Source: Spirochaetota bacterium (GTDB taxonomy: Bacteria; Spirochaetota; Spirochaetia; Treponematales; UBA12059). From it: a stretch of DNA of 64,000 bases. Both the position numbers and the translations under genes were made by a program. Below, one piece after another: positions 1 through 64,000 of the stretch. Location of the stretch: the NCBI GenBank assembly GCA_029547205.1, contig JAKPPT010000132.1, positions 1 through 64,000 on the forward strand, given 5' to 3'. Below the pieces are notes generated by a model that saw only the letters and a list, made by a program, of their open reading frames with translations, was not told the origin of the DNA and searched no databases. Within the stretch, counting starts at the first letter, position 1, and the number at the start of each line of letters is the position of its first letter.

Positions 1-45
1 GCCGCCAGCGTTTGTTCTGAGCCAGGATCAAACTCTCCATCATAG
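1..45 (-). rRNA. rrs: 16S ribosomal RNA, 5' end only
   Basis: The reverse complement of the first 40 bases contains the universal 27F site (AGAGTTTGATCCTGGCTCAG) followed by AACAAACGCTGGCGGC, the conserved start of bacterial 16S rRNA; this form is typical of spirochaetes. The gene runs leftward out of the window, so only its first ~45 bases are present. The exact mature 5' end is uncertain by a few bases. Confidence 0.97.
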
Positions 46-386
46 TATACTAAAAGCCTTTCGGCCCTTAGCTTCCTCATAATAGAAAGCAATTGCGCTC
101 CGCTTCTTCAAGCGTCGCTTGTGGCTTCAATCTCCCTTCACCAGCACCCGAAAGCTCTCGCCCCCAAGGCTAGTAAAGTGTATTCAAACCTTCCTGTCCT
201 GCTTCTCCATCCCTATACTGTTAAAGAACCTTTTTAGTGCCACGCACCATGAGGCACATGACGCGCCTTCAGTATCGGCGTGTTCCCGCACTTTCTTTAC
301 TACTTGCTTTGATTATTGGCTCAAAGATCCCGTAGCCTGCCGCTTTGTTCCAGAGAGCGTCAGCTACCTGCGCGACAGTGGTGCTA
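46..386 (-). other. rRNA operon leader (non-coding)
   Basis: This is the stretch between the predicted rRNA promoter and the 16S gene, about 340 bases, expected to hold pre-rRNA processing and antitermination signals. I see no convincing gene in it. An open frame on the plus strand (119-430) is cysteine- and serine-rich, antisense to the leader, and matches nothing I recognise. Confidence 0.6.
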
Positions 387-415
387 TGTATATCAGTATT
401 TTAAAAATGTGTCAA
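387..415 (-). promoter_or_regulatory. Sigma70-type rRNA promoter
   Basis: On the minus strand a perfect -35 box TTGACA (410-415) is followed after exactly 17 bases by TATACA (387-392). Transcription would start near 380 and read toward the 16S gene. A near-consensus promoter is expected for an rRNA operon. Confidence 0.75.
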
Positions 416-445
416 GCAGTCTATTGCTAAATAGCAAATAATTTT

Positions 446-474
446 TTGACATGTGATACAAAAAACATCATACT
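446..474 (+). promoter_or_regulatory. Promoter of the diguanylate cyclase gene
   Basis: TTGACA (446-451), a 17-base spacer and CATACT (469-474) precede the ATG at 491. The TTG inside this -35 box also opens the longest reading frame, which is why I reject a start at 446. The leader would be only about 10 bases and holds no clear ribosome binding site. Confidence 0.5.
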
Positions 475-490
475 TAATATTAGAAAAAAA

Positions 491-1552
491 ATGAAACGGA
501 AACTATACAGTAAGCGATTACTAGTTTCTCAAAGCATAAAAGAAAACTTTCCTGTGCTTTTTAAATACGACGCTCGATCAATTCATAAAAAAGTCTACCT
601 CTATAAAATAAGTGCAACTGTAATTGCTTCTGTTACCCTTTTTTTATCAACATATCATAGTTCGTTCGTATTGATGGAAATCCTTTTGCTGGGCTATCTA
701 GCATTGAATGTTGTATTATATATAAAACCAAGTCTCATAGCATACAAATTCTACAATAACTGGTCTCTCTACTTCGATATGCTGTTTATATCCTCTCTTG
801 TGATCATACGGGGCGGGATACGGTCGGATTTTTTTCTTGGCTATATCCTCATACTACAATATCTTGCATATCTTCCTGAAACCAAACCGATAATTTTAAC
901 ACTAATCCCTATATGCATTCTTTATGCTCTTTCCTGTGTGCTCGCAATCAAATCATTAAACCTTGATTGGGGCAGATACATAATACGAATTTCATTCTTT
1001 ACTGCAAGCTACTACATTATTAGTTATTCCATTAAACAAATTAAATCTGCTGATGCAATTAAAAAATACGCTTTTGATAAAGTCTTTCATGACAAACTAA
1101 CAGGTGTTTATAATCGCAATCTATACGAGGAAGTTTTCTCAGAACAAAATATCACTCATTCAGGTCTTTGCTGTGTTATGCTCGATATCGATAATATGAA
1201 GCAAATCAATGACACCTATGGACATCAGGCTGGCGATAAAGTATTAAAAACAATTGGCGAAATAATTCTATCCAATATTCGTGAAACCGATATCTGTATT
1301 CGATATGGTGGTGATGAGTTTTTCATTCTTTTTAACCACATATCGGAAAAAGATTGTTTTCAGCTCATGCAACGCATTATGAACAAAGTACGAGTAGTGA
1401 GCATTAAACTAGACAATGCTACTATTCATTTTTCTGCATCGTATGGACTCTATGCAATACCGCATGGTACTACTTATGAAGCTGCTGTAGCTGAAGTCGA
1501 TAAGCGTCTTTATGAAAACAAGCGGACCAATAAGCATACCACTATACAATAA
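491..1552 (+). CDS. Membrane-bound diguanylate cyclase (GGDEF)
   Basis: Makes cyclic di-GMP from two GTP. The N-terminal ~190 residues are hydrophobic with about five or six membrane segments and resemble no sensor domain I can name. The C-terminal GGDEF domain starts near KLTGVYNR and has the metal-binding DIDNMKQINDTYGH stretch and an intact active site GGDEF at residues 273-277. RETD at 264-267, five residues ahead of it, matches the RxxD product-inhibition site, so feedback control is likely. I start at ATG 491 rather than at the TTG at 446, which lies in the promoter. It stands alone, diverging from the rRNA promoter. The signal sensed is unknown. Confidence 0.88.
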   Translation: MKRKLYSKRLLVSQSIKENFPVLFKYDARSIHKKVYLYKISATVIASVTLFLSTYHSSFVLMEILLLGYLALNVVLYIKPSLIAYKFYNNWSLYFDMLFISSLVIIRGGIRSDFFLGYILILQYLAYLPETKPIILTLIPICILYALSCVLAIKSLNLDWGRYIIRISFFTASYYIISYSIKQIKSADAIKKYAFDKVFHDKLTGVYNRNLYEEVFSEQNITHSGLCCVMLDIDNMKQINDTYGHQAGDKVLKTIGEIILSNIRETDICIRYGGDEFFILFNHISEKDCFQLMQRIMNKVRVVSIKLDNATIHFSASYGLYAIPHGTTYEAAVAEVDKRLYENKRTNKHTTIQ

Positions 1553-1721
1553 AACTAGCATGCTCGCTGAATAGCTAACCATGCCAGTAGTGCATTACCA
1601 CTCTGCCTCATTCAAAATTTTAGAACATTCAATCTTTTCAAGTATCCTATAGTAGTATATACTGAGAGCAATACGAACAGGATAAAACCTGACAGCTAAC
1701 TTACTTTAAGGAGATTATTGT

Positions 1722-3524
1722 ATGGATACCAGCAAAATACCAGCTCGAAATGAAGTTCCTGCAGAGCACAAATGGAATCTCTCTAAACTATTTAAAAACG
1801 AAAAAGAGTGGGAAGATGGACTCAAAGCACTCGAGGCAATGATTCCAAGTATCGAAACGTACAAGGGGACACTTGCACAATCTGCACAATCGTTTCATAA
1901 AGCACTTGAATTCAATAAAGCATACTCACTGCTCGCTGAACGTGTAGGACACTATGCTCAATTACGACTCACCGAAGACGAAGGCAATTCTGATAGTCGC
2001 AACCGAGTCGGACGCTACATGATGCTTGCAACGCAAGGACAGGGAGCATGGAGCTGGTTTGTACCGGAAATTCAGAAGATTCCCGAAGCATCAATAAACA
2101 ACTGGCTTGAGCAACCCGAATTTGAAGAATATCGTATTTTTGTAAAGAAAATTCTACGCAACAAACCGCATATTCTCTCAGAAGATGAAGAACGGCTCCT
2201 TGCACTTGCCATGGATGCAGCTACAACGCCGAGCGAAGCATTCAGCGTTCTCACCAATGTTGATATGGATTTTGGCACAATTGATACTCCAGAAGGACCT
2301 CGTCCGCTTTCTCAGTCAACGTATTCCAGCTTTCTCCACAGCAAGAATAGAAGTATCCGCGAAAAAGCATACAAACAGTTTTATGAACAGTTTGATAAAC
2401 ATAAAAATACGCTTGCTGCACTCTATTCTGGTTCCTGCAAACTTGATTATTACAACGCAAAGGTAAGAAAATTTTCTTCCTGCCGTGCTCAGCCTCTCTT
2501 TGAAGACGATGTACCAGAATCTGTGTATGATAACCTTATTGCTACGGTAAGCAACAATCTTCCTGCATTGCATGAATACTACGAACTGCGAAAGCGAGTG
2601 CTAAAACTTGATGAACTCAGACACTACGACGTCTATGTACCACTTGTAGATAGTGTAAAAGTTGAACACACTTGGGAACAGGCCGTTGATGTCATAGCAA
2701 AAGCACTCGCGCCACTCGGCGAAGAATATGTTTCCACAGTGAAGAACGGACTTTTGCATGGCTGGGCTGACCGATATGAAAACAAAGGAAAACGTTCAGG
2801 AGCTTTTTCGTGGGGTTCATACACGAGCGACCCATATATCATGATGAACTTCAAACAAGATGTACTCCGTGATGTCTTTACCATGGCTCATGAAGGCGGA
2901 CATTCGATGCACAGTTGGTACAGCGCTCGAAACAACCCCTTTATGCACTATAACTACACAATATTCGAAGCAGAAGTTGCAAGCACATTCAATGAAGCTC
3001 TCCTCTTTGAATACATGTACAATAATACAAACGACCAAGCGTTAAAAAATTATCTTCTTTCCAGCAGAATTGATGACATCCTAGCAACATTATTCAGACA
3101 GACTATGTTTGCTGAATTTGAATACAAAGCTCACAGTATGCTTGAAAACGGAGAACCACTAACAGTTGATGCAATACGAAACATGTATCGTAAATTGCTT
3201 GAAAAATACTTTGGTCCTGCAATGAAATTTGAAACCGTGAGCGATCTGGAATGTCTACGCATTCCGCATTTCTATGGCGCATTCTATGTGTATAAATACT
3301 CAACAGGAATTTCCGCATCAATTGCACTTGCCAAAAAGGTGATGTCTGGAGAACCAGGAGCTAAAGAAAATTACTTTAAGTTCCTTTCGTCCGGCGGTTC
3401 ACGATTCCCAATCGAAGCACTTAAAGTTGCTGGTGTCGATATGACTACATCAGCACCAATTCAAGCTGCATGTGATGAATTTACTCGACTTATTGACCAA
3501 TTTAAGCAAAACATGAAAATGTAA
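1722..3524 (+). CDS. pepF: Oligoendopeptidase F (peptidase family M3B)
   Basis: Cytoplasmic zinc metallopeptidase that trims short peptides, normal length for the family (600 residues). The zinc site HEGGH lies at residues 390-394 in the context MAHEGGHSMHSWY, typical of M3B, and a FEAEVASTFNEAL segment downstream supplies the third ligand region. N-terminal helices resemble the PepF lobe. An AAGGAGA ribosome site precedes the ATG. It is monocistronic, ending at a strong hairpin terminator. Together with peptidase T further right it fits an organism living on peptides. No signal peptide is seen. Confidence 0.95.
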   Translation: MDTSKIPARNEVPAEHKWNLSKLFKNEKEWEDGLKALEAMIPSIETYKGTLAQSAQSFHKALEFNKAYSLLAERVGHYAQLRLTEDEGNSDSRNRVGRYMMLATQGQGAWSWFVPEIQKIPEASINNWLEQPEFEEYRIFVKKILRNKPHILSEDEERLLALAMDAATTPSEAFSVLTNVDMDFGTIDTPEGPRPLSQSTYSSFLHSKNRSIREKAYKQFYEQFDKHKNTLAALYSGSCKLDYYNAKVRKFSSCRAQPLFEDDVPESVYDNLIATVSNNLPALHEYYELRKRVLKLDELRHYDVYVPLVDSVKVEHTWEQAVDVIAKALAPLGEEYVSTVKNGLLHGWADRYENKGKRSGAFSWGSYTSDPYIMMNFKQDVLRDVFTMAHEGGHSMHSWYSARNNPFMHYNYTIFEAEVASTFNEALLFEYMYNNTNDQALKNYLLSSRIDDILATLFRQTMFAEFEYKAHSMLENGEPLTVDAIRNMYRKLLEKYFGPAMKFETVSDLECLRIPHFYGAFYVYKYSTGISASIALAKKVMSGEPGAKENYFKFLSSGGSRFPIEALKVAGVDMTTSAPIQAACDEFTRLIDQFKQNMKM

Positions 3525-3549
3525 GCTTCTTTGTTAGTGAAATAAAAAG

Positions 3550-3592
3550 TGGGCTGCATACACTTCAATGTATGACAGCCCATTTTATTTTT
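3550..3592. terminator. Bidirectional Rho-independent terminator
   Basis: TGGGCTG-CATACA pairs with TGTATG-A-CAGCCCA (one bulged A) around a six-base loop, followed by TTTTATTTTT on the plus strand and by a T-run on the minus strand too. It serves pepF and the convergent gene ending at 3621. Confidence 0.85.
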
Positions 3593-3620
3593 AAAACCGA
3601 TTTCTATATATTGTCTATAG

Positions 3621-4946
3621 TCATTCAATCTGAAGCACTTCTACCTCAATGGTATCATATATTGCATATTGGTCTTGAAATTTATCTTTAGGAAATTGAT
3701 CAAGAATTTGATATGAAAACTTAGCTTGAGAAGGAATATAGCCCCTATCGTTTGTGAGCACAAAAATCTCTTTACCTCTCACTATAATCTCATTATCTTT
3801 TTTGTATAATATCCGTACTTTTAGCAAGTTAATTCTTGAACTTCCTGAATTATAAAAAACAAGAACAGTTTTTCCTATATAATCCTTTACACCTGAAACA
3901 ACTGTACTATTCCTGAGATATACATCTAATGCCTTATCCGCTTCTGGCTTTTGTGCCCATATGACAGACAGTTTTGTATTAAGATTAGCTTCCTGTGCAG
4001 GCTCTGCATCATACAATGTTGGAGTTATGACAATTTTCTTTATATCAGGCGCAGCACCTTTTGAATATTCAAAAATATTAACTGGATAGACCTCATGGGG
4101 CTTTAGTGAAGCATGATAAGTATCAATCACTGAGACACTTTTTGTTTTCAGGACATTTCCATCAGACCCATACCAAGCAATCTCAAACTCAAGATTAAAT
4201 ACTTCGATGTTTTCTGAAGCAATTAAACCTTTAACAATAACGGAAAACGAAGGTTCAGCAAGCTGATATATCAACAATACACTTGATTGAGTTATGAATT
4301 GTAATCCCTTAAGTTTTTCCGGGAAAATTACAGTTATTGGTATTTCTTTTTTAGCTACAAACGAATCATTTGAATTTTCTGCAATACTTTTAGGCTTTGA
4401 TTCATTTGTTTGTGTTCTTAACACAGGTAATTCTTTATCCCCAATCTGCCCACTATAACGCCCTCTTAAAACAAAAAAGAAAAACGCACCACACAAGCAT
4501 AAAAAGGAAATAACCTTAACGACATACAATCTTTTTATTCCTTGTACTTCCTTTATACCATCAAATGCAGCTTTTTGCGAGACATCGCATGTTAATGCTT
4601 TTTTATACATTGATAATGCTTTTGAATAATAACCAAACGGGAATAACTTTTTTCTACTAAAAGCCTTATAGACAGAACCAAGCAAAACATACACTTCAGC
4701 ATCGTTTGGGAACATATCGAGCGCAATCAGTGCTTCTGCTTCAGCATCTTTCAACATTCCTTGCTTTAAATATTCTTTACTTCGTATTATTGATTTTTGT
4801 GCGTATTGTTTAACAATTTCTAAATCTTTATCGGTATAACCAAGATCGGATACTATAGTATAAATGTCATAATTTGAATGAGCTTCTTGTTTGAGTTGTT
4901 CCATCCTCGATATAAAGCGCTGTACTATATCGTTTTCATCTTCCAT
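3621..4946 (-). CDS. Single-pass membrane protein with TPR-like N-terminus, unknown function
   Basis: I do not recognise a named family. Residues ~45-135 form helix pairs of TPR type (segments around AEAEALIALDMFPNDAEVYV and YSKALSMYKKAL). One membrane helix follows at ~141-161, so the TPR part should be cytoplasmic. The remaining ~280 residues are rich in beta strands and would lie outside the membrane, perhaps as paired Ig-like or FxLYD-like domains. No catalytic motif is visible. A consensus promoter ends seven bases before the ATG with no ribosome site, suggesting a leaderless message. Probably an envelope scaffold; that is a guess. Confidence 0.7.
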   Translation of the reverse strand: MEDENDIVQRFISRMEQLKQEAHSNYDIYTIVSDLGYTDKDLEIVKQYAQKSIIRSKEYLKQGMLKDAEAEALIALDMFPNDAEVYVLLGSVYKAFSRKKLFPFGYYSKALSMYKKALTCDVSQKAAFDGIKEVQGIKRLYVVKVISFLCLCGAFFFFVLRGRYSGQIGDKELPVLRTQTNESKPKSIAENSNDSFVAKKEIPITVIFPEKLKGLQFITQSSVLLIYQLAEPSFSVIVKGLIASENIEVFNLEFEIAWYGSDGNVLKTKSVSVIDTYHASLKPHEVYPVNIFEYSKGAAPDIKKIVITPTLYDAEPAQEANLNTKLSVIWAQKPEADKALDVYLRNSTVVSGVKDYIGKTVLVFYNSGSSRINLLKVRILYKKDNEIIVRGKEIFVLTNDRGYIPSQAKFSYQILDQFPKDKFQDQYAIYDTIEVEVLQIE

Positions 4947-4953
4947 GTATCAG

Positions 4954-4982
4954 ATTATAAAATGATTAAGCAATCAAGACAA
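4954..4982 (-). promoter_or_regulatory. Promoter placing transcription start at the ATG (leaderless)
   Basis: TTGTCT (4977-4982), 17 bases, TATAAT (4954-4959), then seven bases and the ATG at 4946. No Shine-Dalgarno sequence fits in the gap. Confidence 0.6.
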
Positions 4983-4988
4983 GATTTT

Positions 4989-5402
4989 CTATAAATATTC
5001 TACCTTATAGCTTACATCAGCAAACTGCTTAAACATTGCCGATACTCCGCAATATTTTGTTTGAGAGAGTTCAATGGCTTTAGTGATATTATCACGGTTT
5101 AATCCATCACTCTCTCTAAACTGATATACTATTTCAACTTTATTATAATACTTGGGGTGTTCATCCGTAAGTTCGGCATTAACTTTAACATTAAACCAGG
5201 AGAGCGGCTCTCGCATTTTTTTTAAGATCGATACAACGTCCATACCAGTACACCCTGCCAGAGCTGCAAGCATTAGCGGTTTTGGGCGTGGGCCTAAATC
5301 TTTGCCACCCACAGATTCATCAGCATCAATAAGAATGGTGTGATTGTTAACCTGTACATCAAAAGCCATATCACCTTGCCAATTACAATCTATTGTATTC
5401 AT
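4989..5402 (-). CDS. OsmC/Ohr-family protein
   Basis: A 137-residue OsmC-fold protein. The family are small dimeric thiol peroxidases that reduce organic hydroperoxides. Both family cysteines are visible, one in LAGCTGMDV and one in KYCGVSAM, with the conserved PKPLMLAALAG helix before the first, so it is probably catalytically competent. A GGAGGG ribosome site precedes the ATG. It lies upstream of the TPR-like gene on the same strand, but that gene has its own promoter. A role in peroxide defence is inferred from the family; OsmC-like proteins of this subtype are poorly characterised. Confidence 0.9.
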   Translation of the reverse strand: MNTIDCNWQGDMAFDVQVNNHTILIDADESVGGKDLGPRPKPLMLAALAGCTGMDVVSILKKMREPLSWFNVKVNAELTDEHPKYYNKVEIVYQFRESDGLNRDNITKAIELSQTKYCGVSAMFKQFADVSYKVEYL

Positions 5403-5497
5403 ATAAACCCTCCATAAGCTATAAATTAAAAATAATCATAATTTGAACAATAGTCCAGACATTTATGACCAGAAGGAAACTAGTACTGTTCATCTAC

Positions 5498-5527
5498 TTG
5501 TGATTGTTACTTAAATAATAGTATAGT
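5498..5527 (+). promoter_or_regulatory. Promoter with very short leader
   Basis: TTGTGA (5498-5503), 18 bases, TATAGT (5522-5527), then nine bases to the ATG at 5537. There is no ribosome binding site, so the message would be leaderless or nearly so. Confidence 0.5.
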
Positions 5528-5536
5528 TCATACACT

Positions 5537-6784
5537 ATGAGTTCTCGCGTAGTTTTACAATCATATTTTCCAGCATTACAAGAAAAAAATTTCCGAATCT
5601 ATTGGATTGGTCAATGTGTATCGCTTATTGGTACATGGATGCAAAATGTAGGACAATCGTGGCTTGTACTGGAACTTACTGGTTCTGCTCAAAAGTTGAG
5701 TATTATCAGTGCCTTGCAGTTTTTTCCCATGATGCTGTTTTCTGCATTTGCAGGTCCAATTATCGACGCTTTTCCTAAAAAAAAGATTTTGTTATTCACA
5801 CAAACAGGTCTTGCAGTACTTGCCATGCTGCTTGCAATACTAACATGGACAAAGCTCATTCAATACTGGATGGTAGTCATACTCGCTCTATTACTTGGTT
5901 TTGTACAACTCATTGATAATCCCACGAGACATGCTTTTGTTATTGAACTTTCTGGTAAAGAGGCATTGACTAATGCGGTTGCACTCAACTCTGCAGCATT
6001 CAATTTAGCCCGAATGGCAGGACCAGCAGTAGCAGGAATTTTAATCGAAATAATTGGCACAGGTTCTTGCTTTTTTTTAAACAGTATTTCTTTTGTTGCA
6101 GTAATTATAGCGCTTCTCAATGTAACCGTTCAAACACATGCGTCTATAAAAAAACCAGAATCACTTAAAGAAATAGTATTACAAACAAAAGATGGTGTTA
6201 TCTATACTTTACGCAATAAAAATATTCTAATACCGCTGTTACTTCTTGGAATAATTAGCCTTGCAATCATAAACTACAATATTATGGTTCCTACATTTGC
6301 CAAGAATGTTTTGCAAAGAACTGCTTCAGGATATGGCTTTTTAATGACATCGCTTGGACTCGGTTCATTTGCTGCAGCACTCTCGCTTGCAGTACACAGT
6401 AAAACTAAACCATCATGGTTTCGCTTATATGGAGGAGCAGCAGGATTGAGTATTGCGTACATAGTATTAAGTTTACAACACAGTTATACTCTCAGTATCA
6501 TATTATTAGCTTTTATAGGATTTTGCACCATTTCACTTTCGACATCAACTAATGCAATATTGCAGCTTGAATCGGATAATGCTCATCGTGGCAGAGTAAT
6601 GAGTCTATACATGCTCATTTTTGGAGGCGTAACACCAATTGGAGCTCTTTACTGTGGAACGCTCATTGAACATTTTGGCATACCCACATACCTTCAGGTT
6701 TCTGGGAGTATCGGTATTGCAGCATCTATTGTAGCAGTTATTTTGAGTATGGTATTTTCAAAGCCTGTCTGTAAGAGCAACTGA
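5537..6784 (+). CDS. Major facilitator superfamily exporter, EntS-like
   Basis: A 415-residue protein with about 12 hydrophobic helices. The N-terminus (FRIYWIGQCVSLIGTWMQ) is the hallmark of the MFS_3/EntS-type branch, which exports siderophores, drugs or other small molecules using the proton gradient. The NPTRHAFVIEL segment in the cytoplasmic loop is also typical. The substrate cannot be read from sequence. It stands alone and its 3' end overlaps the convergent gene by 27 bases. Confidence 0.9.
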   Translation: MSSRVVLQSYFPALQEKNFRIYWIGQCVSLIGTWMQNVGQSWLVLELTGSAQKLSIISALQFFPMMLFSAFAGPIIDAFPKKKILLFTQTGLAVLAMLLAILTWTKLIQYWMVVILALLLGFVQLIDNPTRHAFVIELSGKEALTNAVALNSAAFNLARMAGPAVAGILIEIIGTGSCFFLNSISFVAVIIALLNVTVQTHASIKKPESLKEIVLQTKDGVIYTLRNKNILIPLLLLGIISLAIINYNIMVPTFAKNVLQRTASGYGFLMTSLGLGSFAAALSLAVHSKTKPSWFRLYGGAAGLSIAYIVLSLQHSYTLSIILLAFIGFCTISLSTSTNAILQLESDNAHRGRVMSLYMLIFGGVTPIGALYCGTLIEHFGIPTYLQVSGSIGIAASIVAVILSMVFSKPVCKSN

Positions 6785-7267
6785 CACCTTAAAAACATTT
6801 CTGTTATCAAACTGAACTGATGTTATCCAGGCATAACCAGTTTTATATGAAACTGCAAGTATTGCACGGTGCAATGCCAGGAGACCTGGTGATTCCGCAT
6901 AGAGGCCACCGGTTCCAAGTTCATTAACATGTATGGTTACCACTATATGTTTTTTTGCTTTTGGAAGTGTTTTTTTTGGTTGAATCGAGACAGTATATCT
7001 ATACAATACACCGCTTTTAGTTTCTTTTACTGATTGTGCTGTACCAGTTGTAAAAGAAAATTCATATGAACGTACATATGAAATATTTTTCCCATTTTTT
7101 GTAAAATATGTAGGTACAAATACTGATACAGCTTCAATTGGAACTACAGCATGAGTTGCCCAAAGATTTTCACCTTCGGTACTGACTTTTGTTTTCACAA
7201 TATATACATCCTCCGCCATCGCCGTAAGAGCAACAAAAACCAGAAGTACAACTATTAATTTTTTCAT
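6758..7267 (-). CDS. Small secreted protein of unknown function
   Basis: About 169 residues starting MKKLIVVLLVFVALTAMAED, a classic cleavable signal peptide, so the product goes to the periplasm or beyond. The mature part is beta-rich with no motif I recognise. I chose the ATG at 7267; the frame is open two codons further to a TTG. The only ribosome site is a weak GGGG. The last 27 bases overlap the MFS gene tail on the other strand with no terminator between, so convergent transcripts must overlap. Confidence 0.65.
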   Translation of the reverse strand: MKKLIVVLLVFVALTAMAEDVYIVKTKVSTEGENLWATHAVVPIEAVSVFVPTYFTKNGKNISYVRSYEFSFTTGTAQSVKETKSGVLYRYTVSIQPKKTLPKAKKHIVVTIHVNELGTGGLYAESPGLLALHRAILAVSYKTGYAWITSVQFDNRNVFKVSVALTDRL

Positions 7268-7368
7268 AACCAACCCCAGATAAGTTCATAAGATTTTATG
7301 TTCACAAATACCATGATATTCATTATAATAGCGCATGAATTATTACTTTTCAGCACGAGGATAACAAT

Positions 7369-7560
7369 ATGGAACCATGTATTGTAACGGAAAATAAAAA
7401 GCGCTGTAACTGCACATATCCATGCGAAAAGCATGGAAAATGCTGTGAATGCATAGCATACCATCGAAGTAATGGCGAACTACCGGCTTGCTATTTTAAT
7501 AAGGAAGCTGAAAAAACATATAATAGATCTATCGCTTACTACATTTCGATGCAGAAATAG
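7369..7560 (+). CDS. Small cysteine-rich protein, DUF6485 type
   Basis: Sixty-three residues with seven cysteines, including [17 protein letters not shown] and the tail [21 protein letters not shown] recognise this pattern from small cytosolic proteins of anaerobes (DUF6485). The Cys/His spacing suggests a metal-binding knuckle, but no function is established. An AGGA ribosome site lies before the ATG. It ends four bases before the convergent cyclase gene. Confidence 0.8.
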
Positions 7561-7563
7561 CAA

Positions 7564-9003
7564 TCACATTTTGCACACACTATTTTTACCATGCGTTTTT
7601 GCTGAGTAAAGAGCCTTATCCGCTCTTTTAATAATTTCGATACTGCTATCGTGTTGTGAAAATGATGTAAGCCCGATACTAAGTGTAATTACTATTGCTT
7701 GTTTTTCATAAACAATAGAATTATTTATGGCTACCTGCCGAATTCGGTCTGCTATTTCAAAGGCGGTATTTACAGAACAATCATTAAAAATAACAACAAA
7801 CTCTTCTCCACCCCATCGTGCAAAAAAATCACCTGAACGAATTACTCCTTGTATTCGTTTTGTCAATTCTACCAATATATAATCACCAGCAAGATGACCA
7901 TATGTATCATTTACATCCTTAAAATCATCAATATCAAGTATTGCAAATGATAACGGTTTTTGAGAAATTTTCGCATGTTCTAATGCAATTTCTATTGTCT
8001 CTCGAAATGTTTGCCGGTTTGCAATTCCCGTAAGCGTATCGATTTGTGCTAAATGTTCTATTCGACTTTGATACGTATTTAATACACGGATCGAAACAAA
8101 AAGTGCTATACCAGCAATTAACAATGATAAAAGAATATCTATATATAAAATTATCTTTAATTTGCTTACTGAAACTGTATCCGATTGATTTACAATTAAA
8201 TACCATCCCAATTCAGGTATGTAGCGTGTATTTGTAAAATATTTTTTATTATCAAAGTTATATGAAAACTGATAAAACTCATTGTTTAATATAGCATCAG
8301 CATAATTTCCGATTCCTGGAACATTTTTAAGAAACATTCCTTCTATAAAGGTACCAGCATTATATAAAACTATTTTCCCTTCTTTGTCTGTAAAATAGAT
8401 TTCACGATTATATTGATTCTGATACTTTGCAATCAGTGCTTTTACAAAAGAAACAGAAAGGCCCACACCAGTAGCTCCAATAAATTTATGATTATAGTCA
8501 AATACTTTATAATTAACGAATATTGTCATGGTATCATTATTAGCCATATCGGGGTCTACATTGATCTCAAACTCTGGCTCCATTTCTCGTACTCTAAAAA
8601 ACCAGACATCCCGGGGTTCATATTCACTTACTGTTTTTAAAATTCCTTCAGCATGATAATAAATCTTTGTTCTGTCAGAAACAAAAAATGATGTGAATGT
8701 TTTGTATCGATCTTTGATTTGCTTTAAGTATCGAACCATGGCTTGAGTATCCTTTTCTCCATGTAAAATCCAATCACGAACAAAAGTATCATTAGCCATT
8801 AAAGAAGATATAAACATTGGCATTAGAAGATCTTTCTGGATTTCAGAATAAATATTATCACTCGTAAGCGGGAGATCTGTAGTGGTAATTTGTTTCCATA
8901 CCCCCTGCAAAGCTACTTGGTAAGTAGCATAGCTCGTTGCAACAAAACAACCGACTACAAAGAATGACAAAAAAACCATGGTACGAACTTTTTTCTTATG
9001 CAT
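7564..9003 (-). CDS. Cache-domain diguanylate cyclase
   Basis: A 479-residue transmembrane sensor-cyclase. A membrane helix at ~8-28 and a second at ~283-305 bracket an extracytoplasmic region of about 250 residues with Cache/PAS-like traits (ATGVGLSVSFVKALI; IYFTDKEGKIVLYN), which in the family binds small metabolites such as amino acids. The GGDEF domain follows, with an intact site GGEEF (398-402) and an RSGD inhibition site (389-392) exactly five residues earlier. A ribosome site AAGGAA precedes the ATG. With the gene at 491 this makes two cyclases in 9 kb; no phosphodiesterase is seen in the window. Confidence 0.92.
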   Translation of the reverse strand: MHKKKVRTMVFLSFFVVGCFVATSYATYQVALQGVWKQITTTDLPLTSDNIYSEIQKDLLMPMFISSLMANDTFVRDWILHGEKDTQAMVRYLKQIKDRYKTFTSFFVSDRTKIYYHAEGILKTVSEYEPRDVWFFRVREMEPEFEINVDPDMANNDTMTIFVNYKVFDYNHKFIGATGVGLSVSFVKALIAKYQNQYNREIYFTDKEGKIVLYNAGTFIEGMFLKNVPGIGNYADAILNNEFYQFSYNFDNKKYFTNTRYIPELGWYLIVNQSDTVSVSKLKIILYIDILLSLLIAGIALFVSIRVLNTYQSRIEHLAQIDTLTGIANRQTFRETIEIALEHAKISQKPLSFAILDIDDFKDVNDTYGHLAGDYILVELTKRIQGVIRSGDFFARWGGEEFVVIFNDCSVNTAFEIADRIRQVAINNSIVYEKQAIVITLSIGLTSFSQHDSSIEIIKRADKALYSAKTHGKNSVCKM

Positions 9004-9200
9004 ACTTTATTCCTTAATAAGAAATATAATGGATAAAAAATTGGAATGCAATTTTTTAATTAATATACAAGTCTATGCCGTTCTGGATATGTGGTGATAA
9101 AAATCAGCAATTTCAAGGATTTTATCAACAATGAATAAGGCAGAGCTTTTACGCATATTGTTTTTGAACGTCCTGCAGTACACACTGTTATATAAGATAT

Positions 9201-9422
9201 TTGCTATGGTTAAAAACTTGCGATAGCGAAAATTGCTCCAAAATGGTTTCCATAAACACCTGTCTTATGGTAGACTTAAAAGGGCAAGTAGCTAGTGAAT
9301 CCATTGAACCAGCACAATATTCCAGAACAGGAGGTCAGTCGGACACTGCTCAGGGTGCTGTTGCAGCACCAGAGTTCCGTGAAGAACTCACTCATCAAGC
9401 TAAAGCACTTGGATACATATAA
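9201..9422 (+). pseudogene. Relic of an acetyl-CoA hydrolase/CoA-transferase gene
   Basis: The reading from ~9240 gives SKMVSINTCLMVDLKGQVAS, then SRTGGQSDTAQGAV, both strongly like the C-terminal domain of 4-hydroxybutyrate/butyryl-CoA:acetate CoA-transferases. It then jumps to APEFREELTHQAKALGYI, the usual last ~18 residues of that family. The ~70 residues normally between and the whole N-terminal ~300 are missing, so perhaps 65 of ~440 residues remain. Its stop lies 12 bases before the thiolase ATG, which suggests the two once formed an operon. The first ~15 codons of the open frame are probably not part of the old gene. Confidence 0.75.
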
Positions 9423-9434
9423 AAGGAGGTCTTT

Positions 9435-10688
9435 ATGTCCACTGTTATGATGATTGGTGCTTATAACACCAAGTTTGGAAGCTTTGTACAAAAGAACAAA
9501 GAAACTGGTGAGGTCACCGATCTTAAAAGTATTTATGAACTCATGCTCGAAGCCGGGCAAGGAGCTCTCAAAGACGCCGGTATTGATCCGGCAGCAATCG
9601 GAGGCGTTTGGGTTGGCTCCTGTGCTCCTGGTCTGTTTGCAAATCAGGAACACCTTGCTTCATATGCAGCAGAAATCGATCCTGTAAATTTCCGCTTTAA
9701 GCGCATGACCCGCTGTGAAGATGCATGTGCATCCGGCTCAGTCGCTCTCTATGATGCTGTATACGCAATTGAATCAGGTCGAGTCGATGCTGCGCTCGTT
9801 GTCGGTGTCGAAAAAATGAATCTGCTTGATACCAAAGGTGTTACCCATGCGCTTGCAACCTGCTCCTATTGGCCCGAAGAAGGAGCAAAAGCGATGACTT
9901 TCCCTGGATTATTTGCTGAATATGCAAAAGGGTATAGCGCACACTATAAAATCAGCCCAGAACTACTCGCTCGCATGCTTGCACATGTATCAGCACTCTG
10001 CTATAGGAATGGTCTTGAAAACCCGCTTGCACATTTTGGGAAAGGCGGACCATCTGACAAGCTTCAGCTTGTAACTGCAGATGCTGTTCTCAATCTTCCA
10101 CCAGAAAAGAATCCAATAATTGCAGAACCACTCAGACTGCATGACTGCTCACTCGTAACAGATGGTGCTGCTGCAGTTGTTCTTGTGCGCAAAGATCATC
10201 CTGCAATCAAAAAAGATCGCGCTGTACGCATTGCCGGTATCGGACATACAGCAGAACGACTTCCCATATCGGTACGGCCAAACATGCATGAACTCATGGC
10301 TGCAAAAGAAGCAGTAAAACTTGCGTATACAGAAGCAGGTGTAACAGCAAAAGATATTCAGATCGCAGAAGTTCATGACTGTTTTACTATCAACCAACTG
10401 CTCTGTACTGAAGCCCTAGGTTTTTCAGCAGATGGTCATGCGGGTTATGATTACATGGAAGGCCGATTCAATGCTGATGATACCGTTGCTGTTAACCTTT
10501 CAGGCGGACTGAAAGCAAAAGGACATCCAGTAGGTGCTACCGGTGTGTCAATGCATGCCTTGCTCTATAAACAGCTCATTGGCGAACCCATTGGTGCTGC
10601 ACCGAAAAAACGACCAACTGTGGCCGTTACGCTCAATGTCGGCGGCAGTGCTGTTACAAACTGTGTTACAATACTCAAAAAAGAATAA
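9435..10688 (+). CDS. Thiolase, SCP-x/acetyl-CoA acetyltransferase type
   Basis: A 417-residue thiolase-fold enzyme joining or cleaving acyl-CoA. The acyl-accepting cysteine is C98 in CEDACASG and the catalytic histidine is H364 in KGHPVGATG; HDCFTINQL is the motif of the SCP2/SCP-x branch rather than of classical PhaA/AtoB. It could therefore act on branched or long acyl groups, or be a degradative acetyltransferase. AAGGAGG precedes the ATG. The CoA-transferase relic sits just upstream and a terminator separates it from etfB. Confidence 0.9.
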   Translation: MSTVMMIGAYNTKFGSFVQKNKETGEVTDLKSIYELMLEAGQGALKDAGIDPAAIGGVWVGSCAPGLFANQEHLASYAAEIDPVNFRFKRMTRCEDACASGSVALYDAVYAIESGRVDAALVVGVEKMNLLDTKGVTHALATCSYWPEEGAKAMTFPGLFAEYAKGYSAHYKISPELLARMLAHVSALCYRNGLENPLAHFGKGGPSDKLQLVTADAVLNLPPEKNPIIAEPLRLHDCSLVTDGAAAVVLVRKDHPAIKKDRAVRIAGIGHTAERLPISVRPNMHELMAAKEAVKLAYTEAGVTAKDIQIAEVHDCFTINQLLCTEALGFSADGHAGYDYMEGRFNADDTVAVNLSGGLKAKGHPVGATGVSMHALLYKQLIGEPIGAAPKKRPTVAVTLNVGGSAVTNCVTILKKE

Positions 10689-10715
10689 AACAAATCATAC
10701 TTCAAGTAATTATGG

Positions 10716-10752
10716 GGCACCAGTTCGAGCAAACCGGTGCCTTTTTGTTTTT
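10716..10752 (+). terminator. Rho-independent terminator of the thiolase gene
   Basis: GGCACC (10716-10721) pairs with GGTGCC (10736-10741), extended by GTT/AAC inside, and is followed by CTTTTTGTTTTT. Confidence 0.85.
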
Positions 10753-10770
10753 CTGACATTTTCTCCCCCT

Positions 10771-10799
10771 TTGTAAATATTATAGAGTATGATATACTC
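10771..10799 (+). promoter_or_regulatory. etf operon promoter with overlapping palindrome
   Basis: TTGTAA (10771-10776), 16 bases, TATACT (10793-10798). A palindrome GAGTAT-GAT-ATACTC (10785-10799) covers the -10 box, an ideal place for a repressor. The TetR gene facing this operon is the obvious candidate, but this is inference. Confidence 0.55.
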
Positions 10800-10832
10800 C
10801 ATGATGATTTTTCATAAAACTAGGAGGACACT

Positions 10833-11714
10833 ATGGGTCTGAATATTGTGGTACTTGTTAAACAGGTACCCGATACCAAAAATGTCACCGGCAAAGCCAT
10901 GAATGATGACGGTACCGTCAATCGAGCGGCTTTACCAGCCATTTTCAATCCAGAAGATTTGCATGCGCTTGAAGCGGCATTAACTATCAAAGATTCATAT
11001 CCAGATACCCGTATAAATGTTGTAACAATGGGACCGCCATCAGCTACTCAGGTATTAAAAGATGCACTGTATCGCGGGGCAGATTTTGTTACACTCGTAT
11101 CAGATAGGCGATTTGCTGGTGCTGATACGCTTGCTACTTCATATGCATTAAAATGCGCAATAGAAAAAATTGGTTCTGTTGACTTTGTATTCTGCGGACG
11201 TCAGGCAATTGATGGAGACACTGCTCAGGTTGGTCCACAGACTGCAGAAAAATTGGGTATGAACCAGATTACATGTGTATCAGCTTTTGAAGCAGTTAAT
11301 ATAGGAAACAAAGAACTAACTGTTCGACGTTCTATCGAAGGCGGCTATGAAATTCTTAAAGCAAAGGCACCGCTGCTGTTAACTTTTACCAATGAGGGTT
11401 TTGCCCCTCGACCGCCATCGGCACGCCGTGTCATGATGTATAAAAACGCTGTCGCAACTGCAACAAATGATAAGAGCTATGAAGAATGCTACATGAATAT
11501 GAGCTCCTGTCAGGATAATGAAATAATAGCACTGTGGGATCTTTCATCAATCAATGCAGATCCTCAAAACTGCGGTCTTGCAGGTTCGCCCACAAAAGTC
11601 AAAAAAATTGATTCTGTGGTGCTTGCAGCACGAGAAATAAAAATGATTCCTGCAACAAAAGAAGGAATCGGCGCACTTGTTCAGGAACTGGTTGCAGACC
11701 ACACCATAGGTTAG
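10833..11714 (+). CDS. etfB: Electron transfer flavoprotein, beta subunit
   Basis: 293 residues, slightly longer than the usual ~260. It has the EtfB start (NIVVLVKQVPDT), the central FCGRQAIDGDTAQVGPQ segment for AMP/FAD contacts, and the APRPPSARRVMM stretch near the C-terminus that resembles the recognition-loop region. With EtfA it carries electrons to or from the acyl-CoA dehydrogenase encoded two genes later. AGGAGG ribosome site. First gene of a three-gene operon; 10 bases to etfA. Whether it bifurcates electrons needs the second-flavin residues to be checked by alignment. Confidence 0.95.
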   Translation: MGLNIVVLVKQVPDTKNVTGKAMNDDGTVNRAALPAIFNPEDLHALEAALTIKDSYPDTRINVVTMGPPSATQVLKDALYRGADFVTLVSDRRFAGADTLATSYALKCAIEKIGSVDFVFCGRQAIDGDTAQVGPQTAEKLGMNQITCVSAFEAVNIGNKELTVRRSIEGGYEILKAKAPLLLTFTNEGFAPRPPSARRVMMYKNAVATATNDKSYEECYMNMSSCQDNEIIALWDLSSINADPQNCGLAGSPTKVKKIDSVVLAAREIKMIPATKEGIGALVQELVADHTIG

Positions 11715-11724
11715 GAGCTTTACT

Positions 11725-12738
11725 ATGCAAACAAAAAATAATGTAATGGTTTTTATACAGCAGGATGGTGGCACCATAGCAGATGTCAGTATCGAACTTG
11801 TTTCAAAGGCACGAGAGCTAGCTGATACACTGGGCGTAGGAGTTGATGCGCTCGTTATAGGAAATGGCATGAAAGAAAAAGCCCAGTTACTCTGGGGATA
11901 TGGAGCAGATAACCTATACTGCTATGAACATGAAAAGCTTGCACATTTTCTTTCACTTCCCTATGCAGAAGTTGCTATTCAAGCAATAAAGATATATGAA
12001 CCACAAATTGTTCTTTTTGGGGCAACTACTACAGGCCGGGATCTTGCTCCCCGTATTGCCAGCGCTCTCAAAGTTGGACTTACAGCAGACTGCACTGATC
12101 TGCAAATCGGTGATCATGAGTTGCAGGGTAAAGTATATAAGAACATTCTTTACCAGATACGTCCAGCTTTTGGCGGTAACATTATTGCCACTATTGTATC
12201 GCCAGAAAAGAAACCACAAATGGCTACCGTTCGCGAAGGCGTTATGAAAATAAGCAAGCATGATCCAAAACGCAAGGGTCATATCGAAGTTATAACACCA
12301 GAACTCAAAGATTCACTTTTTATAACAGAGCTTGTAAAACTTGTACGAGAAGAAAAAACTGTTAACTTAAAAGGTGCTCAAATTATCGTGGCAGGCGGAG
12401 CTGGTGTTGGTAGTAAAGAAGATTTTGAACTCATCAAACAACTTGCACATGTACTCGGAGGCGAAGTTGGAGCTAGCCGTGCAGCTGTTGATGCAGGATG
12501 GATATCTAAAGCTCATCAAGTTGGTCAAACCGGCACAACGGTCAGACCTAAACTGTATATTGCCTGCGGTATTTCAGGTTCAATTCAACACCGTGCGGGT
12601 ATGGCTGAATCGAGCAGAATCATCGCTATCAACACGGATCCGCAAGCACCTATTTTCCAGGTAGCGCATTATGGCATTGTCGGTGATCTAAAAGACGTGA
12701 TCCCCATGTTTATCAATGCCTATAAGAATAAGGAGTAA
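11725..12738 (+). CDS. etfA: Electron transfer flavoprotein, alpha subunit
   Basis: 337 residues, normal size. The C-terminal FAD domain is clear: GGAGVGSKEDF, GASRAAVDAGW, QVGQTGTTVRPKLYI, GISGSIQHRAGM and AINTDPQAPIF are all conserved blocks of EtfA. Forms a heterodimer with EtfB. Ribosome site AGGAG; gap to the dehydrogenase gene only five bases, so the three subunits are made together. Confidence 0.97.
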   Translation: MQTKNNVMVFIQQDGGTIADVSIELVSKARELADTLGVGVDALVIGNGMKEKAQLLWGYGADNLYCYEHEKLAHFLSLPYAEVAIQAIKIYEPQIVLFGATTTGRDLAPRIASALKVGLTADCTDLQIGDHELQGKVYKNILYQIRPAFGGNIIATIVSPEKKPQMATVREGVMKISKHDPKRKGHIEVITPELKDSLFITELVKLVREEKTVNLKGAQIIVAGGAGVGSKEDFELIKQLAHVLGGEVGASRAAVDAGWISKAHQVGQTGTTVRPKLYIACGISGSIQHRAGMAESSRIIAINTDPQAPIFQVAHYGIVGDLKDVIPMFINAYKNKE

Positions 12739-12743
12739 CCACT

Positions 12744-14459
12744 ATGGAAAATTTTTTCCTTGACAATAAAGATGTGCTTTTTCACTTTGACACAATGGAT
12801 CTTGATAGAATCATCAAACTCTTTGAAGATGATTTTAAAGAAGCGCAAACCTATCCGGAAGCTCCTAAGAATATTGAAGATGCAAAAGATAGTTATAAAA
12901 GAGTAATGGAAATTGTCGGGAGCATTGCAGCAGAGTACATGGCACCCTATGCAGCCGAGGTTGATGAACAGGGAGTAATACTTGAAAATGGCGAAGTTCG
13001 GCTTGCTCCTGCAACCAGCAGAGCCTGGGATATGCTTTCTAAAGCAGAACTTACCGGTATGGCCATGTCACGAAAATACGGCGGATTAAATATGCCGATG
13101 ACACTGCTCACTATGGCTGGAGAAGTGCTTTCCAGAGCAGATGCTTCATTCTTAAATCTCGGTTTACAGCAGGATATAGGACTCACGCTTGAGAATTTTG
13201 GTAATGAAGACCAAAAACAGCGCATTATCCCGCTCCTTGCTCAAGGCAAAGAAACCAGCGCTATGATTCTTACAGAACCTGATGCTGGATCCGATCTACA
13301 AGCTGTGAGCCTCAAAGCGACACAGGCTCCCGATGGAACCTGGCGATTGAATGGCGTTAAACGATTTATCACCAATGGCTGCGGTCGCATTGGGCTTGTA
13401 CTTGCACGGAGCGAAGACCGAGAAGGCGCTCGAGGTCTCTCACTCTTCCTCTATCACCGTGATAAGCATACAAAAATTCGGCGGGTTGAAGAAAAGCTCG
13501 GCATACATGGTTCACCCACGTGTGAAATGCAGTTTGATAATGCTCCTGCTGAGCTTGTCGGTGAACGGGGCTGGGGATTAATCAAATATACCATGTGGCT
13601 CATGAATAGCGCGAGACTTTCAGTCGCATCACAGGGTGTTGGTATTGCTGAAGCTGCGTATCGTGAAGCAGAAAAATATGCACGTGAACGAATACAATTT
13701 GGGGCTCCTATCATCAATCTACCACCTGTTTTTGAGATGCTCACCAATATGCGTGTTTCGATTGAAGCAGCTCGAAGTCTCCTCTACGAAACCGCACGAG
13801 CCGTTGAAATGAAAGAAGGTCTTGAACGCTATTCGCAGAAGCACCCTGAACAGGCTGATGCACTGAAAGCTGATATTAAAAAATATACTAAACTTGCAGC
13901 CCTCTACACACCAATGGCAAAACTCTTTAATACCGAAATGGCTAACAAAGTTACTTATGATGCCATCCAGATCCATGGTGGTACTGGTTACATGAAGGAT
14001 TTTAGCGTCGAACGTCATTATCGTGATGCACGTATTACCAATATCTATGAAGGAACCTCACAGCTCCAGGTAGTTGCAGCAATAGGTGGCGTCATGTCAG
14101 GTGTAGCAGCATCTATTATGGACGAGTTTGAGAACGAAGATTGGTCAGAACTGCCTGCTGCACTCATTGATTCAGTAAAAGCCATGCGCACTAAATTTGA
14201 AAAAGCACAGCTTGCAGTGCGAGAAGCTGGAAACGAGCAGTATACCAATTTCCACGCTCGAAGACTTGTCGAAATGGCGACCGATATAATTATCAGCTGG
14301 CTTATGCTTCGTGATGGCAGACATTCTGAACGAAAACTTAAGGCTGCAGAAATTTTTATTACACTCGCTCGCCCCAGAATCGAAGCGCACAGTACGTTTG
14401 TGCTCAATAATCATGATTGCTATCTCAAAAATTATCAGACTATTATAGAAGAATTTTAG
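12744..14459 (+). CDS. Acyl-CoA dehydrogenase, long form
   Basis: 571 residues against ~380 for a standard acyl-CoA dehydrogenase; the extra part is an N-terminal ~60 residues and a C-terminal helical extension of ~120, as in the AidB/VLCAD-like long group. The N, middle and C domains are evident (TEPDAGSDLQAV; the MSRKYGGLNMP region; QIHGGTGYMKDFSVERHYRD). A glutamate in NIYEGTSQLQ (E436) is in the catalytic-base position. It probably reduces or oxidises a short or branched acyl-CoA with EtfAB as partner; direction and chain length cannot be read. Confidence 0.93.
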   Translation: MENFFLDNKDVLFHFDTMDLDRIIKLFEDDFKEAQTYPEAPKNIEDAKDSYKRVMEIVGSIAAEYMAPYAAEVDEQGVILENGEVRLAPATSRAWDMLSKAELTGMAMSRKYGGLNMPMTLLTMAGEVLSRADASFLNLGLQQDIGLTLENFGNEDQKQRIIPLLAQGKETSAMILTEPDAGSDLQAVSLKATQAPDGTWRLNGVKRFITNGCGRIGLVLARSEDREGARGLSLFLYHRDKHTKIRRVEEKLGIHGSPTCEMQFDNAPAELVGERGWGLIKYTMWLMNSARLSVASQGVGIAEAAYREAEKYARERIQFGAPIINLPPVFEMLTNMRVSIEAARSLLYETARAVEMKEGLERYSQKHPEQADALKADIKKYTKLAALYTPMAKLFNTEMANKVTYDAIQIHGGTGYMKDFSVERHYRDARITNIYEGTSQLQVVAAIGGVMSGVAASIMDEFENEDWSELPAALIDSVKAMRTKFEKAQLAVREAGNEQYTNFHARRLVEMATDIIISWLMLRDGRHSERKLKAAEIFITLARPRIEAHSTFVLNNHDCYLKNYQTIIEEF

Positions 14460-14479
14460 TTTTAATGCGTTGTAACGAA

Positions 14480-14519
14480 AAAGGGCTGTCCGAAACTGGT
14501 TCATGGACAGCCTTTTTTT
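14480..14519. terminator. Bidirectional terminator between the dehydrogenase and TetR genes
   Basis: GGCTGTCC (14484-14491) pairs with GGACAGCC (14505-14512), flanked by A-rich and T7 tails, so it works in both directions. Confidence 0.88.
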
Positions 14520-14533
14520 ATATACTGTAGTAA

Positions 14534-15394
14534 TTATTTCTTTTTTGCAGGTGCTGGCTTCTTAGCTGGTTTTGTAGTTTTTGCTGCTGGTTTTGCAGGT
14601 TTCTTAGCTGATGTTTTTGAAGCAGCTTTTGCCTTTGTAGCAGTTTTAAGCGTTGGTTTTGCAGTTTTTGCCGTAGCCTTTTTTGCTGAAGGTTTTACAG
14701 TTTTTTCAACTTCCACTTCATTTGCTTTACCGTACGGTTTTGCCTGTAGTGGTGTGTGCTGAGCTGATGGTGCATCACTCTTTGCAATAAGAGTTCTAAA
14801 GTTTTTCCATAGTTTTTGAGCCTCTTTTGCTGGATTAAACGAGTTCCAGTTTTTCATCCATTCGTTAATTACGCTTTGCTCAAAACCGCTGTATAAAAGT
14901 ACAGCAAAATCCGGATCAACAGATGCAAGCAGTTGGCCCTTTGTCTTTGCTTCTTTTATGGCAGAAGTTATTAATTTTGTTTCTTCAGCGCGAATCGATG
15001 CAGTTTTTTTCTTAAGTTCAGGATAATCAGCAAATAATGGCTCCGGGAAACCAATAAATGCAGAGAATTCCCTGTCAGCTGCAAGGGTTTCCATTTTGCT
15101 TAAAAAATATTCTTCAAGCAATGCTAAACCTGTGTTCTTTGATGCTTTTGCCTGATTTATCAGATAGGAAATATACATGGTAGTAACCTGACAAAGAGCA
15201 TCAAAAAGCCCATCCACACCATCAAAATGTCTGAATATTGCAGGCTCAGTAACCTCAGCAAGTTTGGCAATATTTTTTAATGTAGCACCTCGTGGACCCA
15301 ACACCCTGACAACTTCTCCAGTTGCCGCCAGTAAATTTGTTTTTGCCCTTGTATGTGGCCAGGACTCGCCTAAAATAAGTGTATTCTTGTTCAT
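14534..15394 (-). CDS. TetR/AcrR regulator with lysine/alanine-rich histone-like tail
   Basis: Residues ~20-80 form a TetR DNA-binding domain (TLKNIAKLAEVTEPAIFRHF is the helix-turn-helix). Residues ~85-205 are an all-helical ligand/dimer domain like other fatty-acid-type TetR proteins. Residues ~233-286 are different: almost only K, A, P and T in AKK/PAK/TAK units, as in eukaryotic histone H1 or bacterial H1-like proteins. Such a tail should bind DNA non-specifically. It faces the etf operon across a shared terminator, so acyl-CoA-responsive control of that operon is likely but unproven. Leaderless promoter. Confidence 0.88.
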   Translation of the reverse strand: MNKNTLILGESWPHTRAKTNLLAATGEVVRVLGPRGATLKNIAKLAEVTEPAIFRHFDGVDGLFDALCQVTTMYISYLINQAKASKNTGLALLEEYFLSKMETLAADREFSAFIGFPEPLFADYPELKKKTASIRAEETKLITSAIKEAKTKGQLLASVDPDFAVLLYSGFEQSVINEWMKNWNSFNPAKEAQKLWKNFRTLIAKSDAPSAQHTPLQAKPYGKANEVEVEKTVKPSAKKATAKTAKPTLKTATKAKAASKTSAKKPAKPAAKTTKPAKKPAPAKKK

Positions 15395-15400
15395 AATGAT

Positions 15401-15429
15401 AATATAACACTAATTTTTCTTTATGTAAA
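15401..15429 (-). promoter_or_regulatory. Leaderless promoter of the TetR gene
   Basis: TTTACA (15424-15429), 17 bases, TATATT (15401-15406), then six bases to the ATG at 15394. Confidence 0.6.
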
Positions 15430-15447
15430 CAGATTTTTTCATTATTT

Positions 15448-18400
15448 TTACCAGGTAACAGTGTTCCCATCTTTTTTATATTGGGTTTTTATTTCCGGAA
15501 CTCCTATCCAATTAATAAAAATACTATAAGTATTTTTAAACTCATACTGCAAAGTTTGTGTGTTATAAAATGGAGCACTGGTTAATTCAAAAGTTAAATT
15601 CCAATCATGCATGTAATGTATAAGCTTTAAATTTAGTGACTTTAGCTTAAACAGTGATGTTTTTCGTATTTCCGGATTATCAAATCTAAATCCATTAAAA
15701 ATATCAATAAAAAAATTAACAGGCGTTGATAAAGATGCTAATTCTTCTGGTAAAGAAAACACATTCGCATAGTATCGCCATAAGCTCTGATTTCTTGATG
15801 TAAATGAAAAAGAAATATCTGCAAACTCATAAATTTTAAAGGTTATACTGCCGGTAATACCTGCACTTGCTTCATTAAAACGAATAAAGTTTTGAACAGC
15901 ATCAAGTGCTACCTGTGTTTCAAAACTAATCCTATTTTTCCAAACAGGTACAGGCTTCCAATTAAGTTTATATGACATCGAAGCTGAATACAATGAAAAT
16001 GACTCAGCCCCATCAACCCAACCCTGACCTAATACAAAAAAAGAAGCTGGAGATTTTTTTGCATGTATTTGCATTGATAAAGTTTCCCATTGTAAAGATG
16101 CCTGCAAAGACTTAAGTTCTGAAATTTCGATATCATAAACACTCTGTAAAGATAGTGATGGATATTTTTCATATTTTAACTGTAAAGTTGCACTAAAAGG
16201 ATCCCAAACAAACGGATCTGACTCAGTTTTCTGATAATATTTTGTTTGGCCGGAAAAATTTCCAAAAAACCAGGAAAGCTGGAGATTAAACATATATGAT
16301 GGTAATAGTGGTGGCAAGTTCCCAGAAATTTTTAGAGATTCTATATATGTGTCCAGCTTCACACCAAGTACAGCAGCGAGAGAATTTCCTTTAACACCAG
16401 TTTTTGTCCAATCAAAAGTATATGTTTCATATAAGGGTACACCAGCTGAAATAGTCTTAAATTTATATTCATATAACAAAGTATCATAATTCCAGCTAAA
16501 CTGTATTGGTGAAAACAATTCATTATTGATAAAAGGGTTAATTACAATTCCCAGTTTTCCTGTTATTGTATCATATCTATACTGAGCATCCTGTCGCTGC
16601 CACGCCTCAAGCATTACCGGTGTCACATATAGTGGATCGTTAATGTAAGATGGACGCACCTGAAATTTGGCAGACCCAGCAAGAGTAGAATTGATGGTAA
16701 ACAACGAATTAAAAAATTTAAAATTTGGCTGAATATTAGCTGAAATTCCATATGAAATTAATTCGTACAATTTTTGGAAATCTACATCCTGTGGATTTTT
16801 CCATGCATTTGTATTAAATCTTTGTGACCAGTTTATTGAAGGAATAAACTGATAATTCATACTTACTGTAAATATATCGCTTTGATTTGTTTTTAATTCA
16901 GGGGTGTAAAGCTTAGGTAACATAAACAAAGGTGTATCGAGAGGTGATTGTGTTGTACCATCCTGTACCGTACTATCATTCCACGGAGATACAATACCAG
17001 GTATTTCTTTTGCCTGTTGAGGTTTATTTTTACTTACAGGAAGTGGAAACTGAAAAAGATTACCACTGAGTGAAATACTTCCTTCAATAATTTTAAATGT
17101 ATCAGGCACAAAAAACTCTGATGTTGGAGCATACAAAAAGAGATAGTATAAATCAGATTCACTTGGAGCTTGTTTTGTCTTGAGTATCCAGGACAGTGAT
17201 GATGAAATAGTACTAATAGATATAGTTTTAATAAATGGCTCAAAAAATGGGAGCGGTATTGAACCTGAAAAACTAACTGTACTCTGGAGACTTGATTTTT
17301 TTTCAGTACTTACCTGTTGGTTTTTCTCTTGTTCCTTCATGAATTGCAGCCAGTCCATATACTCTGAGCGCTGTAAAAAATCTCGAGAAACGTAAGGGTC
17401 AGAAGCAAAATCGAACGCATAAGAGCTTGTAAACGCCCCAGCAGAAATGCCCCCACTTGCAGTAAACAAAAAACGAAGAGGAAGCTCCTGTCCAAAATAA
17501 TATGCTGTATTCCAGGTACTCGTATAATCATTTTGAGGAACAAATGGTGAATAGGTTTTTGTGCCTATCGGGAATATACTTCTTGTTAAGCCCAGTCCTA
17601 AAAAAAATTTAAAATTTTTAATAGGACCAAATACCGGTAATACTGCATCAACCCCTACAAATAATCCTAAATTCACATAATAATCAGCTAACACCTTTAC
17701 TATATTTTCTTCTTTTTTTTCTTTTTTAGTTTTTTGCGTTCGTAAAAAAACACCTTCCACTTTTCTATCATACCCGGTGCCACCTTCGGTAAGCTTAAAA
17801 AGACTAATACTCTGATCTTTAGGTGCACGCTCCCCGAGAATGTAGGTTGTGGTTTGCACAAAGCGACCTTCCCTATCCTTATAACCAAACACGGGATGAA
17901 ACACAATTTCTTCACCGGGATAGTAAAAGAAAGGGAGATACAATACAGGAATTTCTCCAACATAGAGCATTGCGTTAAAAACTGCCCATTCATTACTACC
18001 CAGAATCCAGAGCTTTGATGCACGAAGGGAGTAATGTTTATCGTCAGTATCGCACGAGCTTATGACTGCATTTTTAAAAACGAGTACTGTATCACTTTTT
18101 TTTATGATATCTTCAGCCTGAAAGATAAGTTTTGTTTGAGTTTCACCACCTTCCCTGCGGTTTTCTCCATATCTAAATGACCCCTGCCAGGTATCAAGAT
18201 CGATATCAATTGCTTCACCTAAAAATATTTCCGTTGTACTGCCATTCTTTTTTTCATACCGAATATTTCCGCGTGCAGATAGAAGCTGCTTTGATTTATT
18301 GTAAACAAGCTCATCAGCATGAATTGTATGAACTTCCCCGGTTTTTGTATCTTTAATTGTTATAACAACATTACCTGAAAACCGTATAATTACATGTGGT

Positions 18401-18900
18401 TGCGGCTCGTCAAGCGTAAAGTATTCTGTTTTTTGTGCGTTTTCTATGGTAATGATCCTTGTTACCTCAGTTTCACTTTTTTGAGGCTCACTTACCTTAT
18501 AGTATTCATATAGTCTATTACGCAATTCATCATCACTTCCCGTTGCAGGGAGTCCCAGCAAAGTGCACCATTCAACAAGCGCTTCATGATTGCTTGTTGC
18601 AATATCAAGGGCAACGGTTTCAAGAAATAGATCTTGCTCTGATGGCATATCAGTTTGTTCATTGTTTCCAGCTTGAGGAGCAGAATCTTTGTTTTGCTCT
18701 GAGTTCTCATTAGAAGACGCATCTGGAACCTGTTTGGGTGATGGAGGCACATGTTCTATACGATGGTTATCTTTCGAATTTGTAACATGATTATTGCTAT
18801 GATACAATTGATGAGCTTTTAAATCTGAATGTGCAAATGCAGAGAGGCAGCTTGCAATGCCTGTGTATAAAACTATAACAGCGTAAATAAGACGTTTCAT
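15448..18900 (-). CDS. LptD-like outer-membrane assembly protein
   Basis: 1150 residues with a signal peptide (MKRLIYAVIVLYTGIASCLSA). After a low-complexity, charged linker, residues ~170-300 look like the OstA/LptA-type beta-jellyroll domain (GNVVITIKDTKTGEVHTIHADEL; SARGNIRYEKK), followed by the LptD transition NAMLYVGEIPVLYLPFFYYPGE and a long C-terminal part of alternating aromatic strands, as in a large beta-barrel. Spirochaetes keep LptD homologues even when they lack typical LPS, so the lipid cargo is uncertain. The four LptD cysteines are not evident. uvrA lies upstream on the same strand, but an own leaderless promoter is present. Confidence 0.85.
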   Translation of the reverse strand: MKRLIYAVIVLYTGIASCLSAFAHSDLKAHQLYHSNNHVTNSKDNHRIEHVPPSPKQVPDASSNENSEQNKDSAPQAGNNEQTDMPSEQDLFLETVALDIATSNHEALVEWCTLLGLPATGSDDELRNRLYEYYKVSEPQKSETEVTRIITIENAQKTEYFTLDEPQPHVIIRFSGNVVITIKDTKTGEVHTIHADELVYNKSKQLLSARGNIRYEKKNGSTTEIFLGEAIDIDLDTWQGSFRYGENRREGGETQTKLIFQAEDIIKKSDTVLVFKNAVISSCDTDDKHYSLRASKLWILGSNEWAVFNAMLYVGEIPVLYLPFFYYPGEEIVFHPVFGYKDREGRFVQTTTYILGERAPKDQSISLFKLTEGGTGYDRKVEGVFLRTQKTKKEKKEENIVKVLADYYVNLGLFVGVDAVLPVFGPIKNFKFFLGLGLTRSIFPIGTKTYSPFVPQNDYTSTWNTAYYFGQELPLRFLFTASGGISAGAFTSSYAFDFASDPYVSRDFLQRSEYMDWLQFMKEQEKNQQVSTEKKSSLQSTVSFSGSIPLPFFEPFIKTISISTISSSLSWILKTKQAPSESDLYYLFLYAPTSEFFVPDTFKIIEGSISLSGNLFQFPLPVSKNKPQQAKEIPGIVSPWNDSTVQDGTTQSPLDTPLFMLPKLYTPELKTNQSDIFTVSMNYQFIPSINWSQRFNTNAWKNPQDVDFQKLYELISYGISANIQPNFKFFNSLFTINSTLAGSAKFQVRPSYINDPLYVTPVMLEAWQRQDAQYRYDTITGKLGIVINPFINNELFSPIQFSWNYDTLLYEYKFKTISAGVPLYETYTFDWTKTGVKGNSLAAVLGVKLDTYIESLKISGNLPPLLPSYMFNLQLSWFFGNFSGQTKYYQKTESDPFVWDPFSATLQLKYEKYPSLSLQSVYDIEISELKSLQASLQWETLSMQIHAKKSPASFFVLGQGWVDGAESFSLYSASMSYKLNWKPVPVWKNRISFETQVALDAVQNFIRFNEASAGITGSITFKIYEFADISFSFTSRNQSLWRYYANVFSLPEELASLSTPVNFFIDIFNGFRFDNPEIRKTSLFKLKSLNLKLIHYMHDWNLTFELTSAPFYNTQTLQYEFKNTYSIFINWIGVPEIKTQYKKDGNTVTW

Positions 18901-18909
18901 GCTCTATCC

Positions 18910-18938
18910 ATACTACCCTGTTTTTGTTTTAAGGTAAA
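18910..18938 (-). promoter_or_regulatory. Leaderless promoter of the lptD-like gene
   Basis: TTTACC (18933-18938), 17 bases, TAGTAT (18910-18915), nine bases, ATG. The only purine run in between is GGATAG, too close to act as a good ribosome site. Confidence 0.45.
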
Positions 18939-18983
18939 GATAGCAGCCAGCATTTTGCGTTATAGGATGATAAATTCGATTGT

Positions 18984-21812
18984 TTATTTTTTAAGGTATG
19001 GCTTGAGATACTGTCCCGTCCATGAATGCTTATGGGTAACTATCATTTCTGGTGTGCCCTGAGCAACAATTTCTCCTCCACGTACACCGCCTTCTGGTCC
19101 AAGGTCTATTATCCAATCAGCCTGCTTAATGACATCAAGATTATGCTCAATCATAACAACGGTGTTACCATTATCAACAAGCTTTTGAATGCTTTCCATG
19201 AGCTGTTTAACATCAGCAAAATGGAGACCTGTCGTCGGTTCATCTAAAAAGTAAACTGTTTTGCCGGTTGCTCGCTTTGCTAACTCAAAAGCAAGCTTGA
19301 CGCGCTGCGCTTCACCTCCGGAAAGCGTTAATGCCGACTGTCCCAGTTTTATGTATCCCAGACCAACATCGAGCAGTGCTCGCAATTTGCGTTCAATTTG
19401 GGGTATTTTTTCAAAAAATGTATATGCTTCCTCAATAGTCATATCAAGAACATCTGCAATATTTTTACCTTTATAGAGAATATCGAGTGTTTCTTTATTA
19501 AAACGTTTGCCATTACACACTTCGCAGGTTACATATACATCAGACAGAAACTGCATTTCAATTTTTATTGTCCCATCGCCCTGGCAGTGCTCGCATCGGC
19601 CTCCACGCACATTAAAACTAAAGCGACCGGGCTTGTAGCCCCGAGCTCTCGATTCTGGGAGACTAGCAAACAGGTCGCGAATATGCGTAAATACTTCAAC
19701 ATACGTAGCCGGATTAGAACGCGGTGTCCTTCCGATTGGACTCTGATCGATATTGATGATTTTATCAATATACTCAACACCTGATATGCTGTCATAGTCT
19801 CCCTCTGGTAAGCGGAGCCAGGTGCACCTATTTACAATTGCCGGATAGAGAATATCCGACAGCAGCGTGCTTTTGCCTGAACCGGAAACACCAGTTATAC
19901 AGGTAAAACACCCGAGCGGTATGCTCACATTGATATTTTTTAAATTATGCTCTCTGCAGCCTTTTACAGTAATCCTGTTACCATTACCAGGACGTCTCTC
20001 AGTGGGGACAGGTATTTCAAGCTTGCCCGCAAGATACTGACCGGTAATGCTCTCAGGGATATTCATGACCTCTTCTGGAGTACCTGCTGCAATAACGTGG
20101 CCACCATGCACTCCAGCGCCGGGGCCCAAGTCGACAACATAATCTGCTGTGCGTATCATCTGCTCATCGTGTTCAACCACAATTATCGTGTTTCCAATAT
20201 CACGGAGGTATGTCATTGTATCGATAAGCCGCTGATTATCGCGCTGATGGAGACCGATTGATGGTTCATCAAGAATATAGAGCACACCCACGAGCCCCGA
20301 ACCAATCTGCGTTGCCAGCCGTATACGCTGAGCTTCTCCACCTGAAAGCGTGCCTGCTCTTCTGTCCATTGTAAGGTAATCGAGACCGACATTTTTTAAA
20401 AACGTGAGCCGCGCTGTAATCTCTTTAAGTATCTGCTGACTGATATGTTCCTCTGTCCTCGTTAGCTTAAGTTTACTAAAAAAATCAAGCGATGTTTCTA
20501 CAGTTTGCGTTATGAGCTCATGTATGGACGCTCCGCCAACCGTTACTGCCAATGCTTCAGGACGGAGCCGTTTACCTTTGCAGGTTTCACAAACCCGTTC
20601 GGTCATAAAACTCTCGAGCCACAGTTTTATTTCTTCGCTCGTTGTTTCATTGTAGCGCCGTTTAAGCTCCTCTATCACTCCAGGCCACTTGCTCTCATAC
20701 TCAAAGTGACCTGTCCCTTTAGCATTGTCATACCGGACACGAACTGCCTCATCATTCCCATACAAAATAATGTCCTGCACTTTTTGGGGAAGCTTACCAA
20801 ACGGTGTTGCAAGATCAAACTTGTAAGCACGTGCGAGTGCTTCAAACCGTGAACGGTACCATGCCGAGTCTGGATTATATGGAATTATGCCTCCATCTTC
20901 AAACGAGCGGGTTTTATCGGGAATTATTTTGTCAGGATCAAACTCCAGTTTGATACCTAAGCCCGTACAGGCAGGACAGGCACCCTGGGGGTTATTAAAA
21001 CTAAAGAGTCTCGGTTCAAGCTCTGGAATGCTGATGTTACAGACAGGACAGGCGCCATGCTGACTAAAGAGGATTTCTTCTGTTTTAGCCTGATCGGGAA
21101 TATCGATAAGCACCACAAGAATACCATCTGCAAGGCGCAGTGCTGTTTCCGCTGATTCCGCAAGCCGCTGATAGTTTTCGACATTGAGGAGCATGCGATC
21201 GACTACAATTTCGATAGTATGTTTTTTTTGTTTTTCTAATATAATCGTATCGTCCAGGCTGCGGAACTCTCCATCGATACGGCTGCGCACAAATCCTGCA
21301 TTCCGCGCATCTTCCAGCACTTTTTGGTGCTCACCCTTTTTGGCGCGCACAACAGGCGCAAGGAGTTGCAGCTTTGAATCTTCTGGATAGGACTTTATGC
21401 TATCGAGTATCTGGTCAATACTCTGCTCACGGATTTCCCTCCCGCACTGCGGACAGTGTGGAATGCCGATGCGGGCATAGAGCAGCCTGTAATAATCATA
21501 TATTTCTGTAACGGTTCCAACTATTGATCGAGGATTACGGTGTGTGGTTTTTTGTTCGATTGCTATTGCTGGAGAGAGCCCCTCAATATAGTCAACATCA
21601 GGCTTTTGCATCTGACCCAAAAACTGTCTGGCGTATGCTGAGAGCGATTCGACATAGCGGCGCTGTCCCTCGGCATAAAGCGTATCAAAAGCAAGTGAGC
21701 TTTTCCCCGAACCGGAAAGCCCCGAAATTACGATGAGCTTATCGCGGGGGAGCTCAAGATCGATATTTTTTAGATTGTGTTCCCGTGCACCTCGAATGAT
21801 TATTTTGTTCAT
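18984..21812 (-). CDS. uvrA: Excinuclease ABC subunit A
   Basis: 942 residues, standard for UvrA, the damage-recognition ATPase of nucleotide excision repair. Both ABC modules are complete: Walker [15 protein letters not shown] near residue 30 and [10 protein letters not shown] near 640, two LSGGEAQR signatures, and zinc-finger cysteines CPVC...CPAC and CEHCQGDG...CEVCNG. The start [16 protein letters not shown] is the usual one. No uvrB or uvrC is nearby. The upstream region is shared with the DUF134-NifX gene reading the other way. Confidence 0.99.
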
Positions 21813-21880
21813 AATGTTTATAGATTACTCAAAGTATCCGCTTTTGGCTAGTGTAATAACAAGGTTACTAAAATATATAG

Positions 21881-21935
21881 TTGACAAACTCAATGTGTTG
21901 GAATATGGTATCAATATGAGCATATGCTCATATTG
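21881..21935 (+). promoter_or_regulatory. Strong promoter with 24-bp perfect palindrome at the start site
   Basis: TTGACA (21881-21886), 17 bases, TATGGT (21904-21909). Immediately downstream, 21912-21935 is a perfect 24-base palindrome with half-site CAATATGAGCAT. Outside it, AAGGTTACTA (21861-21870) is nearly mirrored by TAGTTACCTT (~21949-21958). This looks like a tightly repressed promoter for the gene at 22001. Confidence 0.6.
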
Positions 21936-22000
21936 TTTTAGTAATACCTAGTTACCTTAAAATTGTGACCGATATTCGGTATTTTGTGTAAGGAGTACTC

Positions 22001-22663
22001 ATGCCGCGACCACACTGCCCGCGAAAAATTGCCAGAACAACGGCTCTGGAATGTGCGCAAAAAAAACGGTGCTGTGCACAGGAAACTGTTATACTGACGC
22101 TCGATCAGGCTGAGGCGCTCCGCCTTGCTGATATTGAAGGTCTTTATCAGGAAGCTGCGGCTCGTGCAATGGGTATTTCCCGACAGACGTTTGGAAGAAT
22201 TCTTGATAGTGCACACCGCATTGTTACCGATGCCGTTCTCAATAATAAAACAATCGTCATAGCTGGCGGAATATATACCATTAAGGAGGAACAAACTATG
22301 CATAGCAAAATTGCTGTACCCACAAAAAACGGCTCTGTAGATGCCCATTTTGGTCATTGTGAGTATTTTACCGTATTTGAAATTGGAAACGGTACAATTG
22401 CTAGCGAAAAACGCATCGAAAGCCCTAACGGCTGCGGCTGTAAGAGCGATATTGCATCTAAACTTGCGCAGGATGGTGTAACACTCATGCTCGCAGGTAA
22501 TATCGGGGATGGTGCGATTCGAGTGCTCAAAGCACACGGCATTGAAGTTGTCCGCGGAGCATCGGGAACTGTACGTTCTGTGGTGGAACAATGGATTGCT
22601 GGTACACTTAAAGACTCAGGTGAAACCTGCCACGAGCATGGCGAGCACGAGTGTACTCATTAA
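22001..22663 (+). CDS. DUF134 (UPF0251) - NifX/NifB-type domain fusion protein
   Basis: 220 residues. Residues 1-95 are a DUF134 domain (MPRPHCPRKI; TLDQAEALRLADIEGLYQEA; ISRQTFGRILDSA), a helix-turn-helix-like putative regulator. Residues 100-205 are a dinitrogenase iron-molybdenum cofactor-type domain (AVPTKNGSVDAHFGHCEYF; a second block from LMLAGNIGDGA), followed by a His/Cys-rich tail (CHEHGEHECTH) that may bind metal. The fusion is known from other anaerobes; the role is not established, possibly iron-sulfur or metal-cofactor sensing. AAGGAG precedes the ATG. A second strong ribosome site lies inside the gene. No nif genes are present. Confidence 0.9.
   Translation: MPRPHCPRKIARTTALECAQKKRCCAQETVILTLDQAEALRLADIEGLYQEAAARAMGISRQTFGRILDSAHRIVTDAVLNNKTIVIAGGIYTIKEEQTMHSKIAVPTKNGSVDAHFGHCEYFTVFEIGNGTIASEKRIESPNGCGCKSDIASKLAQDGVTLMLAGNIGDGAIRVLKAHGIEVVRGASGTVRSVVEQWIAGTLKDSGETCHEHGEHECTH
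22283..22300 (+). promoter_or_regulatory. Internal ribosome binding site and in-frame ATG
   Basis: AAGGAGGA (22283-22290) lies seven bases before an in-frame ATG (22298-22300), exactly at the boundary between the DUF134 and NifX domains (codon 100, MHSKIAV). It could give a separate NifX-only protein of about 121 residues. Confidence 0.6.
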
Positions 22664-22699
22664 AAAAAGCGCAGTACTGAAAAATTTTTAGTACTGCGC
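22662..22699 (-). terminator. Terminator of the oxidoreductase/buk operon
   Basis: GCGCAGTACT (22669-22678) pairs with AGTACTGCGC (22690-22699) with A/T pairing in the loop. Read on the minus strand the hairpin is followed by seven Ts, placing it just past the gene ending at 22734. The plus-strand side lacks a T-run. Confidence 0.8.
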
Positions 22700-22733
22700 T
22701 CGCTGTTATTTGCCACAGAATGTAAATAAATAT

Positions 22734-23270
22734 TTATTTTACTGCATTCATTCCGGCTTCTATTGCTTTAATGTTCATTGGAATATATTTGTGCTTGTTT
22801 TCAGGGAAAAAGCTCTTGAGCACTTCTTCAAGCTTTGCAAGCTTTACAGCACCTGTCACTTTTGACAGTGCACCCATCATAACCATATTTGCAATTTTAA
22901 CATCGCCAATTTCTTCAGCAAGCTCATTGCAGGGAACCTTAACAACCTTAACGTCTTTCCGATTGGGATCAACCTTAACCAGACTTGAGTTAATGAGCAG
23001 TGTTCCGTTAGGTTTAACTATTTCTTCACAGATTGGGAGAGAATCCATGTTCATAACGATTGCTGAATCTGGTTTGGTAACAAGCGGACTTGCTATTTCT
23101 TTATCAGAAACAATCACATTTGCACGCGCGATGCCGCCTCGTTTTTCAGCACCGTAATACGGGAAAAATGTAACATTGAGTCCTTCTTTCATGCCACAAT
23201 ATACCCAGAGCTGTCCTAAACTGATGATACCCTGACCTCCAAAGCCTGCCATAAATGTTTTTTCCGTCAT
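22734..23270 (-). CDS. 2-oxoacid:ferredoxin oxidoreductase, gamma subunit
   Basis: 178 residues of the POR/KOR gamma family, which contacts CoA and the alpha subunit. Start MTEKTFMAGFGGQGIISLGQ with the GFGGQG nucleotide-binding-like loop, then FFPYYGAEKRGGIARANVIVS and SDKEIASPLVTKPDSAIVMN, all family blocks. Its ATG overlaps the beta-subunit stop (ATGA), so translation is coupled. Last gene of the six-gene operon; terminator follows. Confidence 0.96.
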   Translation of the reverse strand: MTEKTFMAGFGGQGIISLGQLWVYCGMKEGLNVTFFPYYGAEKRGGIARANVIVSDKEIASPLVTKPDSAIVMNMDSLPICEEIVKPNGTLLINSSLVKVDPNRKDVKVVKVPCNELAEEIGDVKIANMVMMGALSKVTGAVKLAKLEEVLKSFFPENKHKYIPMNIKAIEAGMNAVK

Positions 23271-24028
23271 TTCTGAGCCTCCCCATCGAGCGTATTTTTA
23301 ATTTCTCCCAGCTTGTAGAAAGGAATCATATTTTGTTCCAGCCACTCTACACTCTCTTTAGGCTGCATACCCCAGTTTGTAGGACACTGTGAAAGAATTT
23401 CGACCATGGTAAAGCCTTCACCACGGAGCTGTGCCTCAAAGGCTTTTTTGATATACTGTTTTGTTTTTTTAACATTAACAGCATTATTTACAGCACCGCG
23501 TGCAAGGTATTTTGTACCTCCGAGAGTTGCAAGAAGTTCACAAACCTGTATTGGATACCCCATACCTGCATCAATTGGATCGCGTCCATAAGGAGCAGTT
23601 GTAGCCTTCTGGCCAATAAGCGTTGTGGGAGCCATTTGACCGCCCGTCATACCATAAATTGCATTATTAACAAATATTGTTGTAAATTTTTCACCGCGAT
23701 TTGCTGCATGGATAATTTCTGCAGTACCAATAGCAGCAAGGTCACCATCACCCTGATAGCAAACAACAAGATGATCGGGAAGCATGCGCTTAATGCCGGT
23801 TGATGCTGCAGGAGTTCTTCCATGAGGCGGCTGTACAGAATCAAAATCAAAATACAAATCTGCCCAGATTGAGCAGCCAACTGGATTGGTTATAATTGCT
23901 TTACCCTGTATGCCAAGTTCATCAATGACCTCAGCAATAAGACGATGTATAACACCATGGCCACAGCCAGGACAATATTTTGTTTGTATCGGCTTAAGGC
24001 TTTTTGGATGCCCGTATAGTAATTCCAT
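23267..24028 (-). CDS. 2-oxoacid:ferredoxin oxidoreductase, beta (TPP) subunit
   Basis: 253 residues. It binds thiamine diphosphate: the motif begins GDGDLAAIGTAEIIHAAN and ends at IFVNNAIYGMTGGQ. CPGCGHGVIHRL near the N-terminus contributes iron-sulfur ligands in this family. I start at 24028 because AAGGAG lies seven bases before that ATG; the frame is open 17 codons further upstream but without a ribosome site. Decarboxylates the 2-oxoacid and passes electrons to the cluster subunit. Confidence 0.96.
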   Translation of the reverse strand: MELLYGHPKSLKPIQTKYCPGCGHGVIHRLIAEVIDELGIQGKAIITNPVGCSIWADLYFDFDSVQPPHGRTPAASTGIKRMLPDHLVVCYQGDGDLAAIGTAEIIHAANRGEKFTTIFVNNAIYGMTGGQMAPTTLIGQKATTAPYGRDPIDAGMGYPIQVCELLATLGGTKYLARGAVNNAVNVKKTKQYIKKAFEAQLRGEGFTMVEILSQCPTNWGMQPKESVEWLEQNMIPFYKLGEIKNTLDGEAQK

Positions 24029-24038
24029 AGGATTCTCC

Positions 24039-25106
24039 TTATTTCTTGAGAATGCGGCGGATTTCCGCATACACTTCATCTTCTGTCGGTATCATACCGC
24101 CAGTGCGCCCATAAAAATCAATCTGTGCTCTTCCATTGACAGCAAGGCGTACATCTTCCACCATCTGTCCCATGCTCATTTCTACAACGAGGAAGCGTTT
24201 CCCCTGCTGAGCGAGTTCAGAAACACGTTTTTCAGGGTATGGCCAGAGCGTTATGGGACGCAGCAATCCGACATTGATGCCATCGGCCTTTGCAAGTTCC
24301 AGTGCACCAAGCGCTATACGAGATGCTGTACCATATGCGACAAGCACGAGGTCAGATTTATCGATATTAAGTTCTTCAAAGCGCTGGAGCGATGCTTTAA
24401 TTTTTGCATAGCGTTCAAAGCGAGCTTTAACAGTTGCTTCGAGTTCCTGTGGCACGAGGTTAATAGACGTTACATGATTGATGGGGCGCTTGAGTTCCCC
24501 TTGATGACCTACAGCCCAGGGCTTTTTAGGAAGCTTTGAGAGGTCTCGCTTTTCAGGGAGCACGACACCTTCCATCATCTGACCGATAAGGCCGTCTGCA
24601 AGAACCATTGCAGGCATGCGCCACTCATCGGCAAGATCAAAAGCTTCATAGGTCAAGTCTGCAGCTTCCTGAACACTCTTTGGTGCAAGGACAAAATGGT
24701 AATAGTCACCATGACCGCCGCCGCGAGTTGACTGGAAATAATCAGCCTGGCTCGGAACAATACCACCAAGACCGGGGCCAGACCGCATCACATTGACAAC
24801 AACGAGCGGGAGATCAGCACCACAGGCGTATGAGATACCTTCCTGCTTTAAGCTGATACCAGGACTCGATGAGCTGGTCATTGCACGCGCACCGGTTGCA
24901 GCAGCGCCATATACCATATTGATAGCAGCAACTTCGCTTTCTGCCTGGATAAATGTGCGCTTGTTATCAATCATATTTTTTGCCATATAGGCGGTTAGTT
25001 CATTCTGCGGGGTAATTGGATAACCAAAATATGCGGTACACCCTGCGCGAATGGCAGCTTCACCAATTGCATCATTGCCTTTCATCAGGCGTTTTTCTTC
25101 AGCCAT
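24039..25106 (-). CDS. vorB: 3-methyl-2-oxobutanoate:ferredoxin oxidoreductase, alpha subunit VorB
   Basis: 355 residues matching VorB closely: LMKGNDAIGEAAIRAG, YFGYPITPQNE, AESEVAAINMVYGAA, SSSSPGISLKQEGISY, GPGLGGIVPSQADYFQ. The VorB branch prefers branched-chain 2-oxoacids from valine, leucine and isoleucine, although aromatic or straight-chain substrates cannot be excluded. GGAGG ribosome site; 11 bases after the ferredoxin gene and 10 before the beta gene. Confidence 0.95.
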   Translation of the reverse strand: MAEEKRLMKGNDAIGEAAIRAGCTAYFGYPITPQNELTAYMAKNMIDNKRTFIQAESEVAAINMVYGAAATGARAMTSSSSPGISLKQEGISYACGADLPLVVVNVMRSGPGLGGIVPSQADYFQSTRGGGHGDYYHFVLAPKSVQEAADLTYEAFDLADEWRMPAMVLADGLIGQMMEGVVLPEKRDLSKLPKKPWAVGHQGELKRPINHVTSINLVPQELEATVKARFERYAKIKASLQRFEELNIDKSDLVLVAYGTASRIALGALELAKADGINVGLLRPITLWPYPEKRVSELAQQGKRFLVVEMSMGQMVEDVRLAVNGRAQIDFYGRTGGMIPTEDEVYAEIRRILKK

Positions 25107-25117
25107 GCTCTGCCTCC

Positions 25118-25333
25118 TTATTCCTTATAGACCGTAATTGCAACATCGGGGCAAACTGTATAGCAATTGCCGCATGCAATACATTTTTCGATGGCTACAG
25201 CCTTTGAAGGATAGTAGCCCCACGAGTTTGGTTCTGAATCAACATCGAGCACCTTGGTCGGACAGGCTCGAACACAGAGCAAACAGCCTTTACAGCGTTC
25301 CCTGTCTATTTTTGGTTGACCTTTATTAGCCAT
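25118..25333 (-). CDS. 2[4Fe-4S] ferredoxin-like delta subunit of the oxidoreductase
   Basis: 71 residues with two complete cluster motifs, CKGCLLCVRACP and CIACGNCYTVCP. This is the electron-transfer subunit of the VOR/KOR complex, passing electrons to free ferredoxin. AAGGAGC ribosome site. Sits between ptb and vorB in the operon. Confidence 0.97.
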   Translation of the reverse strand: MANKGQPKIDRERCKGCLLCVRACPTKVLDVDSEPNSWGYYPSKAVAIEKCIACGNCYTVCPDVAITVYKE

Positions 25334-25363
25334 ATGTAGCTCCTTATGGTAAAAACATATACT

Positions 25364-26269
25364 TTATGCAATGCCTGCAGTGAGTGCTGCAAGTGCAATG
25401 CTAGCCAGTTTCGTATCAGCAGTATCCGCACGGCTTGTGAGCACTACTGGTTTTGCTGCACCAACAACAATGCCTGCGCCGCGTGCCTGAGCAAGATCGA
25501 GTAGACATTTGTAGAGTACATTGCCAGCTTCGATATCTGGTGTCATGAGAATATCAGCATCACCAGCTACATCGGATACTATTTTTTTAATGCGTGCACT
25601 CTCTTTGCTTACAGCATTATCAAGCGCAAGCGGACCATCAATAATGCAGCCTTTAATCTGTCCCCGGCGGTTCATCTGGGTAAGCACTGCAGCATCGGTC
25701 GTACAGGGCATTTTGTCCGGATTAACTTTTTCGACCGCTGCAAGGAGAGCCACTTTGGGATTATCCACACCGATTGCTTTTGCAACCTGCACCGCATTGG
25801 CAATCATATCAATTTTACCAGCTAGATCCGGTGCAATATTGATTGCAGCATCGGTAACAATAAGCAGTTTGTGGTATGTCGGCACCTGCATAACCGCTAC
25901 ATGGCTTGTGAGCCTCCCTGCATTGAGTCCATTTTCCTTGTTAAGGACAGCCTTGAGCAGGATCGACGTATCGAGTATCCCCTTCATGACCATATCGGCT
26001 TCACCTGATTTTACCAGTTCCACTGCTTTTGCAGCTGCTTTTGCGTAATCCTTTTCTTCAATGAGCTTAAACTGACTGATATCAATGCTAAGTTCCTGTG
26101 CTACCTGCTTGATTGCTTGAGCATCACCTATCAGTATTGGTTCTGCAATGCCATGCTTCCAGGCATCTACTGCTGCTTCCAGTGCGGAGTGTTCCTGAGC
26201 AGCGGCTACAGCAATCTTTTTTTTGCCCGCCTTTCGCGCAGCCTCGATAATATCATCAATCGTCTTCAT
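25364..26269 (-). CDS. ptb: Phosphate butyryltransferase
   Basis: 301 residues of the phosphate acetyl/butaryl transferase family; converts an acyl-CoA plus phosphate to acyl-phosphate. Conserved blocks include ADMVMKGILDTSILLKAVLN, LIVTDAAINIAPDL, DGPLALDNAVSKESA and DILMTPDIEAGN. With butyrate kinase next to it this is a butyrate- or branched-acid-forming pair. Starts 23 bases after buk with a GGAG site. Confidence 0.96.
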   Translation of the reverse strand: MKTIDDIIEAARKAGKKKIAVAAAQEHSALEAAVDAWKHGIAEPILIGDAQAIKQVAQELSIDISQFKLIEEKDYAKAAAKAVELVKSGEADMVMKGILDTSILLKAVLNKENGLNAGRLTSHVAVMQVPTYHKLLIVTDAAINIAPDLAGKIDMIANAVQVAKAIGVDNPKVALLAAVEKVNPDKMPCTTDAAVLTQMNRRGQIKGCIIDGPLALDNAVSKESARIKKIVSDVAGDADILMTPDIEAGNVLYKCLLDLAQARGAGIVVGAAKPVVLTSRADTADTKLASIALAALTAGIA

Positions 26270-26292
26270 TATATAAGCTCCTCAACGATAGT

Positions 26293-27366
26293 TTATTTAT
26301 ATTCCTGAGGTACAGCCTCTTTAGTTAAGACTCTATAACCTGCAAGAGCAAGGGCTTCAAGTTCACCTTCTCCAGGATATACAGTTACCGGAGCAATCCA
26401 GCCAGTCATTGCGGTGAGTTCCTCCTGTACTGGTTTCCCATACGCGATACCGCCAGTAAGAATGATACCATCAACCTTACCGCGCGCGGCTGCAGCAAGC
26501 GCTCCAATAGCTTTTCCTACATTGTAAATAAAGGCATTGTAGATAAGCAATGCTTCAGGATTTTTTTCTTCTTGTGCGGCTTTTTCAAGAACGCGCATGT
26601 CATTGGTGTTAAATAAACTTACCATGCCGCCCTGTCCTGTTATCATTTTAAGGACTTCTTTTTCAGTATATTTCCCAGAAAAACACAACTTTGCAAGATC
26701 ACCAGCAGGCAAGGTTCCAGAACGTTCCGGGCTGAACGGACCCTCACCGTTCAATGCGTTGTTGACATCGACCACTCGGCCATTTTTGTGTAGACCTACC
26801 GATACACCGCCACCCATGTGCGCGACGATAAGTATAACATCGGTATAGTTTTTGCCATGCTCTTTGCACCAGCGACGGCACACTGCTTTCTGGTTCAGAG
26901 CATGAAAGATGCTGCGCTTCTTAAATAGCTTATGCCCATAAATGCGGGCAACATCATCAAGTTCGTCAACGACAACAGGATCTGCTATGAATGAAGGAAT
27001 ACCAAGTTCCTTTGCTAACCTGTCTGCAATGAGCGCCCCGAGGTTGGAAGCATGCTCACCGTTACGAGCCTCGAGCAGTTCTTCCTTCATTGCCTCATTC
27101 ACTGCGTAGACGCCGCCGGGAATGGGCTTTAAGAGGCCACCGCGTCCCACAATGCAGGAAAGCGATTTGAGGTCAAACCCGCGCTTTTCGAGCGCTTCAC
27201 GAATATGCTTTTCCCGAAACTCATATTGCGACGCAATTGATGGAAACTGTCCAATTTCTTCTGCCGAATGTGCAACGTTTTCTGTAAAAAGCTCTTTCAA
27301 ATCTTCAAAAACACCTATTTTCGTTGATGTAGAACCAGGGTTGATAACAAGAATTTTGAATGCCAT
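26293..27366 (-). CDS. buk: Butyrate kinase (possibly branched-chain-fatty-acid kinase)
   Basis: 357 residues of the ASKHA acetate/butyrate kinase family. ILVINPGSTSTKIGVF (phosphate 1), AHMGGGVSVGLHKNGR (phosphate 2) and GIILTGGIAYGKPV (adenosine) motifs are all present. Makes ATP and acid from acyl-phosphate. The ATG at 27366 has AAGGAG in front; the frame is open further upstream but crosses the promoter. First gene of the operon, preceded by a good sigma70 promoter. Confidence 0.96.
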   Translation of the reverse strand: MAFKILVINPGSTSTKIGVFEDLKELFTENVAHSAEEIGQFPSIASQYEFREKHIREALEKRGFDLKSLSCIVGRGGLLKPIPGGVYAVNEAMKEELLEARNGEHASNLGALIADRLAKELGIPSFIADPVVVDELDDVARIYGHKLFKKRSIFHALNQKAVCRRWCKEHGKNYTDVILIVAHMGGGVSVGLHKNGRVVDVNNALNGEGPFSPERSGTLPAGDLAKLCFSGKYTEKEVLKMITGQGGMVSLFNTNDMRVLEKAAQEEKNPEALLIYNAFIYNVGKAIGALAAAARGKVDGIILTGGIAYGKPVQEELTAMTGWIAPVTVYPGEGELEALALAGYRVLTKEAVPQEYK

Positions 27367-27415
27367 GCTGACTCCTTGTTTCATAGCCCGATACATGTGG
27401 GCCGTTTCTGCCCCG

Positions 27416-27445
27416 ATTATATACCAGTCACAAGTTTTCTGACAA
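27416..27445 (-). promoter_or_regulatory. Promoter of the buk-ptb-oxidoreductase operon
   Basis: TTGTCA (27440-27445), 18 bases, TATAAT (27416-27421); start near 27409 gives a leader of ~43 bases. Confidence 0.65.
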
Positions 27446-27593
27446 GTGAAAATTTGCAAATTTTGAAACGATGTTTTGATTATTGAAATGCATGCAATTT
27501 CTATAACTAACTCATAGAAATCCTGCACTGAAATGTAAAAGTACGCTTATCCGTGATATACTACACCCTATAACACACAATAAAGGAATTAAA

Positions 27594-28274
27594 ATGAAAT
27601 TAAAGAATCGGGTATGTGTAATACTTTCAGTTATTCTGTTTTTTTCATGCACTTATGAAATGAATGATTTCAGCCGGCATAGCGCTACCATAGCGGTATG
27701 GAATCAATCAGATACAGACATCCTCCTTGATATGTCACTATCCAAACAGAACACATATCCACCATTCGAATATGACACAATCGAAGACCAAATACTGCAA
27801 AAACAAAAATGGTCTACTGTTTCTTATACATGGATACCCGGTAAGTACACATTCAGGTATTTTGATACACCCCTTGATCTTACTATGGTATTTTATACTA
27901 AATGTACCGTTCATTCAGAGGAAAAGAATTTCTCGGAATCTTATGAAATTATGATTCACCTGACCAAAGGAAGAAGGTCCGAGATGCACATACTTGATTC
28001 ACCAGTAAAAAGATACTACTCTCCTGAAGAATTCAGCGATTTGCTTTCCCTCATTACGGATCCGGATGATAAAGCGTTATTGACGAACGATTTTTCCTAT
28101 AGTGAATATGAAAACGAATGGAGTCTAAATATTCCCAGCTGGAATTATGCCTCATTCAAACAGCATCTCGACTCAGTGCTCATTCCATTATTAACCAAAT
28201 ATAACCTTGACACCAAGCGCTTCCTGATATCGTACTTGTCGAGTGAGCCGATTATTCCCATAACCTATGAATAA
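27594..28274 (+). CDS. Predicted lipoprotein of unknown function
   Basis: 226 residues beginning MKLKNRVCVILSVILFFSC; the LFFSC site fits the loose spirochaetal lipobox, so the mature protein would be lipid-anchored at Cys19. The next ~90 residues look like a small beta-sandwich, the rest is helical. I recognise no family. AAAGGAA ribosome site. It diverges from the buk operon and is followed by an inverted-repeat element and a gene relic, i.e. accessory territory. Confidence 0.75.
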   Translation: MKLKNRVCVILSVILFFSCTYEMNDFSRHSATIAVWNQSDTDILLDMSLSKQNTYPPFEYDTIEDQILQKQKWSTVSYTWIPGKYTFRYFDTPLDLTMVFYTKCTVHSEEKNFSESYEIMIHLTKGRRSEMHILDSPVKRYYSPEEFSDLLSLITDPDDKALLTNDFSYSEYENEWSLNIPSWNYASFKQHLDSVLIPLLTKYNLDTKRFLISYLSSEPIIPITYE

Positions 28275-28333
28275 AATGAATCGGCTGTCTGAAATTCCCT
28301 TGCCTATAATTCTGCATCCGATTGCACGAGTAA

Positions 28334-28482
28334 TGTCACAAAGATTGTAAAAAAGCCATTTTGATTACTACTTTTTTAATTTTATAAAGAAAATATCGAT
28401 ATATTGTTATGGTATATAAATATACCTAACTGTATAGAGTAGGTATATTGTAGAGATACTTTTATTTACAAGCTTCATGACA
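28334..28482. repeat. Inverted-repeat element A (MITE-like), ~149 bp
   Basis: Left end TGTCACAAAGATTGTAAA and right end (reverse complement) TGTCATGAAGCTTGTAAA agree at 15 of 18 positions. The inside is A+T-rich with no reading frame. The ends match those of the elements near 31760 and 60238, so this is one member of a family. Confidence 0.6.
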
Positions 28483-28962
28483 CTAAAAACATATTCATTG
28501 ACCTAGAAAGTACACGGGCGCGTAGCAGCCAGCACTTCCTATGACAATAATGCCATCAGACTGAAAATAGCATTTAGGTTATTCTACGTTTACATTCCTC
28601 TAAACTGCAGTTATTCCACTGTTAGACCATGAGTAAATTCCAAAGAATCCTTCGGAGTAGTTGGGATCTGAGAACTCAAACATTTTAATTTCATCAATGT
28701 AAATAGTGGTTTTACGATATTTTTTAATTCGAAATTTTACGTATCTTTTTCCTATTGTTCCAATAAGACCTACTAAACGCCCATAGTGTATATTTAAAAA
28801 CTCTCCTGCTGTTCATTCCATTATTACTATATACTATGCAGGTTAATATGCAAATCCGCGAGTTGCATTGACTTAAATTATCTTATCTATTGAGGGAAAG
28901 GGAGCTATACATAGAGTCACTGACAAAGCGGTTAAAATAATTGCTTTTACTCTCAATCGCTC
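28483..28962. other. Intergenic region holding a gene relic
   Basis: Between element A and the WYL promoter I see only the minus-strand relic at 28600-28812, listed separately. No RNA gene or promoter stands out in the rest. Confidence 0.5.
28600..28812 (-). pseudogene. C-terminal fragment of a lost gene, discoidin-like
   Basis: The minus strand is open for 70 codons without an ATG near its beginning and ends in TAG. It reads GKRYVKFRIKKYRKTTIYID followed by EIKMFEFSDPNYSEGFFGIY, then SWSNSGITAV. RYVKFRI...YIDEIKMF resembles the last strands of F5/8-type (discoidin) carbohydrate-binding domains. The composition is plainly protein-like, unlike the surrounding DNA. No start or ribosome site is found, so I call it the remaining 3' end of a deleted gene. 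Confidence 0.55.
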
Positions 28963-28990
28963 TTGCAATGTGCGTGTAATGTTTTATACT
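28963..28990 (+). promoter_or_regulatory. Promoter of the WYL regulator gene
   Basis: TTGCAA (28963-28968), 16 bases, TATACT (28985-28990); leader about 55 bases. Confidence 0.55.
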
Positions 28991-29008
28991 TTTAACAGGG
29001 TGCACACA

Positions 29009-29033
29009 GGTGCTTCTGCATCTGAGAGGCACC
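29009..29033 (+). promoter_or_regulatory. Leader stem-loop ahead of the WYL regulator
   Basis: GGTGCTTCT pairs with AGAGGCACC (nine pairs, one G-U) around a seven-base loop. It has no T-run, so it is not a terminator; the ribosome site follows about ten bases later. Confidence 0.35.
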
Positions 29034-29052
29034 GAATGTAAAGAGAGCATTT

Positions 29053-30018
29053 ATGGATAGAGCTTACAATAAAGCACAGCGCTTACTGCAGATAGAAACC
29101 TTACTTGCCTGTCATCCGGAGGGTCTTTCGCAGGCTGAGATTGCGCGGAAAATCAATGTCCACCGATCAACCATAACGCGTTACATTGCTGATTTACCTC
29201 CCTACATTGCAATCGATAGAAAAGGCAACTTAAAACTCGACATGAATGCATCGCTCATCAATTTGCAGTTAACTATGCATGAGGCGATGGCAGTGCACAT
29301 TGCAGTACGATTACTCTATGCCTGTCTCGATAAAAACACACGGCATGCGTCTTCCGCCATCCGCAAGCTCGGCATTGCAATGGAAAAATGGATGAAACCG
29401 CTCAGTGTTCACCTCATCAAAACAGCTGATGAGCTTGATAACAAAAGCAACGACGAGCGGTTCCTCAAAGTGTTTGAAACGCTCACCGAAGCCTGGGCAA
29501 AAAGCCTTAAAATCAAAATATGGTATCAGGACAAAACACATGAGCTGCACGAGCGTATCATACACCCCTACTTTATCGAACCGTATCCGCTCGGTCAGGG
29601 CATCCAGCTTATATGCTACAGTGAAGCGCACAGCGCTCTCAGGGTCTACAAAGTCGAACGCATCCGTGATGCGGAACTCTTGCAGGAAAAGTACTCGATC
29701 CCAGAATCTTTTGATCCTTTCTCTCTCTTAAAAAAATCATGGAATGTCTGGCTATCAGAAAAAGAATGTGAAACGGTACGCCTGCGATTTGATAGGACAG
29801 CCGCAGAACGTGTCAAAGAAACTCGCTGGCATGTTTCTCAGACAATTGAGGATCAGGCTGATGGCTCAATTCTATTCAGCTGTACAGTCGTTGAACCACT
29901 GGAAATGCTACCCTGGATACGTAGCTGGGGCGGCAGCGTCGAAGTTCTGGAACCGCAGTGGCTTCGAGATAGGCTCTGTGATGATGCCAGGATTTTGAAA
30001 ACTCTATACCATGCATAA
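29053..30018 (+). CDS. WYL-domain transcriptional regulator
   Basis: 321 residues. Residues ~5-55 are a winged-helix domain (LSQAEIARKINVHRSTITRYI). Residues ~140-240 are a WYL domain, the ligand-sensing fold of regulators that often bind nucleotides or single-stranded nucleic acid; KIWYQDKTHELHERIIHPYF and YSEAHSALRVYKVERI mark it. The last ~80 residues are the usual WCX extension ending in LEPLEML-like and WGGSVEVLEP segments. WYL regulators commonly control defence, DNA-damage or surface genes. The next gene carries a second WYL-like segment, so the two probably work together. Confidence 0.9.
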   Translation: MDRAYNKAQRLLQIETLLACHPEGLSQAEIARKINVHRSTITRYIADLPPYIAIDRKGNLKLDMNASLINLQLTMHEAMAVHIAVRLLYACLDKNTRHASSAIRKLGIAMEKWMKPLSVHLIKTADELDNKSNDERFLKVFETLTEAWAKSLKIKIWYQDKTHELHERIIHPYFIEPYPLGQGIQLICYSEAHSALRVYKVERIRDAELLQEKYSIPESFDPFSLLKKSWNVWLSEKECETVRLRFDRTAAERVKETRWHVSQTIEDQADGSILFSCTVVEPLEMLPWIRSWGGSVEVLEPQWLRDRLCDDARILKTLYHA

Positions 30019-30057
30019 AATGTCTCAAACCTAAAAGTTTTAAAAAAAAATTTTCTT

Positions 30058-30076
30058 TGTTGCAGTACCTGCAACA
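30058..30076. promoter_or_regulatory. Palindrome, candidate operator copy 1
   Basis: TGTTGCAG-TAC-CTGCAACA is a perfect inverted repeat with 8-base arms just after the WYL regulator gene. Its core GCAGTACCTGC recurs at 30253. Confidence 0.45.
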
Positions 30077-30107
30077 CACTGGTGTTAGATTATCTATTGG
30101 AGGATAG

Positions 30108-30124
30108 TGGCAGGAAGCTTGTGG
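30108..30124 (+). repeat. Solo terminal repeat of the inverted-repeat element family
   Basis: TGGCAGGAAGCTTGTG matches the left end of the element at 60238 (TGTCAGGAAGCTTGTG) at 15 of 16 positions. I find no partner end within 250 bases, so this is a leftover or a damaged copy. Confidence 0.4.
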
Positions 30125-30252
30125 TGAACAATGCTATGAGCACTATGCATAGAGTTGTTTTAGTAATTCCGGGGCGAGGATCATGGAACAATATGCCCGC
30201 GTGTCGGCTTTCCGATTGGTAGCGCTAGTTGAAACAATACGACGAATAACTG

Positions 30253-30263
30253 GCAGTACCTGC
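30253..30263. promoter_or_regulatory. Palindrome, candidate operator copy 2
   Basis: GCAGTACCTGC repeats the core of the palindrome at 30058, 78 bases before the ATG of the WYL-transglutaminase gene. Paired sites on both sides of a promoter region suggest control by the WYL regulator. Confidence 0.4.
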
Positions 30264-30340
30264 AGACCCTTGTTTGCGATTATCCGGACTGTTCATTTTA
30301 AAAAGTATTGATAACCGCACTGCATAACAAGGAGGTTGTT

Positions 30341-31714
30341 ATGGATTGGTTAATCGATGCTCTCTACGAAATTTACTACGTTAACAATAATGGTATAAAG
30401 ACACGGAGAGTTATCCGGGTCATCGAAACCCGAACAATTAAACGCTATGAGACAGTTGTTTATATTCGCGCATTTTGCTATCTGCGGAATGAAGAGCGTA
30501 CCTTTCGCGAGGATAACATTGTCCAGGCCAGACTCATTGCCAAACAGGAAGCGGGAGCAGACTGGGTTGTACCTTCGAGCACTCAAACACACGAAGCAAT
30601 AAGTACCTATAAAGCCGAACCTAAACTTTTATATACTGATAGCACTCTATATAAAGGAAAAAATGATTTCCCCTCCACCACGGTCGAGTCTAAGCCTTCA
30701 CATAGCTATAGAATAGAACATGCGTTTCATAATGCCAATAATATAGAACAAAATAAATCTACGGTTTATGCAAATTCAGGCAAAACAGAACCTGTTGCCA
30801 AAGGCTATGCTGCAGAAACCAGAGTCTCTCCTTACAATTCTGATTACTTTAGCCAGAGGGGCTCGTACAAATATCCACAAGATAGCAACGAACCAATAAA
30901 AAAAATCAAATTATCAAGGATACTTGGAATTGCAACTGTTTTAGGCTTAGTGTTTATCTGGTACCTAAATATTTACGCTCCATCACAAGTAAAAGCAGAA
31001 ACGAAAAAAATAGAGTATGTACCATTTACTACCACTGTTCCAAAACCAACTCCTACCCCCCCGCCTCCTGCATTGGAAGAAGTTAAATTAGGCGGGTTAA
31101 TCTTGCGCATTCATCGAGACAGTAGCGGTACCTGGTACGAAGTCCCGGCACGGGGATATGTGGGGAAAAACAAGAAAGAAGCTATCAAGGCTATCCGGGT
31201 TCCGAACTTTACCAATTATACGGGTATTACAGATACTGCTCTTATAGCGCGGTATCTTGCTGCAGACACTGACAATAATGGCAAACTGAGCTACAGGGAA
31301 CTGGAAAATTTTGCAAAAAACATGCGAACCTATGTAACGTATAAAAGTAACGACATCGCATTACGTCCTGATATCTTTTTAGCAGAAGGAGGCGGTGACT
31401 GTGAGGATTTTGCACTCTATGTCGCGGGACTCTTACGTTTCTGGGGCTGGCAGCCTTACATTGCCTGTTTCGATCCTCCTGTAGGAAGCGGGCACGCAGT
31501 TTGCTTTTCTTATGAAGGCTCTGGAGGTTTCCCGAAAAGCTATAACTGGTACACACTCTCGGGTAAAAAGACATGGGATGGTACACTGCTCCCTGATGGC
31601 AAATACATTCCTATTGATTTTGAATATGTTGGCAAACTTTCCAATGCGGTAGGAGAAGGCTGGGAATTAAGACATATATTTATTCCGGAAAAAATATGGG
31701 GATTAAAAATGTAA
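30341..31714 (+). CDS. WYL-like / membrane / EF-hand / transglutaminase-fold protein
   Basis: 457 residues with an unusual order of parts. Residues ~5-66 look like a short WYL module (EIYYVNNNGIKTRRVIRV; YIRAFCYLRNEERTFREDNI). A polar linker follows to ~190, then one membrane helix (~193-212) and a proline-rich stalk (KPTPTPPPPA). An exact EF-hand calcium loop lies at 309-320 (DTDNNGKLSYRE). Next comes a transglutaminase/cysteine-protease-like fold with Cys354 in GGGDCEDFALY, His385 in GSGHAVCF and Asp426 in YIPIDFE. The enzyme part would face outward and the WYL part inward. AAGGAGG precedes ATG 30341. Function unknown; protein crosslinking or peptide cleavage is possible. Confidence 0.8.
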   Translation: MDWLIDALYEIYYVNNNGIKTRRVIRVIETRTIKRYETVVYIRAFCYLRNEERTFREDNIVQARLIAKQEAGADWVVPSSTQTHEAISTYKAEPKLLYTDSTLYKGKNDFPSTTVESKPSHSYRIEHAFHNANNIEQNKSTVYANSGKTEPVAKGYAAETRVSPYNSDYFSQRGSYKYPQDSNEPIKKIKLSRILGIATVLGLVFIWYLNIYAPSQVKAETKKIEYVPFTTTVPKPTPTPPPPALEEVKLGGLILRIHRDSSGTWYEVPARGYVGKNKKEAIKAIRVPNFTNYTGITDTALIARYLAADTDNNGKLSYRELENFAKNMRTYVTYKSNDIALRPDIFLAEGGGDCEDFALYVAGLLRFWGWQPYIACFDPPVGSGHAVCFSYEGSGGFPKSYNWYTLSGKKTWDGTLLPDGKYIPIDFEYVGKLSNAVGEGWELRHIFIPEKIWGLKM

Positions 31715-31756
31715 CCAATGAGCGCGCAAAAGTAATTGTGCTCCTTTTTGCTGTAT

Positions 31757-31945
31757 CTAGTGTCATGAAACTTGTGCATAAACGTATTCCTAATAATATT
31801 TAGTGGGGAATTTTCTCTGTACAATAACGCATTCTGCACATTCCATGAAAATTAAACGTATAGTTACCAAAAACAGCAGTTTCACATTGTTCGTGACACT
31901 AGAAATATCGTGACAATTCCTGACCATTTTACAAGCTTCGTGACA
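31757..31945. repeat. Inverted-repeat element B (MITE-like) with CTAG duplication and an extra end
   Basis: TGTCATGAAACTTGTGCATA (31761-31780) is mirrored by a right end closing with TGACA at 31894-31898; CTAG flanks both sides (31757-31760 and 31899-31902), as expected of a target duplication. A second right-type end, ACAAGCTTCGTGACA (31931-31945), follows and matches even better. The left end is identical to that of element C in 18 of 20 bases. Confidence 0.65.
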
Positions 31946-31956
31946 CCAGGGAGGTC

Positions 31957-31985
31957 TTTCATTTCAGCCTGACGCGGTGTATACT
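31957..31985 (+). promoter_or_regulatory. Promoter of the threonine dehydrogenase gene
   Basis: TTTCAT (31957-31962), 17 bases, TATACT (31980-31985), starting a leader of ~103 bases that contains a strong hairpin and a tandem repeat. Confidence 0.55.
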
Positions 31986-31999
31986 ACAGTGCAGGTTTA

Positions 32000-32039
32000 G
32001 CCAGACAATCTCAGACGATCGCGCGCGAGATTGTCTGGC
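32000..32039 (+). promoter_or_regulatory. Perfect 13-bp leader hairpin / dyad operator
   Basis: GCCAGACAATCTC (32000-32012) is perfectly mirrored by GAGATTGTCTGGC (32027-32039) around a 14-base G+C-rich loop. It lies just after the predicted transcription start, so it may be a repressor site on DNA or a structural leader in RNA. There is no T-run. Confidence 0.6.
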
Positions 32040-32043
32040 AACG

Positions 32044-32087
32044 ACTGTGTTTTGCCAATAAAACAACTGTGTTTTGCCAATAAAAGG
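32044..32087 (+). repeat. Two tandem 22-base repeats before the tdh ribosome site
   Basis: ACTGTGTTTTGCCAATAAAA occurs twice in a row with a 22-base period (32044 and 32066), the second copy running into AAAGGAGG. The inner TGTTTT/AAAACA of the first copy is itself an inverted repeat. Confidence 0.75.
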
Positions 32088-32094
32088 AGGAAAT

Positions 32095-33120
32095 ATGAAA
32101 GCGCTAGTAAAAAAATATGCAAAAGAAGGGCTCTGGATGGAAGACGTCCCCATGCCAGATGTTGGTGATAACGATATCCTTATCAAGGTAAAGAAAACCG
32201 CTATATGCGGCACCGATGTTCATATTTATAAGTGGGATGCTTGGTCACAACGTACAATAAAAACTCCAATGACCATTGGCCATGAGTTCGTGGGCGAGAT
32301 TGTTGACATGGGCAGGGCTGTCTCCGGATACAAAATCGGGGAACGCGTGTCCGCAGAAGGGCACATAGTCTGCGGAGTATGCCGCGCATGCCGTGCTGGA
32401 CGCCACCACCTCTGCCCTAACACCCGCGGCATCGGTGTTAATCGGGATGGATGTTTTGCAGAATATATTTCGGTACCAGCAAGCAACGTGTGGCATGTCC
32501 ATGAAAAGATTTCCGACGATCTTGCTGCAATATTTGATCCATATGGCAATGCTACCCATACAGCACTCTCGTTCGATATGGTCGGTGAAGATGTACTCAT
32601 AACCGGTGCAGGTCCCATCGGCTGCATGGCTGCAGCAATTGCCAGACACGTAGGAGCACGTAATGTTGTGGTAACCGACATGAACGAATACCGTCTCTCG
32701 CTCGCGCAAAGACTCGGCGCGACAAGGACTGTTAACGTAACCAAGGAAAATCTCAAGGACGTCATGCACGAGCTTGGCATGGTCGGCGGCTTTGACATTG
32801 GCATGGAGATGTCCGGTTCTCCAAAGGCTTTTGAGCAGATGTTGGAAAATATGTACAATGGAGGACGCATCGCCCTCCTCGGCATACTCCCCAATGGTGC
32901 AGGCATTGACTGGGACAAAGTAATTTTTAAAGGCTTATTTATTAAAGGCATCTATGGCCGCGAAATGTTTGAAACCTGGTACAAAATGCAGGCAATGGCT
33001 CTTTCCGGGCTCGATGTAACGCCTGTCATTACCCACCATTTCAAATTTGATGATTTCCAGAAAGGCTTTGATGCAATGATCTCAGGCAATTCCGGCAAGG
33101 TTATACTGGAACTCGAGTAA
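32095..33120 (+). CDS. tdh: L-threonine 3-dehydrogenase
   Basis: 341 residues of the zinc medium-chain dehydrogenase family, converting threonine to 2-amino-3-ketobutyrate with NAD+. Catalytic zinc site around [12 protein letters not shown] and GHEFVGEI; structural zinc cysteines in [18 protein letters not shown]-binding [22 protein letters not shown] and VTPVITHHF are typical of Tdh. I start at ATG 32095, seven codons into the longest frame, because AAAGGAGG is just before it. No kbl (ketobutyrate ligase) gene is next to it. Confidence 0.95.
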
Positions 33121-33246
33121 AGAGAATGCAATTATAAAAATTTAGGAAAATATTTAAAATTTTATAACAAATGATAAGTGTACAGGACATTTGCCAGCAG
33201 TTTGTGAGCACAGTAGAGCCTGTGAGACGTCTGCAAAGAGCATCAA

Positions 33247-33278
33247 AAAAGCCGGGGTTAATTAAAGTCCCGGCTTTT
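33247..33278. terminator. Bidirectional terminator between tdh and the carbamate kinase gene
   Basis: AAAAGCCGGG pairs with CCCGGCTTTT around a 12-base loop; A- and T-runs on both sides serve both convergent genes. Confidence 0.88.
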
Positions 33279-33312
33279 ACTTATTGGCTACTACCGAATA
33301 CAAACGTCAAGC

Positions 33313-34254
33313 TTATTTTACAATGAGGGTTCCAGCTTTTCCGTCTACAGCAGCTTGTGCCTTTTCAAGACTGGTTATAATAACCTGTTTTCCTCTGCGC
33401 TTAATAAAATCGATTGCAGCTTCGATCTTTGGTCCCATGGAACCTTTGGGGAACTGTCCCTCTTTATGATACTGTTCAGCTTCAGCAATCGTCAGTTTAT
33501 CGAGCTCTTTTTGATCGGGTTTCTTAAAGTTAATTGCTACTTTATCGACACCGGTGAGAATAAGGAGTTCATCAGCTTGAATTTGGCTAGCCAATAATGC
33601 ACTCGCTCTATCCTTGTCAATTACTGCATCGACGCCATCATAGGTGCCGTCTGGATTTTTGCATACGGGAACACCACCGCCGCCTACTGCTATAACGACT
33701 TTACCATTTTTAAGCAGTTCATGAATGGTCTCTTTTTCAACTACATCCACAGGAATGGGACTTGCTACAACTCTCCGGTATCCCCGTCCTGGATCTTCTT
33801 TCATAATCCATCCCTTTTTGCGGCATGCTTCAAGATCTGCTTCCTTAAAAAAAGGTCCAACATATTTGGTCGGATTTAACATCGAAGGATCATTTTTATC
33901 GACAACTACTTGTGTAACAACAGTTACGACATCCTTTTTGATGCCTTCTTTGATAAGCGCATTGAGGAGCGACTGTTGAATCATGTACCCAATTGAACCC
34001 TGTGTATCCGCAACAATAACATTGAGTGGACTTGGTGGAACCTGTGAGGAACCAGCTTCATTTCTGATAAGATGCACACCCGCCTGTGGACCATTGCCAT
34101 GTGTCAATACAACATGATGACCTTCTTTGATAAGTCCAACGATTGCAGCCATACTCTTTCGTGTATTGGCAAATTGTTCTTCGATGGTACCTTCAGTACC
34201 TTCTTCAATAAGCGCATTGCCACCTAATGCAACAACTATTGTTTTCCTACTCAT
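33313..34254 (-). CDS. arcC: Carbamate kinase
   Basis: 313 residues; makes ATP from carbamoyl phosphate in arginine/citrulline or purine-derived catabolism. Family blocks: IVVALGGNALIEEG, THGNGPQAGVHLIRNE, VVTQVVVDKNDPSMLNPTKY, VAVGGGGVPV-like KVVIAVGGGGVPV, DAVIDKDRASALLASQ and EGQFPKGSMGPKIEAA. I start at 34254 (MSRKTIVV) because AAAGGAAG precedes it. No arcA or arcB is nearby, so the source of carbamoyl phosphate is not clear. Confidence 0.96.
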   Translation of the reverse strand: MSRKTIVVALGGNALIEEGTEGTIEEQFANTRKSMAAIVGLIKEGHHVVLTHGNGPQAGVHLIRNEAGSSQVPPSPLNVIVADTQGSIGYMIQQSLLNALIKEGIKKDVVTVVTQVVVDKNDPSMLNPTKYVGPFFKEADLEACRKKGWIMKEDPGRGYRRVVASPIPVDVVEKETIHELLKNGKVVIAVGGGGVPVCKNPDGTYDGVDAVIDKDRASALLASQIQADELLILTGVDKVAINFKKPDQKELDKLTIAEAEQYHKEGQFPKGSMGPKIEAAIDFIKRRGKQVIITSLEKAQAAVDGKAGTLIVK

Positions 34255-34411
34255 ACGTACTTCCTTTGTTTCAACAGCACTTGTGTCCCATACTAAGGGA
34301 ATTTTCAGTATATCAAGCTTATATGTTCCATGCAATGCATGCTAGCGTACTATACATCAAGATGCATATCTATACAAAGCGATGCCAGCAATTTTTGTTA
34401 TTACATTTTAT

Positions 34412-34440
34412 TTTACAAGAGTAACTACTCAATTTATAAT
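34412..34440 (+). promoter_or_regulatory. Consensus promoter producing a leaderless message
   Basis: TTTACA (34412-34417), exactly 17 bases, TATAAT (34435-34440), six bases, ATG at 34447. This is the clearest leaderless promoter in the window. Confidence 0.7.
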
Positions 34441-34446
34441 GATGGT

Positions 34447-35427
34447 ATGCGATCTCAATTTATTCTATTTGCACTGTTGTTACTAGGCAATTGGAATGTG
34501 AACAATTCTTCTCTTTATGCACAAAATGCATCTCAGTCATCTACTTCCACCAGTGCAGCACATTCTGCTTCAATTCCAGTTCCTATTAAAGCCGATGCAC
34601 AAACTATTTTTTTATCAAATCCTGATCACTGGCGACAAAAAGCTTTCGAAGTATATCATCTTACTGTCGGTAACAACATTATTGTCATCAAGTTTTCTAG
34701 CTATGCTGAACAGCGAAAGTTCTTTTTTCGACTTACGTATTTTTCCAATCAGGATGACACTGAACACCACATTCAACCGGCATCGTACTATGATGGAATG
34801 CATTCCTATAATGCCAATGATTACAACGCTGAAGAACTTGCTGATTTTTTTAATCAGCTCGCAAAACAGCATATGAATCCAGAACCAGGTGAAGCAGTGC
34901 TTTTGAATATGGCACTTTCATATAAAATTATAAAAAAAACCAATGCAGATTATAAACCGATAGGTGGTGCAATCATCAGTTTTTCTATGGAAACAGAAAT
35001 TGTACAAAGAAAACGGTATCTTGTGCATGAAACCATGCATGGTCTCTTTTACACTGTACCCAAACTGCGCGAAGCAATTTTTGCAACAATTGAAAAGCTC
35101 ACACCAACCGAAAAATATTTTTGGTACTTATTTTTAAAACATAAAGGAGAATTAGATAACCGCCCTGGCTTATCTGGTTATAATATTAATAATAAGGAAC
35201 TTGTAGTTAATGAAATATTTGCTCACGTAATGCAGACAGAACCTGAAGATATGGATGATTATTTTTTTACTATTTATATTCCAAGAATGTTTAAGCTACT
35301 TCCTGAGGAAAAACAATTTCTTGAAAATTTTCTCAACACGAGTAGCTCTATGTTTTATAGTTTACGCTCACAGTTTGCTCAAGCACTGGAAAAGTATTGC
35401 GGTCTAAAAAATGGCATTTTATTTTAG
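34447..35427 (+). CDS. Secreted HExxH protein, putative zinc metallopeptidase
   Basis: 326 residues from MRSQFILFALLLLGNW, a signal peptide likely cut after SSLYAQ. The middle holds HETMH (residues 194-198) inside a helix (KRYLVHETMHGLF), the zinc-peptidase signature, and E256 in NEIFAHVM is a plausible third ligand as in gluzincins. No family name comes to mind. I start at 34447, not at the ATG 117 bases upstream, because a consensus promoter lies between. Probably a periplasmic or outer-face peptidase. Confidence 0.7.
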   Translation: MRSQFILFALLLLGNWNVNNSSLYAQNASQSSTSTSAAHSASIPVPIKADAQTIFLSNPDHWRQKAFEVYHLTVGNNIIVIKFSSYAEQRKFFFRLTYFSNQDDTEHHIQPASYYDGMHSYNANDYNAEELADFFNQLAKQHMNPEPGEAVLLNMALSYKIIKKTNADYKPIGGAIISFSMETEIVQRKRYLVHETMHGLFYTVPKLREAIFATIEKLTPTEKYFWYLFLKHKGELDNRPGLSGYNINNKELVVNEIFAHVMQTEPEDMDDYFFTIYIPRMFKLLPEEKQFLENFLNTSSSMFYSLRSQFAQALEKYCGLKNGILF

Positions 35428-35552
35428 TTATCATGACAGAGGAGAAGCTTGTTAAATACGTATCGATATAGTATCATTGCTGTGCATCACTGCTCTTTCC
35501 TGGTTGATTAACGTGCAACAGCGTGATGCAATTACCAATTTGGAGGAACGTT

Positions 35553-35969
35553 ATGAGTAAAATAAGTGCAAACTCTTTTGGAAAAGTATTATTACAAATT
35601 TCACTGGCAGTCATTCTTTTTCTGAGCGGACTTTCTATCTTTATTGATGGTTCACGGAATGAAGTCATCAGTACCATCGGTACTATTTTTGCAAATAGTA
35701 CTGTGCGCAATATAATTGCCTACAGCATAGCAATTATAGAATTACTTGCAGGAGCTTTGCTCGTGCTCGACTTTTTTTCCGTACAATCACTGGAACGAAC
35801 TATCAATTTCGCTCTCATCATCATTATTATTATCTGGATGATATTTATGGTCATTGCGGATGTTTTCCCTCTTGCAAACAGTAGAATCGTATTTATACAG
35901 TGGCTTTACAAACTTGCCCAGCATATGTTAGTACTTGCTGGTCTTATTATTGTTAAGGCTAAAGCATAA
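35553..35969 (+). CDS. Small four-helix membrane protein, DoxX-like
   Basis: 138 residues with four hydrophobic helices (VLLQISLAVILFLSGLSIFI; IIAYSIAIIELLAGALLVLD; ALIIIIIIWMIFMVIAD; LYKLAQHMLVLAGLIIV). The layout, with helix two rich in E/L/G, resembles DoxX-type proteins, but the match is not firm. GGAGGAAC ribosome site chosen over an upstream in-frame ATG. Neighbours give no clue. Confidence 0.65.
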   Translation: MSKISANSFGKVLLQISLAVILFLSGLSIFIDGSRNEVISTIGTIFANSTVRNIIAYSIAIIELLAGALLVLDFFSVQSLERTINFALIIIIIIWMIFMVIADVFPLANSRIVFIQWLYKLAQHMLVLAGLIIVKAKA

Positions 35970-36030
35970 CAACAGCGATACTAGACATTCGCTCTGATTG
36001 TGACAACATATCATTTTTCATGAGGTATAT

Positions 36031-37140
36031 ATGGCATTAAACTGCGGCATTGTTGGCTTGCCTAATGTGGGAAAATCAACTATTTTTTCGGCTCTTTCAA
36101 GCGCAAAAGCGGAAGCAGCAAATTATCCCTTTTGTACCATAGAACCTAATAAGGGAATTGTCTCTGTGCCAGACCCCCGTTTGGATAGACTAGTCGAAAT
36201 TTTTAAGCCCGAACGACGTGTTCCTGCTGTTGTAGAATTTGTTGATATTGCAGGGCTCGTCGCAGGAGCAAGCAAGGGTGAAGGCTTAGGTAATCAGTTT
36301 CTGGCACACATTCGTGAAACAGGTATTATTGCTCATGTCGTACGGTGTTTTGACAATCCCGATATTATCCATGTAGCCAATAAGGTTGATCCTATTAACG
36401 ATATCGAAGTGATAGAAACCGAGCTTGCACTCGCCGATCTCGATACAGTTGATAAACGGCTCGATAAGGTTCAGCGCTCTGTTCGAGTACTAGGCGGTGA
36501 ACAGAAACGATTAGCCGAAATAGAGCTCTCAGCGCTGGCCAAAGTAAAAGAAGCACTCGAGCATGGCAAACCAGCACGTTCAGTACCGCTCACCGAAGAC
36601 GAAGAAATCGAAGTGCGCAAATGTTTCCTGCTCACTAAAAAACCGCAAATTCTTGTCTGCAATACCGATGAAGATGGTATACACAATGGAAACAAATACA
36701 TTGATGCTGTACAAAAACGAGCACAACAAGAAGGTATGGAGGCTGTCATTATCTGTGGCAAGTTTGAAGCGGAACTAGCCGAGCTAGAAACTCAGGAAGA
36801 AAAACTTGCGTTTCTCGCTGAATTAGGACTCAAAGAATCCGGGCTCTCAGCGCTCATTCATTCCGCTTATCGGCTCCTAGGACTCCGTACCTTTTTCACT
36901 GCGGGTAGTGACGAATGTCGTGCATGGACAATTCGCGCTGGCGATAAAGCACCGCAGGCAGCAGGGGTTATTCACACCGATTTTGAAAAGGGTTTTATCA
37001 AAGCCGAAGTTTACTCGTTTAGCGATATCGATGCTGTCGGCTCCGAAGCTGCTCTCCGTTCAGCGGGCAAAATCCGTACCGAAGGCAGAGAGTATGTTGT
37101 CCAGGATGGCGACGTTATGTTTTTTAAATTCAACGTATGA
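36031..37140 (+). CDS. ychF: Ribosome-associated P-loop NTPase YchF/Ola1
   Basis: 369 residues, a conserved OBG-family ATPase that binds ribosomes and is linked to oxidative-stress control. GIVGLPNVGKSTIFSAL is the P-loop, ANYPFCTIEPNKGIVSVPD switch I, VDIAGLVAGASKGEGLGNQF switch II, and the C-terminal TGS domain ends REYVVQDGDVMFFKFNV. In place of NKxD it has the family form (VCNTDED). Ends eight bases from convergent feoB without a visible terminator. Confidence 0.98.
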   Translation: MALNCGIVGLPNVGKSTIFSALSSAKAEAANYPFCTIEPNKGIVSVPDPRLDRLVEIFKPERRVPAVVEFVDIAGLVAGASKGEGLGNQFLAHIRETGIIAHVVRCFDNPDIIHVANKVDPINDIEVIETELALADLDTVDKRLDKVQRSVRVLGGEQKRLAEIELSALAKVKEALEHGKPARSVPLTEDEEIEVRKCFLLTKKPQILVCNTDEDGIHNGNKYIDAVQKRAQQEGMEAVIICGKFEAELAELETQEEKLAFLAELGLKESGLSALIHSAYRLLGLRTFFTAGSDECRAWTIRAGDKAPQAAGVIHTDFEKGFIKAEVYSFSDIDAVGSEAALRSAGKIRTEGREYVVQDGDVMFFKFNV

Positions 37141-37148
37141 AATGCTCG

Positions 37149-39233
37149 TTATAATTGCATAACCAGCTGCGCAACATGTCTCACAATAAAAGCGCTTATC
37201 CATGCTAAAAAGAGCCCCCAGCTTACAGAAAGAACAGCCCAGCGTGCTTTCCCTGTTTCTGTTTTCATAACAGCGAGCGTCGCAACACAGGGGGTATAGA
37301 GCACAATGAAAACGAGGTATGCGAGTGCTGTTGGTACTGTTATCACTGTAGGGAGCAATGTGCTCAAGTCGCCTGTAGATGCATACAAAATACCCAGGGT
37401 TGAAATGACAACTTCTTTAGCAACAAAACCAGAGAGTAGCCCAACCGTCATTATCCAATCAAAGCCGAGCGGTTTAAATAGCCATGCAATGGTTCGTCCC
37501 ATACCAGCAAGTAAACTGTTTGCACCTTGTTCAGGGTAATACGAAAGCAACCACAATAAAATTGACAGGCCCAGTATTATGGTACCAGCTTTTACGATAT
37601 AACTTTTAGTTTTTGTCCATGCTGATAGAAACATATTTTTAATAAGAGGCATTCTATACGGTGGTAGCTCCATAATTACACCCTCTGATTGTTCCCGTAT
37701 AATTGTTTTTGAAAGGAGCCAGCCAGTAAAAATGCCAGCAACAATACCCGTAAAATACAGGGAAAACACCACAAGTCCCGCATAATTTTTAAAAAAGGCT
37801 CCAGCAAACAGCACATACACAGGAAGCCGGGCAGAACAGGACATAAACGGAATCATGAGCGACGCCTTAATTTTGTCTTTTTCATTATCGAGTGTGCGAA
37901 TAGCCATAAGAGCAGGAACATTACAGCCAAAACCCATTACGAGCGGAATAAATGCACGCCCATGCAATCCGAGTTTATGCATAATATGATCGGTAACAAA
38001 TGCAATCCGCGCCATATAACCGGAATCTTCTAAAAAGGATAAAAGAAAAAACATAATAAAAACATAAGGAGTCAACAGCAATACATTTCCTGCTCCACCA
38101 ATGATTCCATGCTGTAGAATACTTGAAAGCCATGCAGGCTGCAGCTTGCTCGCAATAGTTTGTATATATTCAAGCCCGATTTCTAAATAGTTAATAAAAA
38201 TATCACCAAGTGTAAAAGTGGTTTGAAACAATAAAAATATAACTACTAAAAAAACAGGAAGTCCAATGACTGGCTGGAGCACCACTTTGTCTATCAATGC
38301 ACTGCGGTTTTTTCGTGCATAGTCATGATCTTTTCGGAGCTTTATACATTCACGAGCGATACCACGTGCAACTCCATAGAGCCAGATGCCAAATTCTTCT
38401 GCAATGTACTCATCAATTTTGATTGTTTGTCGAGCATGTTTTTTAGTGCAATACTCTAATTTTGCAGCGAGCAATGATTGTTCCAGTTTTTCTGATCCGG
38501 GCATCTGTTGTTCTGTATAACATTTCAAACCTGTGTCACCTAAAAGGTAGAGCAGTGCTTCTGTAAAAGGAGTGATCTGTGGATAGTCTGTTTTCACCTG
38601 GCTTTGAAACATCGTATTTTCAATCATCACAGCTTCTATGGCAGTAAGTAATTCTGTTTCAGGACTAGCTGCGAGCTGTGCAAATGCTTTTTTCCCGGCA
38701 TGTTCCTTACGATTCTGATGTGAAAATTCCAAAAGCTCAGCAAGCTGCGATTTAAGCTCCTCCAGTCCTCGTCCCAATCTCACAGACATTGCAACTACAG
38801 GCATACCGAGCAGCGCAGAAAGTCGATTGGTATCGAGCAGTTTCCCTTCTGCTTCAAACTCATCCATCATGTTTACCGCTACGAGCATGGGTACTCCAAG
38901 GCTTGCAAGCTGGAAGGTTAAATAGAGCTGACGTTCCAGATGTGGAGCTTCAAGTATATTGATGATTGCATCATAGTGCTCTGTAAATAAATAATCCCTG
39001 CTAACCTTTTCATCGTCACTCCATGGAATTAACGAATAGGTACCGGGAAGGTCTTGCAAAACTATGGAATTTCCATTGAGTTCAAATTTCCCCGATTTTT
39101 TCTCTACTGTTACTCCAGGCCAGTTTCCCACATACTGATTGCTGCCAGTCAAGGCATTGAACAGGGTTGTTTTTCCGCAATTAGGTTGCCCTATGACTGC
39201 AACAGTATATGTTTTATTATTCATGCGTGGCAT
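37149..39233 (-). CDS. feoB: Ferrous iron transporter FeoB
   Basis: 694 residues. N-terminal G domain: GQPNCGKTTLFNAL (G1), DLPGTYSL (G3), NMMDE (G4). The membrane part carries both gate motifs, the first near PLVMGFGCNVPALMA and the second near GFVAKEVVISTLG, and ARLPVYVLFAG. It imports Fe2+ into the cytoplasm. The ATG at 39233 is seven bases after GGGAG and overlaps the end of feoA; a second ATG at 39224 overlaps the feoA stop. Transcribed with feoA under the DtxR-type regulator next door. Confidence 0.97.
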   Translation of the reverse strand: MPRMNNKTYTVAVIGQPNCGKTTLFNALTGSNQYVGNWPGVTVEKKSGKFELNGNSIVLQDLPGTYSLIPWSDDEKVSRDYLFTEHYDAIINILEAPHLERQLYLTFQLASLGVPMLVAVNMMDEFEAEGKLLDTNRLSALLGMPVVAMSVRLGRGLEELKSQLAELLEFSHQNRKEHAGKKAFAQLAASPETELLTAIEAVMIENTMFQSQVKTDYPQITPFTEALLYLLGDTGLKCYTEQQMPGSEKLEQSLLAAKLEYCTKKHARQTIKIDEYIAEEFGIWLYGVARGIARECIKLRKDHDYARKNRSALIDKVVLQPVIGLPVFLVVIFLLFQTTFTLGDIFINYLEIGLEYIQTIASKLQPAWLSSILQHGIIGGAGNVLLLTPYVFIMFFLLSFLEDSGYMARIAFVTDHIMHKLGLHGRAFIPLVMGFGCNVPALMAIRTLDNEKDKIKASLMIPFMSCSARLPVYVLFAGAFFKNYAGLVVFSLYFTGIVAGIFTGWLLSKTIIREQSEGVIMELPPYRMPLIKNMFLSAWTKTKSYIVKAGTIILGLSILLWLLSYYPEQGANSLLAGMGRTIAWLFKPLGFDWIMTVGLLSGFVAKEVVISTLGILYASTGDLSTLLPTVITVPTALAYLVFIVLYTPCVATLAVMKTETGKARWAVLSVSWGLFLAWISAFIVRHVAQLVMQL

Positions 39234-39520
39234 CGATTTTCTCCCTTATCATGTTCACTGGAAGTTATCGTGTCATCCTGCTCAAGACTATCGTTTTCAA
39301 GTACTGATATTTTTTTTGCAATTCCCTTTCCTATCATTAACACCGTACCGTTCGCTCGTAACAGCAATGGATGCCGTTTATCATTCTGTATAATCTCAAG
39401 CTCTGTGCCCGGGACAATACCAAGATCCTGGAGTCGTTTTTGCACTCCATGTCCGCCATTTATTTCAGTAACCCTATAGCTTTTCCCAGGAATAGATCCC
39501 AGTAAGTATATGTTAGACAC
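39221..39520 (-). CDS. feoA: Ferrous iron transport protein FeoA
   Basis: 99 residues of SH3-like FeoA domain (RVTEINGGHGVQKRLQDLGIVPGTELEIIQ; LLLRANGTVLMIGKGIAKKI) with an acidic C-terminal tail. I place the start at GTG 39520: CGGAGG is nine bases upstream, and the upstream in-frame GTG at 39553 has no ribosome site. The start codon lies inside an 18-base palindrome that resembles a DtxR operator. Overlaps feoB by 13 bases. Confidence 0.9.
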   Translation of the reverse strand: MSNIYLLGSIPGKSYRVTEINGGHGVQKRLQDLGIVPGTELEIIQNDKRHPLLLRANGTVLMIGKGIAKKISVLENDSLEQDDTITSSEHDKGENRCHA

Positions 39521-39528
39521 GTCTAACA
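39511..39528. promoter_or_regulatory. DtxR-type operator over the feoA start codon
   Basis: TGTTAGAC-AC-GTCTAACA is an inverted repeat with perfect 8-base arms. The same half-site TGTTAGAC occurs in front of the neighbouring DtxR-family gene. It covers the span from after the ribosome site to past the GTG start, about +6 to +23 of the likely transcript. Confidence 0.7.
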
Positions 39529-39604
39529 ACCTCCGTAAAAAAATATACTGCACTGGCTCGATTCATCAGTAACCATCGCAGTTCGATATTGGTAATCAAA
39601 ATAG

Positions 39605-39982
39605 TTACACTGCATTGCACAAACCAGCTACAAATTGCTTTAGTTTTTGCAATGTTTCTTCTGAAAGCACATGTTCAATTTTGCATGCGTCGGCTTCTGC
39701 TGTATCCAATGCAACACCAAGAACTTCGTTGAGAAACCGTGTAAGCACTGCATGTCTGTCCCTTATGAGGTCTGCCTTATTTTTTCCAGCTTGAGTCAGT
39801 GAAATTGTTCCGTAGTGTTCATACGTAACATATCCCTGATCGTGCAGTGAATGCATTGCATTGACCACCGAAGGTTTTGAAACGTGGAGCCGTTCTGCAA
39901 TGTCGGTAATACGCACCTGACCTCTATGCTCTTCTGCAAGAAAACTTACCGATTCCAGATAATCTTCAAGCGACTGTGTCAT
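39605..39982 (-). CDS. DtxR/MntR-family metal-dependent repressor
   Basis: 125 residues. Winged helix at the N-terminus (MTQSLEDYLESVSFLAEEHR; VRITDIAERLHVSKPSVVNAM; YGTISLTQAG), then the dimerisation/metal helices (RHAVLTRFLNEVLGV; DACKIEHVLSEETLQKL). H, E and C residues in DACKIEH are the usual metal ligands. The SH3 domain of full DtxR is absent, as in MntR. It sits upstream of feoAB, and matching palindromes lie in front of both, so iron (or manganese) control with self-repression is likely. Confidence 0.92.
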   Translation of the reverse strand: MTQSLEDYLESVSFLAEEHRGQVRITDIAERLHVSKPSVVNAMHSLHDQGYVTYEHYGTISLTQAGKNKADLIRDRHAVLTRFLNEVLGVALDTAEADACKIEHVLSEETLQKLKQFVAGLCNAV

Positions 39983-40000
39983 TGTTAGACTAGACTAACA
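39983..40000. promoter_or_regulatory. DtxR-type operator in front of the repressor gene
   Basis: TGTTAGACTAGACTAACA abuts the ATG at 39982. TGTTAG/CTAACA are perfect arms around CTAG. It shares the half-site with the feoA operator and would cover the transcription start. Confidence 0.65.
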
Positions 40001-40172
40001 CATGTATACTAGAAAGTCAATATCTTTAGAACAAAAACCGTGAGAAGTAAATATTGGATATAGTTTTTTGTTTTAGTTGCAATAAGGCTGTACGATTTAC
40101 TAACATATGTTAAAAACCACTAAGCTCTATAATAACTTATTGCTATTTTGCTTGAAAACAGAAATATAACTG

Positions 40173-40808
40173 TTATATATAGTGTATTATTATACTGGAG
40201 GATGTTTTTATGAAACAAAGTGTTATGATACTCTGTATGCTGCTTGTAGTTTTATCATTGCGCGTTTTATACCGACGGGTGGGAATAGGACTTGTCGAAG
40301 GAAGACGCAGAAAAAGCGTTCCATACTGTTCACAGACAAATGCTTCATAGACAATTGAAGTTTTATTGTGAGTGTAAATAGTTTTTGTGACAGGGTACTT
40401 ATGCTCACAGCTTTTGCAAGCTAATCGAAAGCTTGTGCTACCATTACATAATACTGTTTTTAATGATACGGTATCGGCAAACAATTTACAGAGTGTATTG
40501 AACGTTGGATTTGATATTGCACTATCGCTGCTTCCCTCTCGACTGCAAGAGGCAACAATATCCCAGAGCCCTATTCTGTTTTTTTCGAGTATATCCAGTT
40601 TTTCTTGATAATTTATGGGAAGAGAAACCTCTAAAAACGAAAAAACAAGCTCCCAAAAATGATTTTTAGGATTTCCATAGTATTCATTTCGTTCAAGCGA
40701 CAGTTTCCCGGGGAAAGAACCTAAAATGAGGACGCGTGTATCAGCATGCACTAGTGGTAAAAAGGAAACCATTATATTATCATTAGTACTGTACATACAT
40801 AATTCCAT
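40173..40808 (-). CDS. DNA-deoxyinosine glycosylase, UDG superfamily, likely frameshifted at the end
   Basis: 211 residues of the uracil-DNA glycosylase superfamily, hypoxanthine/mismatch branch: LILGSFPGKLSLERNEYYGN, NHFWELVF, RIGLWDVIASCSREGSSD and FLRLPSTSP are its motifs. Removes deaminated adenine from DNA. The last ~28 residues (TSSIQSIITLCFIK...) look foreign. Dropping one A from AAAA (40250-40253) gives NDKLQAAYRVS and a stop at 40223, a natural family-like end of ~194 residues. It begins 23 bases after the YhaN-like gene, so is probably its operon partner. Confidence 0.85.
   Translation of the reverse strand: MELCMYSTNDNIMVSFLPLVHADTRVLILGSFPGKLSLERNEYYGNPKNHFWELVFSFLEVSLPINYQEKLDILEKNRIGLWDIVASCSREGSSDSAISNPTFNTLCKLFADTVSLKTVLCNGSTSFRLACKSCEHKYPVTKTIYTHNKTSIVYEAFVCEQYGTLFLRLPSTSPIPTRRYKTRNDKTTSSIQSIITLCFIKTSSSIIIHYI
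40210..40350 (+). CDS. Possible small hydrophobic protein antisense to the glycosylase gene
   Basis: GGAGGA (40197-40202) sits seven bases before ATG 40210, and TTGAAA-16-TATATA lies upstream. The frame encodes 46 residues starting MKQSVMILCMLLVVLSLRVL, like a signal peptide, and ends at TAG. It runs inside the 3' end of the glycosylase gene on the other strand. It may be a real small protein, the orphan start of a gene lost by rearrangement, or chance. Confidence 0.3.
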   Translation: MKQSVMILCMLLVVLSLRVLYRRVGIGLVEGRRRKSVPYCSQTNAS

Positions 40809-40831
40809 TACTTAACATGCTGCTTATACGA

Positions 40832-43051
40832 TCATAAGTTATGCACAATGAGAGCATCCTGAGACCACTGCCTGGTAATTTCTGTAACCACAAACTCATC
40901 TTTAGTAAAAATAACATGTTGAAAACCAGTAAGCTCTTGAAATTTCTTTAACATAGCTATTGCAAGTTTAAGGCGATCAGCATCAAGTGCGGTAAAAGGT
41001 TCATCCCATAAAAAGAAACCGGGTTTCTGACGCTTTTTCTGTTTTGGTCGAACTTGCGAAGCTGATTTTGGTAATGAATCGGCAGTGACACCTTCTTCCC
41101 AGAGATAGCTACCCAAAAGCATTCTAAAACCAAGATAAAAAATATCCTGTGTCCCCTGTGATAATAGATTAACGGGACGAATTTCATTCTGAATATCAGG
41201 CATTTTTATTTTTTCAGGATTGACGTCTGATACAATAATATTTTTAAATGATGGCACAATATCTGAAAAGTACATGTGTAAATCTTTTTTTATAAAATTA
41301 AGCTCTTGCTTCATTGTATGTGCAATTGCCTGCAAGATGTTCAGTACAATTGCCAGCGCCTCATTCTCTCTCGTAAGTTGATCAAGTTCGTTCTGGACTT
41401 CCTGCAGTTTGATCATAGCTTTATCATGAGCTTCTGCAGTATGATCAAATCCAGCAAGCAGCTTTACTAGTTCTGTCTGTTTTTGAATTAGTGTATCTTT
41501 TTGCTGCAGCATTCTATTTTGATCGTACTCATATCTTTTTTTTGTTTCTTCGAGCCGGACGATTTCCTGTTTAATGCCAGCTACCTGCTGAGAACCACCC
41601 TGTGCTTCATGCTGTGCTTGTGGAAGAGAATTGAGAGCACGTTTTATGGCTTGCATTACTGCCAATAAACTCCCAATATGCTCGCTATTTCCTGCAACAT
41701 CATCTGGATAAGTAACCGCTATTCCAGCGGCATTAAAATCACTTATCGGTACTGTCTCAAGCGCTGTTTTATATAATGTTTTTAATTCCATGCTAACAGT
41801 GTTTTTTCCCGAAGAAAATTTTCTGAGGGCTTGTTCGTGAGGTAAATTCAATTTTTGCAGCATTGCATTCTTTTGTTTTTGAACTGTTTCAATTTTTTGT
41901 AGATACTCAGAAAGACCACTTTGTTTAATTTCTTCTTCATGCAATTTAGCAAGTTTGTGAGCATCTTCAAAAATTCTTATTGAATTATCTTCAAATATCC
42001 GTCTAATTTCTGCTATATAAGAATTACTTATCAAATAGCGCACAAGAACAGAAACGCTAGCAAGCAGCAAACATATAAACCCAGATATAAGTGCAATAAG
42101 TGTTTTTGAGGCTGCTCCGAAAACCAGTAATCCCACCCCAGCTAAACCTAAAACAACGCTAGCAACTATGTATGCTAAAAGCGATTTAATTTTAGGCTGC
42201 AAATATTTATAATTTTTAATTTTTTCTTCTTTTTTTTGATTTTCAATTGTCTTTTTTTCAATAGTTTCACGCAGTTCTGCTTCTGCATTCAACATTTTCT
42301 CAATCTGCGCTGAATCAAAATCGCCATAAACAAGATCAAACTTTTGTTTTTTTTCAGTATATTCTTCAGCTCGCTGGAGCCATGCCTGAGCCTTTTCCCG
42401 TAACAAAACTATTGAGAGCGTTCGCTCCTGTTCTTTTAATGACACAAGGCGCTGATCAATGGTTTCTGTTTTTTGCTTTATTGCAGCAATCTCATCATTA
42501 ATTTTTTTTATTGTAGCCAGATTATTTTTATATAAAACCGCATTTGGAATATAACTATTCAAAACGGTTTCAATGCTTTTAATTTCAGATTCTAACTGCT
42601 GTTTTGCTGCATGCTTTTCTTTAATCAAATTTCCATAAGAATCTTTTGCTCTACTCCCGGTATCGCGTGTTATTTCTGTTATGAGCGATTCAATATTTAA
42701 GGTTGTTTCTAAAAGTTTTGATTTTATAACACCACTATTTGCTGAACCGGAAAAATCAATTTGCAATCTACTTGAACGCACGACATAAAAATTTTCAAGT
42801 TCTGCAAGCGATAATGATTTTTCTACTACTGATGGTTCAATACTCACTCGAAAGTTAGCACCATAACGATTGTTGAGCATCTGAACCGTACTGCTGTTTG
42901 TCTGTCTGTCAAGCAATGCAAGAAACAGAGCATCCAGAACAGTTGTTTTCCCGGATTCATTTTTGCCCCAGAATACCGTACAGGGTTTAAATGAAAATTT
43001 ATCATTGGTAAACCGTCCAAATTGCTGCAGTTGTAATGTTTCGAGCACCAT
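40832..43051 (-). CDS. SbcC/YhaN-like AAA ATPase with membrane segment
   Basis: 739 residues of the SMC/Rad50-like group. N-terminal Walker A WGKNESGKTTVLDALFLALL; long coiled coils on both sides; C-terminal signature region LLSQGTQDIFYLGFRMLLGS and Walker B FFLWDEPFTALDADRLKLA. The middle, around LLAYIVASVVLGLAGVGLLV, holds two hydrophobic helices instead of the Rad50 zinc hook, as in YhaN of Gram-positives, so the ATPase should be membrane-attached. It works with the YhaO/SbcD-like nuclease encoded 32 bases upstream, in DNA end processing. Confidence 0.88.
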   Translation of the reverse strand: MVLETLQLQQFGRFTNDKFSFKPCTVFWGKNESGKTTVLDALFLALLDRQTNSSTVQMLNNRYGANFRVSIEPSVVEKSLSLAELENFYVVRSSRLQIDFSGSANSGVIKSKLLETTLNIESLITEITRDTGSRAKDSYGNLIKEKHAAKQQLESEIKSIETVLNSYIPNAVLYKNNLATIKKINDEIAAIKQKTETIDQRLVSLKEQERTLSIVLLREKAQAWLQRAEEYTEKKQKFDLVYGDFDSAQIEKMLNAEAELRETIEKKTIENQKKEEKIKNYKYLQPKIKSLLAYIVASVVLGLAGVGLLVFGAASKTLIALISGFICLLLASVSVLVRYLISNSYIAEIRRIFEDNSIRIFEDAHKLAKLHEEEIKQSGLSEYLQKIETVQKQKNAMLQKLNLPHEQALRKFSSGKNTVSMELKTLYKTALETVPISDFNAAGIAVTYPDDVAGNSEHIGSLLAVMQAIKRALNSLPQAQHEAQGGSQQVAGIKQEIVRLEETKKRYEYDQNRMLQQKDTLIQKQTELVKLLAGFDHTAEAHDKAMIKLQEVQNELDQLTRENEALAIVLNILQAIAHTMKQELNFIKKDLHMYFSDIVPSFKNIIVSDVNPEKIKMPDIQNEIRPVNLLSQGTQDIFYLGFRMLLGSYLWEEGVTADSLPKSASQVRPKQKKRQKPGFFLWDEPFTALDADRLKLAIAMLKKFQELTGFQHVIFTKDEFVVTEITRQWSQDALIVHNL

Positions 43052-43083
43052 TGTACTACCTTCTTCTCAATTACATAATCATG

Positions 43084-44142
43084 TTAGCTAATCTTTTTTA
43101 TGATTCGTTCAATAAAAAGACGCCGTGCGCAATCATAAATTTCATTTCTTTGCGGATCATTTTGCTTTTGTTTTTCTAATTCTCTGTTAAATGCTTCCCA
43201 AACAGGATTCTGTTCCAGAAGCGATGTTGTAACAAGATCATTTGAATTTATGGAAAACTTTATGCACTGAGGCTCAAGGACATTCCGTAATGTGGCAATA
43301 AGCTCATCCCGTTTACTGTCGCTCTGCACTACTCCATACAAATCAACATCGATATATTGATAAGATTTTTCCTCGATATGAAAATCCGGTAGTTCATTTT
43401 CAATGAAGAGATTTATTTTTGTATATGTTCCTCCCGAAACAAGCTCAATAAATTCTACAGCATCAGTCTGAGTATCATAGATAATGAAACCATGCTTCTC
43501 ATTTTCACCTTTTCTCCATATTCGTGCTGAACCAGGATAGACATATGTTTTGGCTGTTATTGTTTTATGAATATGTCCAAGCAGCATAAAATCAGCATCA
43601 AAAAGTTTTTCAAATCCTTGAGGAAACAAACAGTTTTCTGCTTCTTCTCGCACTGCGATATCAGCATGTGTACCATGAGCCAGAATTATTCGCTTTGTTT
43701 CTTTTTCTGGCAGACTTGCATAGGCATACCACTCAGGGTTATCGAGATATGGTATTGCAATAAGTTCAAATTCTTTGTTTTTTGTATATGACAGCGGATT
43801 TATCGGAGTTCTCTCACGTTGGGATCTCCTGTCGTATACCAGGGTTGTTTTTGTGCCAAAGCTTAAATGCTCTAATGAAGTTGCTGGCAATGCTCCATCA
43901 AAGTTTTTGATATCATGGTTACCTGCAATCCAGACTGCCATTTCGATTTTTGATGTGTCAATTATTTCTGCATATTCATTCCTCAATGCTATTGCATCGT
44001 CCAGTGAATCAAATAGATCGCCTCCAATGAACAAGATTGCTGCCATGCTTTCAGCTTTTTTAACGAGTTCAGACAGCACATCAAGACTCCATGCTTTTTC
44101 TGTTTTTGAAAGATGCAGATCCGCACACATTGCAATTTTCAT
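43084..44142 (-). CDS. SbcD/YhaO/Mre11-like DNA exonuclease
   Basis: 352 residues of the calcineurin-like phosphoesterase fold. Metal-binding motifs in order: CADLHL, GGDLFD, WIAGNHD, LAHGTH and LGHIHK. The C-terminal ~110 residues would contact the ATPase partner. I start at ATG 44142, because TATAAT lies over the earlier ATG at 44151 and ends seven bases before 44142, pointing to a leaderless message. First gene of the repair operon. Confidence 0.9.
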   Translation of the reverse strand: MKIAMCADLHLSKTEKAWSLDVLSELVKKAESMAAILFIGGDLFDSLDDAIALRNEYAEIIDTSKIEMAVWIAGNHDIKNFDGALPATSLEHLSFGTKTTLVYDRRSQRERTPINPLSYTKNKEFELIAIPYLDNPEWYAYASLPEKETKRIILAHGTHADIAVREEAENCLFPQGFEKLFDADFMLLGHIHKTITAKTYVYPGSARIWRKGENEKHGFIIYDTQTDAVEFIELVSGGTYTKINLFIENELPDFHIEEKSYQYIDVDLYGVVQSDSKRDELIATLRNVLEPQCIKFSINSNDLVTTSLLEQNPVWEAFNRELEKQKQNDPQRNEIYDCARRLFIERIIKKIS

Positions 44143-44157
44143 AAAAGGCATTATACT
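44130..44157. promoter_or_regulatory. Two opposing promoters with overlapping -10 boxes
   Basis: Plus strand: TTGCAA (44130-44135), 16 bases, TATACT (44152-44157), toward the B12-sensor gene. Minus strand: TATAAT (44150-44155), toward the nuclease gene, with a weaker -35. The two -10 boxes share four bases, so polymerase can use only one side at a time. Confidence 0.6.
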
Positions 44158-44196
44158 CTAAAATGAAAATATTCGCTACAGCAAAGGATAACAGCC

Positions 44197-45207
44197 ATGG
44201 ACGATATTTACTATATTATTAAATCAAGAGTATACGAACTTGCTCAGTATGCTGTAGAAGAACAGTATAAAATTCAACCTGCATGGACGAGTTATGGGAG
44301 TGCGGGATATATTCGAGCACTTGAAGATTCCCGATACCATATGCTAATGCTTGCCTCTTCTTATGCACTTAATGATATCAACATGCTTGGTAACTATTAT
44401 AGCTGGCTTGATATTTTGTTCAAACGTCTCAAACTTCCAGCCAATACCGCTTTCGATTCACTCAATACTGCAGCTGAAATTATTGATACAAAATTGCGCC
44501 TTAATGACAGTATGAAAAATTTCGTCATAAGAATAACACAAAATTCTCACCATGTCAGTTCGGAATCTGTTTTGCAGCTTTCCAGGGAGGCTCAAGAATA
44601 TTATAATTTTATCACAAAAGGGAACCAGCGGCAGGCAGTAAATTATATATTAGATATATACAAACAAGGAATGCAAATTATTGACATTTACAATACAATA
44701 TTTATACCGATACAAAGCTTAATAGGTAAATTATGGCATGAAGGCAAAATATCTGTTGGGGAAGAACATTACTGCACTGCGGTTACGCAGGTAGCTCTTG
44801 CTAATCTGTATCAATTTTTCTTTACGGGAGAAAAAAAGCAACACAAACTCATTGCAGCTGCGGTATCGGGAGAATTACACGAGCTACCTATTCGGTTTCT
44901 CGCAGATGTTTTTGAAATGCATAATTGGAACACTCACTATTATGGTGCAAGTACTCCGCTTCCAGCACTACTACAGGCAGTGAGTGAACACAAACCCAAT
45001 TTACTGTGTCTGTCCGTAACAATGCCTTTTTTAGTTCCTGAATTAACCGAATATATTGCAACAATAAAAAAATCACACGCATCGCTTCCGATAATGGTAG
45101 GAGGAAGGCCTTTCTCCATAAACCAGGAGCTTTATAAAGCCGTCGGTGCTGATGCAGCTGCAGAAACTGCACTGCTTGCTCTTAAAAAAGCAGAAATGCT
45201 TTTATGA
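44197..45207 (+). CDS. CarH-type cobalamin-binding protein, putative light sensor
   Basis: 336 residues. Residues ~125-205 are the helical B12-binding-2 domain and ~215-330 the Rossmann B12-binding domain. W180-x9-E190-H191 (WHEGKISVGEEH) is the signature that distinguishes light-sensing CarH/LitR cobalamin proteins; H228 in GELHELP is the lower cobalt ligand position, though CarH usually has G where P231 is. SVT (273-275) and GG (302-303) complete the B12 site. There is no MerR DNA-binding domain; residues 1-120 are helical and unfamiliar. A histidine kinase follows 16 bases later, so signalling may go by protein contact. AAAGGA ribosome site. Confidence 0.85.
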   Translation: MDDIYYIIKSRVYELAQYAVEEQYKIQPAWTSYGSAGYIRALEDSRYHMLMLASSYALNDINMLGNYYSWLDILFKRLKLPANTAFDSLNTAAEIIDTKLRLNDSMKNFVIRITQNSHHVSSESVLQLSREAQEYYNFITKGNQRQAVNYILDIYKQGMQIIDIYNTIFIPIQSLIGKLWHEGKISVGEEHYCTAVTQVALANLYQFFFTGEKKQHKLIAAAVSGELHELPIRFLADVFEMHNWNTHYYGASTPLPALLQAVSEHKPNLLCLSVTMPFLVPELTEYIATIKKSHASLPIMVGGRPFSINQELYKAVGADAAAETALLALKKAEMLL

Positions 45208-45223
45208 CTAAAGGATTACGTTT

Positions 45224-46069
45224 ATGAACGATACACAAGAAAATCAATCTTCGAATAAAAATCAGATTGAAACATATCTTGGAGAGATTAGCAAATTAAA
45301 TAACGAGCTTATTAATATGCAGCGAGAGCTCAGCGCCAGCAACGCTGCACTCGCAAAGGCATTGGAATTTAAAAACCGATTTATTGGAATGGTTGTGCAT
45401 GACCTTCGAAATCCTCTCACAATTATCAGCATGTATACTCAAACTATTAAAAGCAAAATAGATGAACCAAAACTAATTGAAGAATGTATAACAATCATTG
45501 AACATTCAGCAGATTTTATGGCAGAGCTCATTGAAAGCCTCCTCGATACAACGAGTCTTGAGTCTGGTTCTTTTAGCATTACCTTTTATAAAAACAATAT
45601 TACAGAGCTCATAAAAAATACATTAAAACAAATGCAACCAATTGCTCAAAATCGCTCTATTCATATACATGAGCAACTTTCTGAAATTGAACCTTTTTAC
45701 TTTGATGCATTTAGAATTGAACAGGTGATTACCAACATTATAAGTAATGCGCTTAAATACACACCTACAGATGGAAATGTTTACATATCAGTAAAAGATA
45801 ATAGTGAAACAGTTGTAATAGTTGTTAAGGATACTGGCATAGGTATACCAGAAGAAGAACAGCATAAAACATTTACGTTTTTTGGAAGAACCACAAATCA
45901 GAGCCCTCATGGAGATAAATCGGTAGGTCTCGGTCTTGCAGTCTGCAAACACATTATAGAAGCGCATGATGGAACCATAGAGCTCACCAGCAAAGCAAGT
46001 GAAGGAACAACTATTACTATTTTGTTACCAAAACTACCTCGTAGAGCCATGGATTTAGCAGACAAATGA
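45224..46069 (+). CDS. Soluble histidine kinase without sensor domain
   Basis: 281 residues. Residues ~15-50 are a coiled coil, then a HisKA domain with phospho-acceptor His59 in HDLRNPL, and a complete HATPase: N box NALKY (175), G1 DTGIGIP (203), G2 GLGLA (235). No membrane helix or sensory domain is present, so the input most likely comes from the B12 protein encoded just upstream. No response regulator gene is in the window. Its stop overlaps the aroB start (ATGA). Confidence 0.92.
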   Translation: MNDTQENQSSNKNQIETYLGEISKLNNELINMQRELSASNAALAKALEFKNRFIGMVVHDLRNPLTIISMYTQTIKSKIDEPKLIEECITIIEHSADFMAELIESLLDTTSLESGSFSITFYKNNITELIKNTLKQMQPIAQNRSIHIHEQLSEIEPFYFDAFRIEQVITNIISNALKYTPTDGNVYISVKDNSETVVIVVKDTGIGIPEEEQHKTFTFFGRTTNQSPHGDKSVGLGLAVCKHIIEAHDGTIELTSKASEGTTITILLPKLPRRAMDLADK

Positions 46070-47058
46070 AACTACTTCCCTTTCCTCATCATGCTCACAC
46101 AGCAATACAGGAATTAATTAACACACAACGCTGTGTCATTATTATTGATAAAAACATTACTAAATGCTATCACATACCATTTGATAGAGAAAACCTACTC
46201 ATACTCCCTCAAGGTGAATGCGCTAAAAGTTTTACCACTGTAAAGAAAATACTAAAAAAAATTACAAGATCCCAATTTGACCGCTCATGCAGCCTTATTG
46301 GTATTGGTGGAGGCGCACTCTGTGATACAGTAGGGTTTACAGCCTCAATCTATATGCGCGGGATATCTGCTGTTTATGTCCCGACAACACTACTGGCACA
46401 AATAGATGCAGCATACGGAGGGAAAACTGCAATTAACTTTATGGGTATAAAAAACCTTGTTGGAACATTTCATAATCCTCATAAAATTATATCTGACAGC
46501 GCGTTTATAGAAAGCCAGAATACTCGTGAATATTACTCTGGGTTAGGAGAAGTTCTTAAATATGCTATTGGTTTTGATAGTGAACTTTTTTCAACTGTAA
46601 AAAATAATTATGAATCAATAATACAAAGAGACACTCATGTTCTGGATACCATTATTACAACGTGTACTTCGATTAAGGATTCAATTGTTAAACATGACAT
46701 GTATGACGCTCATGTGCGTAAAAAGCTTAACCTTGGTCATACATTCGGTCACGCATATGAACAGGCCATCCATCTTTCACATGGACATGCTGTAGCACTT
46801 GGAATTGTGGCATCATCTATACTTTCTAAAAACATGGGCATTTTGCCAGCCAATGATTTTTTTGAAATTATCAATTGCATGAAGCTCTATGGTTTTAACA
46901 CAAGCCTTCCCAGGCTTACCAAAAAAATGAAAACATTGCTTATACATGATAAAAAAATTTTAAACAAAACTATAGATTTTATTATTATCGAAAAAATTGG
47001 TAAAACAGATATAATAAACCTCGAGCTTACTAAAGTCTTGGAACTTGTTTATGGATAA
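46066..47058 (+). CDS. aroB: 3-dehydroquinate synthase
   Basis: 330 residues; second step of the shikimate pathway, closing DAHP to dehydroquinate with NAD+ and zinc. IGIGGGALCDTVGFTAS, PTTLLAQIDAAYGGKTAIN, GLGEVLKYA and the zinc-binding NLGHTFGHA are all present. A little shorter than the usual ~355. Its ATG overlaps the kinase stop by four bases, and the aroK start lies within its end: tight coupling of sensor and pathway genes. Confidence 0.96.
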   Translation: MKLLPFPHHAHTAIQELINTQRCVIIIDKNITKCYHIPFDRENLLILPQGECAKSFTTVKKILKKITRSQFDRSCSLIGIGGGALCDTVGFTASIYMRGISAVYVPTTLLAQIDAAYGGKTAINFMGIKNLVGTFHNPHKIISDSAFIESQNTREYYSGLGEVLKYAIGFDSELFSTVKNNYESIIQRDTHVLDTIITTCTSIKDSIVKHDMYDAHVRKKLNLGHTFGHAYEQAIHLSHGHAVALGIVASSILSKNMGILPANDFFEIINCMKLYGFNTSLPRLTKKMKTLLIHDKKILNKTIDFIIIEKIGKTDIINLELTKVLELVYG

Positions 47059-47701
47059 ACTATACTATAAATTTTTATCGCAAATAAGATATAAAACTAA
47101 CACTGTACGCGCAAAACCATACCATAAAAAAAGAAACCATACCCCTTGTTATTTTTTTGTCTGCCTACTAGGCTTTATGGGAAGCGGCAAAACAACATTT
47201 GGCAAAAAACTGGCAAATTCATTGAATGCTATTTTCATAGATACCGATTCACTTATCGAAGAAAAAGAACACATGAGTATTCCTTCAATTTTTGAAACCA
47301 GAGGGGAACCATATTTTCGAATGCTGGAATATAAAACAGTACAATCAATTTTTACTAAAACTAATGTATATACCACGAATTTTAAAAATAAAACCAGCCA
47401 ATGCAAAAACAAGTGGCAACAAAATATTATAATTATTTCACTTGGAGGCGGGACCATACAAGCTACAAACATACGAAAACTATTTCGTAGTAATGCTTAC
47501 AAGACACTTACCATCTGGTTGTCATGCCCTCTCCCGATTATCAAGCAACGATTATTCTATACTAACAACCGGCCGCTCTTTAACGCATTTAGGAATTCTG
47601 TAAAGCTTAATAAGCTGTATAAAAAACGTTTGCGCCTCTATAAAAGTTCTAAACAGATAACGCTCTATCAAAAGCAAACACAGAATTGGAGTATTCCATG
47701 A
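47051..47701 (+). CDS. aroK: Shikimate kinase
   Basis: 216 residues, longer than the usual ~170. After ~38 basic N-terminal residues come LLGFMGSGKTTFGKKLANSL (P-loop), FIDTDSLIEE, FETRGEPYFRMLE and SLGGGTIQ, the shikimate-binding blocks. An insertion of ~25 residues (TNFKNKTSQCKNKWQQ) precedes SLGGGT. Start ATG 47051 overlaps aroB by eight bases; an in-frame TTG is six bases earlier. Overlaps aroA through ATGA. Confidence 0.93.
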   Translation: MDKLYYKFLSQIRYKTNTVRAKPYHKKRNHTPCYFFVCLLGFMGSGKTTFGKKLANSLNAIFIDTDSLIEEKEHMSIPSIFETRGEPYFRMLEYKTVQSIFTKTNVYTTNFKNKTSQCKNKWQQNIIIISLGGGTIQATNIRKLFRSNAYKTLTIWLSCPLPIIKQRLFYTNNRPLFNAFRNSVKLNKLYKKRLRLYKSSKQITLYQKQTQNWSIP

Positions 47702-49134
47702 AAACACATGCAACAATTCTGTGCAAACAATTTACTCCGCAGGGAATTATTTCGGTTCCTCCTTCTAAAAGCATTGCACAACGCGCACTGATACTCGCAA
47801 GTTTTTCCGAAACGCCTTCACAGGTAGAGCATATTGGTTCAAGTGCCGATGTCAATGCCTGTATCGACGTACTTACCAATCTTGGTGCCACAATTCGTCA
47901 TATCGATCCGACGTCAAAACCCCGCTCACAAAATGATACGGATAACCATAATGCCAAAGATCCATACCGATCAGTTACCATTAAACCTATCGAGCTGCAA
48001 AAATTTTCCACTCCACTAACTATACAGGCTCAAGAGTCAGCCACGTTAGCTCGTATGCTTTCCTGTATAGTTCCTGGTTTGTTTACCAAATTAAACATTG
48101 CGCGTGAGTCGTGTTCTGCAGTGATTACCGGAACCGGAACCCTCCTTAAACGTCCCATGAATAAAACCGCAATGTTTCTTGAAACACTTGGACTTGATGT
48201 CTCCCTGCGTGAACATAAATGGCTTCCCATGAAATTGCAGGGTAACTTTAGACCAGGATCGCATCACATTAATGAACTCGACAGCTCTCAACCTGTTTCA
48301 GGAGCAATTATCGGGCTGTCATTACTGGATAGTGACAGTAAAATTTATATAAGAGAACAGCCGAGCATTCCCTATTCATTACTCACAGCACATCTTGCGA
48401 ACCTTTTTGGAGCACAGATTACATATGATATACAAAACGCTATGTGGCACATTAAAGGAGTACAATCATTGCATGGCATTACCTATCGTGTTGAGAGTGA
48501 TTGGAGTGCAGCATCGCTCTGGCTTGCTGCTGCAGCCTTACATGGCTCGATTACCATAAAAAACATCAACCTGGCGAGTCATCAACCTGACAGACAAATT
48601 TTGGAACTGCTTGATAGCTACGGTGCGGATATTACAATTACATCAGCTAATTCAAATGAATCAGCACAATCATCTTTACGCAATAGCAATAACTGCACGC
48701 TCTCTCTTACAGCTAACAATCGCAGAGCATTTACGTTTGATTGCAGGGATACACCCGATTTATTTCCATCAGCCTGTTTGCTCGCTGCTGGCTGCACAGA
48801 AACAAGCACCATACATGGTTTAAAAAATATTACAGGGAAAGAGAGCAATCGCGTGGAAACACTCATAACAATACTTAAAAAGCTTGGCGCTTCCTGTTCA
48901 CTCAGTGATAGCACCTTAAAGATAAAGGGGATTTCGCACTTTAAGAACGCTGAACTGGTACTCCCTCCAGATCACCGAATGTGTATGTTCGCTCTTCTCG
49001 CTGCATGCAACCTTGCAGCTGATGCATCACTACATCTTACTATTGCAAACGGTGGTTCTTTTGAAGAGGTAATTGCAAAATCATACCCTGATTTTCTCAA
49101 TCACTACATGCTTGTTGGAGGATTACTGTCATGA
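47698..49134 (+). CDS. aroA: 3-phosphoshikimate 1-carboxyvinyltransferase (EPSP synthase)
   Basis: 478 residues. PPSKSIAQRALILASF near the start, the middle SRDTPDLFPSACLLAAG-like RDTPDLFPSA, and the RVETLITILKKLGA and DHRMCMFALLAA segments mark AroA. The glyphosate-site loop is unusual: the family LGNAGT/RPLT reads ESATLARML and LLKRPMNKT here, the class II-like form. Ribosome site GGAG; ATGA overlap with aroK. Confidence 0.94.
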   Translation: MKTHATILCKQFTPQGIISVPPSKSIAQRALILASFSETPSQVEHIGSSADVNACIDVLTNLGATIRHIDPTSKPRSQNDTDNHNAKDPYRSVTIKPIELQKFSTPLTIQAQESATLARMLSCIVPGLFTKLNIARESCSAVITGTGTLLKRPMNKTAMFLETLGLDVSLREHKWLPMKLQGNFRPGSHHINELDSSQPVSGAIIGLSLLDSDSKIYIREQPSIPYSLLTAHLANLFGAQITYDIQNAMWHIKGVQSLHGITYRVESDWSAASLWLAAAALHGSITIKNINLASHQPDRQILELLDSYGADITITSANSNESAQSSLRNSNNCTLSLTANNRRAFTFDCRDTPDLFPSACLLAAGCTETSTIHGLKNITGKESNRVETLITILKKLGASCSLSDSTLKIKGISHFKNAELVLPPDHRMCMFALLAACNLAADASLHLTIANGGSFEEVIAKSYPDFLNHYMLVGGLLS

Positions 49135-50108
49135 ATAGTTTTGGCAAATTTTTGCGTATCATGATCTTTGGTGAATCACACGGACCTGTTATTGGTGTGA
49201 CCATTGATGGTGTACCGCCAGGCATTGCTTTTTCTCCAGAGCATATGCAAGCAGACCTCGATCGCCGGCGCGGAGGAAAACCGGGCACAACACATCGCAG
49301 CGAACCCGATAAACCAAGAATTATTAGCGGTATCTATCAAGAAAAAACTACAGGCGCACCGCTTACTATTATCATTGAAAACACAGATCAGGACAGTTCA
49401 CACTATAAGAACATAAGTAATCATCCGAGGCCGAGCCACAGTGATTTTGCTGCACGAATAAAATATAACAATTGCAATGATCCGCGTGGCGGAGGACACC
49501 TATCTGGAAGACTCACTGCTCCACTCGTTTGTGCTGGTTCACTTGCAAAACTGGTCATTGCACCAATTACCGTAACGGCATGTATTCTGGATGAAGCAAT
49601 CGTACGCCAAAAGGCTCTGACAGGAGCAGCACAAGGCGATTCCGTTGGTGCGATGCTCGAAGTAGTAATTAAAGGTGTACAGCCAGGGCTTGGTGAGCCA
49701 TGGTTCGATTCGCTCGAATCACTTCTGGCACATGCTGTGTTTTCGATACCAGGCATTAAAGGAATTGAGTTTGGTGCAGGTTTTCTTGCTGCATCCATGC
49801 ATGGCAGTGAGTATAATGACCGAATTCTCGACGCAACAGGAAAGACTGCAACCAATCACGATGGAGGTATTACAGGTGGCATCAGCAATGGCAACGACAT
49901 TGTATTCCGGGTGGCTGTAAAGCCAACGCCCAGTATTGGAGTACCGCAAGAAACCTATTCGTTTGACCACAATGAGCCCAGGCTGCTTTCTATTGAGGGA
50001 AGACACGATGCATGCTTTGCTCTCAGGCTCCCCCCCGTACTTGAAGCAGTAAGCGCTCTTGTGCTAGCGGATCTTATTATCGCTCAAAACGCTCATCAGC
50101 ACGTTTAA
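49131..50108 (+). CDS. aroC: Chorismate synthase
   Basis: 325 residues against a usual ~350-390, so somewhat compact. GESHGPVIGVTIDGVPPG, DLDRRRGGKPGTTHRSEPD, NNCNDPRGGGHLSGRLTAP and GGITGGISNGNDIVFRVAVK are the FMN and EPSP-binding blocks. Ends with the operon at a stop codon that overlaps that of alaS on the other strand. Start overlaps aroA by four bases. Confidence 0.95.
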   Translation: MNSFGKFLRIMIFGESHGPVIGVTIDGVPPGIAFSPEHMQADLDRRRGGKPGTTHRSEPDKPRIISGIYQEKTTGAPLTIIIENTDQDSSHYKNISNHPRPSHSDFAARIKYNNCNDPRGGGHLSGRLTAPLVCAGSLAKLVIAPITVTACILDEAIVRQKALTGAAQGDSVGAMLEVVIKGVQPGLGEPWFDSLESLLAHAVFSIPGIKGIEFGAGFLAASMHGSEYNDRILDATGKTATNHDGGITGGISNGNDIVFRVAVKPTPSIGVPQETYSFDHNEPRLLSIEGRHDACFALRLPPVLEAVSALVLADLIIAQNAHQHV

Positions 50109-51901
50109 TTGTGTGGTTCCAGAACTGCACGGATTCGCCTGACCCCTGCACTCGAACTCTGTTCCTTTTGAATGACAAAGTGTCCAAGAACACCGGTGCG
50201 TTCGACATGAGGACCGCCGCATACTTCCTTAGAAAAATCACCAATTGTGTATACTTTTACGACTGGATCATATTTTTCACCAAATAAGGCGATTGCTCCG
50301 GCTTTTTTTGCTTCTTCGAGCGGCATCATTTCCATAGTCACAGGAAGATCTCGCGCTATCTGCTCATTAACTATTTCCTCTACTCGTTTTATTTCTTCGG
50401 GAGTCATTGGAGCAGGATGTGAAAAGTCAAAGCGTAAACGCTCTGCAGTAATATTTGAACCTTTTTGAGCAACATGTTCCCCAAGAACTATTCTCAGTGC
50501 CTTATGTAAGAGGTGTGTTGCGGTATGATACTTTGTTGTCATTTCAGAATGATCTGCCAATCCACCCTTAAACACATTTGCAGAATTAGCACGGGAAAGT
50601 TCCTGATGTTTCTTGAAAGCCTCATCGAACTCTTCCTTGTTAACGGTAAGTCCATGTTCGCGTGCAAGCTCTTCTGTTATCTCAATAGGAAAGCCAAACG
50701 TGTCATACAATCGAAATGCGAGACGTCCGGACATAACCTTTTGAGGATTTTTAAGGAGATTTGGAAGCAGCTTTTCAAACTCCGCTTCGCCCTTCTGAAG
50801 TGTTTCGAGAAAGCGTTCTTCTTCGCGCGGAAGCTCTTCAAGGATTTTCGCACGGTTCTGTGCAAGCTCATTATATGCATGTTCAAAGCGATTGATGACA
50901 ACCTCAGCGATTGGAGCCAGAAAAGGCTTTGTGATACCGAGCTTCCTGCCATGGCGCACCGAACGTCGTATGAGACGCCGTAGTACATATGCTGCACCAA
51001 CGTTACCCGGCAGCACACCTTTCTGATCACCAAGAATAAACACCGATGCTCTCGTGTGATCTGCTATGATGCGCACCGACATATCTTTTCCAGCATCAGT
51101 TCCGTAGGTATAGTGAGCGGCTTCACCTATCGCTCTTATAATATCCTGGAAGATTTCGGTTTCATAAACACTTTTTTTGCCCTGAAGAACAGTAATAGTA
51201 CGCTCGAGTCCCATACCGGTATCTACATTTTGCGCAGGCAGTTTTTTGAGCGTTTGCGCATCGATACGGTTGTACTCCATGAACACATTGTTCCAGATTT
51301 CCATCCAATGCTCAGGGTCTGTCCCCTTGTTGGAACCAGGAGGAGGCAGCCCATCACCTACCCAATAAAAAATTTCGGTATCGGGTCCGCAAGGACCGGT
51401 AGGCCCAGCAGCCCACCAGTTATCGTCGGCACCAAGCCAGGCTATTCTATCTTCCGGCATACCCAGAGAACGCCACACACTGGCCGATTCTTCATCGCGA
51501 GGAGCATTTTCATCTCCAGCAAACACGGTAACCGACAGTAAACGCGGATCGAGCGCAAGCCATTCTGGATCGGTGAGAAATTCCCATGACCAGGCTATCG
51601 ATTCTTTTTTAAAATAATCGCCTAACGACCAATTCCCCAGCATTTCAAAACAGGTGAGATGGCTGTTATCACCGACTGAATCAATATCACCGGTACGAAT
51701 ACATTTTTGATAATCGACAAGACGCTTTCCTGCTGGATGTGGTTCTCCTAACAGATATGGAACAAGCGGGTGCATTCCGGCTGTTGTAAAAAGCACTGTG
51801 GGATCATTATCGGGAATTAATGATTTGCCTTCAATCACTGCATGGTTCTTTGTCTTAAAGAACTTTAAATATTTTGCTCGTAAAATATCACTCGTTATCA
51901 T
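50105..51901 (-). CDS. alaS: Alanyl-tRNA synthetase, short spirochaetal form
   Basis: 598 residues. The catalytic core is complete (TVLFTTAGMHPLVPYLLGE; GDNSHLTCFEMLGNWS; GMGLERTITVLQG), followed by the tRNA-recognition region and the editing domain with HTATHLLHKALR and the CGGPHVERTG zinc site. It ends there: the C-Ala domain (~250 residues) is missing, as in other spirochaetes, so this is not a truncation. Start at ATG 51901 is set by a leaderless promoter; the frame is open 12 codons further upstream. Confidence 0.97.
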   Translation of the reverse strand: MITSDILRAKYLKFFKTKNHAVIEGKSLIPDNDPTVLFTTAGMHPLVPYLLGEPHPAGKRLVDYQKCIRTGDIDSVGDNSHLTCFEMLGNWSLGDYFKKESIAWSWEFLTDPEWLALDPRLLSVTVFAGDENAPRDEESASVWRSLGMPEDRIAWLGADDNWWAAGPTGPCGPDTEIFYWVGDGLPPPGSNKGTDPEHWMEIWNNVFMEYNRIDAQTLKKLPAQNVDTGMGLERTITVLQGKKSVYETEIFQDIIRAIGEAAHYTYGTDAGKDMSVRIIADHTRASVFILGDQKGVLPGNVGAAYVLRRLIRRSVRHGRKLGITKPFLAPIAEVVINRFEHAYNELAQNRAKILEELPREEERFLETLQKGEAEFEKLLPNLLKNPQKVMSGRLAFRLYDTFGFPIEITEELAREHGLTVNKEEFDEAFKKHQELSRANSANVFKGGLADHSEMTTKYHTATHLLHKALRIVLGEHVAQKGSNITAERLRFDFSHPAPMTPEEIKRVEEIVNEQIARDLPVTMEMMPLEEAKKAGAIALFGEKYDPVVKVYTIGDFSKEVCGGPHVERTGVLGHFVIQKEQSSSAGVRRIRAVLEPHN

Positions 51902-51908
51902 GCAAGCA

Positions 51909-51937
51909 ATAGTACAAAAGAGTGCATAGAGCGTCAA
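51909..51937 (-). promoter_or_regulatory. Leaderless promoter of alaS
   Basis: TTGACG (51932-51937), 17 bases, TACTAT (51909-51914), seven bases, ATG. The -35 box begins right after the stop of the preceding gene. Confidence 0.6.
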
Positions 51938-51940
51938 TTA

Positions 51941-54091
51941 CTATCTTTTTCTGAGCACAATCAACGTAATATCATACGGCTGACGTTTTTGAGTAATAAA
52001 ATTTCTATAATCCGCCATTATAGAAAGCATGATAGTTTCTGCGCTTTCTTTATCTGCTTTCTTAAGTGAATCTTTTAGCTTTTCTATGCCAAATGTTTCA
52101 TTTTTATTATTCTTGCTTGCAATGAGTCCTTCGGTACAGAGAACGAGAATATCACCACTCGTAATTGGCACCTCGAGCACTTTAATTTCATGCTCAATTT
52201 GATTTCTTCCCATTGGGGGCAATTTAAACTCACTGGAATCCTCTGGAACTATTGTTCGAATCTCAGTATTACGCATCATAAGCAAATCAGGCATTCCACC
52301 ATTGACGTATTCAAACGCATCCGGTTTTATTCTAACCATATTGCATAGTACAAAGTTTTCTACCGACGAGAATTCTCGTACTAGGGCCTTATTAAAATTA
52401 TAGACATACTGACTCATTGGTTTTGCTAGCGTTTCATTAAAGATTCTAAATCCAATGTGTCTCGTTAGAACGGTCAACAATCCGCTCGCTACACTCCTCC
52501 CGGATACTGACCCGATAATGAAACCCTTTAACTGTTTTTCTTTTTGATAAAAATCATAAAAATCTCCCGAAAGGCTCTGTGCAGGGAGATAACGCAAAGC
52601 AATATCCCAATCATCAAGCTCCGGTGCTTTTCCGATAAAGAAGCCTTTTTGAACACTTGAAGCCAGCCGCAAGTCACGCTCAGCTTCTTTCATTGCAATT
52701 TTAAGTTCTTCTGAAGATTCTTCAATTTTTTTATTGAGTCTCGTTAATTCTTCTGTTGTTTTTGCAAGCGCATGAGTACGTTCTTCAACAAGTTTATTCA
52801 GCCCTATTTTTAACTGTTCCATTTCGTTATAAATGCTGATAAACTTGCTAGCCAGCAATGATGCTGCCCCCAGAAGGAAAAAGGCAAAACCATACTTAGC
52901 CCAAAAAATCAACTCACCATTAATTGCACGAATAGTATCAAGAATTATTGTTATTAAAAATATAATAGTACCAGCCATTATTTTACCGGTATCACTTTCC
53001 AGAAAAAACCACTTAAACGCACCAGCAAAACCGCCAATACCTTCCTCTGCCAGTTCATTAGCCAGTCGTAAAATATCTTTACCAACCGTCTTGCCAACAA
53101 CAAAAACAACATAATAAAAGCCTACTATGACAATAAGCACACGCCAAACTGCAATAAACGGTTCATCTCGCAAGAACAATCCCGCTACTAGAAACGCAAG
53201 TGTACTATAAAAAATCACAAACCAGCGTTTACTGAGTTTGTTTTGCAGCAATAATTCAAAAAATCCAAAAAAGAATATGGGTACACCGAGCATGCTAAAG
53301 TATTCTAATTTTGCGACGAGAACAGTATTTGTAAATACGTTAAATAGCAATGAAGTTCTCGTTAAAAGGTACACACTCAAAATAATCGTAGCGGTTCCTA
53401 AAAAAAGATATCCTTTATCTTTAGGACGCAATATAAAAAGAACGATATTATACAAACCAAAAATCGCATAAATCGCTATCATTATTAAATCTAGAACATC
53501 AAGATTTTCCTTTGCCAGTTTTTGATACGAAGCAATTTTATATGGCCCACGAAGCGCAAAACCCGTTCTATTGTCTCCTGGATCACCAATAATCTCTAAG
53601 GCAAGCATATTTGCCCCATCATTGAGCAATTTTCTATCGATAGCTAGTATGACATTCCGTTCTGCTCTCGTTATAAATGAATCGGTGCCTGCTTTAATAA
53701 TTGCATTATGGATTAACGTTCCATTAAGGTATACAGCCCATGCCTGTCCAATAAATCGGAGATACAGTGCAGGATCAGCAAGTTCCAGTATATCCTGACG
53801 CGCTACAAATGGTATAAGAACAGTGTATGTTTCCGGTTTTGCAGGAAGAGGGTTCCATGACGATTTTGATGTTTTACCAGGAATGGGAATCTCACGAATC
53901 AGCATGGTTCGTTTACCACGAGGATATTCCACCTTGCACCAGGCTTCATCGGTTGGAGCAGGAACAACATTAATCCATGAGGTGTCAAACCCTTTTCGAA
54001 AATACCAGATATTTATAGTGAGGTCATGCTCCTGTGCAAAAACCATAACAAAACTAAATAGTACGATGCATACAGCTACAATCTTTTTCAC
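51941..54091 (-). CDS. 7TMR-type receptor with SpoIIE/PP2C domain, metal site degenerate
   Basis: 716 residues from GTG 54091 (GGAG six bases upstream; VKKIVAVCIVLFSFVMVFA signal peptide). Residues ~25-185 are a beta-sandwich sensor region like 7TMR-DISM extracellular domains, then seven membrane helices to ~415, a coiled coil (~425-475) and a SpoIIE-type PP2C domain (LSGDFYDFYQ onward). Two metal-binding aspartates are changed: the usual GDVSG reads GSVSG (S528) and the usual TDG reads TEG (E654). Activity may be weak or lost. Regulators of this group control anti-sigma factor pathways; no partner gene is adjacent. Confidence 0.85.
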   Translation of the reverse strand: MKKIVAVCIVLFSFVMVFAQEHDLTINIWYFRKGFDTSWINVVPAPTDEAWCKVEYPRGKRTMLIREIPIPGKTSKSSWNPLPAKPETYTVLIPFVARQDILELADPALYLRFIGQAWAVYLNGTLIHNAIIKAGTDSFITRAERNVILAIDRKLLNDGANMLALEIIGDPGDNRTGFALRGPYKIASYQKLAKENLDVLDLIMIAIYAIFGLYNIVLFILRPKDKGYLFLGTATIILSVYLLTRTSLLFNVFTNTVLVAKLEYFSMLGVPIFFFGFFELLLQNKLSKRWFVIFYSTLAFLVAGLFLRDEPFIAVWRVLIVIVGFYYVVFVVGKTVGKDILRLANELAEEGIGGFAGAFKWFFLESDTGKIMAGTIIFLITIILDTIRAINGELIFWAKYGFAFFLLGAASLLASKFISIYNEMEQLKIGLNKLVEERTHALAKTTEELTRLNKKIEESSEELKIAMKEAERDLRLASSVQKGFFIGKAPELDDWDIALRYLPAQSLSGDFYDFYQKEKQLKGFIIGSVSGRSVASGLLTVLTRHIGFRIFNETLAKPMSQYVYNFNKALVREFSSVENFVLCNMVRIKPDAFEYVNGGMPDLLMMRNTEIRTIVPEDSSEFKLPPMGRNQIEHEIKVLEVPITSGDILVLCTEGLIASKNNKNETFGIEKLKDSLKKADKESAETIMLSIMADYRNFITQKRQPYDITLIVLRKR

Positions 54092-54190
54092 GTTATGCTC
54101 CAATTAGCTTTATTTAAGTCCAATTCCCTTTTATTTTTTTAATTATCGGTTATACTAATAATTGTATCATAATTTCCTGAAGGAGTGTAT

Positions 54191-56365
54191 ATGTTTGTTA
54201 CCTGGCTCATGATGACAGGTATTTTTTTTGTTATTTCTGTGGTATCACAACTCCTTATTAAGAAATTTCGCTTTCGTTCCCTTTTACTCATGGCAGTTGG
54301 AGCGCTTCTCTATGTTTCTGTACGACACATATTTAATTTTCATATTACCGCACTAGCTGCAAAAGAAGCTGCACTATTTAATCCGCTGCTTTTAGGTATT
54401 TGCTGCTTACTTCTTACCATTTCACCGTCTTACACGAGTTCAAAATATAAGCTTACTCACTTTGACAGCTGGTTGCCACTTTTAATATTTATAATTTTTT
54501 ACACACTGTTCAATTTCCTGTCGCGAAATTTTATAGAAACACTTTACTGGCTACTTGGCGGTATTTTTATCTGGTACACAAGCAGACGATATCGCACTGT
54601 CTGGTATGGAATCCTGCTTTCAAGTATCGCTCTGTTTTCATTATTATTGAAAGCAACCGTTATACTTCATGGAATGCTTACAGGAATAATCACAATTGTG
54701 ATTGCAGTGTTACTTTCCTATACGAGTAAGAAACATACAACCACTATGCTCTACAAACAGCTTGGCTGTGCAGGATTATGCTTTATTGCTGCGAGTAAAA
54801 TCATGCCGCTCGGTGGGGCATGGATTCTAAATTTTATTATAAATCCATTTGAAAAAGACGAACGCACTAAAAATCTTTTGACAACAATTGAAGATATAGG
54901 TTTTTGTACATTAGGTTGGCTCATTGTCCCATTGGTATTTATCCCGGGTTTTTCCTCCATGCATGTCCTTGAATTATTGCTAAACATGGTTGTTTTAGGC
55001 ACAGCCTTTATAGCTATATACATAGTTCGCAAGCTTACCAACATGCCTGCTGCTTTGGCCGAATTTAAAACAATACTGCATACAGACGCACTAACAACGT
55101 TGCTGGCAGGCTATCTTATTTTTGCTGGAAACCTGCCTGTGGTTTTATTTTTCGTTACCTTACTGTTATACATTGTAACGATCTGCTATAAAGAAAACGA
55201 AAGCACGTGTTCTTCAATAAAGCCTGTTGCAGTAATCAATGATATTGAGCAAACAGCATCAGTGATACAAACTATCAAACTTTTAGGAACTGTCTCTGAA
55301 CCTATACCACTGGTAACTGAACATACCAATGCAGAAAATATTCTAGCCTACTCAATGGCTGAATTGATACGCTCAGGTTATTCCGTAATACCACAAACTA
55401 TTGAACTTTCATCATTAGTTTTACAAGAATCCCCATCTTATTCTACAATACCGCTGCTTATTTCCTCTGATAAAGAGTTACTTAAAAAATTACCTTCGTT
55501 AATAAAAAAATATTACATACTCCTCCACTACAACCATTCTGCCATCAATACCACTATAACTAAAATAGCAATCCTTGGTAGTCTTGAGCGTGCTGGTAAA
55601 AATAGTTTTACCGTTTTTGCTCCGCTTATAAAAGCATTTGCCCAAAGCAGCAAAGCAGAAATTGTGAATATGTACGCACTTGGTACACTTGCTACAGGAG
55701 GATCAATCAAAAATCCTGATACCGATATAAAATATTCATATATATCACGAAACGATCTCTCAACATTACATGACAAACTTCCACAACAGACTGCTGTAAT
55801 TATTCTCTGTGATGACAATCCAGGATGGCCACCTGCAGATTATCGCGTTCCTGATATACTATCCGAGCATGCTCCATGCATATTAGCGTTTACTAAAAGT
55901 GAATCGCACACAAAAATAATCACACAATATCCGTACATAGTCGATGCGTGTATTAAAAACAATCGTGTTGTATCATTTGGAAGCGACTCAGCAATCGCGG
56001 ATGCAATTAAAGCATTGCTTTTAGAGATCTTTAAAAATTATCCTAAAGAGGCTGATCATATGGCTGCCATATTGTACCCGAAAGCATTCCAGGAACCAAT
56101 TATGCTCGATTCTGGCATTATGCTTTTACACGCACGAAACAAAAAATTGCAGGAGCCAGAGCTGGCAATAGCAATTAATAAAAAAGGATGGCAACATCTT
56201 GCACTTAAACAGCCCGTGCACTGTATTCTCATGCTCCTATCACCCGATGCAATCTCAGCGCAGGAACACCTCGACAACCTTGCTTCTCTGGTTCATGCAA
56301 TACGTGACATGAACCTGATACAGAACATAGTGGCAAAAACAACTGATAAAACAATACAATTTTAA
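54191..56365 (+). CDS. Polytopic membrane protein with PTS EIIA-like C-terminal domain
   Basis: 724 residues. Residues 1-345 hold about 11-12 membrane helices that look like a degenerate CPA2 cation/proton antiporter core. Residues ~350-580 are soluble, with universal-stress-protein-like alternation (LITKIAILGSLERAGKNSF-type strands). Residues ~600-724 resemble a fructose-type EIIA domain, with H647 in MLLHARNKKLQEPELAIAIN where EIIA has PHAR. Phosphorylation of that histidine could link ion transport to sugar supply. AAGGAG sits six bases before ATG 54191. Annotation as an antiporter is tentative. Confidence 0.65.
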   Translation: MFVTWLMMTGIFFVISVVSQLLIKKFRFRSLLLMAVGALLYVSVRHIFNFHITALAAKEAALFNPLLLGICCLLLTISPSYTSSKYKLTHFDSWLPLLIFIIFYTLFNFLSRNFIETLYWLLGGIFIWYTSRRYRTVWYGILLSSIALFSLLLKATVILHGMLTGIITIVIAVLLSYTSKKHTTTMLYKQLGCAGLCFIAASKIMPLGGAWILNFIINPFEKDERTKNLLTTIEDIGFCTLGWLIVPLVFIPGFSSMHVLELLLNMVVLGTAFIAIYIVRKLTNMPAALAEFKTILHTDALTTLLAGYLIFAGNLPVVLFFVTLLLYIVTICYKENESTCSSIKPVAVINDIEQTASVIQTIKLLGTVSEPIPLVTEHTNAENILAYSMAELIRSGYSVIPQTIELSSLVLQESPSYSTIPLLISSDKELLKKLPSLIKKYYILLHYNHSAINTTITKIAILGSLERAGKNSFTVFAPLIKAFAQSSKAEIVNMYALGTLATGGSIKNPDTDIKYSYISRNDLSTLHDKLPQQTAVIILCDDNPGWPPADYRVPDILSEHAPCILAFTKSESHTKIITQYPYIVDACIKNNRVVSFGSDSAIADAIKALLLEIFKNYPKEADHMAAILYPKAFQEPIMLDSGIMLLHARNKKLQEPELAIAINKKGWQHLALKQPVHCILMLLSPDAISAQEHLDNLASLVHAIRDMNLIQNIVAKTTDKTIQF

Positions 56366-56370
56366 TAAAG

Positions 56371-58029
56371 TTATATGGGAAACTTTATTGTAATAATTGC
56401 GCCGGGTCCTGAACCATCATCTGTAGCATGTACATCGGAATTTTGTGTAATTGTAATTTCACCATGTAATTGAGTGATAAACTGTTCTACCATCTGGAGC
56501 CCAAAGCTTTTACAGGCTGCAATTGAAAAATTTTCTGGAAAACCCGCTCCATTATCAGCAATTACTATTTCATACACATTATCAGTGTATGTACCGGAAA
56601 CGGTGAGTTTTCCTTTTTGCCTGTCTTTAAAAGCATGCTTAAAAACATTCGTGATAAGCTCATTAATAACAAGTCCTATAGAACTGGCAGTACGATAATT
56701 GATCGCAACATCATCAAGCTTACAGATAAAATCAAGCTCCATATTACTTTCTAAGAAACCATCCACGAGTGTTTCAATAATAGACGTAAAGTATTTTTTC
56801 CCATTAACCGATTGTGCTGTACCACTTTCATGCATGAGCGCATATAAATCGGCATATGCCTTTATCTGATTGTATATATGACTCACAACAGGTTTACATT
56901 GAGAAGGCATTTCACGATTAGTATACTGCAGCGATACCAGTGCGCTAATAGTTAAGAGTGTATTTTTAATTCTGTGCAGCAGTTCACGATAGAGCATTTC
57001 TTTTTCTTCTACAGCATGATTAAGTTCCTGAATAAGCGCTCTTGTCTCTGAAACATCCTGAAAAATAGTTACAAACTTACCAGGTTCCGGACTGAAAGCA
57101 CTTACCCGATACCAACGTTTTAACACCGTGCTGTACTGCTCAAAGTGTACAGGTTTTCTAGTTGTAGCAACTTCACCATATCGTATTATCCATTCTAGTT
57201 CGACTCCGGGTATGATTTCTGTGACTCGCTTCCCGACTATAGAATCGGTACGCAACCCGGTCATAGTTTCAAATGCTGGATTAGCTTCAAGAAAAATATA
57301 ATCTACTGGCTTTCCTTCACTGGTAAATACCATTTCATGGTAAGCATAAGCTTCTTGCATACTCATGAGAAGATTTTTATATTTTTGCTCTTGCTTTGCA
57401 AAATCGCTTGATAATTTTTTATAGGTGATAAAATTATACCCTATTATTACTATTAAAACTACACAAATCACAAGAATACCAATAATAATCTTTTCTCGCA
57501 CCTTGAGAACATTATATAATGCGACACGCTCTGCAAGCTCACCGGTAAGCCGTGTAGCGTAGCGTTCAAACTCACTATATGTCTGTTGGTTTAACTCTTT
57601 TTCTTTGATTATTGAAAGCAAGAATTTGCGTCCTTGAGGATTTGTTATTGGACTTGAAAAAACTTCCATAATGTGAACAGAACCGTCAGCAAACCGATGC
57701 GGGAAATTAAAGTAGTTGCGTTTTCTTTCTGTAGCTCGCTGCATTTCTGCTTTGAGTTCATTGTCTGAAAGTATATTAATCTGATTTATATTCATAGCCA
57801 CTAAAATTGGATACGGGTAGCCATACATGTTTACAGCACTATCATTGGCATCTAAAATTGCCCCTGATTCAGGATTAATAAGGAGCATCGGTACAGCATG
57901 ATGCCTGAGCATATCAAATAATGGGTATAGCGATTGTGTTCCAGGAATTCCCTGCGTAAGAGCTAGCTCTCCCACCAGGCTTATGAAAAATACGCAAATG
58001 AAAATCTTCAGAAACTTATTATGTTTCAT
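56371..58029 (-). CDS. PAS-domain histidine kinase of the HisKA_2 group
   Basis: 552 residues. An N-terminal helix or signal, a first PAS-like domain (ILDANDSAVNMYGYPYPILV; FADGSVHIMEVFSS), a membrane helix at ~180-205 and a second PAS (FLEANPAFETMTGLRTDSIV) precede the HisKA_2 box ELLHRIKNTLLTISALVSLQ, then an ATPase domain with NELITNVFKHAF and ADNGAGFPENF. This group often phosphorylates stand-alone or ANTAR-type regulators; none is nearby. The -10 box TATAGT ends seven bases before the ATG. Confidence 0.9.
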   Translation of the reverse strand: MKHNKFLKIFICVFFISLVGELALTQGIPGTQSLYPLFDMLRHHAVPMLLINPESGAILDANDSAVNMYGYPYPILVAMNINQINILSDNELKAEMQRATERKRNYFNFPHRFADGSVHIMEVFSSPITNPQGRKFLLSIIKEKELNQQTYSEFERYATRLTGELAERVALYNVLKVREKIIIGILVICVVLIVIIGYNFITYKKLSSDFAKQEQKYKNLLMSMQEAYAYHEMVFTSEGKPVDYIFLEANPAFETMTGLRTDSIVGKRVTEIIPGVELEWIIRYGEVATTRKPVHFEQYSTVLKRWYRVSAFSPEPGKFVTIFQDVSETRALIQELNHAVEEKEMLYRELLHRIKNTLLTISALVSLQYTNREMPSQCKPVVSHIYNQIKAYADLYALMHESGTAQSVNGKKYFTSIIETLVDGFLESNMELDFICKLDDVAINYRTASSIGLVINELITNVFKHAFKDRQKGKLTVSGTYTDNVYEIVIADNGAGFPENFSIAACKSFGLQMVEQFITQLHGEITITQNSDVHATDDGSGPGAIITIKFPI

Positions 58030-58063
58030 ACAATCTACTATATTAATATCGGTCTTAATCCTG

Positions 58064-58091
58064 AACTATGCAAGTACTTGCTTGCATAGTT
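58064..58091. promoter_or_regulatory. 11-bp-arm palindrome between the kinase and pepT
   Basis: AACTATGCAAG (58064-58074) is perfectly mirrored by CTTGCATAGTT (58081-58091), six bases apart. The right arm covers the -35 box of pepT, so a dimeric regulator bound here would block it, and could affect the divergent kinase promoter too. Confidence 0.55.
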
Positions 58092-58110
58092 TTACGATTT
58101 CTGCAATACT
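58082..58110 (+). promoter_or_regulatory. Leaderless promoter of pepT
   Basis: TTGCAT (58082-58087), 17 bases, AATACT (58105-58110), six bases, ATG 58117, with no ribosome binding site. Confidence 0.5.
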
Positions 58111-58116
58111 CTTGTC

Positions 58117-59373
58117 ATGAAACCATTGCAAACCATACTTACAGCATCCCATGCACAGGATGTTACAGAAAGACTTATCCGATATGCTCGGATTGAAACA
58201 ACAAGCTCCCGTAATAATGAAGCAATTCCCTCAAGTGAATCACAGTGGACTCTTGCAAAACTTCTCGTAGAAGAACTCAAAGCGCTCGGCGTTACCGATG
58301 TCACACTCGATGAACATTGTTTTGTAATTGCAAAAATTCCTGCAAGTCCTGGTTATGAAAACAAGCCAGCAATTGGGTTTATGGCACATGTTGATACCGT
58401 TGCTGATGTATCAGGAACTAATGTCAATCCACGGATCATTACGGATTACGATGGTAGTGCTATCAAGCTCAATGAAAGGCTTGTACTGGATCCTGCAGAA
58501 TTTCCTGAATTGTTAAATTATAAACATGACTCACTTATCGTAACCGATGGAAATACCTTGCTCGGTGCTGATGACAAGGCTGGTGTGGCAGCAATTATGA
58601 GTGCGGTAAAACTGCTTATGGAACAAAAAGACGTTCCTCATGGTCCTCTGTATGCTATTTTTACACCTGACGAAGAAACTGGGAGAGGCATGAATGCATT
58701 CCCAATCGATAAAGTTTCCATGCAAGCATGTTATACCTTTGATGGTGGACCTGCAGGCGAAATAGAAGCAGAATGCTTTAATGCGTATGGAGTAAAAGTT
58801 ACCTTTACCGGGAAACCCTCACATCCCGGCTATGCACGAGGCGTTATGGCCAATGCAGCCAGCATGGCAGCTCATTTTGCCTCTTTGCTACCCCGATCAG
58901 AAAGCCCTGAAGCAACCGATGGATGGTTTGGATATTACTACATACTCGAAATTCACGGTGAACTTGAACATGCAGAACTCCAGATTTTGCTCCGCGACTT
59001 CTCTGATGATGGTATGCAAAAGCGAATAAAAACATTGGAACATATAGCCCATGTTATTGAAGATCAATACCCTGGCGGAAAGGTTCATATCGAAACAAAA
59101 GAGCAGTACCGCAACATGAAACACAAACTGCTCGAAGCGCCTAAAGCACTCGAATACCTCGAACAAGCAATGCGCAATGCCGGTTTAGAACCACATTACA
59201 AACCTATACGAGGTGGTACAGATGGTGCACGGCTAACACAAATGGGCATACCTACACCCAATATTTTTGCTGGCATGCATAATTTTCACAGCCAGCTTGA
59301 ATGGGCAAGCGTTGCTGAGATGACACTCGCCGTTGATGTGATACTGGAACTTGCTAAACTGTGGGCTCAATGA
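58117..59373 (+). CDS. pepT: Peptidase T (tripeptide aminopeptidase)
   Basis: 418 residues of the M20 zinc aminopeptidase family, releasing the N-terminal residue of tripeptides. Zinc ligands in GFMAHVDTVADVSG and LLGADDKAGVAAIM; catalytic glutamates in TPDEETGRGM; FDGGPAGEIEAECFNAYGV and GGTDGARLTQMGIPTPNIFAG are characteristic PepT blocks. Supports peptide use together with PepF. Starts without a ribosome site behind its own promoter. Confidence 0.97.
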   Translation: MKPLQTILTASHAQDVTERLIRYARIETTSSRNNEAIPSSESQWTLAKLLVEELKALGVTDVTLDEHCFVIAKIPASPGYENKPAIGFMAHVDTVADVSGTNVNPRIITDYDGSAIKLNERLVLDPAEFPELLNYKHDSLIVTDGNTLLGADDKAGVAAIMSAVKLLMEQKDVPHGPLYAIFTPDEETGRGMNAFPIDKVSMQACYTFDGGPAGEIEAECFNAYGVKVTFTGKPSHPGYARGVMANAASMAAHFASLLPRSESPEATDGWFGYYYILEIHGELEHAELQILLRDFSDDGMQKRIKTLEHIAHVIEDQYPGGKVHIETKEQYRNMKHKLLEAPKALEYLEQAMRNAGLEPHYKPIRGGTDGARLTQMGIPTPNIFAGMHNFHSQLEWASVAEMTLAVDVILELAKLWAQ

Positions 59374-59391
59374 ATGTTAGTTTTAGAAGAA

Positions 59392-60189
59392 TTATTGTTC
59401 TTCCTGAAACCAATATTCACCTTTGATTGAGTATTTTGCTTCCGCACCAACAAAGACTGCATTTTCTGATTCATGCTGTGCGATGAGCTTTTCATGTTTG
59501 AAATGCACAGTAAGCTCATCAGCAGCATAATTTTTATCCATACACACTTTAAGTGCTAATCCAGCAGCATCGATCGGATCTATTGCAAAACAGATAATAC
59601 TAATAGTCTCCCTATTGATGATTCCTACATGTACTTCGGGTATATGGTTTGGGGATCCAATAAATACTTTGAGATGCATTCTGGCAGGAACCGGTCCATC
59701 CCATAATGTAACCCTAACCTTATTATTATTAAAAACGGTGTTGACGCTGCCAAGGTATAACTTTGGGCTTATTCCTGAAGAAGGAGGAATTTGTCTTCTC
59801 TGCAATTCAGGGAAATGTGATTCGGTATGAATTTCAATGCCAAGAAAATGCATATCGATAGGCAGAATTTCTACTGTCCCGCCAAACGTTTCCATGACAA
59901 CTTGCTCATGATTGGTGAGACCATTATCGAGTAACCAGCGAGCAGCTGCGAGACAAGCACTACCAGCAGTTTGTATCGGAATGCCATGCCGGGAGTATAC
60001 TCGCATAGTGGGCACATCTTGAGTTAGCTCTGGAACAATTATACCTGCCGTCATGAGTCCTTCGACAGGGTTACATATATTTTTAGCAAGTTCAGGTGCA
60101 AGCTTTGTCTTTTGTCCTTTTAGTTGATCTGGTAATATAAACAACCAGGAGTTAGCTCCCGCTGAAATCTTAAAAAATGCAATATTCAT
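59392..60189 (-). CDS. DapF-fold protein lacking catalytic cysteines
   Basis: 265 residues resembling diaminopimelate epimerase in layout: MRVYSRHGIPIQTAGSACLA and AARWLLDNGL align with the DapF segment that holds the first catalytic Cys (CGNGxRC). Here that Cys is Ala75, and only the non-catalytic C79 remains. The second catalytic motif (ACGTGA) has no counterpart near the end. It is therefore unlikely to be a racemase of the usual mechanism. Treponeme-like bacteria use ornithine instead of diaminopimelate, so a changed function or decay is plausible. PhzF-like proteins are an alternative relation. Confidence 0.65.
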   Translation of the reverse strand: MNIAFFKISAGANSWLFILPDQLKGQKTKLAPELAKNICNPVEGLMTAGIIVPELTQDVPTMRVYSRHGIPIQTAGSACLAAARWLLDNGLTNHEQVVMETFGGTVEILPIDMHFLGIEIHTESHFPELQRRQIPPSSGISPKLYLGSVNTVFNNNKVRVTLWDGPVPARMHLKVFIGSPNHIPEVHVGIINRETISIICFAIDPIDAAGLALKVCMDKNYAADELTVHFKHEKLIAQHESENAVFVGAEAKYSIKGEYWFQEEQ

Positions 60190-60237
60190 GACAGTAAACC
60201 TTATACTTTTTTCCCTGCAGTATCAAGTACATGTTAG

Positions 60238-60368
60238 TGTCAGGAAGCTTGTGCATACTACTTGCTTCACAATACTTTGTATATATATTTTTATGCCGAC
60301 CTATCTGTTTGACATTTTTAACCAAACAAGTAGTAACCACCATCAGCTTTTTCACAATTTTCATGACA
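60238..60368. repeat. Inverted-repeat element C (MITE-like), 131 bp
   Basis: TGTCAGGAAGCTTGTGCATA at the left matches element B's left end in 18 of 20 bases. The right end ACAATTTTCATGACA mirrors it imperfectly (12 of 15). It lies between the DapF-like gene and rnhB and contains no gene. Confidence 0.6.
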
Positions 60369-60436
60369 CCATGCAGTATGCTATTATTAATATAGTAATT
60401 GATTGCTGCAATTACAAGAAAACGCAAGGAAACTTT

Positions 60437-60988
60437 ATGTATATATGTGGTGTCGATGAAGCAGGAAGAGGACCGCTTGCTGGACCTGTATCAGCAGCTG
60501 CTGTAATACTTCCACCAGAGTTCCCAATAAGCATACTCAACGATTCAAAAAAACTTAGTGAACAAAAACGCAAAGAAGTATTTAGAGAAATACAGCGTCT
60601 TGCTATCTGGTCACAAGCATGGGCATGGCCTCATGAAATTGATGAAATCAACATACTACAAGCCAGCTTGCTTGCTATGAAGCGAGCTATTGCTGCATTA
60701 CCAATAGTTCCTGATTTTGTACTCATTGATGGGAATAAAGTCCCCGATTTGTCGGTACCTGTAAAGGCTATTGTTAAAGGTGATACTGTAGAACCTGCAA
60801 TCATGGCAGCATCAATTGTTGCTAAAGTCTGTAGAGATCGATTGATGATCCGATATGATTGGCTCTATCCTGAGTATGGCTATGCCAATCATAAAGGTTA
60901 CCCTACAAAACAGCACTGCAAAGCGTGTATCGATCATGGCCCATCACCGATTCAACGAAAAACATTTAAGGTACCTCAATACAATTAA
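60437..60988 (+). CDS. rnhB: Ribonuclease HII
   Basis: 183 residues; cuts RNA at ribonucleotides embedded in DNA. ICGVDEAGRGPLAGPVSAAAV supplies the first acidic pair, LIDGNKV the next Asp, and AASIVAKVCRDRLM the last. I start at ATG 60437 (AAGGA before it); the frame is open 83 codons further upstream, but that part is element C and reads as nonsense. Confidence 0.96.
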   Translation: MYICGVDEAGRGPLAGPVSAAAVILPPEFPISILNDSKKLSEQKRKEVFREIQRLAIWSQAWAWPHEIDEINILQASLLAMKRAIAALPIVPDFVLIDGNKVPDLSVPVKAIVKGDTVEPAIMAASIVAKVCRDRLMIRYDWLYPEYGYANHKGYPTKQHCKACIDHGPSPIQRKTFKVPQYN

Positions 60989-61178
60989 TCATTATTTATG
61001 ATAACAAATTTTTAGTTATTACCGCTACTGCACTACTTTATAGATTAGGCTTCTACACATGGCTATTATTTTCAAAAAGTAACATATTAAAATAAAAAAA
61101 GCTTGCATTATATATGGAGTACTATACAATAGTATCATGCAGGTATGCATACAATCTTAAATACAGGAGGTATCCTTG

Positions 61179-62816
61179 ATGGACCATTATGGATTACTTT
61201 CCATTTTGCCACCTTTGCTTACAATTGTGCTGGCAATAATAACCAAGGATGTTATAATCTCTCTCTTTCTTGGTATTTTCTCTGGAACGCTTATCGTTGC
61301 TGGAGGAAATCCCTTTTATGCGTTAACACGTTTGTCCAATATTCTTGCTGACACACTTGCAGATGGCTGGAATATCCGCATTATGATGTTCACCATTCTT
61401 CTAGGATTAATCGTTGGAATGCTGGCTAAAACAGGTGCTGCATACGCACTGGGTGATTGGGCTGGTAAAAAAATCAAATCAAGAACTGGTGCACTGCTGT
61501 TTACATGGCTCTTTGGAATTATCATCTTCTTTGATGACTATTTCAATTCACTTACCATTGGTACCTGCATGCGACCACTGTGTGATGCAAAAAAAATATC
61601 ACGTGCAAAACTTGCATACATACTGGATTCAACTGCTGCTCCCGTAGCAATTATGGCTCCCGTATCTACCTGGGTTGTTGCAGTTATGGGCTGGTATAAA
61701 GACTTGCCTGAATTCAAATCTCTTGGTGTTTCTGAACTGTCGTTCTTCATTCGTTCAATTCCATTTAATCTCTATGCAATTTTTGCTGTATTCATGGTAT
61801 TCTTCATTACATTAACCCATAAAGATTTTGGACCAATGGCTCGTTCAGAGTATCGAGCTCAACATGACATGGGCCTTTTTGATGAAGAGAAATATGGTGC
61901 AGTTGTAAGCCAGGTAGAATCACGTGCTGCAACATCAAACGCACGAGTTCCTGACTTTATTATTCCTATTCTTGCACTCATACTTATTGCCCTTTTCTTC
62001 TTCCCGATGACTACCTGGATGAACTCAGTAGGTACCGATGAAGGAAAATATGCAACACTCGGCGAAGCCATAAAAGCAATTCCATTAGGTGAAGCATTCA
62101 ACAACACCGATTCCTCAATGGCGCTCATGTATGCAGCAATTTTTGCTAATGTGTTTGCGTATATTTATTTTGCTATCCGCGGATTGTTGAATCTAAAAAC
62201 AGCAGGAGAAGCACTACTCGATGGGTTCCGTGCAATGGTTCCCGCTGTAATGATTCTTACACTCGCATGGTCAATTGGTATTGTTATTAAATCTTCTCCA
62301 GCTGATGGCGGTGTTGGACTATCGAATTATGTCAGCGAAATTGTTGTCGGCGGTAATTTCCCCATGTGGCTCATGCCAATTGTTGTCTATATTTTCTCCT
62401 GTCTCATTTCATTCTCAAGCGGTACAAGCTGGGGAACCATGAGTATTATGATACCAATAGGCCTCCCTGTTATGATTAAATTGGCTCAAAATGCTGGACT
62501 TACTCCCGCACAGACATTAAATGCAGCTGCATTGATGACAGGAACAATCATGGGCGGCTCAGTATTCGGTGACCACTGTTCACCAATTTCCGACACAACA
62601 GTGCTCTCATCAACAGGTGCAGGAGTACCACACCTTGAACATGTGTTCACACAAATTCCCTATGCTGTTTTTGTTGCTGTTTGTGTGCTCTTTGGTACTC
62701 TTGCTGGTGGTTTAACCTGGAACGCTCTCATTGGATTGCTTGTTACACTCGCACTCTTTGTGGCTGGTACCTATCTCCTCCCAATCTGGTTTGGAGAGAA
62801 AAAATACCAAAACTAG
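61179..62816 (+). CDS. Na+/H+ antiporter, NhaC family
   Basis: 545 residues with ~12-13 membrane helices. FTWLFGIIIFFDDYFNSLTIG, STAAPVAIMAPVSTW, FSCLISFSSGTSWGTMSIMI and GSVFGDHCSPISDTTVLSST are strong NhaC-family blocks; members exchange Na+ for H+ or malate/lactate pairs. AGGAGG lies eight bases before the ATG. Single gene with its own terminator. Confidence 0.93.
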   Translation: MDHYGLLSILPPLLTIVLAIITKDVIISLFLGIFSGTLIVAGGNPFYALTRLSNILADTLADGWNIRIMMFTILLGLIVGMLAKTGAAYALGDWAGKKIKSRTGALLFTWLFGIIIFFDDYFNSLTIGTCMRPLCDAKKISRAKLAYILDSTAAPVAIMAPVSTWVVAVMGWYKDLPEFKSLGVSELSFFIRSIPFNLYAIFAVFMVFFITLTHKDFGPMARSEYRAQHDMGLFDEEKYGAVVSQVESRAATSNARVPDFIIPILALILIALFFFPMTTWMNSVGTDEGKYATLGEAIKAIPLGEAFNNTDSSMALMYAAIFANVFAYIYFAIRGLLNLKTAGEALLDGFRAMVPAVMILTLAWSIGIVIKSSPADGGVGLSNYVSEIVVGGNFPMWLMPIVVYIFSCLISFSSGTSWGTMSIMIPIGLPVMIKLAQNAGLTPAQTLNAAALMTGTIMGGSVFGDHCSPISDTTVLSSTGAGVPHLEHVFTQIPYAVFVAVCVLFGTLAGGLTWNALIGLLVTLALFVAGTYLLPIWFGEKKYQN

Positions 62817-62894
62817 TGCAACGTTAGCTTAGTTGTTCACCCGCAAGATGTGCGCCTATTGGCGACTGTAAAGTGCTTAGCCGGGTGCAAATAA

Positions 62895-62928
62895 AACAGG
62901 AACTGCGCATTCACAGTTCCTGTTTTTT
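62895..62928 (+). terminator. Rho-independent terminator of the NhaC gene
   Basis: AACAGGAACTG (62895-62905) pairs perfectly with CAGTTCCTGTT (62914-62924) and runs into T6. The A-run on the other side lets it also serve the convergent gene at 62995. Confidence 0.9.
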
Positions 62929-62994
62929 ATTTGCCTCTCAATTGTGGCAAATTACACGATAGAGACACATGGTAGCCTCACCACGTAAGGTTGC

Positions 62995-63543
62995 TTATTT
63001 TTCTGAATGTCCAAAGAGATCAAACACAAAACGTCCACTAATGCAAATAACGTAAGGCATTGCAATATCCGTAGATTCACTGATAAAGAAAACTGAGGTA
63101 ACACCCAGCTGGAATGCCTTACCAATCCTGACATACGCTCCCACCTCGGGCAAGAACACATTGCCACTTAGAGTTTTTTGCCCAAATGGAGAGACAAACC
63201 AAAAGAAGCCCCCACCCAATCCTCCATGCACCACAACTGGTCCCAGTGATACATCAGCGTAGACGAGAGGATAAATAGCACTTACAACAATGAAGGTATA
63301 TGCTTTTGCGCCCAAGCCTATATCGAACATACCCAAATCGAAATTATACGCTAGTTGGCCATAGGGAAAAGGAAATTTCAAGGTTTCCCTTGCTTCATTT
63401 GCTGTTTCACCTGTCTCAGGATCGGAGAGTTTAACACCCCCAAACGTCATTACATCCAGCCCAACAGTTGCCTGAACTTGCGCAATCACATACGTGGTGC
63501 TTACAATAAGCAAAACAAAAACAAAAAACATTTTCTGTTTCAT
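62995..63543 (-). CDS. Predicted outer-membrane beta-barrel protein
   Basis: 182 residues from MKQKMFFVFVLLIVSTTYVI with a signal peptide ending near VIAQ. The mature protein alternates polar and hydrophobic residues with many Gly/Phe/Tyr (GGLGGGFFWFVSPFGQ; LPEVGAYVRIGKAFQLGV) and ends in RFVFDLFGHSEK, consistent with a small eight-stranded barrel. No named family. Start set by GGAGGAGTG before 63543, skipping 16 upstream codons. Confidence 0.7.
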   Translation of the reverse strand: MKQKMFFVFVLLIVSTTYVIAQVQATVGLDVMTFGGVKLSDPETGETANEARETLKFPFPYGQLAYNFDLGMFDIGLGAKAYTFIVVSAIYPLVYADVSLGPVVVHGGLGGGFFWFVSPFGQKTLSGNVFLPEVGAYVRIGKAFQLGVTSVFFISESTDIAMPYVICISGRFVFDLFGHSEK

Positions 63544-63747
63544 GCAAACACTCCTCCGTACAATATCAGATTCTACTAGTAAATATATCACAAAATTACA
63601 TAAAATTGTGCAAATTAAATTTAAATTCTTAAATAAAGGTTCTTAATATTTTTTATAGTGCGTGCATTAGGTTGATAGTATACTGTGCATACCTCGCATT
63701 TTTTTAAAATATTATGTATACTACAAGGCAAAAGTAAGGAGGCTCAT

Positions 63748-64000
63748 GTGACAGAAAAACCAGTTATTGATGCCGCAAAAGCTGCAGCTATGGTTAAACC
63801 TGGTGATGTAGTTCATATAGGTGGATTTTTAGGGTGTGGCTCACCAGACAGTATTATTGCTGAGCTTGTTAAACTGGGAACAAACAAACTTACCCTTGTA
63901 TGCAATGACACGGCCGTACTCGATGAGAAAAACAATCGCATCACCGGAGTTGCCCCGCTCATAAAAGCAAGAGCATTCAATCGGGTCATTGTTTCTCATA
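63748..64000 (+). CDS. 3-oxoacid/acetate CoA-transferase, subunit A (5' part)
   Basis: The window ends 84 codons into this gene. It starts with GTG 63748 (TAAGGAGG six bases upstream; an overlapping ATG gives an immediate stop). MTEKPVIDAAKAAAMVKPGD then VVHIGGFLGCGSPDSIIAEL and LTLVCNDTAVLDEKNNRITG show the family I CoA-transferase alpha subunit (AtoD/ScoA), with the glycine-rich CoA loop GGFLGCGSP. Subunit B is expected just outside. It may supply the CoA-transfer step lost with the relic at 9201. Confidence 0.9.
   Translation, partial: MTEKPVIDAAKAAAMVKPGDVVHIGGFLGCGSPDSIIAELVKLGTNKLTLVCNDTAVLDEKNNRITGVAPLIKARAFNRVIVSH

Follow-up and report, generated by a model that had tools for sequence, protein, structure and literature searches.

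A TetR-type regulator with a histone-H1-like, lysine-rich tail in two families of Spirochaetota

A predicted TetR-type regulator of a Spirochaetota bacterium ends in a histone-H1-like C-terminal tail rich in lysine, alanine and proline. The type of tail is known, its host protein is unusual, and the tail is kept in two spirochaete families. The gene lies in a stretch of 64,000 nucleotides (hereafter the window; positions 1 to 64,000 of contig JAKPPT010000132.1, GenBank assembly GCA_029547205.1). The tail is probably a genuine addition and, judging by analogy, one that helps to keep the regulator on DNA. The reading that we favour, with some reserve, is a one-component TetR repressor whose lineage-specific disordered Lys/Ala/Pro polycation tail would raise non-specific DNA affinity and residence time.

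Protein and gene

The arrangement proposed in a preliminary description of the window, in which a normal TetR fold leads into an H1-like tail, agrees with the Pfam match, the AlphaFold2 fold and the predicted-disordered polycation tail. Pfam places TetR_N (PF00440) at residues 22–67 with 28.3 bits (cut-off 24); at an E-value of 0.01 the only other match was TetR_C_2, below its cut-off, and no AlgP or phasin N-terminal domain was found in the window protein. The AlphaFold2 model, built on an alignment of the window protein and 14 orthologues (mean pLDDT 79.2, pTM 0.69), has ten helices across residues 16–203. Its pLDDT block means are 83–98 in the core and about 40–60 in the tail, where residues 221–266 are nearly all below 50. 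The all-helical core reaches Z scores of up to 17.9 against TetR structures, and nearly all of the solved structures listed as matches are TetR-type regulators (one entry is titled superantigen PfiT). As modelled, the window protein is a confident TetR fold with an unstructured tail.

After a TetR core of about residues 16–206, the low-complexity tail starts near residue 209 and runs for about 78 residues, with 22 K, 18 A, 10 P, 10 T, 3 E and no D. Residues 233–286, previously described as nearly all Lys, Ala, Pro and Thr, comprise 19 K, 15 A, 8 T, 7 P, 3 S, 1 V and 1 L, so that these four residues make up 49/54. The best 40-residue stretch of the tail is 93% K/A/P/T, and the next highest value among the other retained open reading frames of the window (at least 120 aa, overlaps removed) is 57%. 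C-terminal, K/A/P-rich, D/E-poor and predicted to be disordered, the tail has the hallmarks of lysine-repeat tails of the AlgP/PhaF/H1-like kind.

Table 1 Features of the TetR gene and its flanks in the window
Feature	Positions	Strand	Basis
TetR-family regulator gene, 286 aa	14534..15394	-	ATG start, TAA stop; orthologue alignment agrees with start
WPxxxAK N-terminal arm codons (residues 12-18), directly before helix 1	15341..15361	-	Orthologue alignment
Helix-turn-helix helices 2 and 3 (residues 39-56), near-invariant within the group	15227..15280	-	Alignment and AlphaFold2 model
TetR core, residues 1-208	14771..15394	-	Homology search, Pfam, predicted fold
Basic tail, predicted-disordered, residues 209-286	14537..14770	-	Composition and AlphaFold2 model
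Densest part of tail, last 54 residues, 91% K/A/P/T	14537..14698	-	Composition
Tail-coding tandem repeat, period 21, 2.4 copies, 82% match, score 68	14565..14619	-	Tandem-repeat program
Predicted promoter TTTACA-N17-TATATT, ends 6 nt 5' of ATG	15401..15429	-	Scan; similar layout in some orthologues
Two-way terminator-like hairpin between convergent acyl-CoA dehydrogenase and TetR genes	14483..14512		Direct reading

The end of the gene looks natural, with the TAA stop followed by a terminator-like hairpin (stem GGCTGTCC/GGACAGCC, loop of 13 nt, an A-run and a T-run at its flanks). The hairpin is missing from the automatic scan because its loop exceeds the limit of 8 nt. A frameshift, sequencing or gene-calling artefact is ruled out by the tailed orthologues, by tail GC3 that mostly tracks the core and by this hairpin after the stop. 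At the other end, the pattern TT[C/T]ACA-N17-TAnnnT, ending 4–8 nt before the ATG, occurs in 8/26 members of the orthologue group (shuffled mean 0.005) and a looser form in 13/26 (0.09), with both patterns picked after inspecting the sequences and the shuffles preserving base composition only. The scan that gave the window gene's own site listed three promoter-like sites against a shuffled mean of 3.0. The shared layout close to the ATG supports the start codon and suggests a leaderless mRNA, predicted across two families.

Orthologues and their tails

Among 96 genomes (the window's own and its relatives), 34 had matches at an E-value of 0.001. In the tree, 26 rows fall on one side of a supported branch (100/99), namely 25 of the matched genomes and L042, which was found by pattern scan, is cut by a contig end, and was labelled as having no tail and left out of the 25. 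Five rows (L026–L029 and L052) served as outgroups, L030 was left out, and duplicate loci on one contig were merged. Searching back with a distant member retrieved these 25 genomes again, with one copy each, plus G023, which has two weaker matches, the better of them outside the group on the tree. At an E-value of 1e-10 the group was present in 16/23 sampled genomes of one family (f1) and 9/26 of another (f4), and no member was found at that threshold in the sampled genomes of f3 and f5. Across 394 genomes of the class, nine passed 1e-12; eight belong to the group and the ninth, G425, lies outside it on the tree. A pattern scan of one genome per species over 84,980 species confirmed 15 places, of which 13 are labelled Spirochaetes, Spirochaetota, Spirochaetae, Spirochaetales or Spirochaetaceae and two only 'bacterium'; the scan can miss relatives because it is built on six short peptide words. 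By sequence comparison, the proteins make up a single-copy TetR group whose members here come from two related families of Spirochaetota. WPxxxAK is present in 25/26 members (L031 has WSFSRAK), with W12, A17 and K18 invariant and P13 nearly so among 15 aligned proteins. The recognition-helix region reads TEPAIFRHF in 24/26 and TEPAVFRHF in L010 and L039.

Checking orthologues for the tail, as the preliminary description had proposed, gave 16 basic tails among the 25 complete members, measured past the residue aligned with window residue 203: nine long (71–118 aa) and seven short (18–24 aa). The tail is not due to chance, because orthologues bear the same kind. Most tails are K/A/P-rich; in L045 R is as abundant as K, and L034 has little A. 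The remaining nine (L014, L015, L019, L020, L021, L024, L039, L043 and L044) have no basic tail, three of them ending in a few basic residues, and no out-of-frame tail was seen downstream of these nine (three frames, about 300 nt, by eye). Hence the tail is dispensable for the basic function. In f1, all 12 members of one clade (100/98) are tailed and the other four are not. In f4, L042 groups with the four long-tailed members (93/86), and complete members are either long-tailed or tail-less, with no short tails seen. The label 'none' changes three times on the tree, once possibly because of L042, and the long label six times; gains and losses cannot be told apart on this tree. Tail length follows the tree weakly, as few changes being reached in 22/500 shuffles for long and 46/500 for short tails, and on this sequence comparison it appears to have changed several times.

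Other TetR proteins provided a control. By a fixed rule, under which the last 20 residues carry a net charge of at least +4 and are 70% K/R/A/P/S/T, a tail was scored in 15/25 orthologues against 4/55 control TetRs (Fisher p 1e-6, with sequences that are not independent), in line with the earlier view that such a tail is unusual on a one-component regulator. L037, which has a visible short tail, fails this rule. The controls, 51 fetched and four from the window's own genome, came from the best-scoring matches listed for eight long-tailed genomes and are not a random sample; L075, L076 and L092 were dropped as their frames leave the fetched stretch. By a looser measure, six controls have a basic stretch of 20–32 aa. 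In the window's own genome the tail is on one of five TetRs. A genome-wide habit of adding such tails was rejected, given that a search with the tail matched only this place in the genome (E up to 10, nine candidates scored). The same search over the 96 genomes gave only weak matches besides the window (nine genomes at an E-value of 0.1, best other 0.014). These tail searches are weak evidence because known orthologue tails were missed too.

A second TetR group was seen with R/A/P/S-rich C-terminal extensions in f4 genomes (L079, L085, L096 and L111), two of which contain RGRP, which we take to be an AT-hook-like motif. The gene downstream is presumably lipoyl-synthase-like. The counterpart in the window's genome (L048:1462-2085) has no such extension.

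The preliminary description would have yielded to two findings taken together, orthologues that all lack the tail and signs of a recent repeat-driven extension of the frame. The former does not hold, with 16/25 tailed; the latter holds in part, as several long tails contain 15-bp or other tandem repeats and the window a 21-bp one. Repeat scores in tail DNA are 136 in L036, 88 in L045, 68 in the window and 65 in L018, with weaker repeats in L031, L040, L016 and L010. The repeat program reported none in the tail of L032, and did not list the window repeat when run on the tail DNA alone. GC3 of the tail and core is 0.92 and 0.86 in L018 and 0.18 and 0.30 in the window; across L016, L018, L040 and L045 tail GC3 is 0.82–0.92, and L036 is an exception (0.37 in the tail, 0.65 in the core). 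Since tail GC3 mostly follows the core, it is the amino acids that are conserved and not one DNA repeat. Long tails have a net charge of +17 to +28, 4–15% hydrophobic residues and 1–8 acidic residues each. Uncorrected pN/pS of the tail was below 1 in each of four sister pairs, at 0.49, 0.77 (a tail alignment with 34 gaps), 0.59 and 0.18, against 0.25, 0.52, 0.31 and 0.32 in the core. The tail exceeds the core in three of four pairs, which argues that its sequence is less constrained there while its composition is kept. In f1, it seems that a short basic tail came first and that such repeats extended it, as opposed to creating it by accident.

Gene neighbourhoods and candidate operators

In the window, the TetR gene is convergent with a thiolase–EtfB–EtfA–acyl-CoA dehydrogenase cluster, and an LptD-like gene on the same strand lies 53 nt upstream. 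This neighbour (15448-18900, minus strand, 1150 aa) scores 16.9 bits with the NCBIfam LptD model (cut-off 944) and has no Pfam match.

Eight of the 16 f1 members (L004, L010, L034–L038 and L041) have a transporter ATPase gene upstream of the TetR gene. In seven longer f1 stretches picked for this linkage (L145–L151, from G003, G004, G005, G012, G018, G021 and G022), the order PBP-LivH-LivM-LivG-LivF-TetR, a branched-chain-amino-acid-type ABC transporter, was found in 7/7. Gaps of about 110–225 nt occur in these stretches, and by eye at least L146, L149 and L150 have terminator-like hairpins in them, so co-transcription is doubtful there. L033 has a binding-protein gene alone upstream. The window's genome has a similar transporter cluster elsewhere (L152, 40–54% identity), with no TetR match within the fetched stretch; the five TetR genes of the genome are on other contigs. 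In f4, a beta-lactamase-like gene is adjacent in 6/10 loci (L016, L018, L019, L040, L043 and L044) and a type III glutamine synthetase gene is nearby in 4/10 (L040, L043, L044 and L045), where some of the ten stretches are short and Pfam was run on L040 only. As neighbours vary by lineage, they show no common regulon.

Gibbs sampling for palindromes in 25 upstream regions returned A/T-rich consensus words and no convincing site. The scores were 180.8 against 148–154 and 195.6 against 149–164 for plain shuffles, which ignore dinucleotides and had three restarts against five for the real data. No inverted repeat is common to the regions upstream of the thiolase and TetR genes in the window, and by eye the transporter promoters have nothing in common with the regions upstream of the TetR genes. 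The palindrome GAATAT-G-ATATTC, about 80–90 nt upstream of the TetR start in L035 and L041, two close relatives only, is a candidate operator.

Possible roles of the tail and comparison with known systems

Under the favoured reading, a tail was added to a conserved ligand-binding and helix-turn-helix core, dimeric by analogy with the family, and its length was altered repeatedly. Each dimer would then offer two tails, each with a charge of about +19, that bind the DNA backbone irrespective of its sequence. With them the repressor would stay on the nucleoid, search faster through sliding or hopping and come off the operator more slowly, with the ligand pocket still governing specific binding. 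The tail may also spread silencing.

A rather unlikely alternative, and the one to be taken most seriously, is that replication slippage lengthened a short, basic C terminus, itself useful or neutral, into a tolerated long form that adds little. The tandem repeats in L036, L045, L018 and the window and the weaker ones in four further tails fit such growth, as do the six changes of the long label and a span of 18 to 118 aa with 9/25 members bare. Drift would not, however, guarantee that acidic residues stay as rare as they are, and the composition, high in K/A/P and low in D/E, is similar whether the locus has 38% or 67% GC, also in L032, for which no tandem repeat was listed. The tail may also have turned a local repressor into a nucleoid-bound one, serving as an adjustable non-specific tether, its length tuned by repeat expansion, that acts at sites far from its own gene. 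We regard this as doubtful; a clue comes from the tailed f1 members, where the tail is long in 3/4 not seen beside the ABC-transporter ATPase gene and in 2/8 beside it (Fisher p 0.22, not significant).

It is improbable that the tail is a metabolic sensor, in which enzymatic or non-enzymatic lysine acetylation lowers DNA binding and couples the repressor to acetyl-CoA or acetyl phosphate. The window gene does sit beside thiolase, EtfB/A and acyl-CoA dehydrogenase genes, and in excerpts of published work acetylation weakens DNA binding by HupS about twofold (PMC11229371) and lysine acetylation abolishes that of RutR, a TetR-related protein (PMC10891134). However, the TetR and acyl-CoA dehydrogenase genes are convergent with a hairpin in between, and no beta-oxidation gene cluster was found beside the orthologues. 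Very improbable is binding mainly to another polyanion, polyphosphate granules or RNA: AlgP, with its K/P/A repeat tail, is located on polyphosphate granules (PMC9239181, in excerpt), but DNA is the nearest polyanion for a host protein predicted to be a sequence-specific DNA-binding repressor.

Work on how disordered tails affect target search and residence has dealt chiefly with eukaryotic factors and histones. Should the favoured reading be right, the group would offer a set of natural variants of one repressor, in which the tail ranges from 0 to about 118 residues while the core stays related and the recognition helix nearly unchanged. How a polycation tail alters the way in which a bacterial transcription factor searches for its target, its residence time and its specificity could then be measured directly.

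In its core, the window protein is closest in structure to KstR2 of Mycobacterium (Z 17.9, 2.6 A over 195 residues), which has a CoA ligand, and FadR of Bacillus (Z 17.4, 3.5 A over 186 residues), at 13–16% identity. SlmA, the nucleoid-occlusion TetR, shares the fold at Z 17.0 and has a similar recognition-helix region. FadR, KstR2 and SlmA are not known to carry such a tail. Membership of FadR (NCBIfam NF053878, 17.3 bits, cut-off 200) and of SlmA (NF007015, 19.5 bits, cut-off 120) was rejected. KstR2, FadR, CprB, SlmA and many other TetRs lie less than 1 Z unit apart, and the fold therefore identifies no ligand. The FadR structure binds stearoyl-CoA according to its entry title, and acyl-CoA-binding look-alikes of this kind, along with the adjacent acyl-CoA genes, suggest acyl-CoA as a candidate ligand.

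Among the titles and abstract openings listed in searches of the open-access literature, none describes a TetR with such a tail. The tail itself resembles those of AlgP (AlgR3) and PhaF of Pseudomonas in its Lys/Ala/Pro repeats, predicted disorder and histone-H1-like composition (PhaF: PMC3574117, in excerpt), although these proteins carry a helical domain or a phasin at the N terminus, whereas the window protein is by prediction a ligand-controlled helix-turn-helix repressor. KPAA peptides of AlgP bind DNA, and granule spacing requires the AlgP tail (excerpts of PMC9239181). As here, a lysine-rich tail on a DNA-binding protein is found in actinobacterial TopA, HupS/HupB, HrdB and Ku, but these are not TetR regulators and belong to Actinobacteria, not Spirochaetota. 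The lysine repeats of TopA slow its dissociation, and TopA without them leaves DNA more readily (PMC7398561, in excerpt). By analogy with AlgP, PhaF, HupS and actinobacterial TopA, the spirochaete tail would bind DNA non-specifically and lengthen the residence of the repressor on it.

What the first reader, a model, noticed from the sequence alone, without database searches (positions are those of the whole stretch)
30341..31714. Membrane protein joining a WYL-like module to an EF-hand and a transglutaminase-type enzyme
The order WYL - linker - membrane helix - proline stalk - exact EF-hand loop (309-320) - Cys354/His385/Asp426 fold is one I do not know from described proteins. WYL modules normally sense ligands in regulators; here one sits on the cytoplasmic side of a predicted calcium-dependent extracytoplasmic enzyme.
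Basis: partly seen in the sequence, partly recalled or inferred. Interest (0 to 1): 0.65.

Follow-up and report, generated by a model that had tools for sequence, protein, structure and literature searches.

The report
Membrane WYL-fused periplasmic cysteine peptidase-like protein
This gene encodes a real, conserved spirochaete protein that joins an inner nucleic-acid-sensing-type domain (WYL) through the membrane to an outer, probably calcium-binding, LapG-like enzyme, and its relatives sit under a virus-alarm-type regulator beside anti-phage genes, so it may act on the cell envelope during infection.

Summary
In detail: one 457-aa ORF (30341-31714, +) with WYL (1-68), disordered linker, one TM helix (194-212), Pro stalk, EF-hand loop (309-320) and a transglutaminase-like domain with Cys354/His385/Asp426. 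It is not a chance join. Complete relatives in ten other uncultured spirochaete genomes keep the same order at 30-50% identity. C/H/D and EF-hand residues 1 and 12 are invariant in 13 aligned enzyme domains. The WYL part matches PafBC, CapW and BrxR in sequence and fold; the enzyme part (model pLDDT 95) is closest to LapG, a periplasmic Ca-dependent cysteine protease.

New here: relatives are genetically coupled to an RtcR-like CARF-AAA-sigma54 activator. It is usually divergent and adjacent; sigma54 boxes and GTAAC-N4-GTTAC sites lie before the WYL gene; it is present in all 11 genomes with a complete copy. Loci flank BREX, UvrD-helicase, restriction and toxin genes. In the window's genome that activator is unlinked, beside type III-B CRISPR-Cas; the window gene lacks sigma54/UAS control and follows an HTH-WYL regulator.

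Best reading: an infection- or RNA-damage-induced, membrane-anchored envelope peptidase whose cytoplasmic WYL senses nucleic acid. Activity, Ca dependence and trigger are untested.

The parts
30341..31714 (+). WYL-TM-stalk-EF-hand-transglutaminase-fold protein, 457 aa
   Evidence: orthologues
30330..30335 (+). ribosome-binding site AGGAGG
   Evidence: sequence
30341..30544 (+). WYL domain (residues 1-68); R23, Y41, R49, R53, R56 invariant in 11 members; R214-of-PafB position is Asn59 here (Arg in 9 of 11)
30545..30919 (+). low-complexity cytoplasmic linker (residues 69-193), length not conserved
   Evidence: pLDDT about 30
30920..30976 (+). single transmembrane helix (residues about 194-212)
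   Evidence: hydropathy in relatives
31025..31069 (+). proline-rich stalk (residues 229-243)
31061..31711 (+). extracytoplasmic EF-hand plus transglutaminase-fold domain (residues 241-457)
   Evidence: AF2 pLDDT 94.7; LapG Z 10
31265..31300 (+). EF-hand loop DTDNNGKLSYRE (residues 309-320)
31397..31408 (+). D353-C354-E355-D356: nucleophile motif GGGDCEDFA, identical in LapG
31493..31495 (+). catalytic-type His385, invariant in 13
31616..31618 (+). catalytic-type Asp426, invariant in 13
29053..30018 (+). HTH-WYL-WCX regulator, the only other WYL protein in the genome; candidate regulator of the gene
30058..30076 (+). dyad TGTTGCA-GTACC-TGCAACA holding repeat copy 1 (GCAGTACCTGCA 30062-30073); candidate operator
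30253..30264 (+). repeat copy 2, GCAGTACCTGCA; three exact copies in the whole genome, two of them here
31724..31741 (+). weak terminator-like hairpin after the gene
   Evidence: no more than chance number in region

Best explanation
It is a type II single-pass inner-membrane protein whose cytoplasmic WYL domain senses nucleic acid (single-stranded fragments or a nucleotide ligand) and whose periplasmic part is a calcium-binding, LapG-like cysteine peptidase of the transglutaminase fold. In most relatives it is a stress or infection response gene: an RtcR-like CARF-AAA activator senses RNA ends or cyclic nucleotides made during phage attack or RNA damage, binds GTAAC-N4-GTTAC sites and switches on a sigma54 promoter in front of the gene. 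The protein then acts on an envelope substrate (a surface protein or the cell wall), either to block phage entry or release or to disable the cell. SHOWN: architecture, WYL and LapG-type folds, conservation of ligand-type and catalytic-type residues, co-occurrence and adjacency with the CARF activator, sigma54 and UAS motifs in relatives. INFERRED: topology, calcium binding, peptidase activity, nucleic-acid ligand, inside-out control by WYL, and a protective role. In the window's own species the CARF/sigma54 control is absent at this gene and an HTH-WYL regulator is the likely controller.
For: WYL: PafBC profile match 1.8e-11, hhalign 97.9% against HTH-WYL domains, top 19 fold hits all WYL proteins; ssDNA-binding residues of PafB (PMC11804915) mostly invariant. 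Enzyme: C/H/D invariant in 13, LapG best fold (Foldseek 2e-4; Z 10), LapG motif shared at 58% over 24 aa. EF loop: oxygen-bearing residues at loop positions 1, 3, 5 and 12 in 12 of 13 rows, broken only in the WYL-less secreted homologue. Regulation: CARF activator adjacent to the WYL gene or homologue in G006, G017, G463, G561, G585, G544, G564 and near it in G019 (PADLOC 3.7e-115); in all 11 genomes with a complete copy; class sample of 395 genomes: 9 of 15 versus 23 of 380, Fisher p 1.7e-7. Sigma54 box within 110 bp of the ATG in 7 of 12 loci at 3 or fewer mismatches; UAS with at most 1 mismatch in L060, L062, L064, L065, L121, L122, L123, including G509 (L121) where the activator is on another contig. 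Neighbours: BREX genes in G006, G453 and G490 (PADLOC-tested in G006 and G453), UvrD helicase in four loci.
Against: No biochemical data. The window gene itself has no sigma54 box, no UAS and no defence neighbour in the 64-kb window other than the HTH-WYL regulator. Two loci show no visible defence context (G509:C18, G005). Many contigs are short, and related genomes are not independent in the co-occurrence test. Asn59 replaces an arginine that PafB needs for ssDNA. A lone EF-hand may be structural.
Confidence: 0.5

Rival explanations
1. Housekeeping envelope enzyme: the WYL domain is a structural or DNA/RNA-tethering module (for example linking nucleoid to envelope), and the enzyme trims or crosslinks cell-wall or surface protein in normal growth. 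The defence neighbourhood in relatives reflects hitch-hiking in variable regions.
For: The window copy sits among metabolic genes (ptb, buk, tdh, arcC) with no defence gene apart from a WYL regulator; G509:C18 likewise.
Against: Patchy distribution (6 of 23 genomes in the family carry a non-degraded copy), decayed copies (G002, G022, G453, G490), and tight coupling to a CARF-sigma54 activator are atypical of housekeeping.
Confidence: 0.22
2. True transglutaminase or isopeptide-bond-forming enzyme: the extracytoplasmic domain crosslinks envelope proteins instead of cutting them, sealing the envelope during stress.
For: Fold and Pfam family are the transglutaminase superfamily; factor XIII and TG2/TG3 chains appear at Z 7 to 8; all 13 members hit Transglut_core.
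Against: LapG and pseudomurein endoisopeptidases rank higher (Z 9 to 10) and LapG shares the GGGDCEDFA motif; these are hydrolases.
Confidence: 0.15
3. Cell-killing effector (abortive infection): the enzyme cleaves the cell's own wall or an essential envelope protein when WYL detects phage nucleic acid.
For: Location beside BREX, UvrD, MazF-like and AbiE-type genes; related fold in PeiW/PeiP wall-lytic enzymes.
Against: No cognate immunity gene seen; signal-driven toxicity is pure inference.
Confidence: 0.13

Closest known systems
LapG (Peptidase_C93 / BTLCP), periplasmic Ca-dependent cysteine protease controlled by LapD
   Same: Transglutaminase fold, GGGDCEDFA nucleophile motif, C-H-D triad residues, periplasmic side, calcium link (PMC4359373); best fold match
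   Different: LapG is a separate soluble protein controlled by c-di-GMP through LapD; here the enzyme is fused through one helix to a cytoplasmic WYL domain, has an added EF-hand, and scores only 0.095 to 0.24 on the C93 model
WYL regulators PafBC, BrxR, CapW, DriD
   Same: Sm/SH3-like WYL fold and most ligand-binding residues
   Different: No HTH and no WCX; the output is an extracytoplasmic enzyme, not transcription
WYL enzyme fusions (Cas3, exoRNase, HNH, Mrr, SF1 helicase, AbiGII, TerB; PMC4012209) and DnaQ-WYL, Pif1-type-WYL, TM-WYL proteins of spirochaetes
   Same: WYL used as an accessory domain in defence and repair proteins; some are membrane-anchored
   Different: None of these has a cysteine-peptidase or transglutaminase-fold enzyme on the other side of the membrane
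RtcR-like CARF-AAA-HTH (RtcR_PspF2) with restriction, BREX and CoCoNuT superoperons (PMC4012209, PMC11090510)
   Same: Same activator family next to defence genes
   Different: Partner gene here is a membrane WYL-peptidase with its own sigma54 promoter and UAS; I did not find this pairing described in the library searched

Membership tests
WYL domain | Significant profile match and Sm/SH3-like fold | tested here: met
   P0001 alone is below the Pfam cut-off (15.5 versus 21.8 bits)
WYL domain | Residues needed for ssDNA binding in PafB (R181, Y196, R204, R208, R211, R214) | tested here: inconclusive
   R23, Y41, R49, R53, R56 invariant; the R214 position is Asn59 in the window, Arg in 9 of 11 and His in one; mapping by the alignments, R181 mapping approximate
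WYL transcription factors (BrxR/CapW/PafBC) | N-terminal HTH and C-terminal WCX | tested here: not met
   none in P0001
Transglutaminase-like superfamily | Cys-His-Asp in the papain-like order on this fold | tested here: met
   invariant in 13; secondary-structure places canonical
Peptidase C93 (LapG) | Match to the curated family model | tested here: not met
   one of 13 members, E 0.095
Peptidase C93 (LapG) | Ca-dependent proteolysis of a periplasmic substrate | not testable with these tools
   needs assay
EF-hand | 12-residue loop with O-donor ligands 1,3,5,12, Gly 6, hydrophobic 8, flanked by helices | tested here: met
   single hand only; Ala at position 6 in L065
EF-hand | Binds calcium | not testable with these tools
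   needs ITC or structure
Classical transglutaminase (crosslinking enzyme) | Acyl transfer to amines | not testable with these tools
   needs assay
CARF-RtcR/sigma54 regulon | -24/-12 box and UAS upstream | tested here: not met
   absent at the window gene; present in most relatives
BREX component | Encoded within brx/pgl cluster as a regular member | tested here: not met
   next to BREX in three genomes only; absent from the window

The most novel reading that the evidence does not exclude
A new class of infection-response protein: a one-polypeptide inside-out switch in which phage-derived or damaged nucleic acid on the cytoplasmic face, read by a membrane-tethered WYL domain, turns on a calcium-loaded peptidase on the other side of the inner membrane, with a CARF-sigma54 sensor controlling its synthesis, making a two-key (RNA-end plus nucleic-acid) envelope defence shared by BREX and other systems in spirochaetes.
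Probability: 0.28. Interest if true: 0.87.

Novelty: new variant of a known kind. Interest (0 to 1): 0.68.

Why it matters
WYL domains are known as nucleic-acid-responsive parts of transcription factors and nucleases. A conserved family that puts one across the membrane from a LapG-like peptidase would mean that bacteria couple nucleic-acid sensing directly to envelope proteolysis. The constant company of a CARF-sigma54 activator with a definable promoter and UAS makes the regulon of this poorly studied activator class directly testable, and suggests an envelope arm of anti-phage defence.

Tried and rejected
Chance join or frameshift fusion: rejected, same architecture in complete proteins of ten other genomes. 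Reading on the other strand: no long ORF. Plasmid-borne: no match in plasmids. First genome-contig scan with P0001 alone found nothing; the alignment of enzyme domains did. Full-length structure prediction was poor overall (pLDDT 57) though good enough for WYL fold matching. NCBIfam: no family. Rfam and tRNA: nothing in the window. A sigma54 site for the window gene: the nearest thing, TGGCAGTACCTGCA at about 30251, has the wrong spacing and is a copy of the repeated GCAGTACCTGCA, so rejected. UAS at G000:C149:5608 and C49:33914 lie inside coding regions and are taken as chance (the control pattern gave more hits). Distant GGGDCED matches in archaea, Kiritimatiellales, Poribacteria and others are other transglutaminase-fold families without WYL. 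hhalign of the enzyme profile with LapG aligned only the nucleophile motif, so equivalence of His and Asp rests on fold position.

Full report
WHAT IS THERE. The window encodes a 457-aa protein at 30341-31714 on the + strand, with a good ribosome-binding site AGGAGG at 30330-30335. The other strand has no competing frame. Its order is WYL (1-68), a variable low-complexity linker (69-193), one hydrophobic helix (about 194-212), a proline stalk (229-243), and a 215-residue domain that holds an EF-hand loop (309-320, DTDNNGKLSYRE) and Cys354, His385, Asp426.

RELATIVES. A protein search of 99 related genomes found the same protein in other genera of the family. A profile of the enzyme domain scanned over about 85,000 species genomes and then over 395 genomes of the class extended the set. 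Complete proteins with the same order are in G006, G017, G019, G022, G453, G463, G509 (two, 395 and 620 aa), G544, G561 and G585, besides the window's G000: 11 genomes. Where a database name was available all are uncultured spirochaetes. Two more copies are cut by a contig end (G005, G482). Decayed or partial copies occur in G002, G022 (a second copy), G453 (a second copy), G490 and others. Two homologues carry the enzyme without WYL: G373 (signal sequence, broken EF loop) and G564. Window-to-relative identity is 40-50% in its own family and 33-38% in the enzyme domain of the more distant members.

WYL. PADLOC's RT-associated WYL model hits P0001 at 2.1e-10, relatives hit Pfam WYL down to 1.6e-10, a profile of 11 family WYL domains hits PafBC at 1.8e-11 and an AAA-family ATPase WYL domain (8bnv) at 2.3e-9, and profile-profile comparison with HTH-WYL domains gives 97.9%. 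In the full-length model the top 19 PDB matches are all WYL proteins: PafBC, CapW, BrxR, DriD. Of the residues shown to be needed for ssDNA binding by PafB (PMC11804915) the equivalents R23, Y41, R49, R53 and R56 are invariant in all 11; the sixth (R214) is Asn59 in the window but Arg in 9 of 11 (the mapping follows the alignments and is approximate for R181).

ENZYME. An AlphaFold model of residues 241-457 from 13 sequences has pLDDT 94.7 and pTM 0.90. LapG is the best structural match (Foldseek 2e-4; Z 10.0, rmsd 3.5 over 132 residues), followed by the pseudomurein endoisopeptidases PeiP/PeiW and CPR-C4, then transglutaminases. The stretch L-x-P-x-x-F-L-x-x-GGGDCEDFA is 58% identical to LapG over 24 residues. 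D353, C354, E355, D356, H385 and D426 are invariant in all 13; the model puts Cys354 at a helix start, His385 at a strand start and Asp426 at a strand end, as the fold requires. The EF-hand lies between two helices (59-67 and 78-91 of the model). Its ligand positions 1, 3, 5 and 12 carry oxygen side chains in 12 of 13, the exception being the WYL-less G373 protein with a one-residue deletion. LapG binds functionally important calcium close to its active site (PMC4359373), so a second site around D353/E355/D356 is possible; that is inference.

TOPOLOGY. There is no N-terminal signal, one helix only, arginine/lysine-bearing N-flanks in relatives, and an enzyme-only homologue with an export signal. 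All fit N-in, C-out. Not measured.

CONTEXT IN RELATIVES. Directly beside the gene, usually divergent, lies an RtcR-like CARF-AAA-HTH activator (PADLOC RtcR_PspF2, 3.7e-115): G006, G017, G463, G561, G585; G544 on the same strand 60 bp downstream; G564 beside the WYL-less homologue; G019 about 3 kb away. G453 has a fragment of it at the contig end. In the class sample 15 genomes have the enzyme, 32 the activator and 9 both (Fisher p 1.7e-7; related genomes are not independent). All 11 genomes with a complete gene have the activator, even where the two are unlinked (G000, G022, G509). Upstream of the gene, sigma54 -24/-12 boxes with 3 or fewer mismatches are found within 110 bp of the start in 7 of 12 loci; the chance rate per locus was at most 0.08 at that threshold. 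A dyad GTAAC-N4-GTTAC with one mismatch or none, in several loci as a tandem pair about 21-23 bp apart, is found in L062, L064, L065, L060, L121, L122 and L123, and before the activator gene of the window's own genome; the chance rate was at most 0.024 per region. G509 is the telling case: its second copy has box and dyads although the activator is on another contig, which suggests regulation in trans. Beyond the pair lie BREX genes (brxA, brxC, pglX, pglZ in G006; brxA, brxB in G453, both by PADLOC; brxABC in G490 by eye), a UvrD helicase family in G017, G019, G564 and G453, AbiE-type genes in G019 (by eye), a MazF-like toxin in G561 and an SNF2-type helicase of restriction or defence type in G509.

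CONTEXT IN THE WINDOW. The gene sits among ordinary metabolic genes. There is no sigma54 box and no dyad of that type in front of it. Directly upstream is an HTH-WYL-WCX regulator (29053-30018), the only other WYL protein in the genome, and the gap holds two exact copies of GCAGTACCTGCA, of three in the whole genome. The first copy is the core of a dyad. I take these as candidate operators. The CARF activator of this genome is at C63, next to Cas6, Cmr1, Cas10b, Cmr3, a CARF-adenosine deaminase and a CARF-RelE/DUF2103 protein, that is a type III-B CRISPR-Cas locus; a P13-type membrane protein gene with a sigma54 box lies divergent from it in the place the WYL gene has elsewhere.

MECHANISM. 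Best supported: an infection- or RNA-damage-induced inner-membrane protein whose cytoplasmic WYL reads nucleic acid and whose periplasmic LapG-like domain cuts an envelope substrate. LapG itself is an example of a periplasmic protease of this fold controlled from inside by a second messenger (PMC4359373). Architecture, folds and genetic coupling are shown; ligand, calcium, activity, direction of signalling and the protective role are inferred.

KNOWN OR NEW. The literature held here lists WYL fused to Cas3, exoRNase, HNH, Mrr, SF1 helicase, AbiGII and TerB (PMC4012209) and links RtcR-like activators to restriction and BREX (PMC4012209, PMC11090510). I found no WYL-transglutaminase-fold fusion, and no RtcR-WYL membrane pair, in the papers searched; a 2026 BREX survey has no mention of transglutaminase (PMC12839542). 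Subscription papers were not searched. I rate it a new variant of a known kind.

Noticed in passing
window 29053-30018 and 30058-30264: HTH-WYL-WCX regulator directly upstream, with two exact GCAGTACCTGCA repeats (one in a 19-bp dyad) between it and the WYL enzyme gene; only three copies in the genome.
   Followed up: partly
L134 (G000:C63:222000-241999), 9077-19804: Type III-B CRISPR-Cas locus of the window's genome with CARF-ADA, CARF-RelE/DUF2103 and an RtcR-like CARF-sigma54 activator; the activator has tandem GTAAC-N4-GTTAC sites upstream.
   Followed up: partly
L134 8225-8797 (-): Borrelia P13-type membrane protein gene divergent from the CARF activator, with a sigma54-like box about 49 bp before its start; occupies the place the WYL enzyme has in relatives.
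   Followed up: partly
L078 1-595, L080 1-1492, L123 1307-3634, L128 14125-16272: A UvrD-type helicase family with a shared N-terminal region lies next to the CARF activator or WYL enzyme in four genomes; candidate defence protein.
   Followed up: partly
L080 4280-4861 and L121 6681-7301: Homologous small outer-membrane barrel-type proteins (34% identity) near the activator or WYL enzyme in two genera; perhaps part of the same envelope response.
   Followed up: no
L038, L040, L041, L043; L034, L044: Other spirochaete membrane proteins with TM followed by WYL, alone or with a further C-terminal region that looks TerB-like; WYL is used at the membrane more widely than usually described.
   Followed up: no
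L029-L032, L035-L037, L039, L042, L046-L052: Many spirochaetes carry a DnaQ-type exonuclease with a C-terminal WYL domain (recognised by eye).
   Followed up: no
L081 about 6336-6562 (G022:C166): Second, decayed copy of the WYL enzyme gene within 5 kb of the intact copy, suggesting duplication and turnover.
   Followed up: no
window 34330-35427: 365-aa ORF with an HExxH motif (VHETMH), metallopeptidase-like, overlapping the start of the divergent carbamate kinase ORF.
   Followed up: no
window 27594-28274: 226-aa putative lipoprotein of unknown family between butyrate kinase and the WYL regulator.
   Followed up: no
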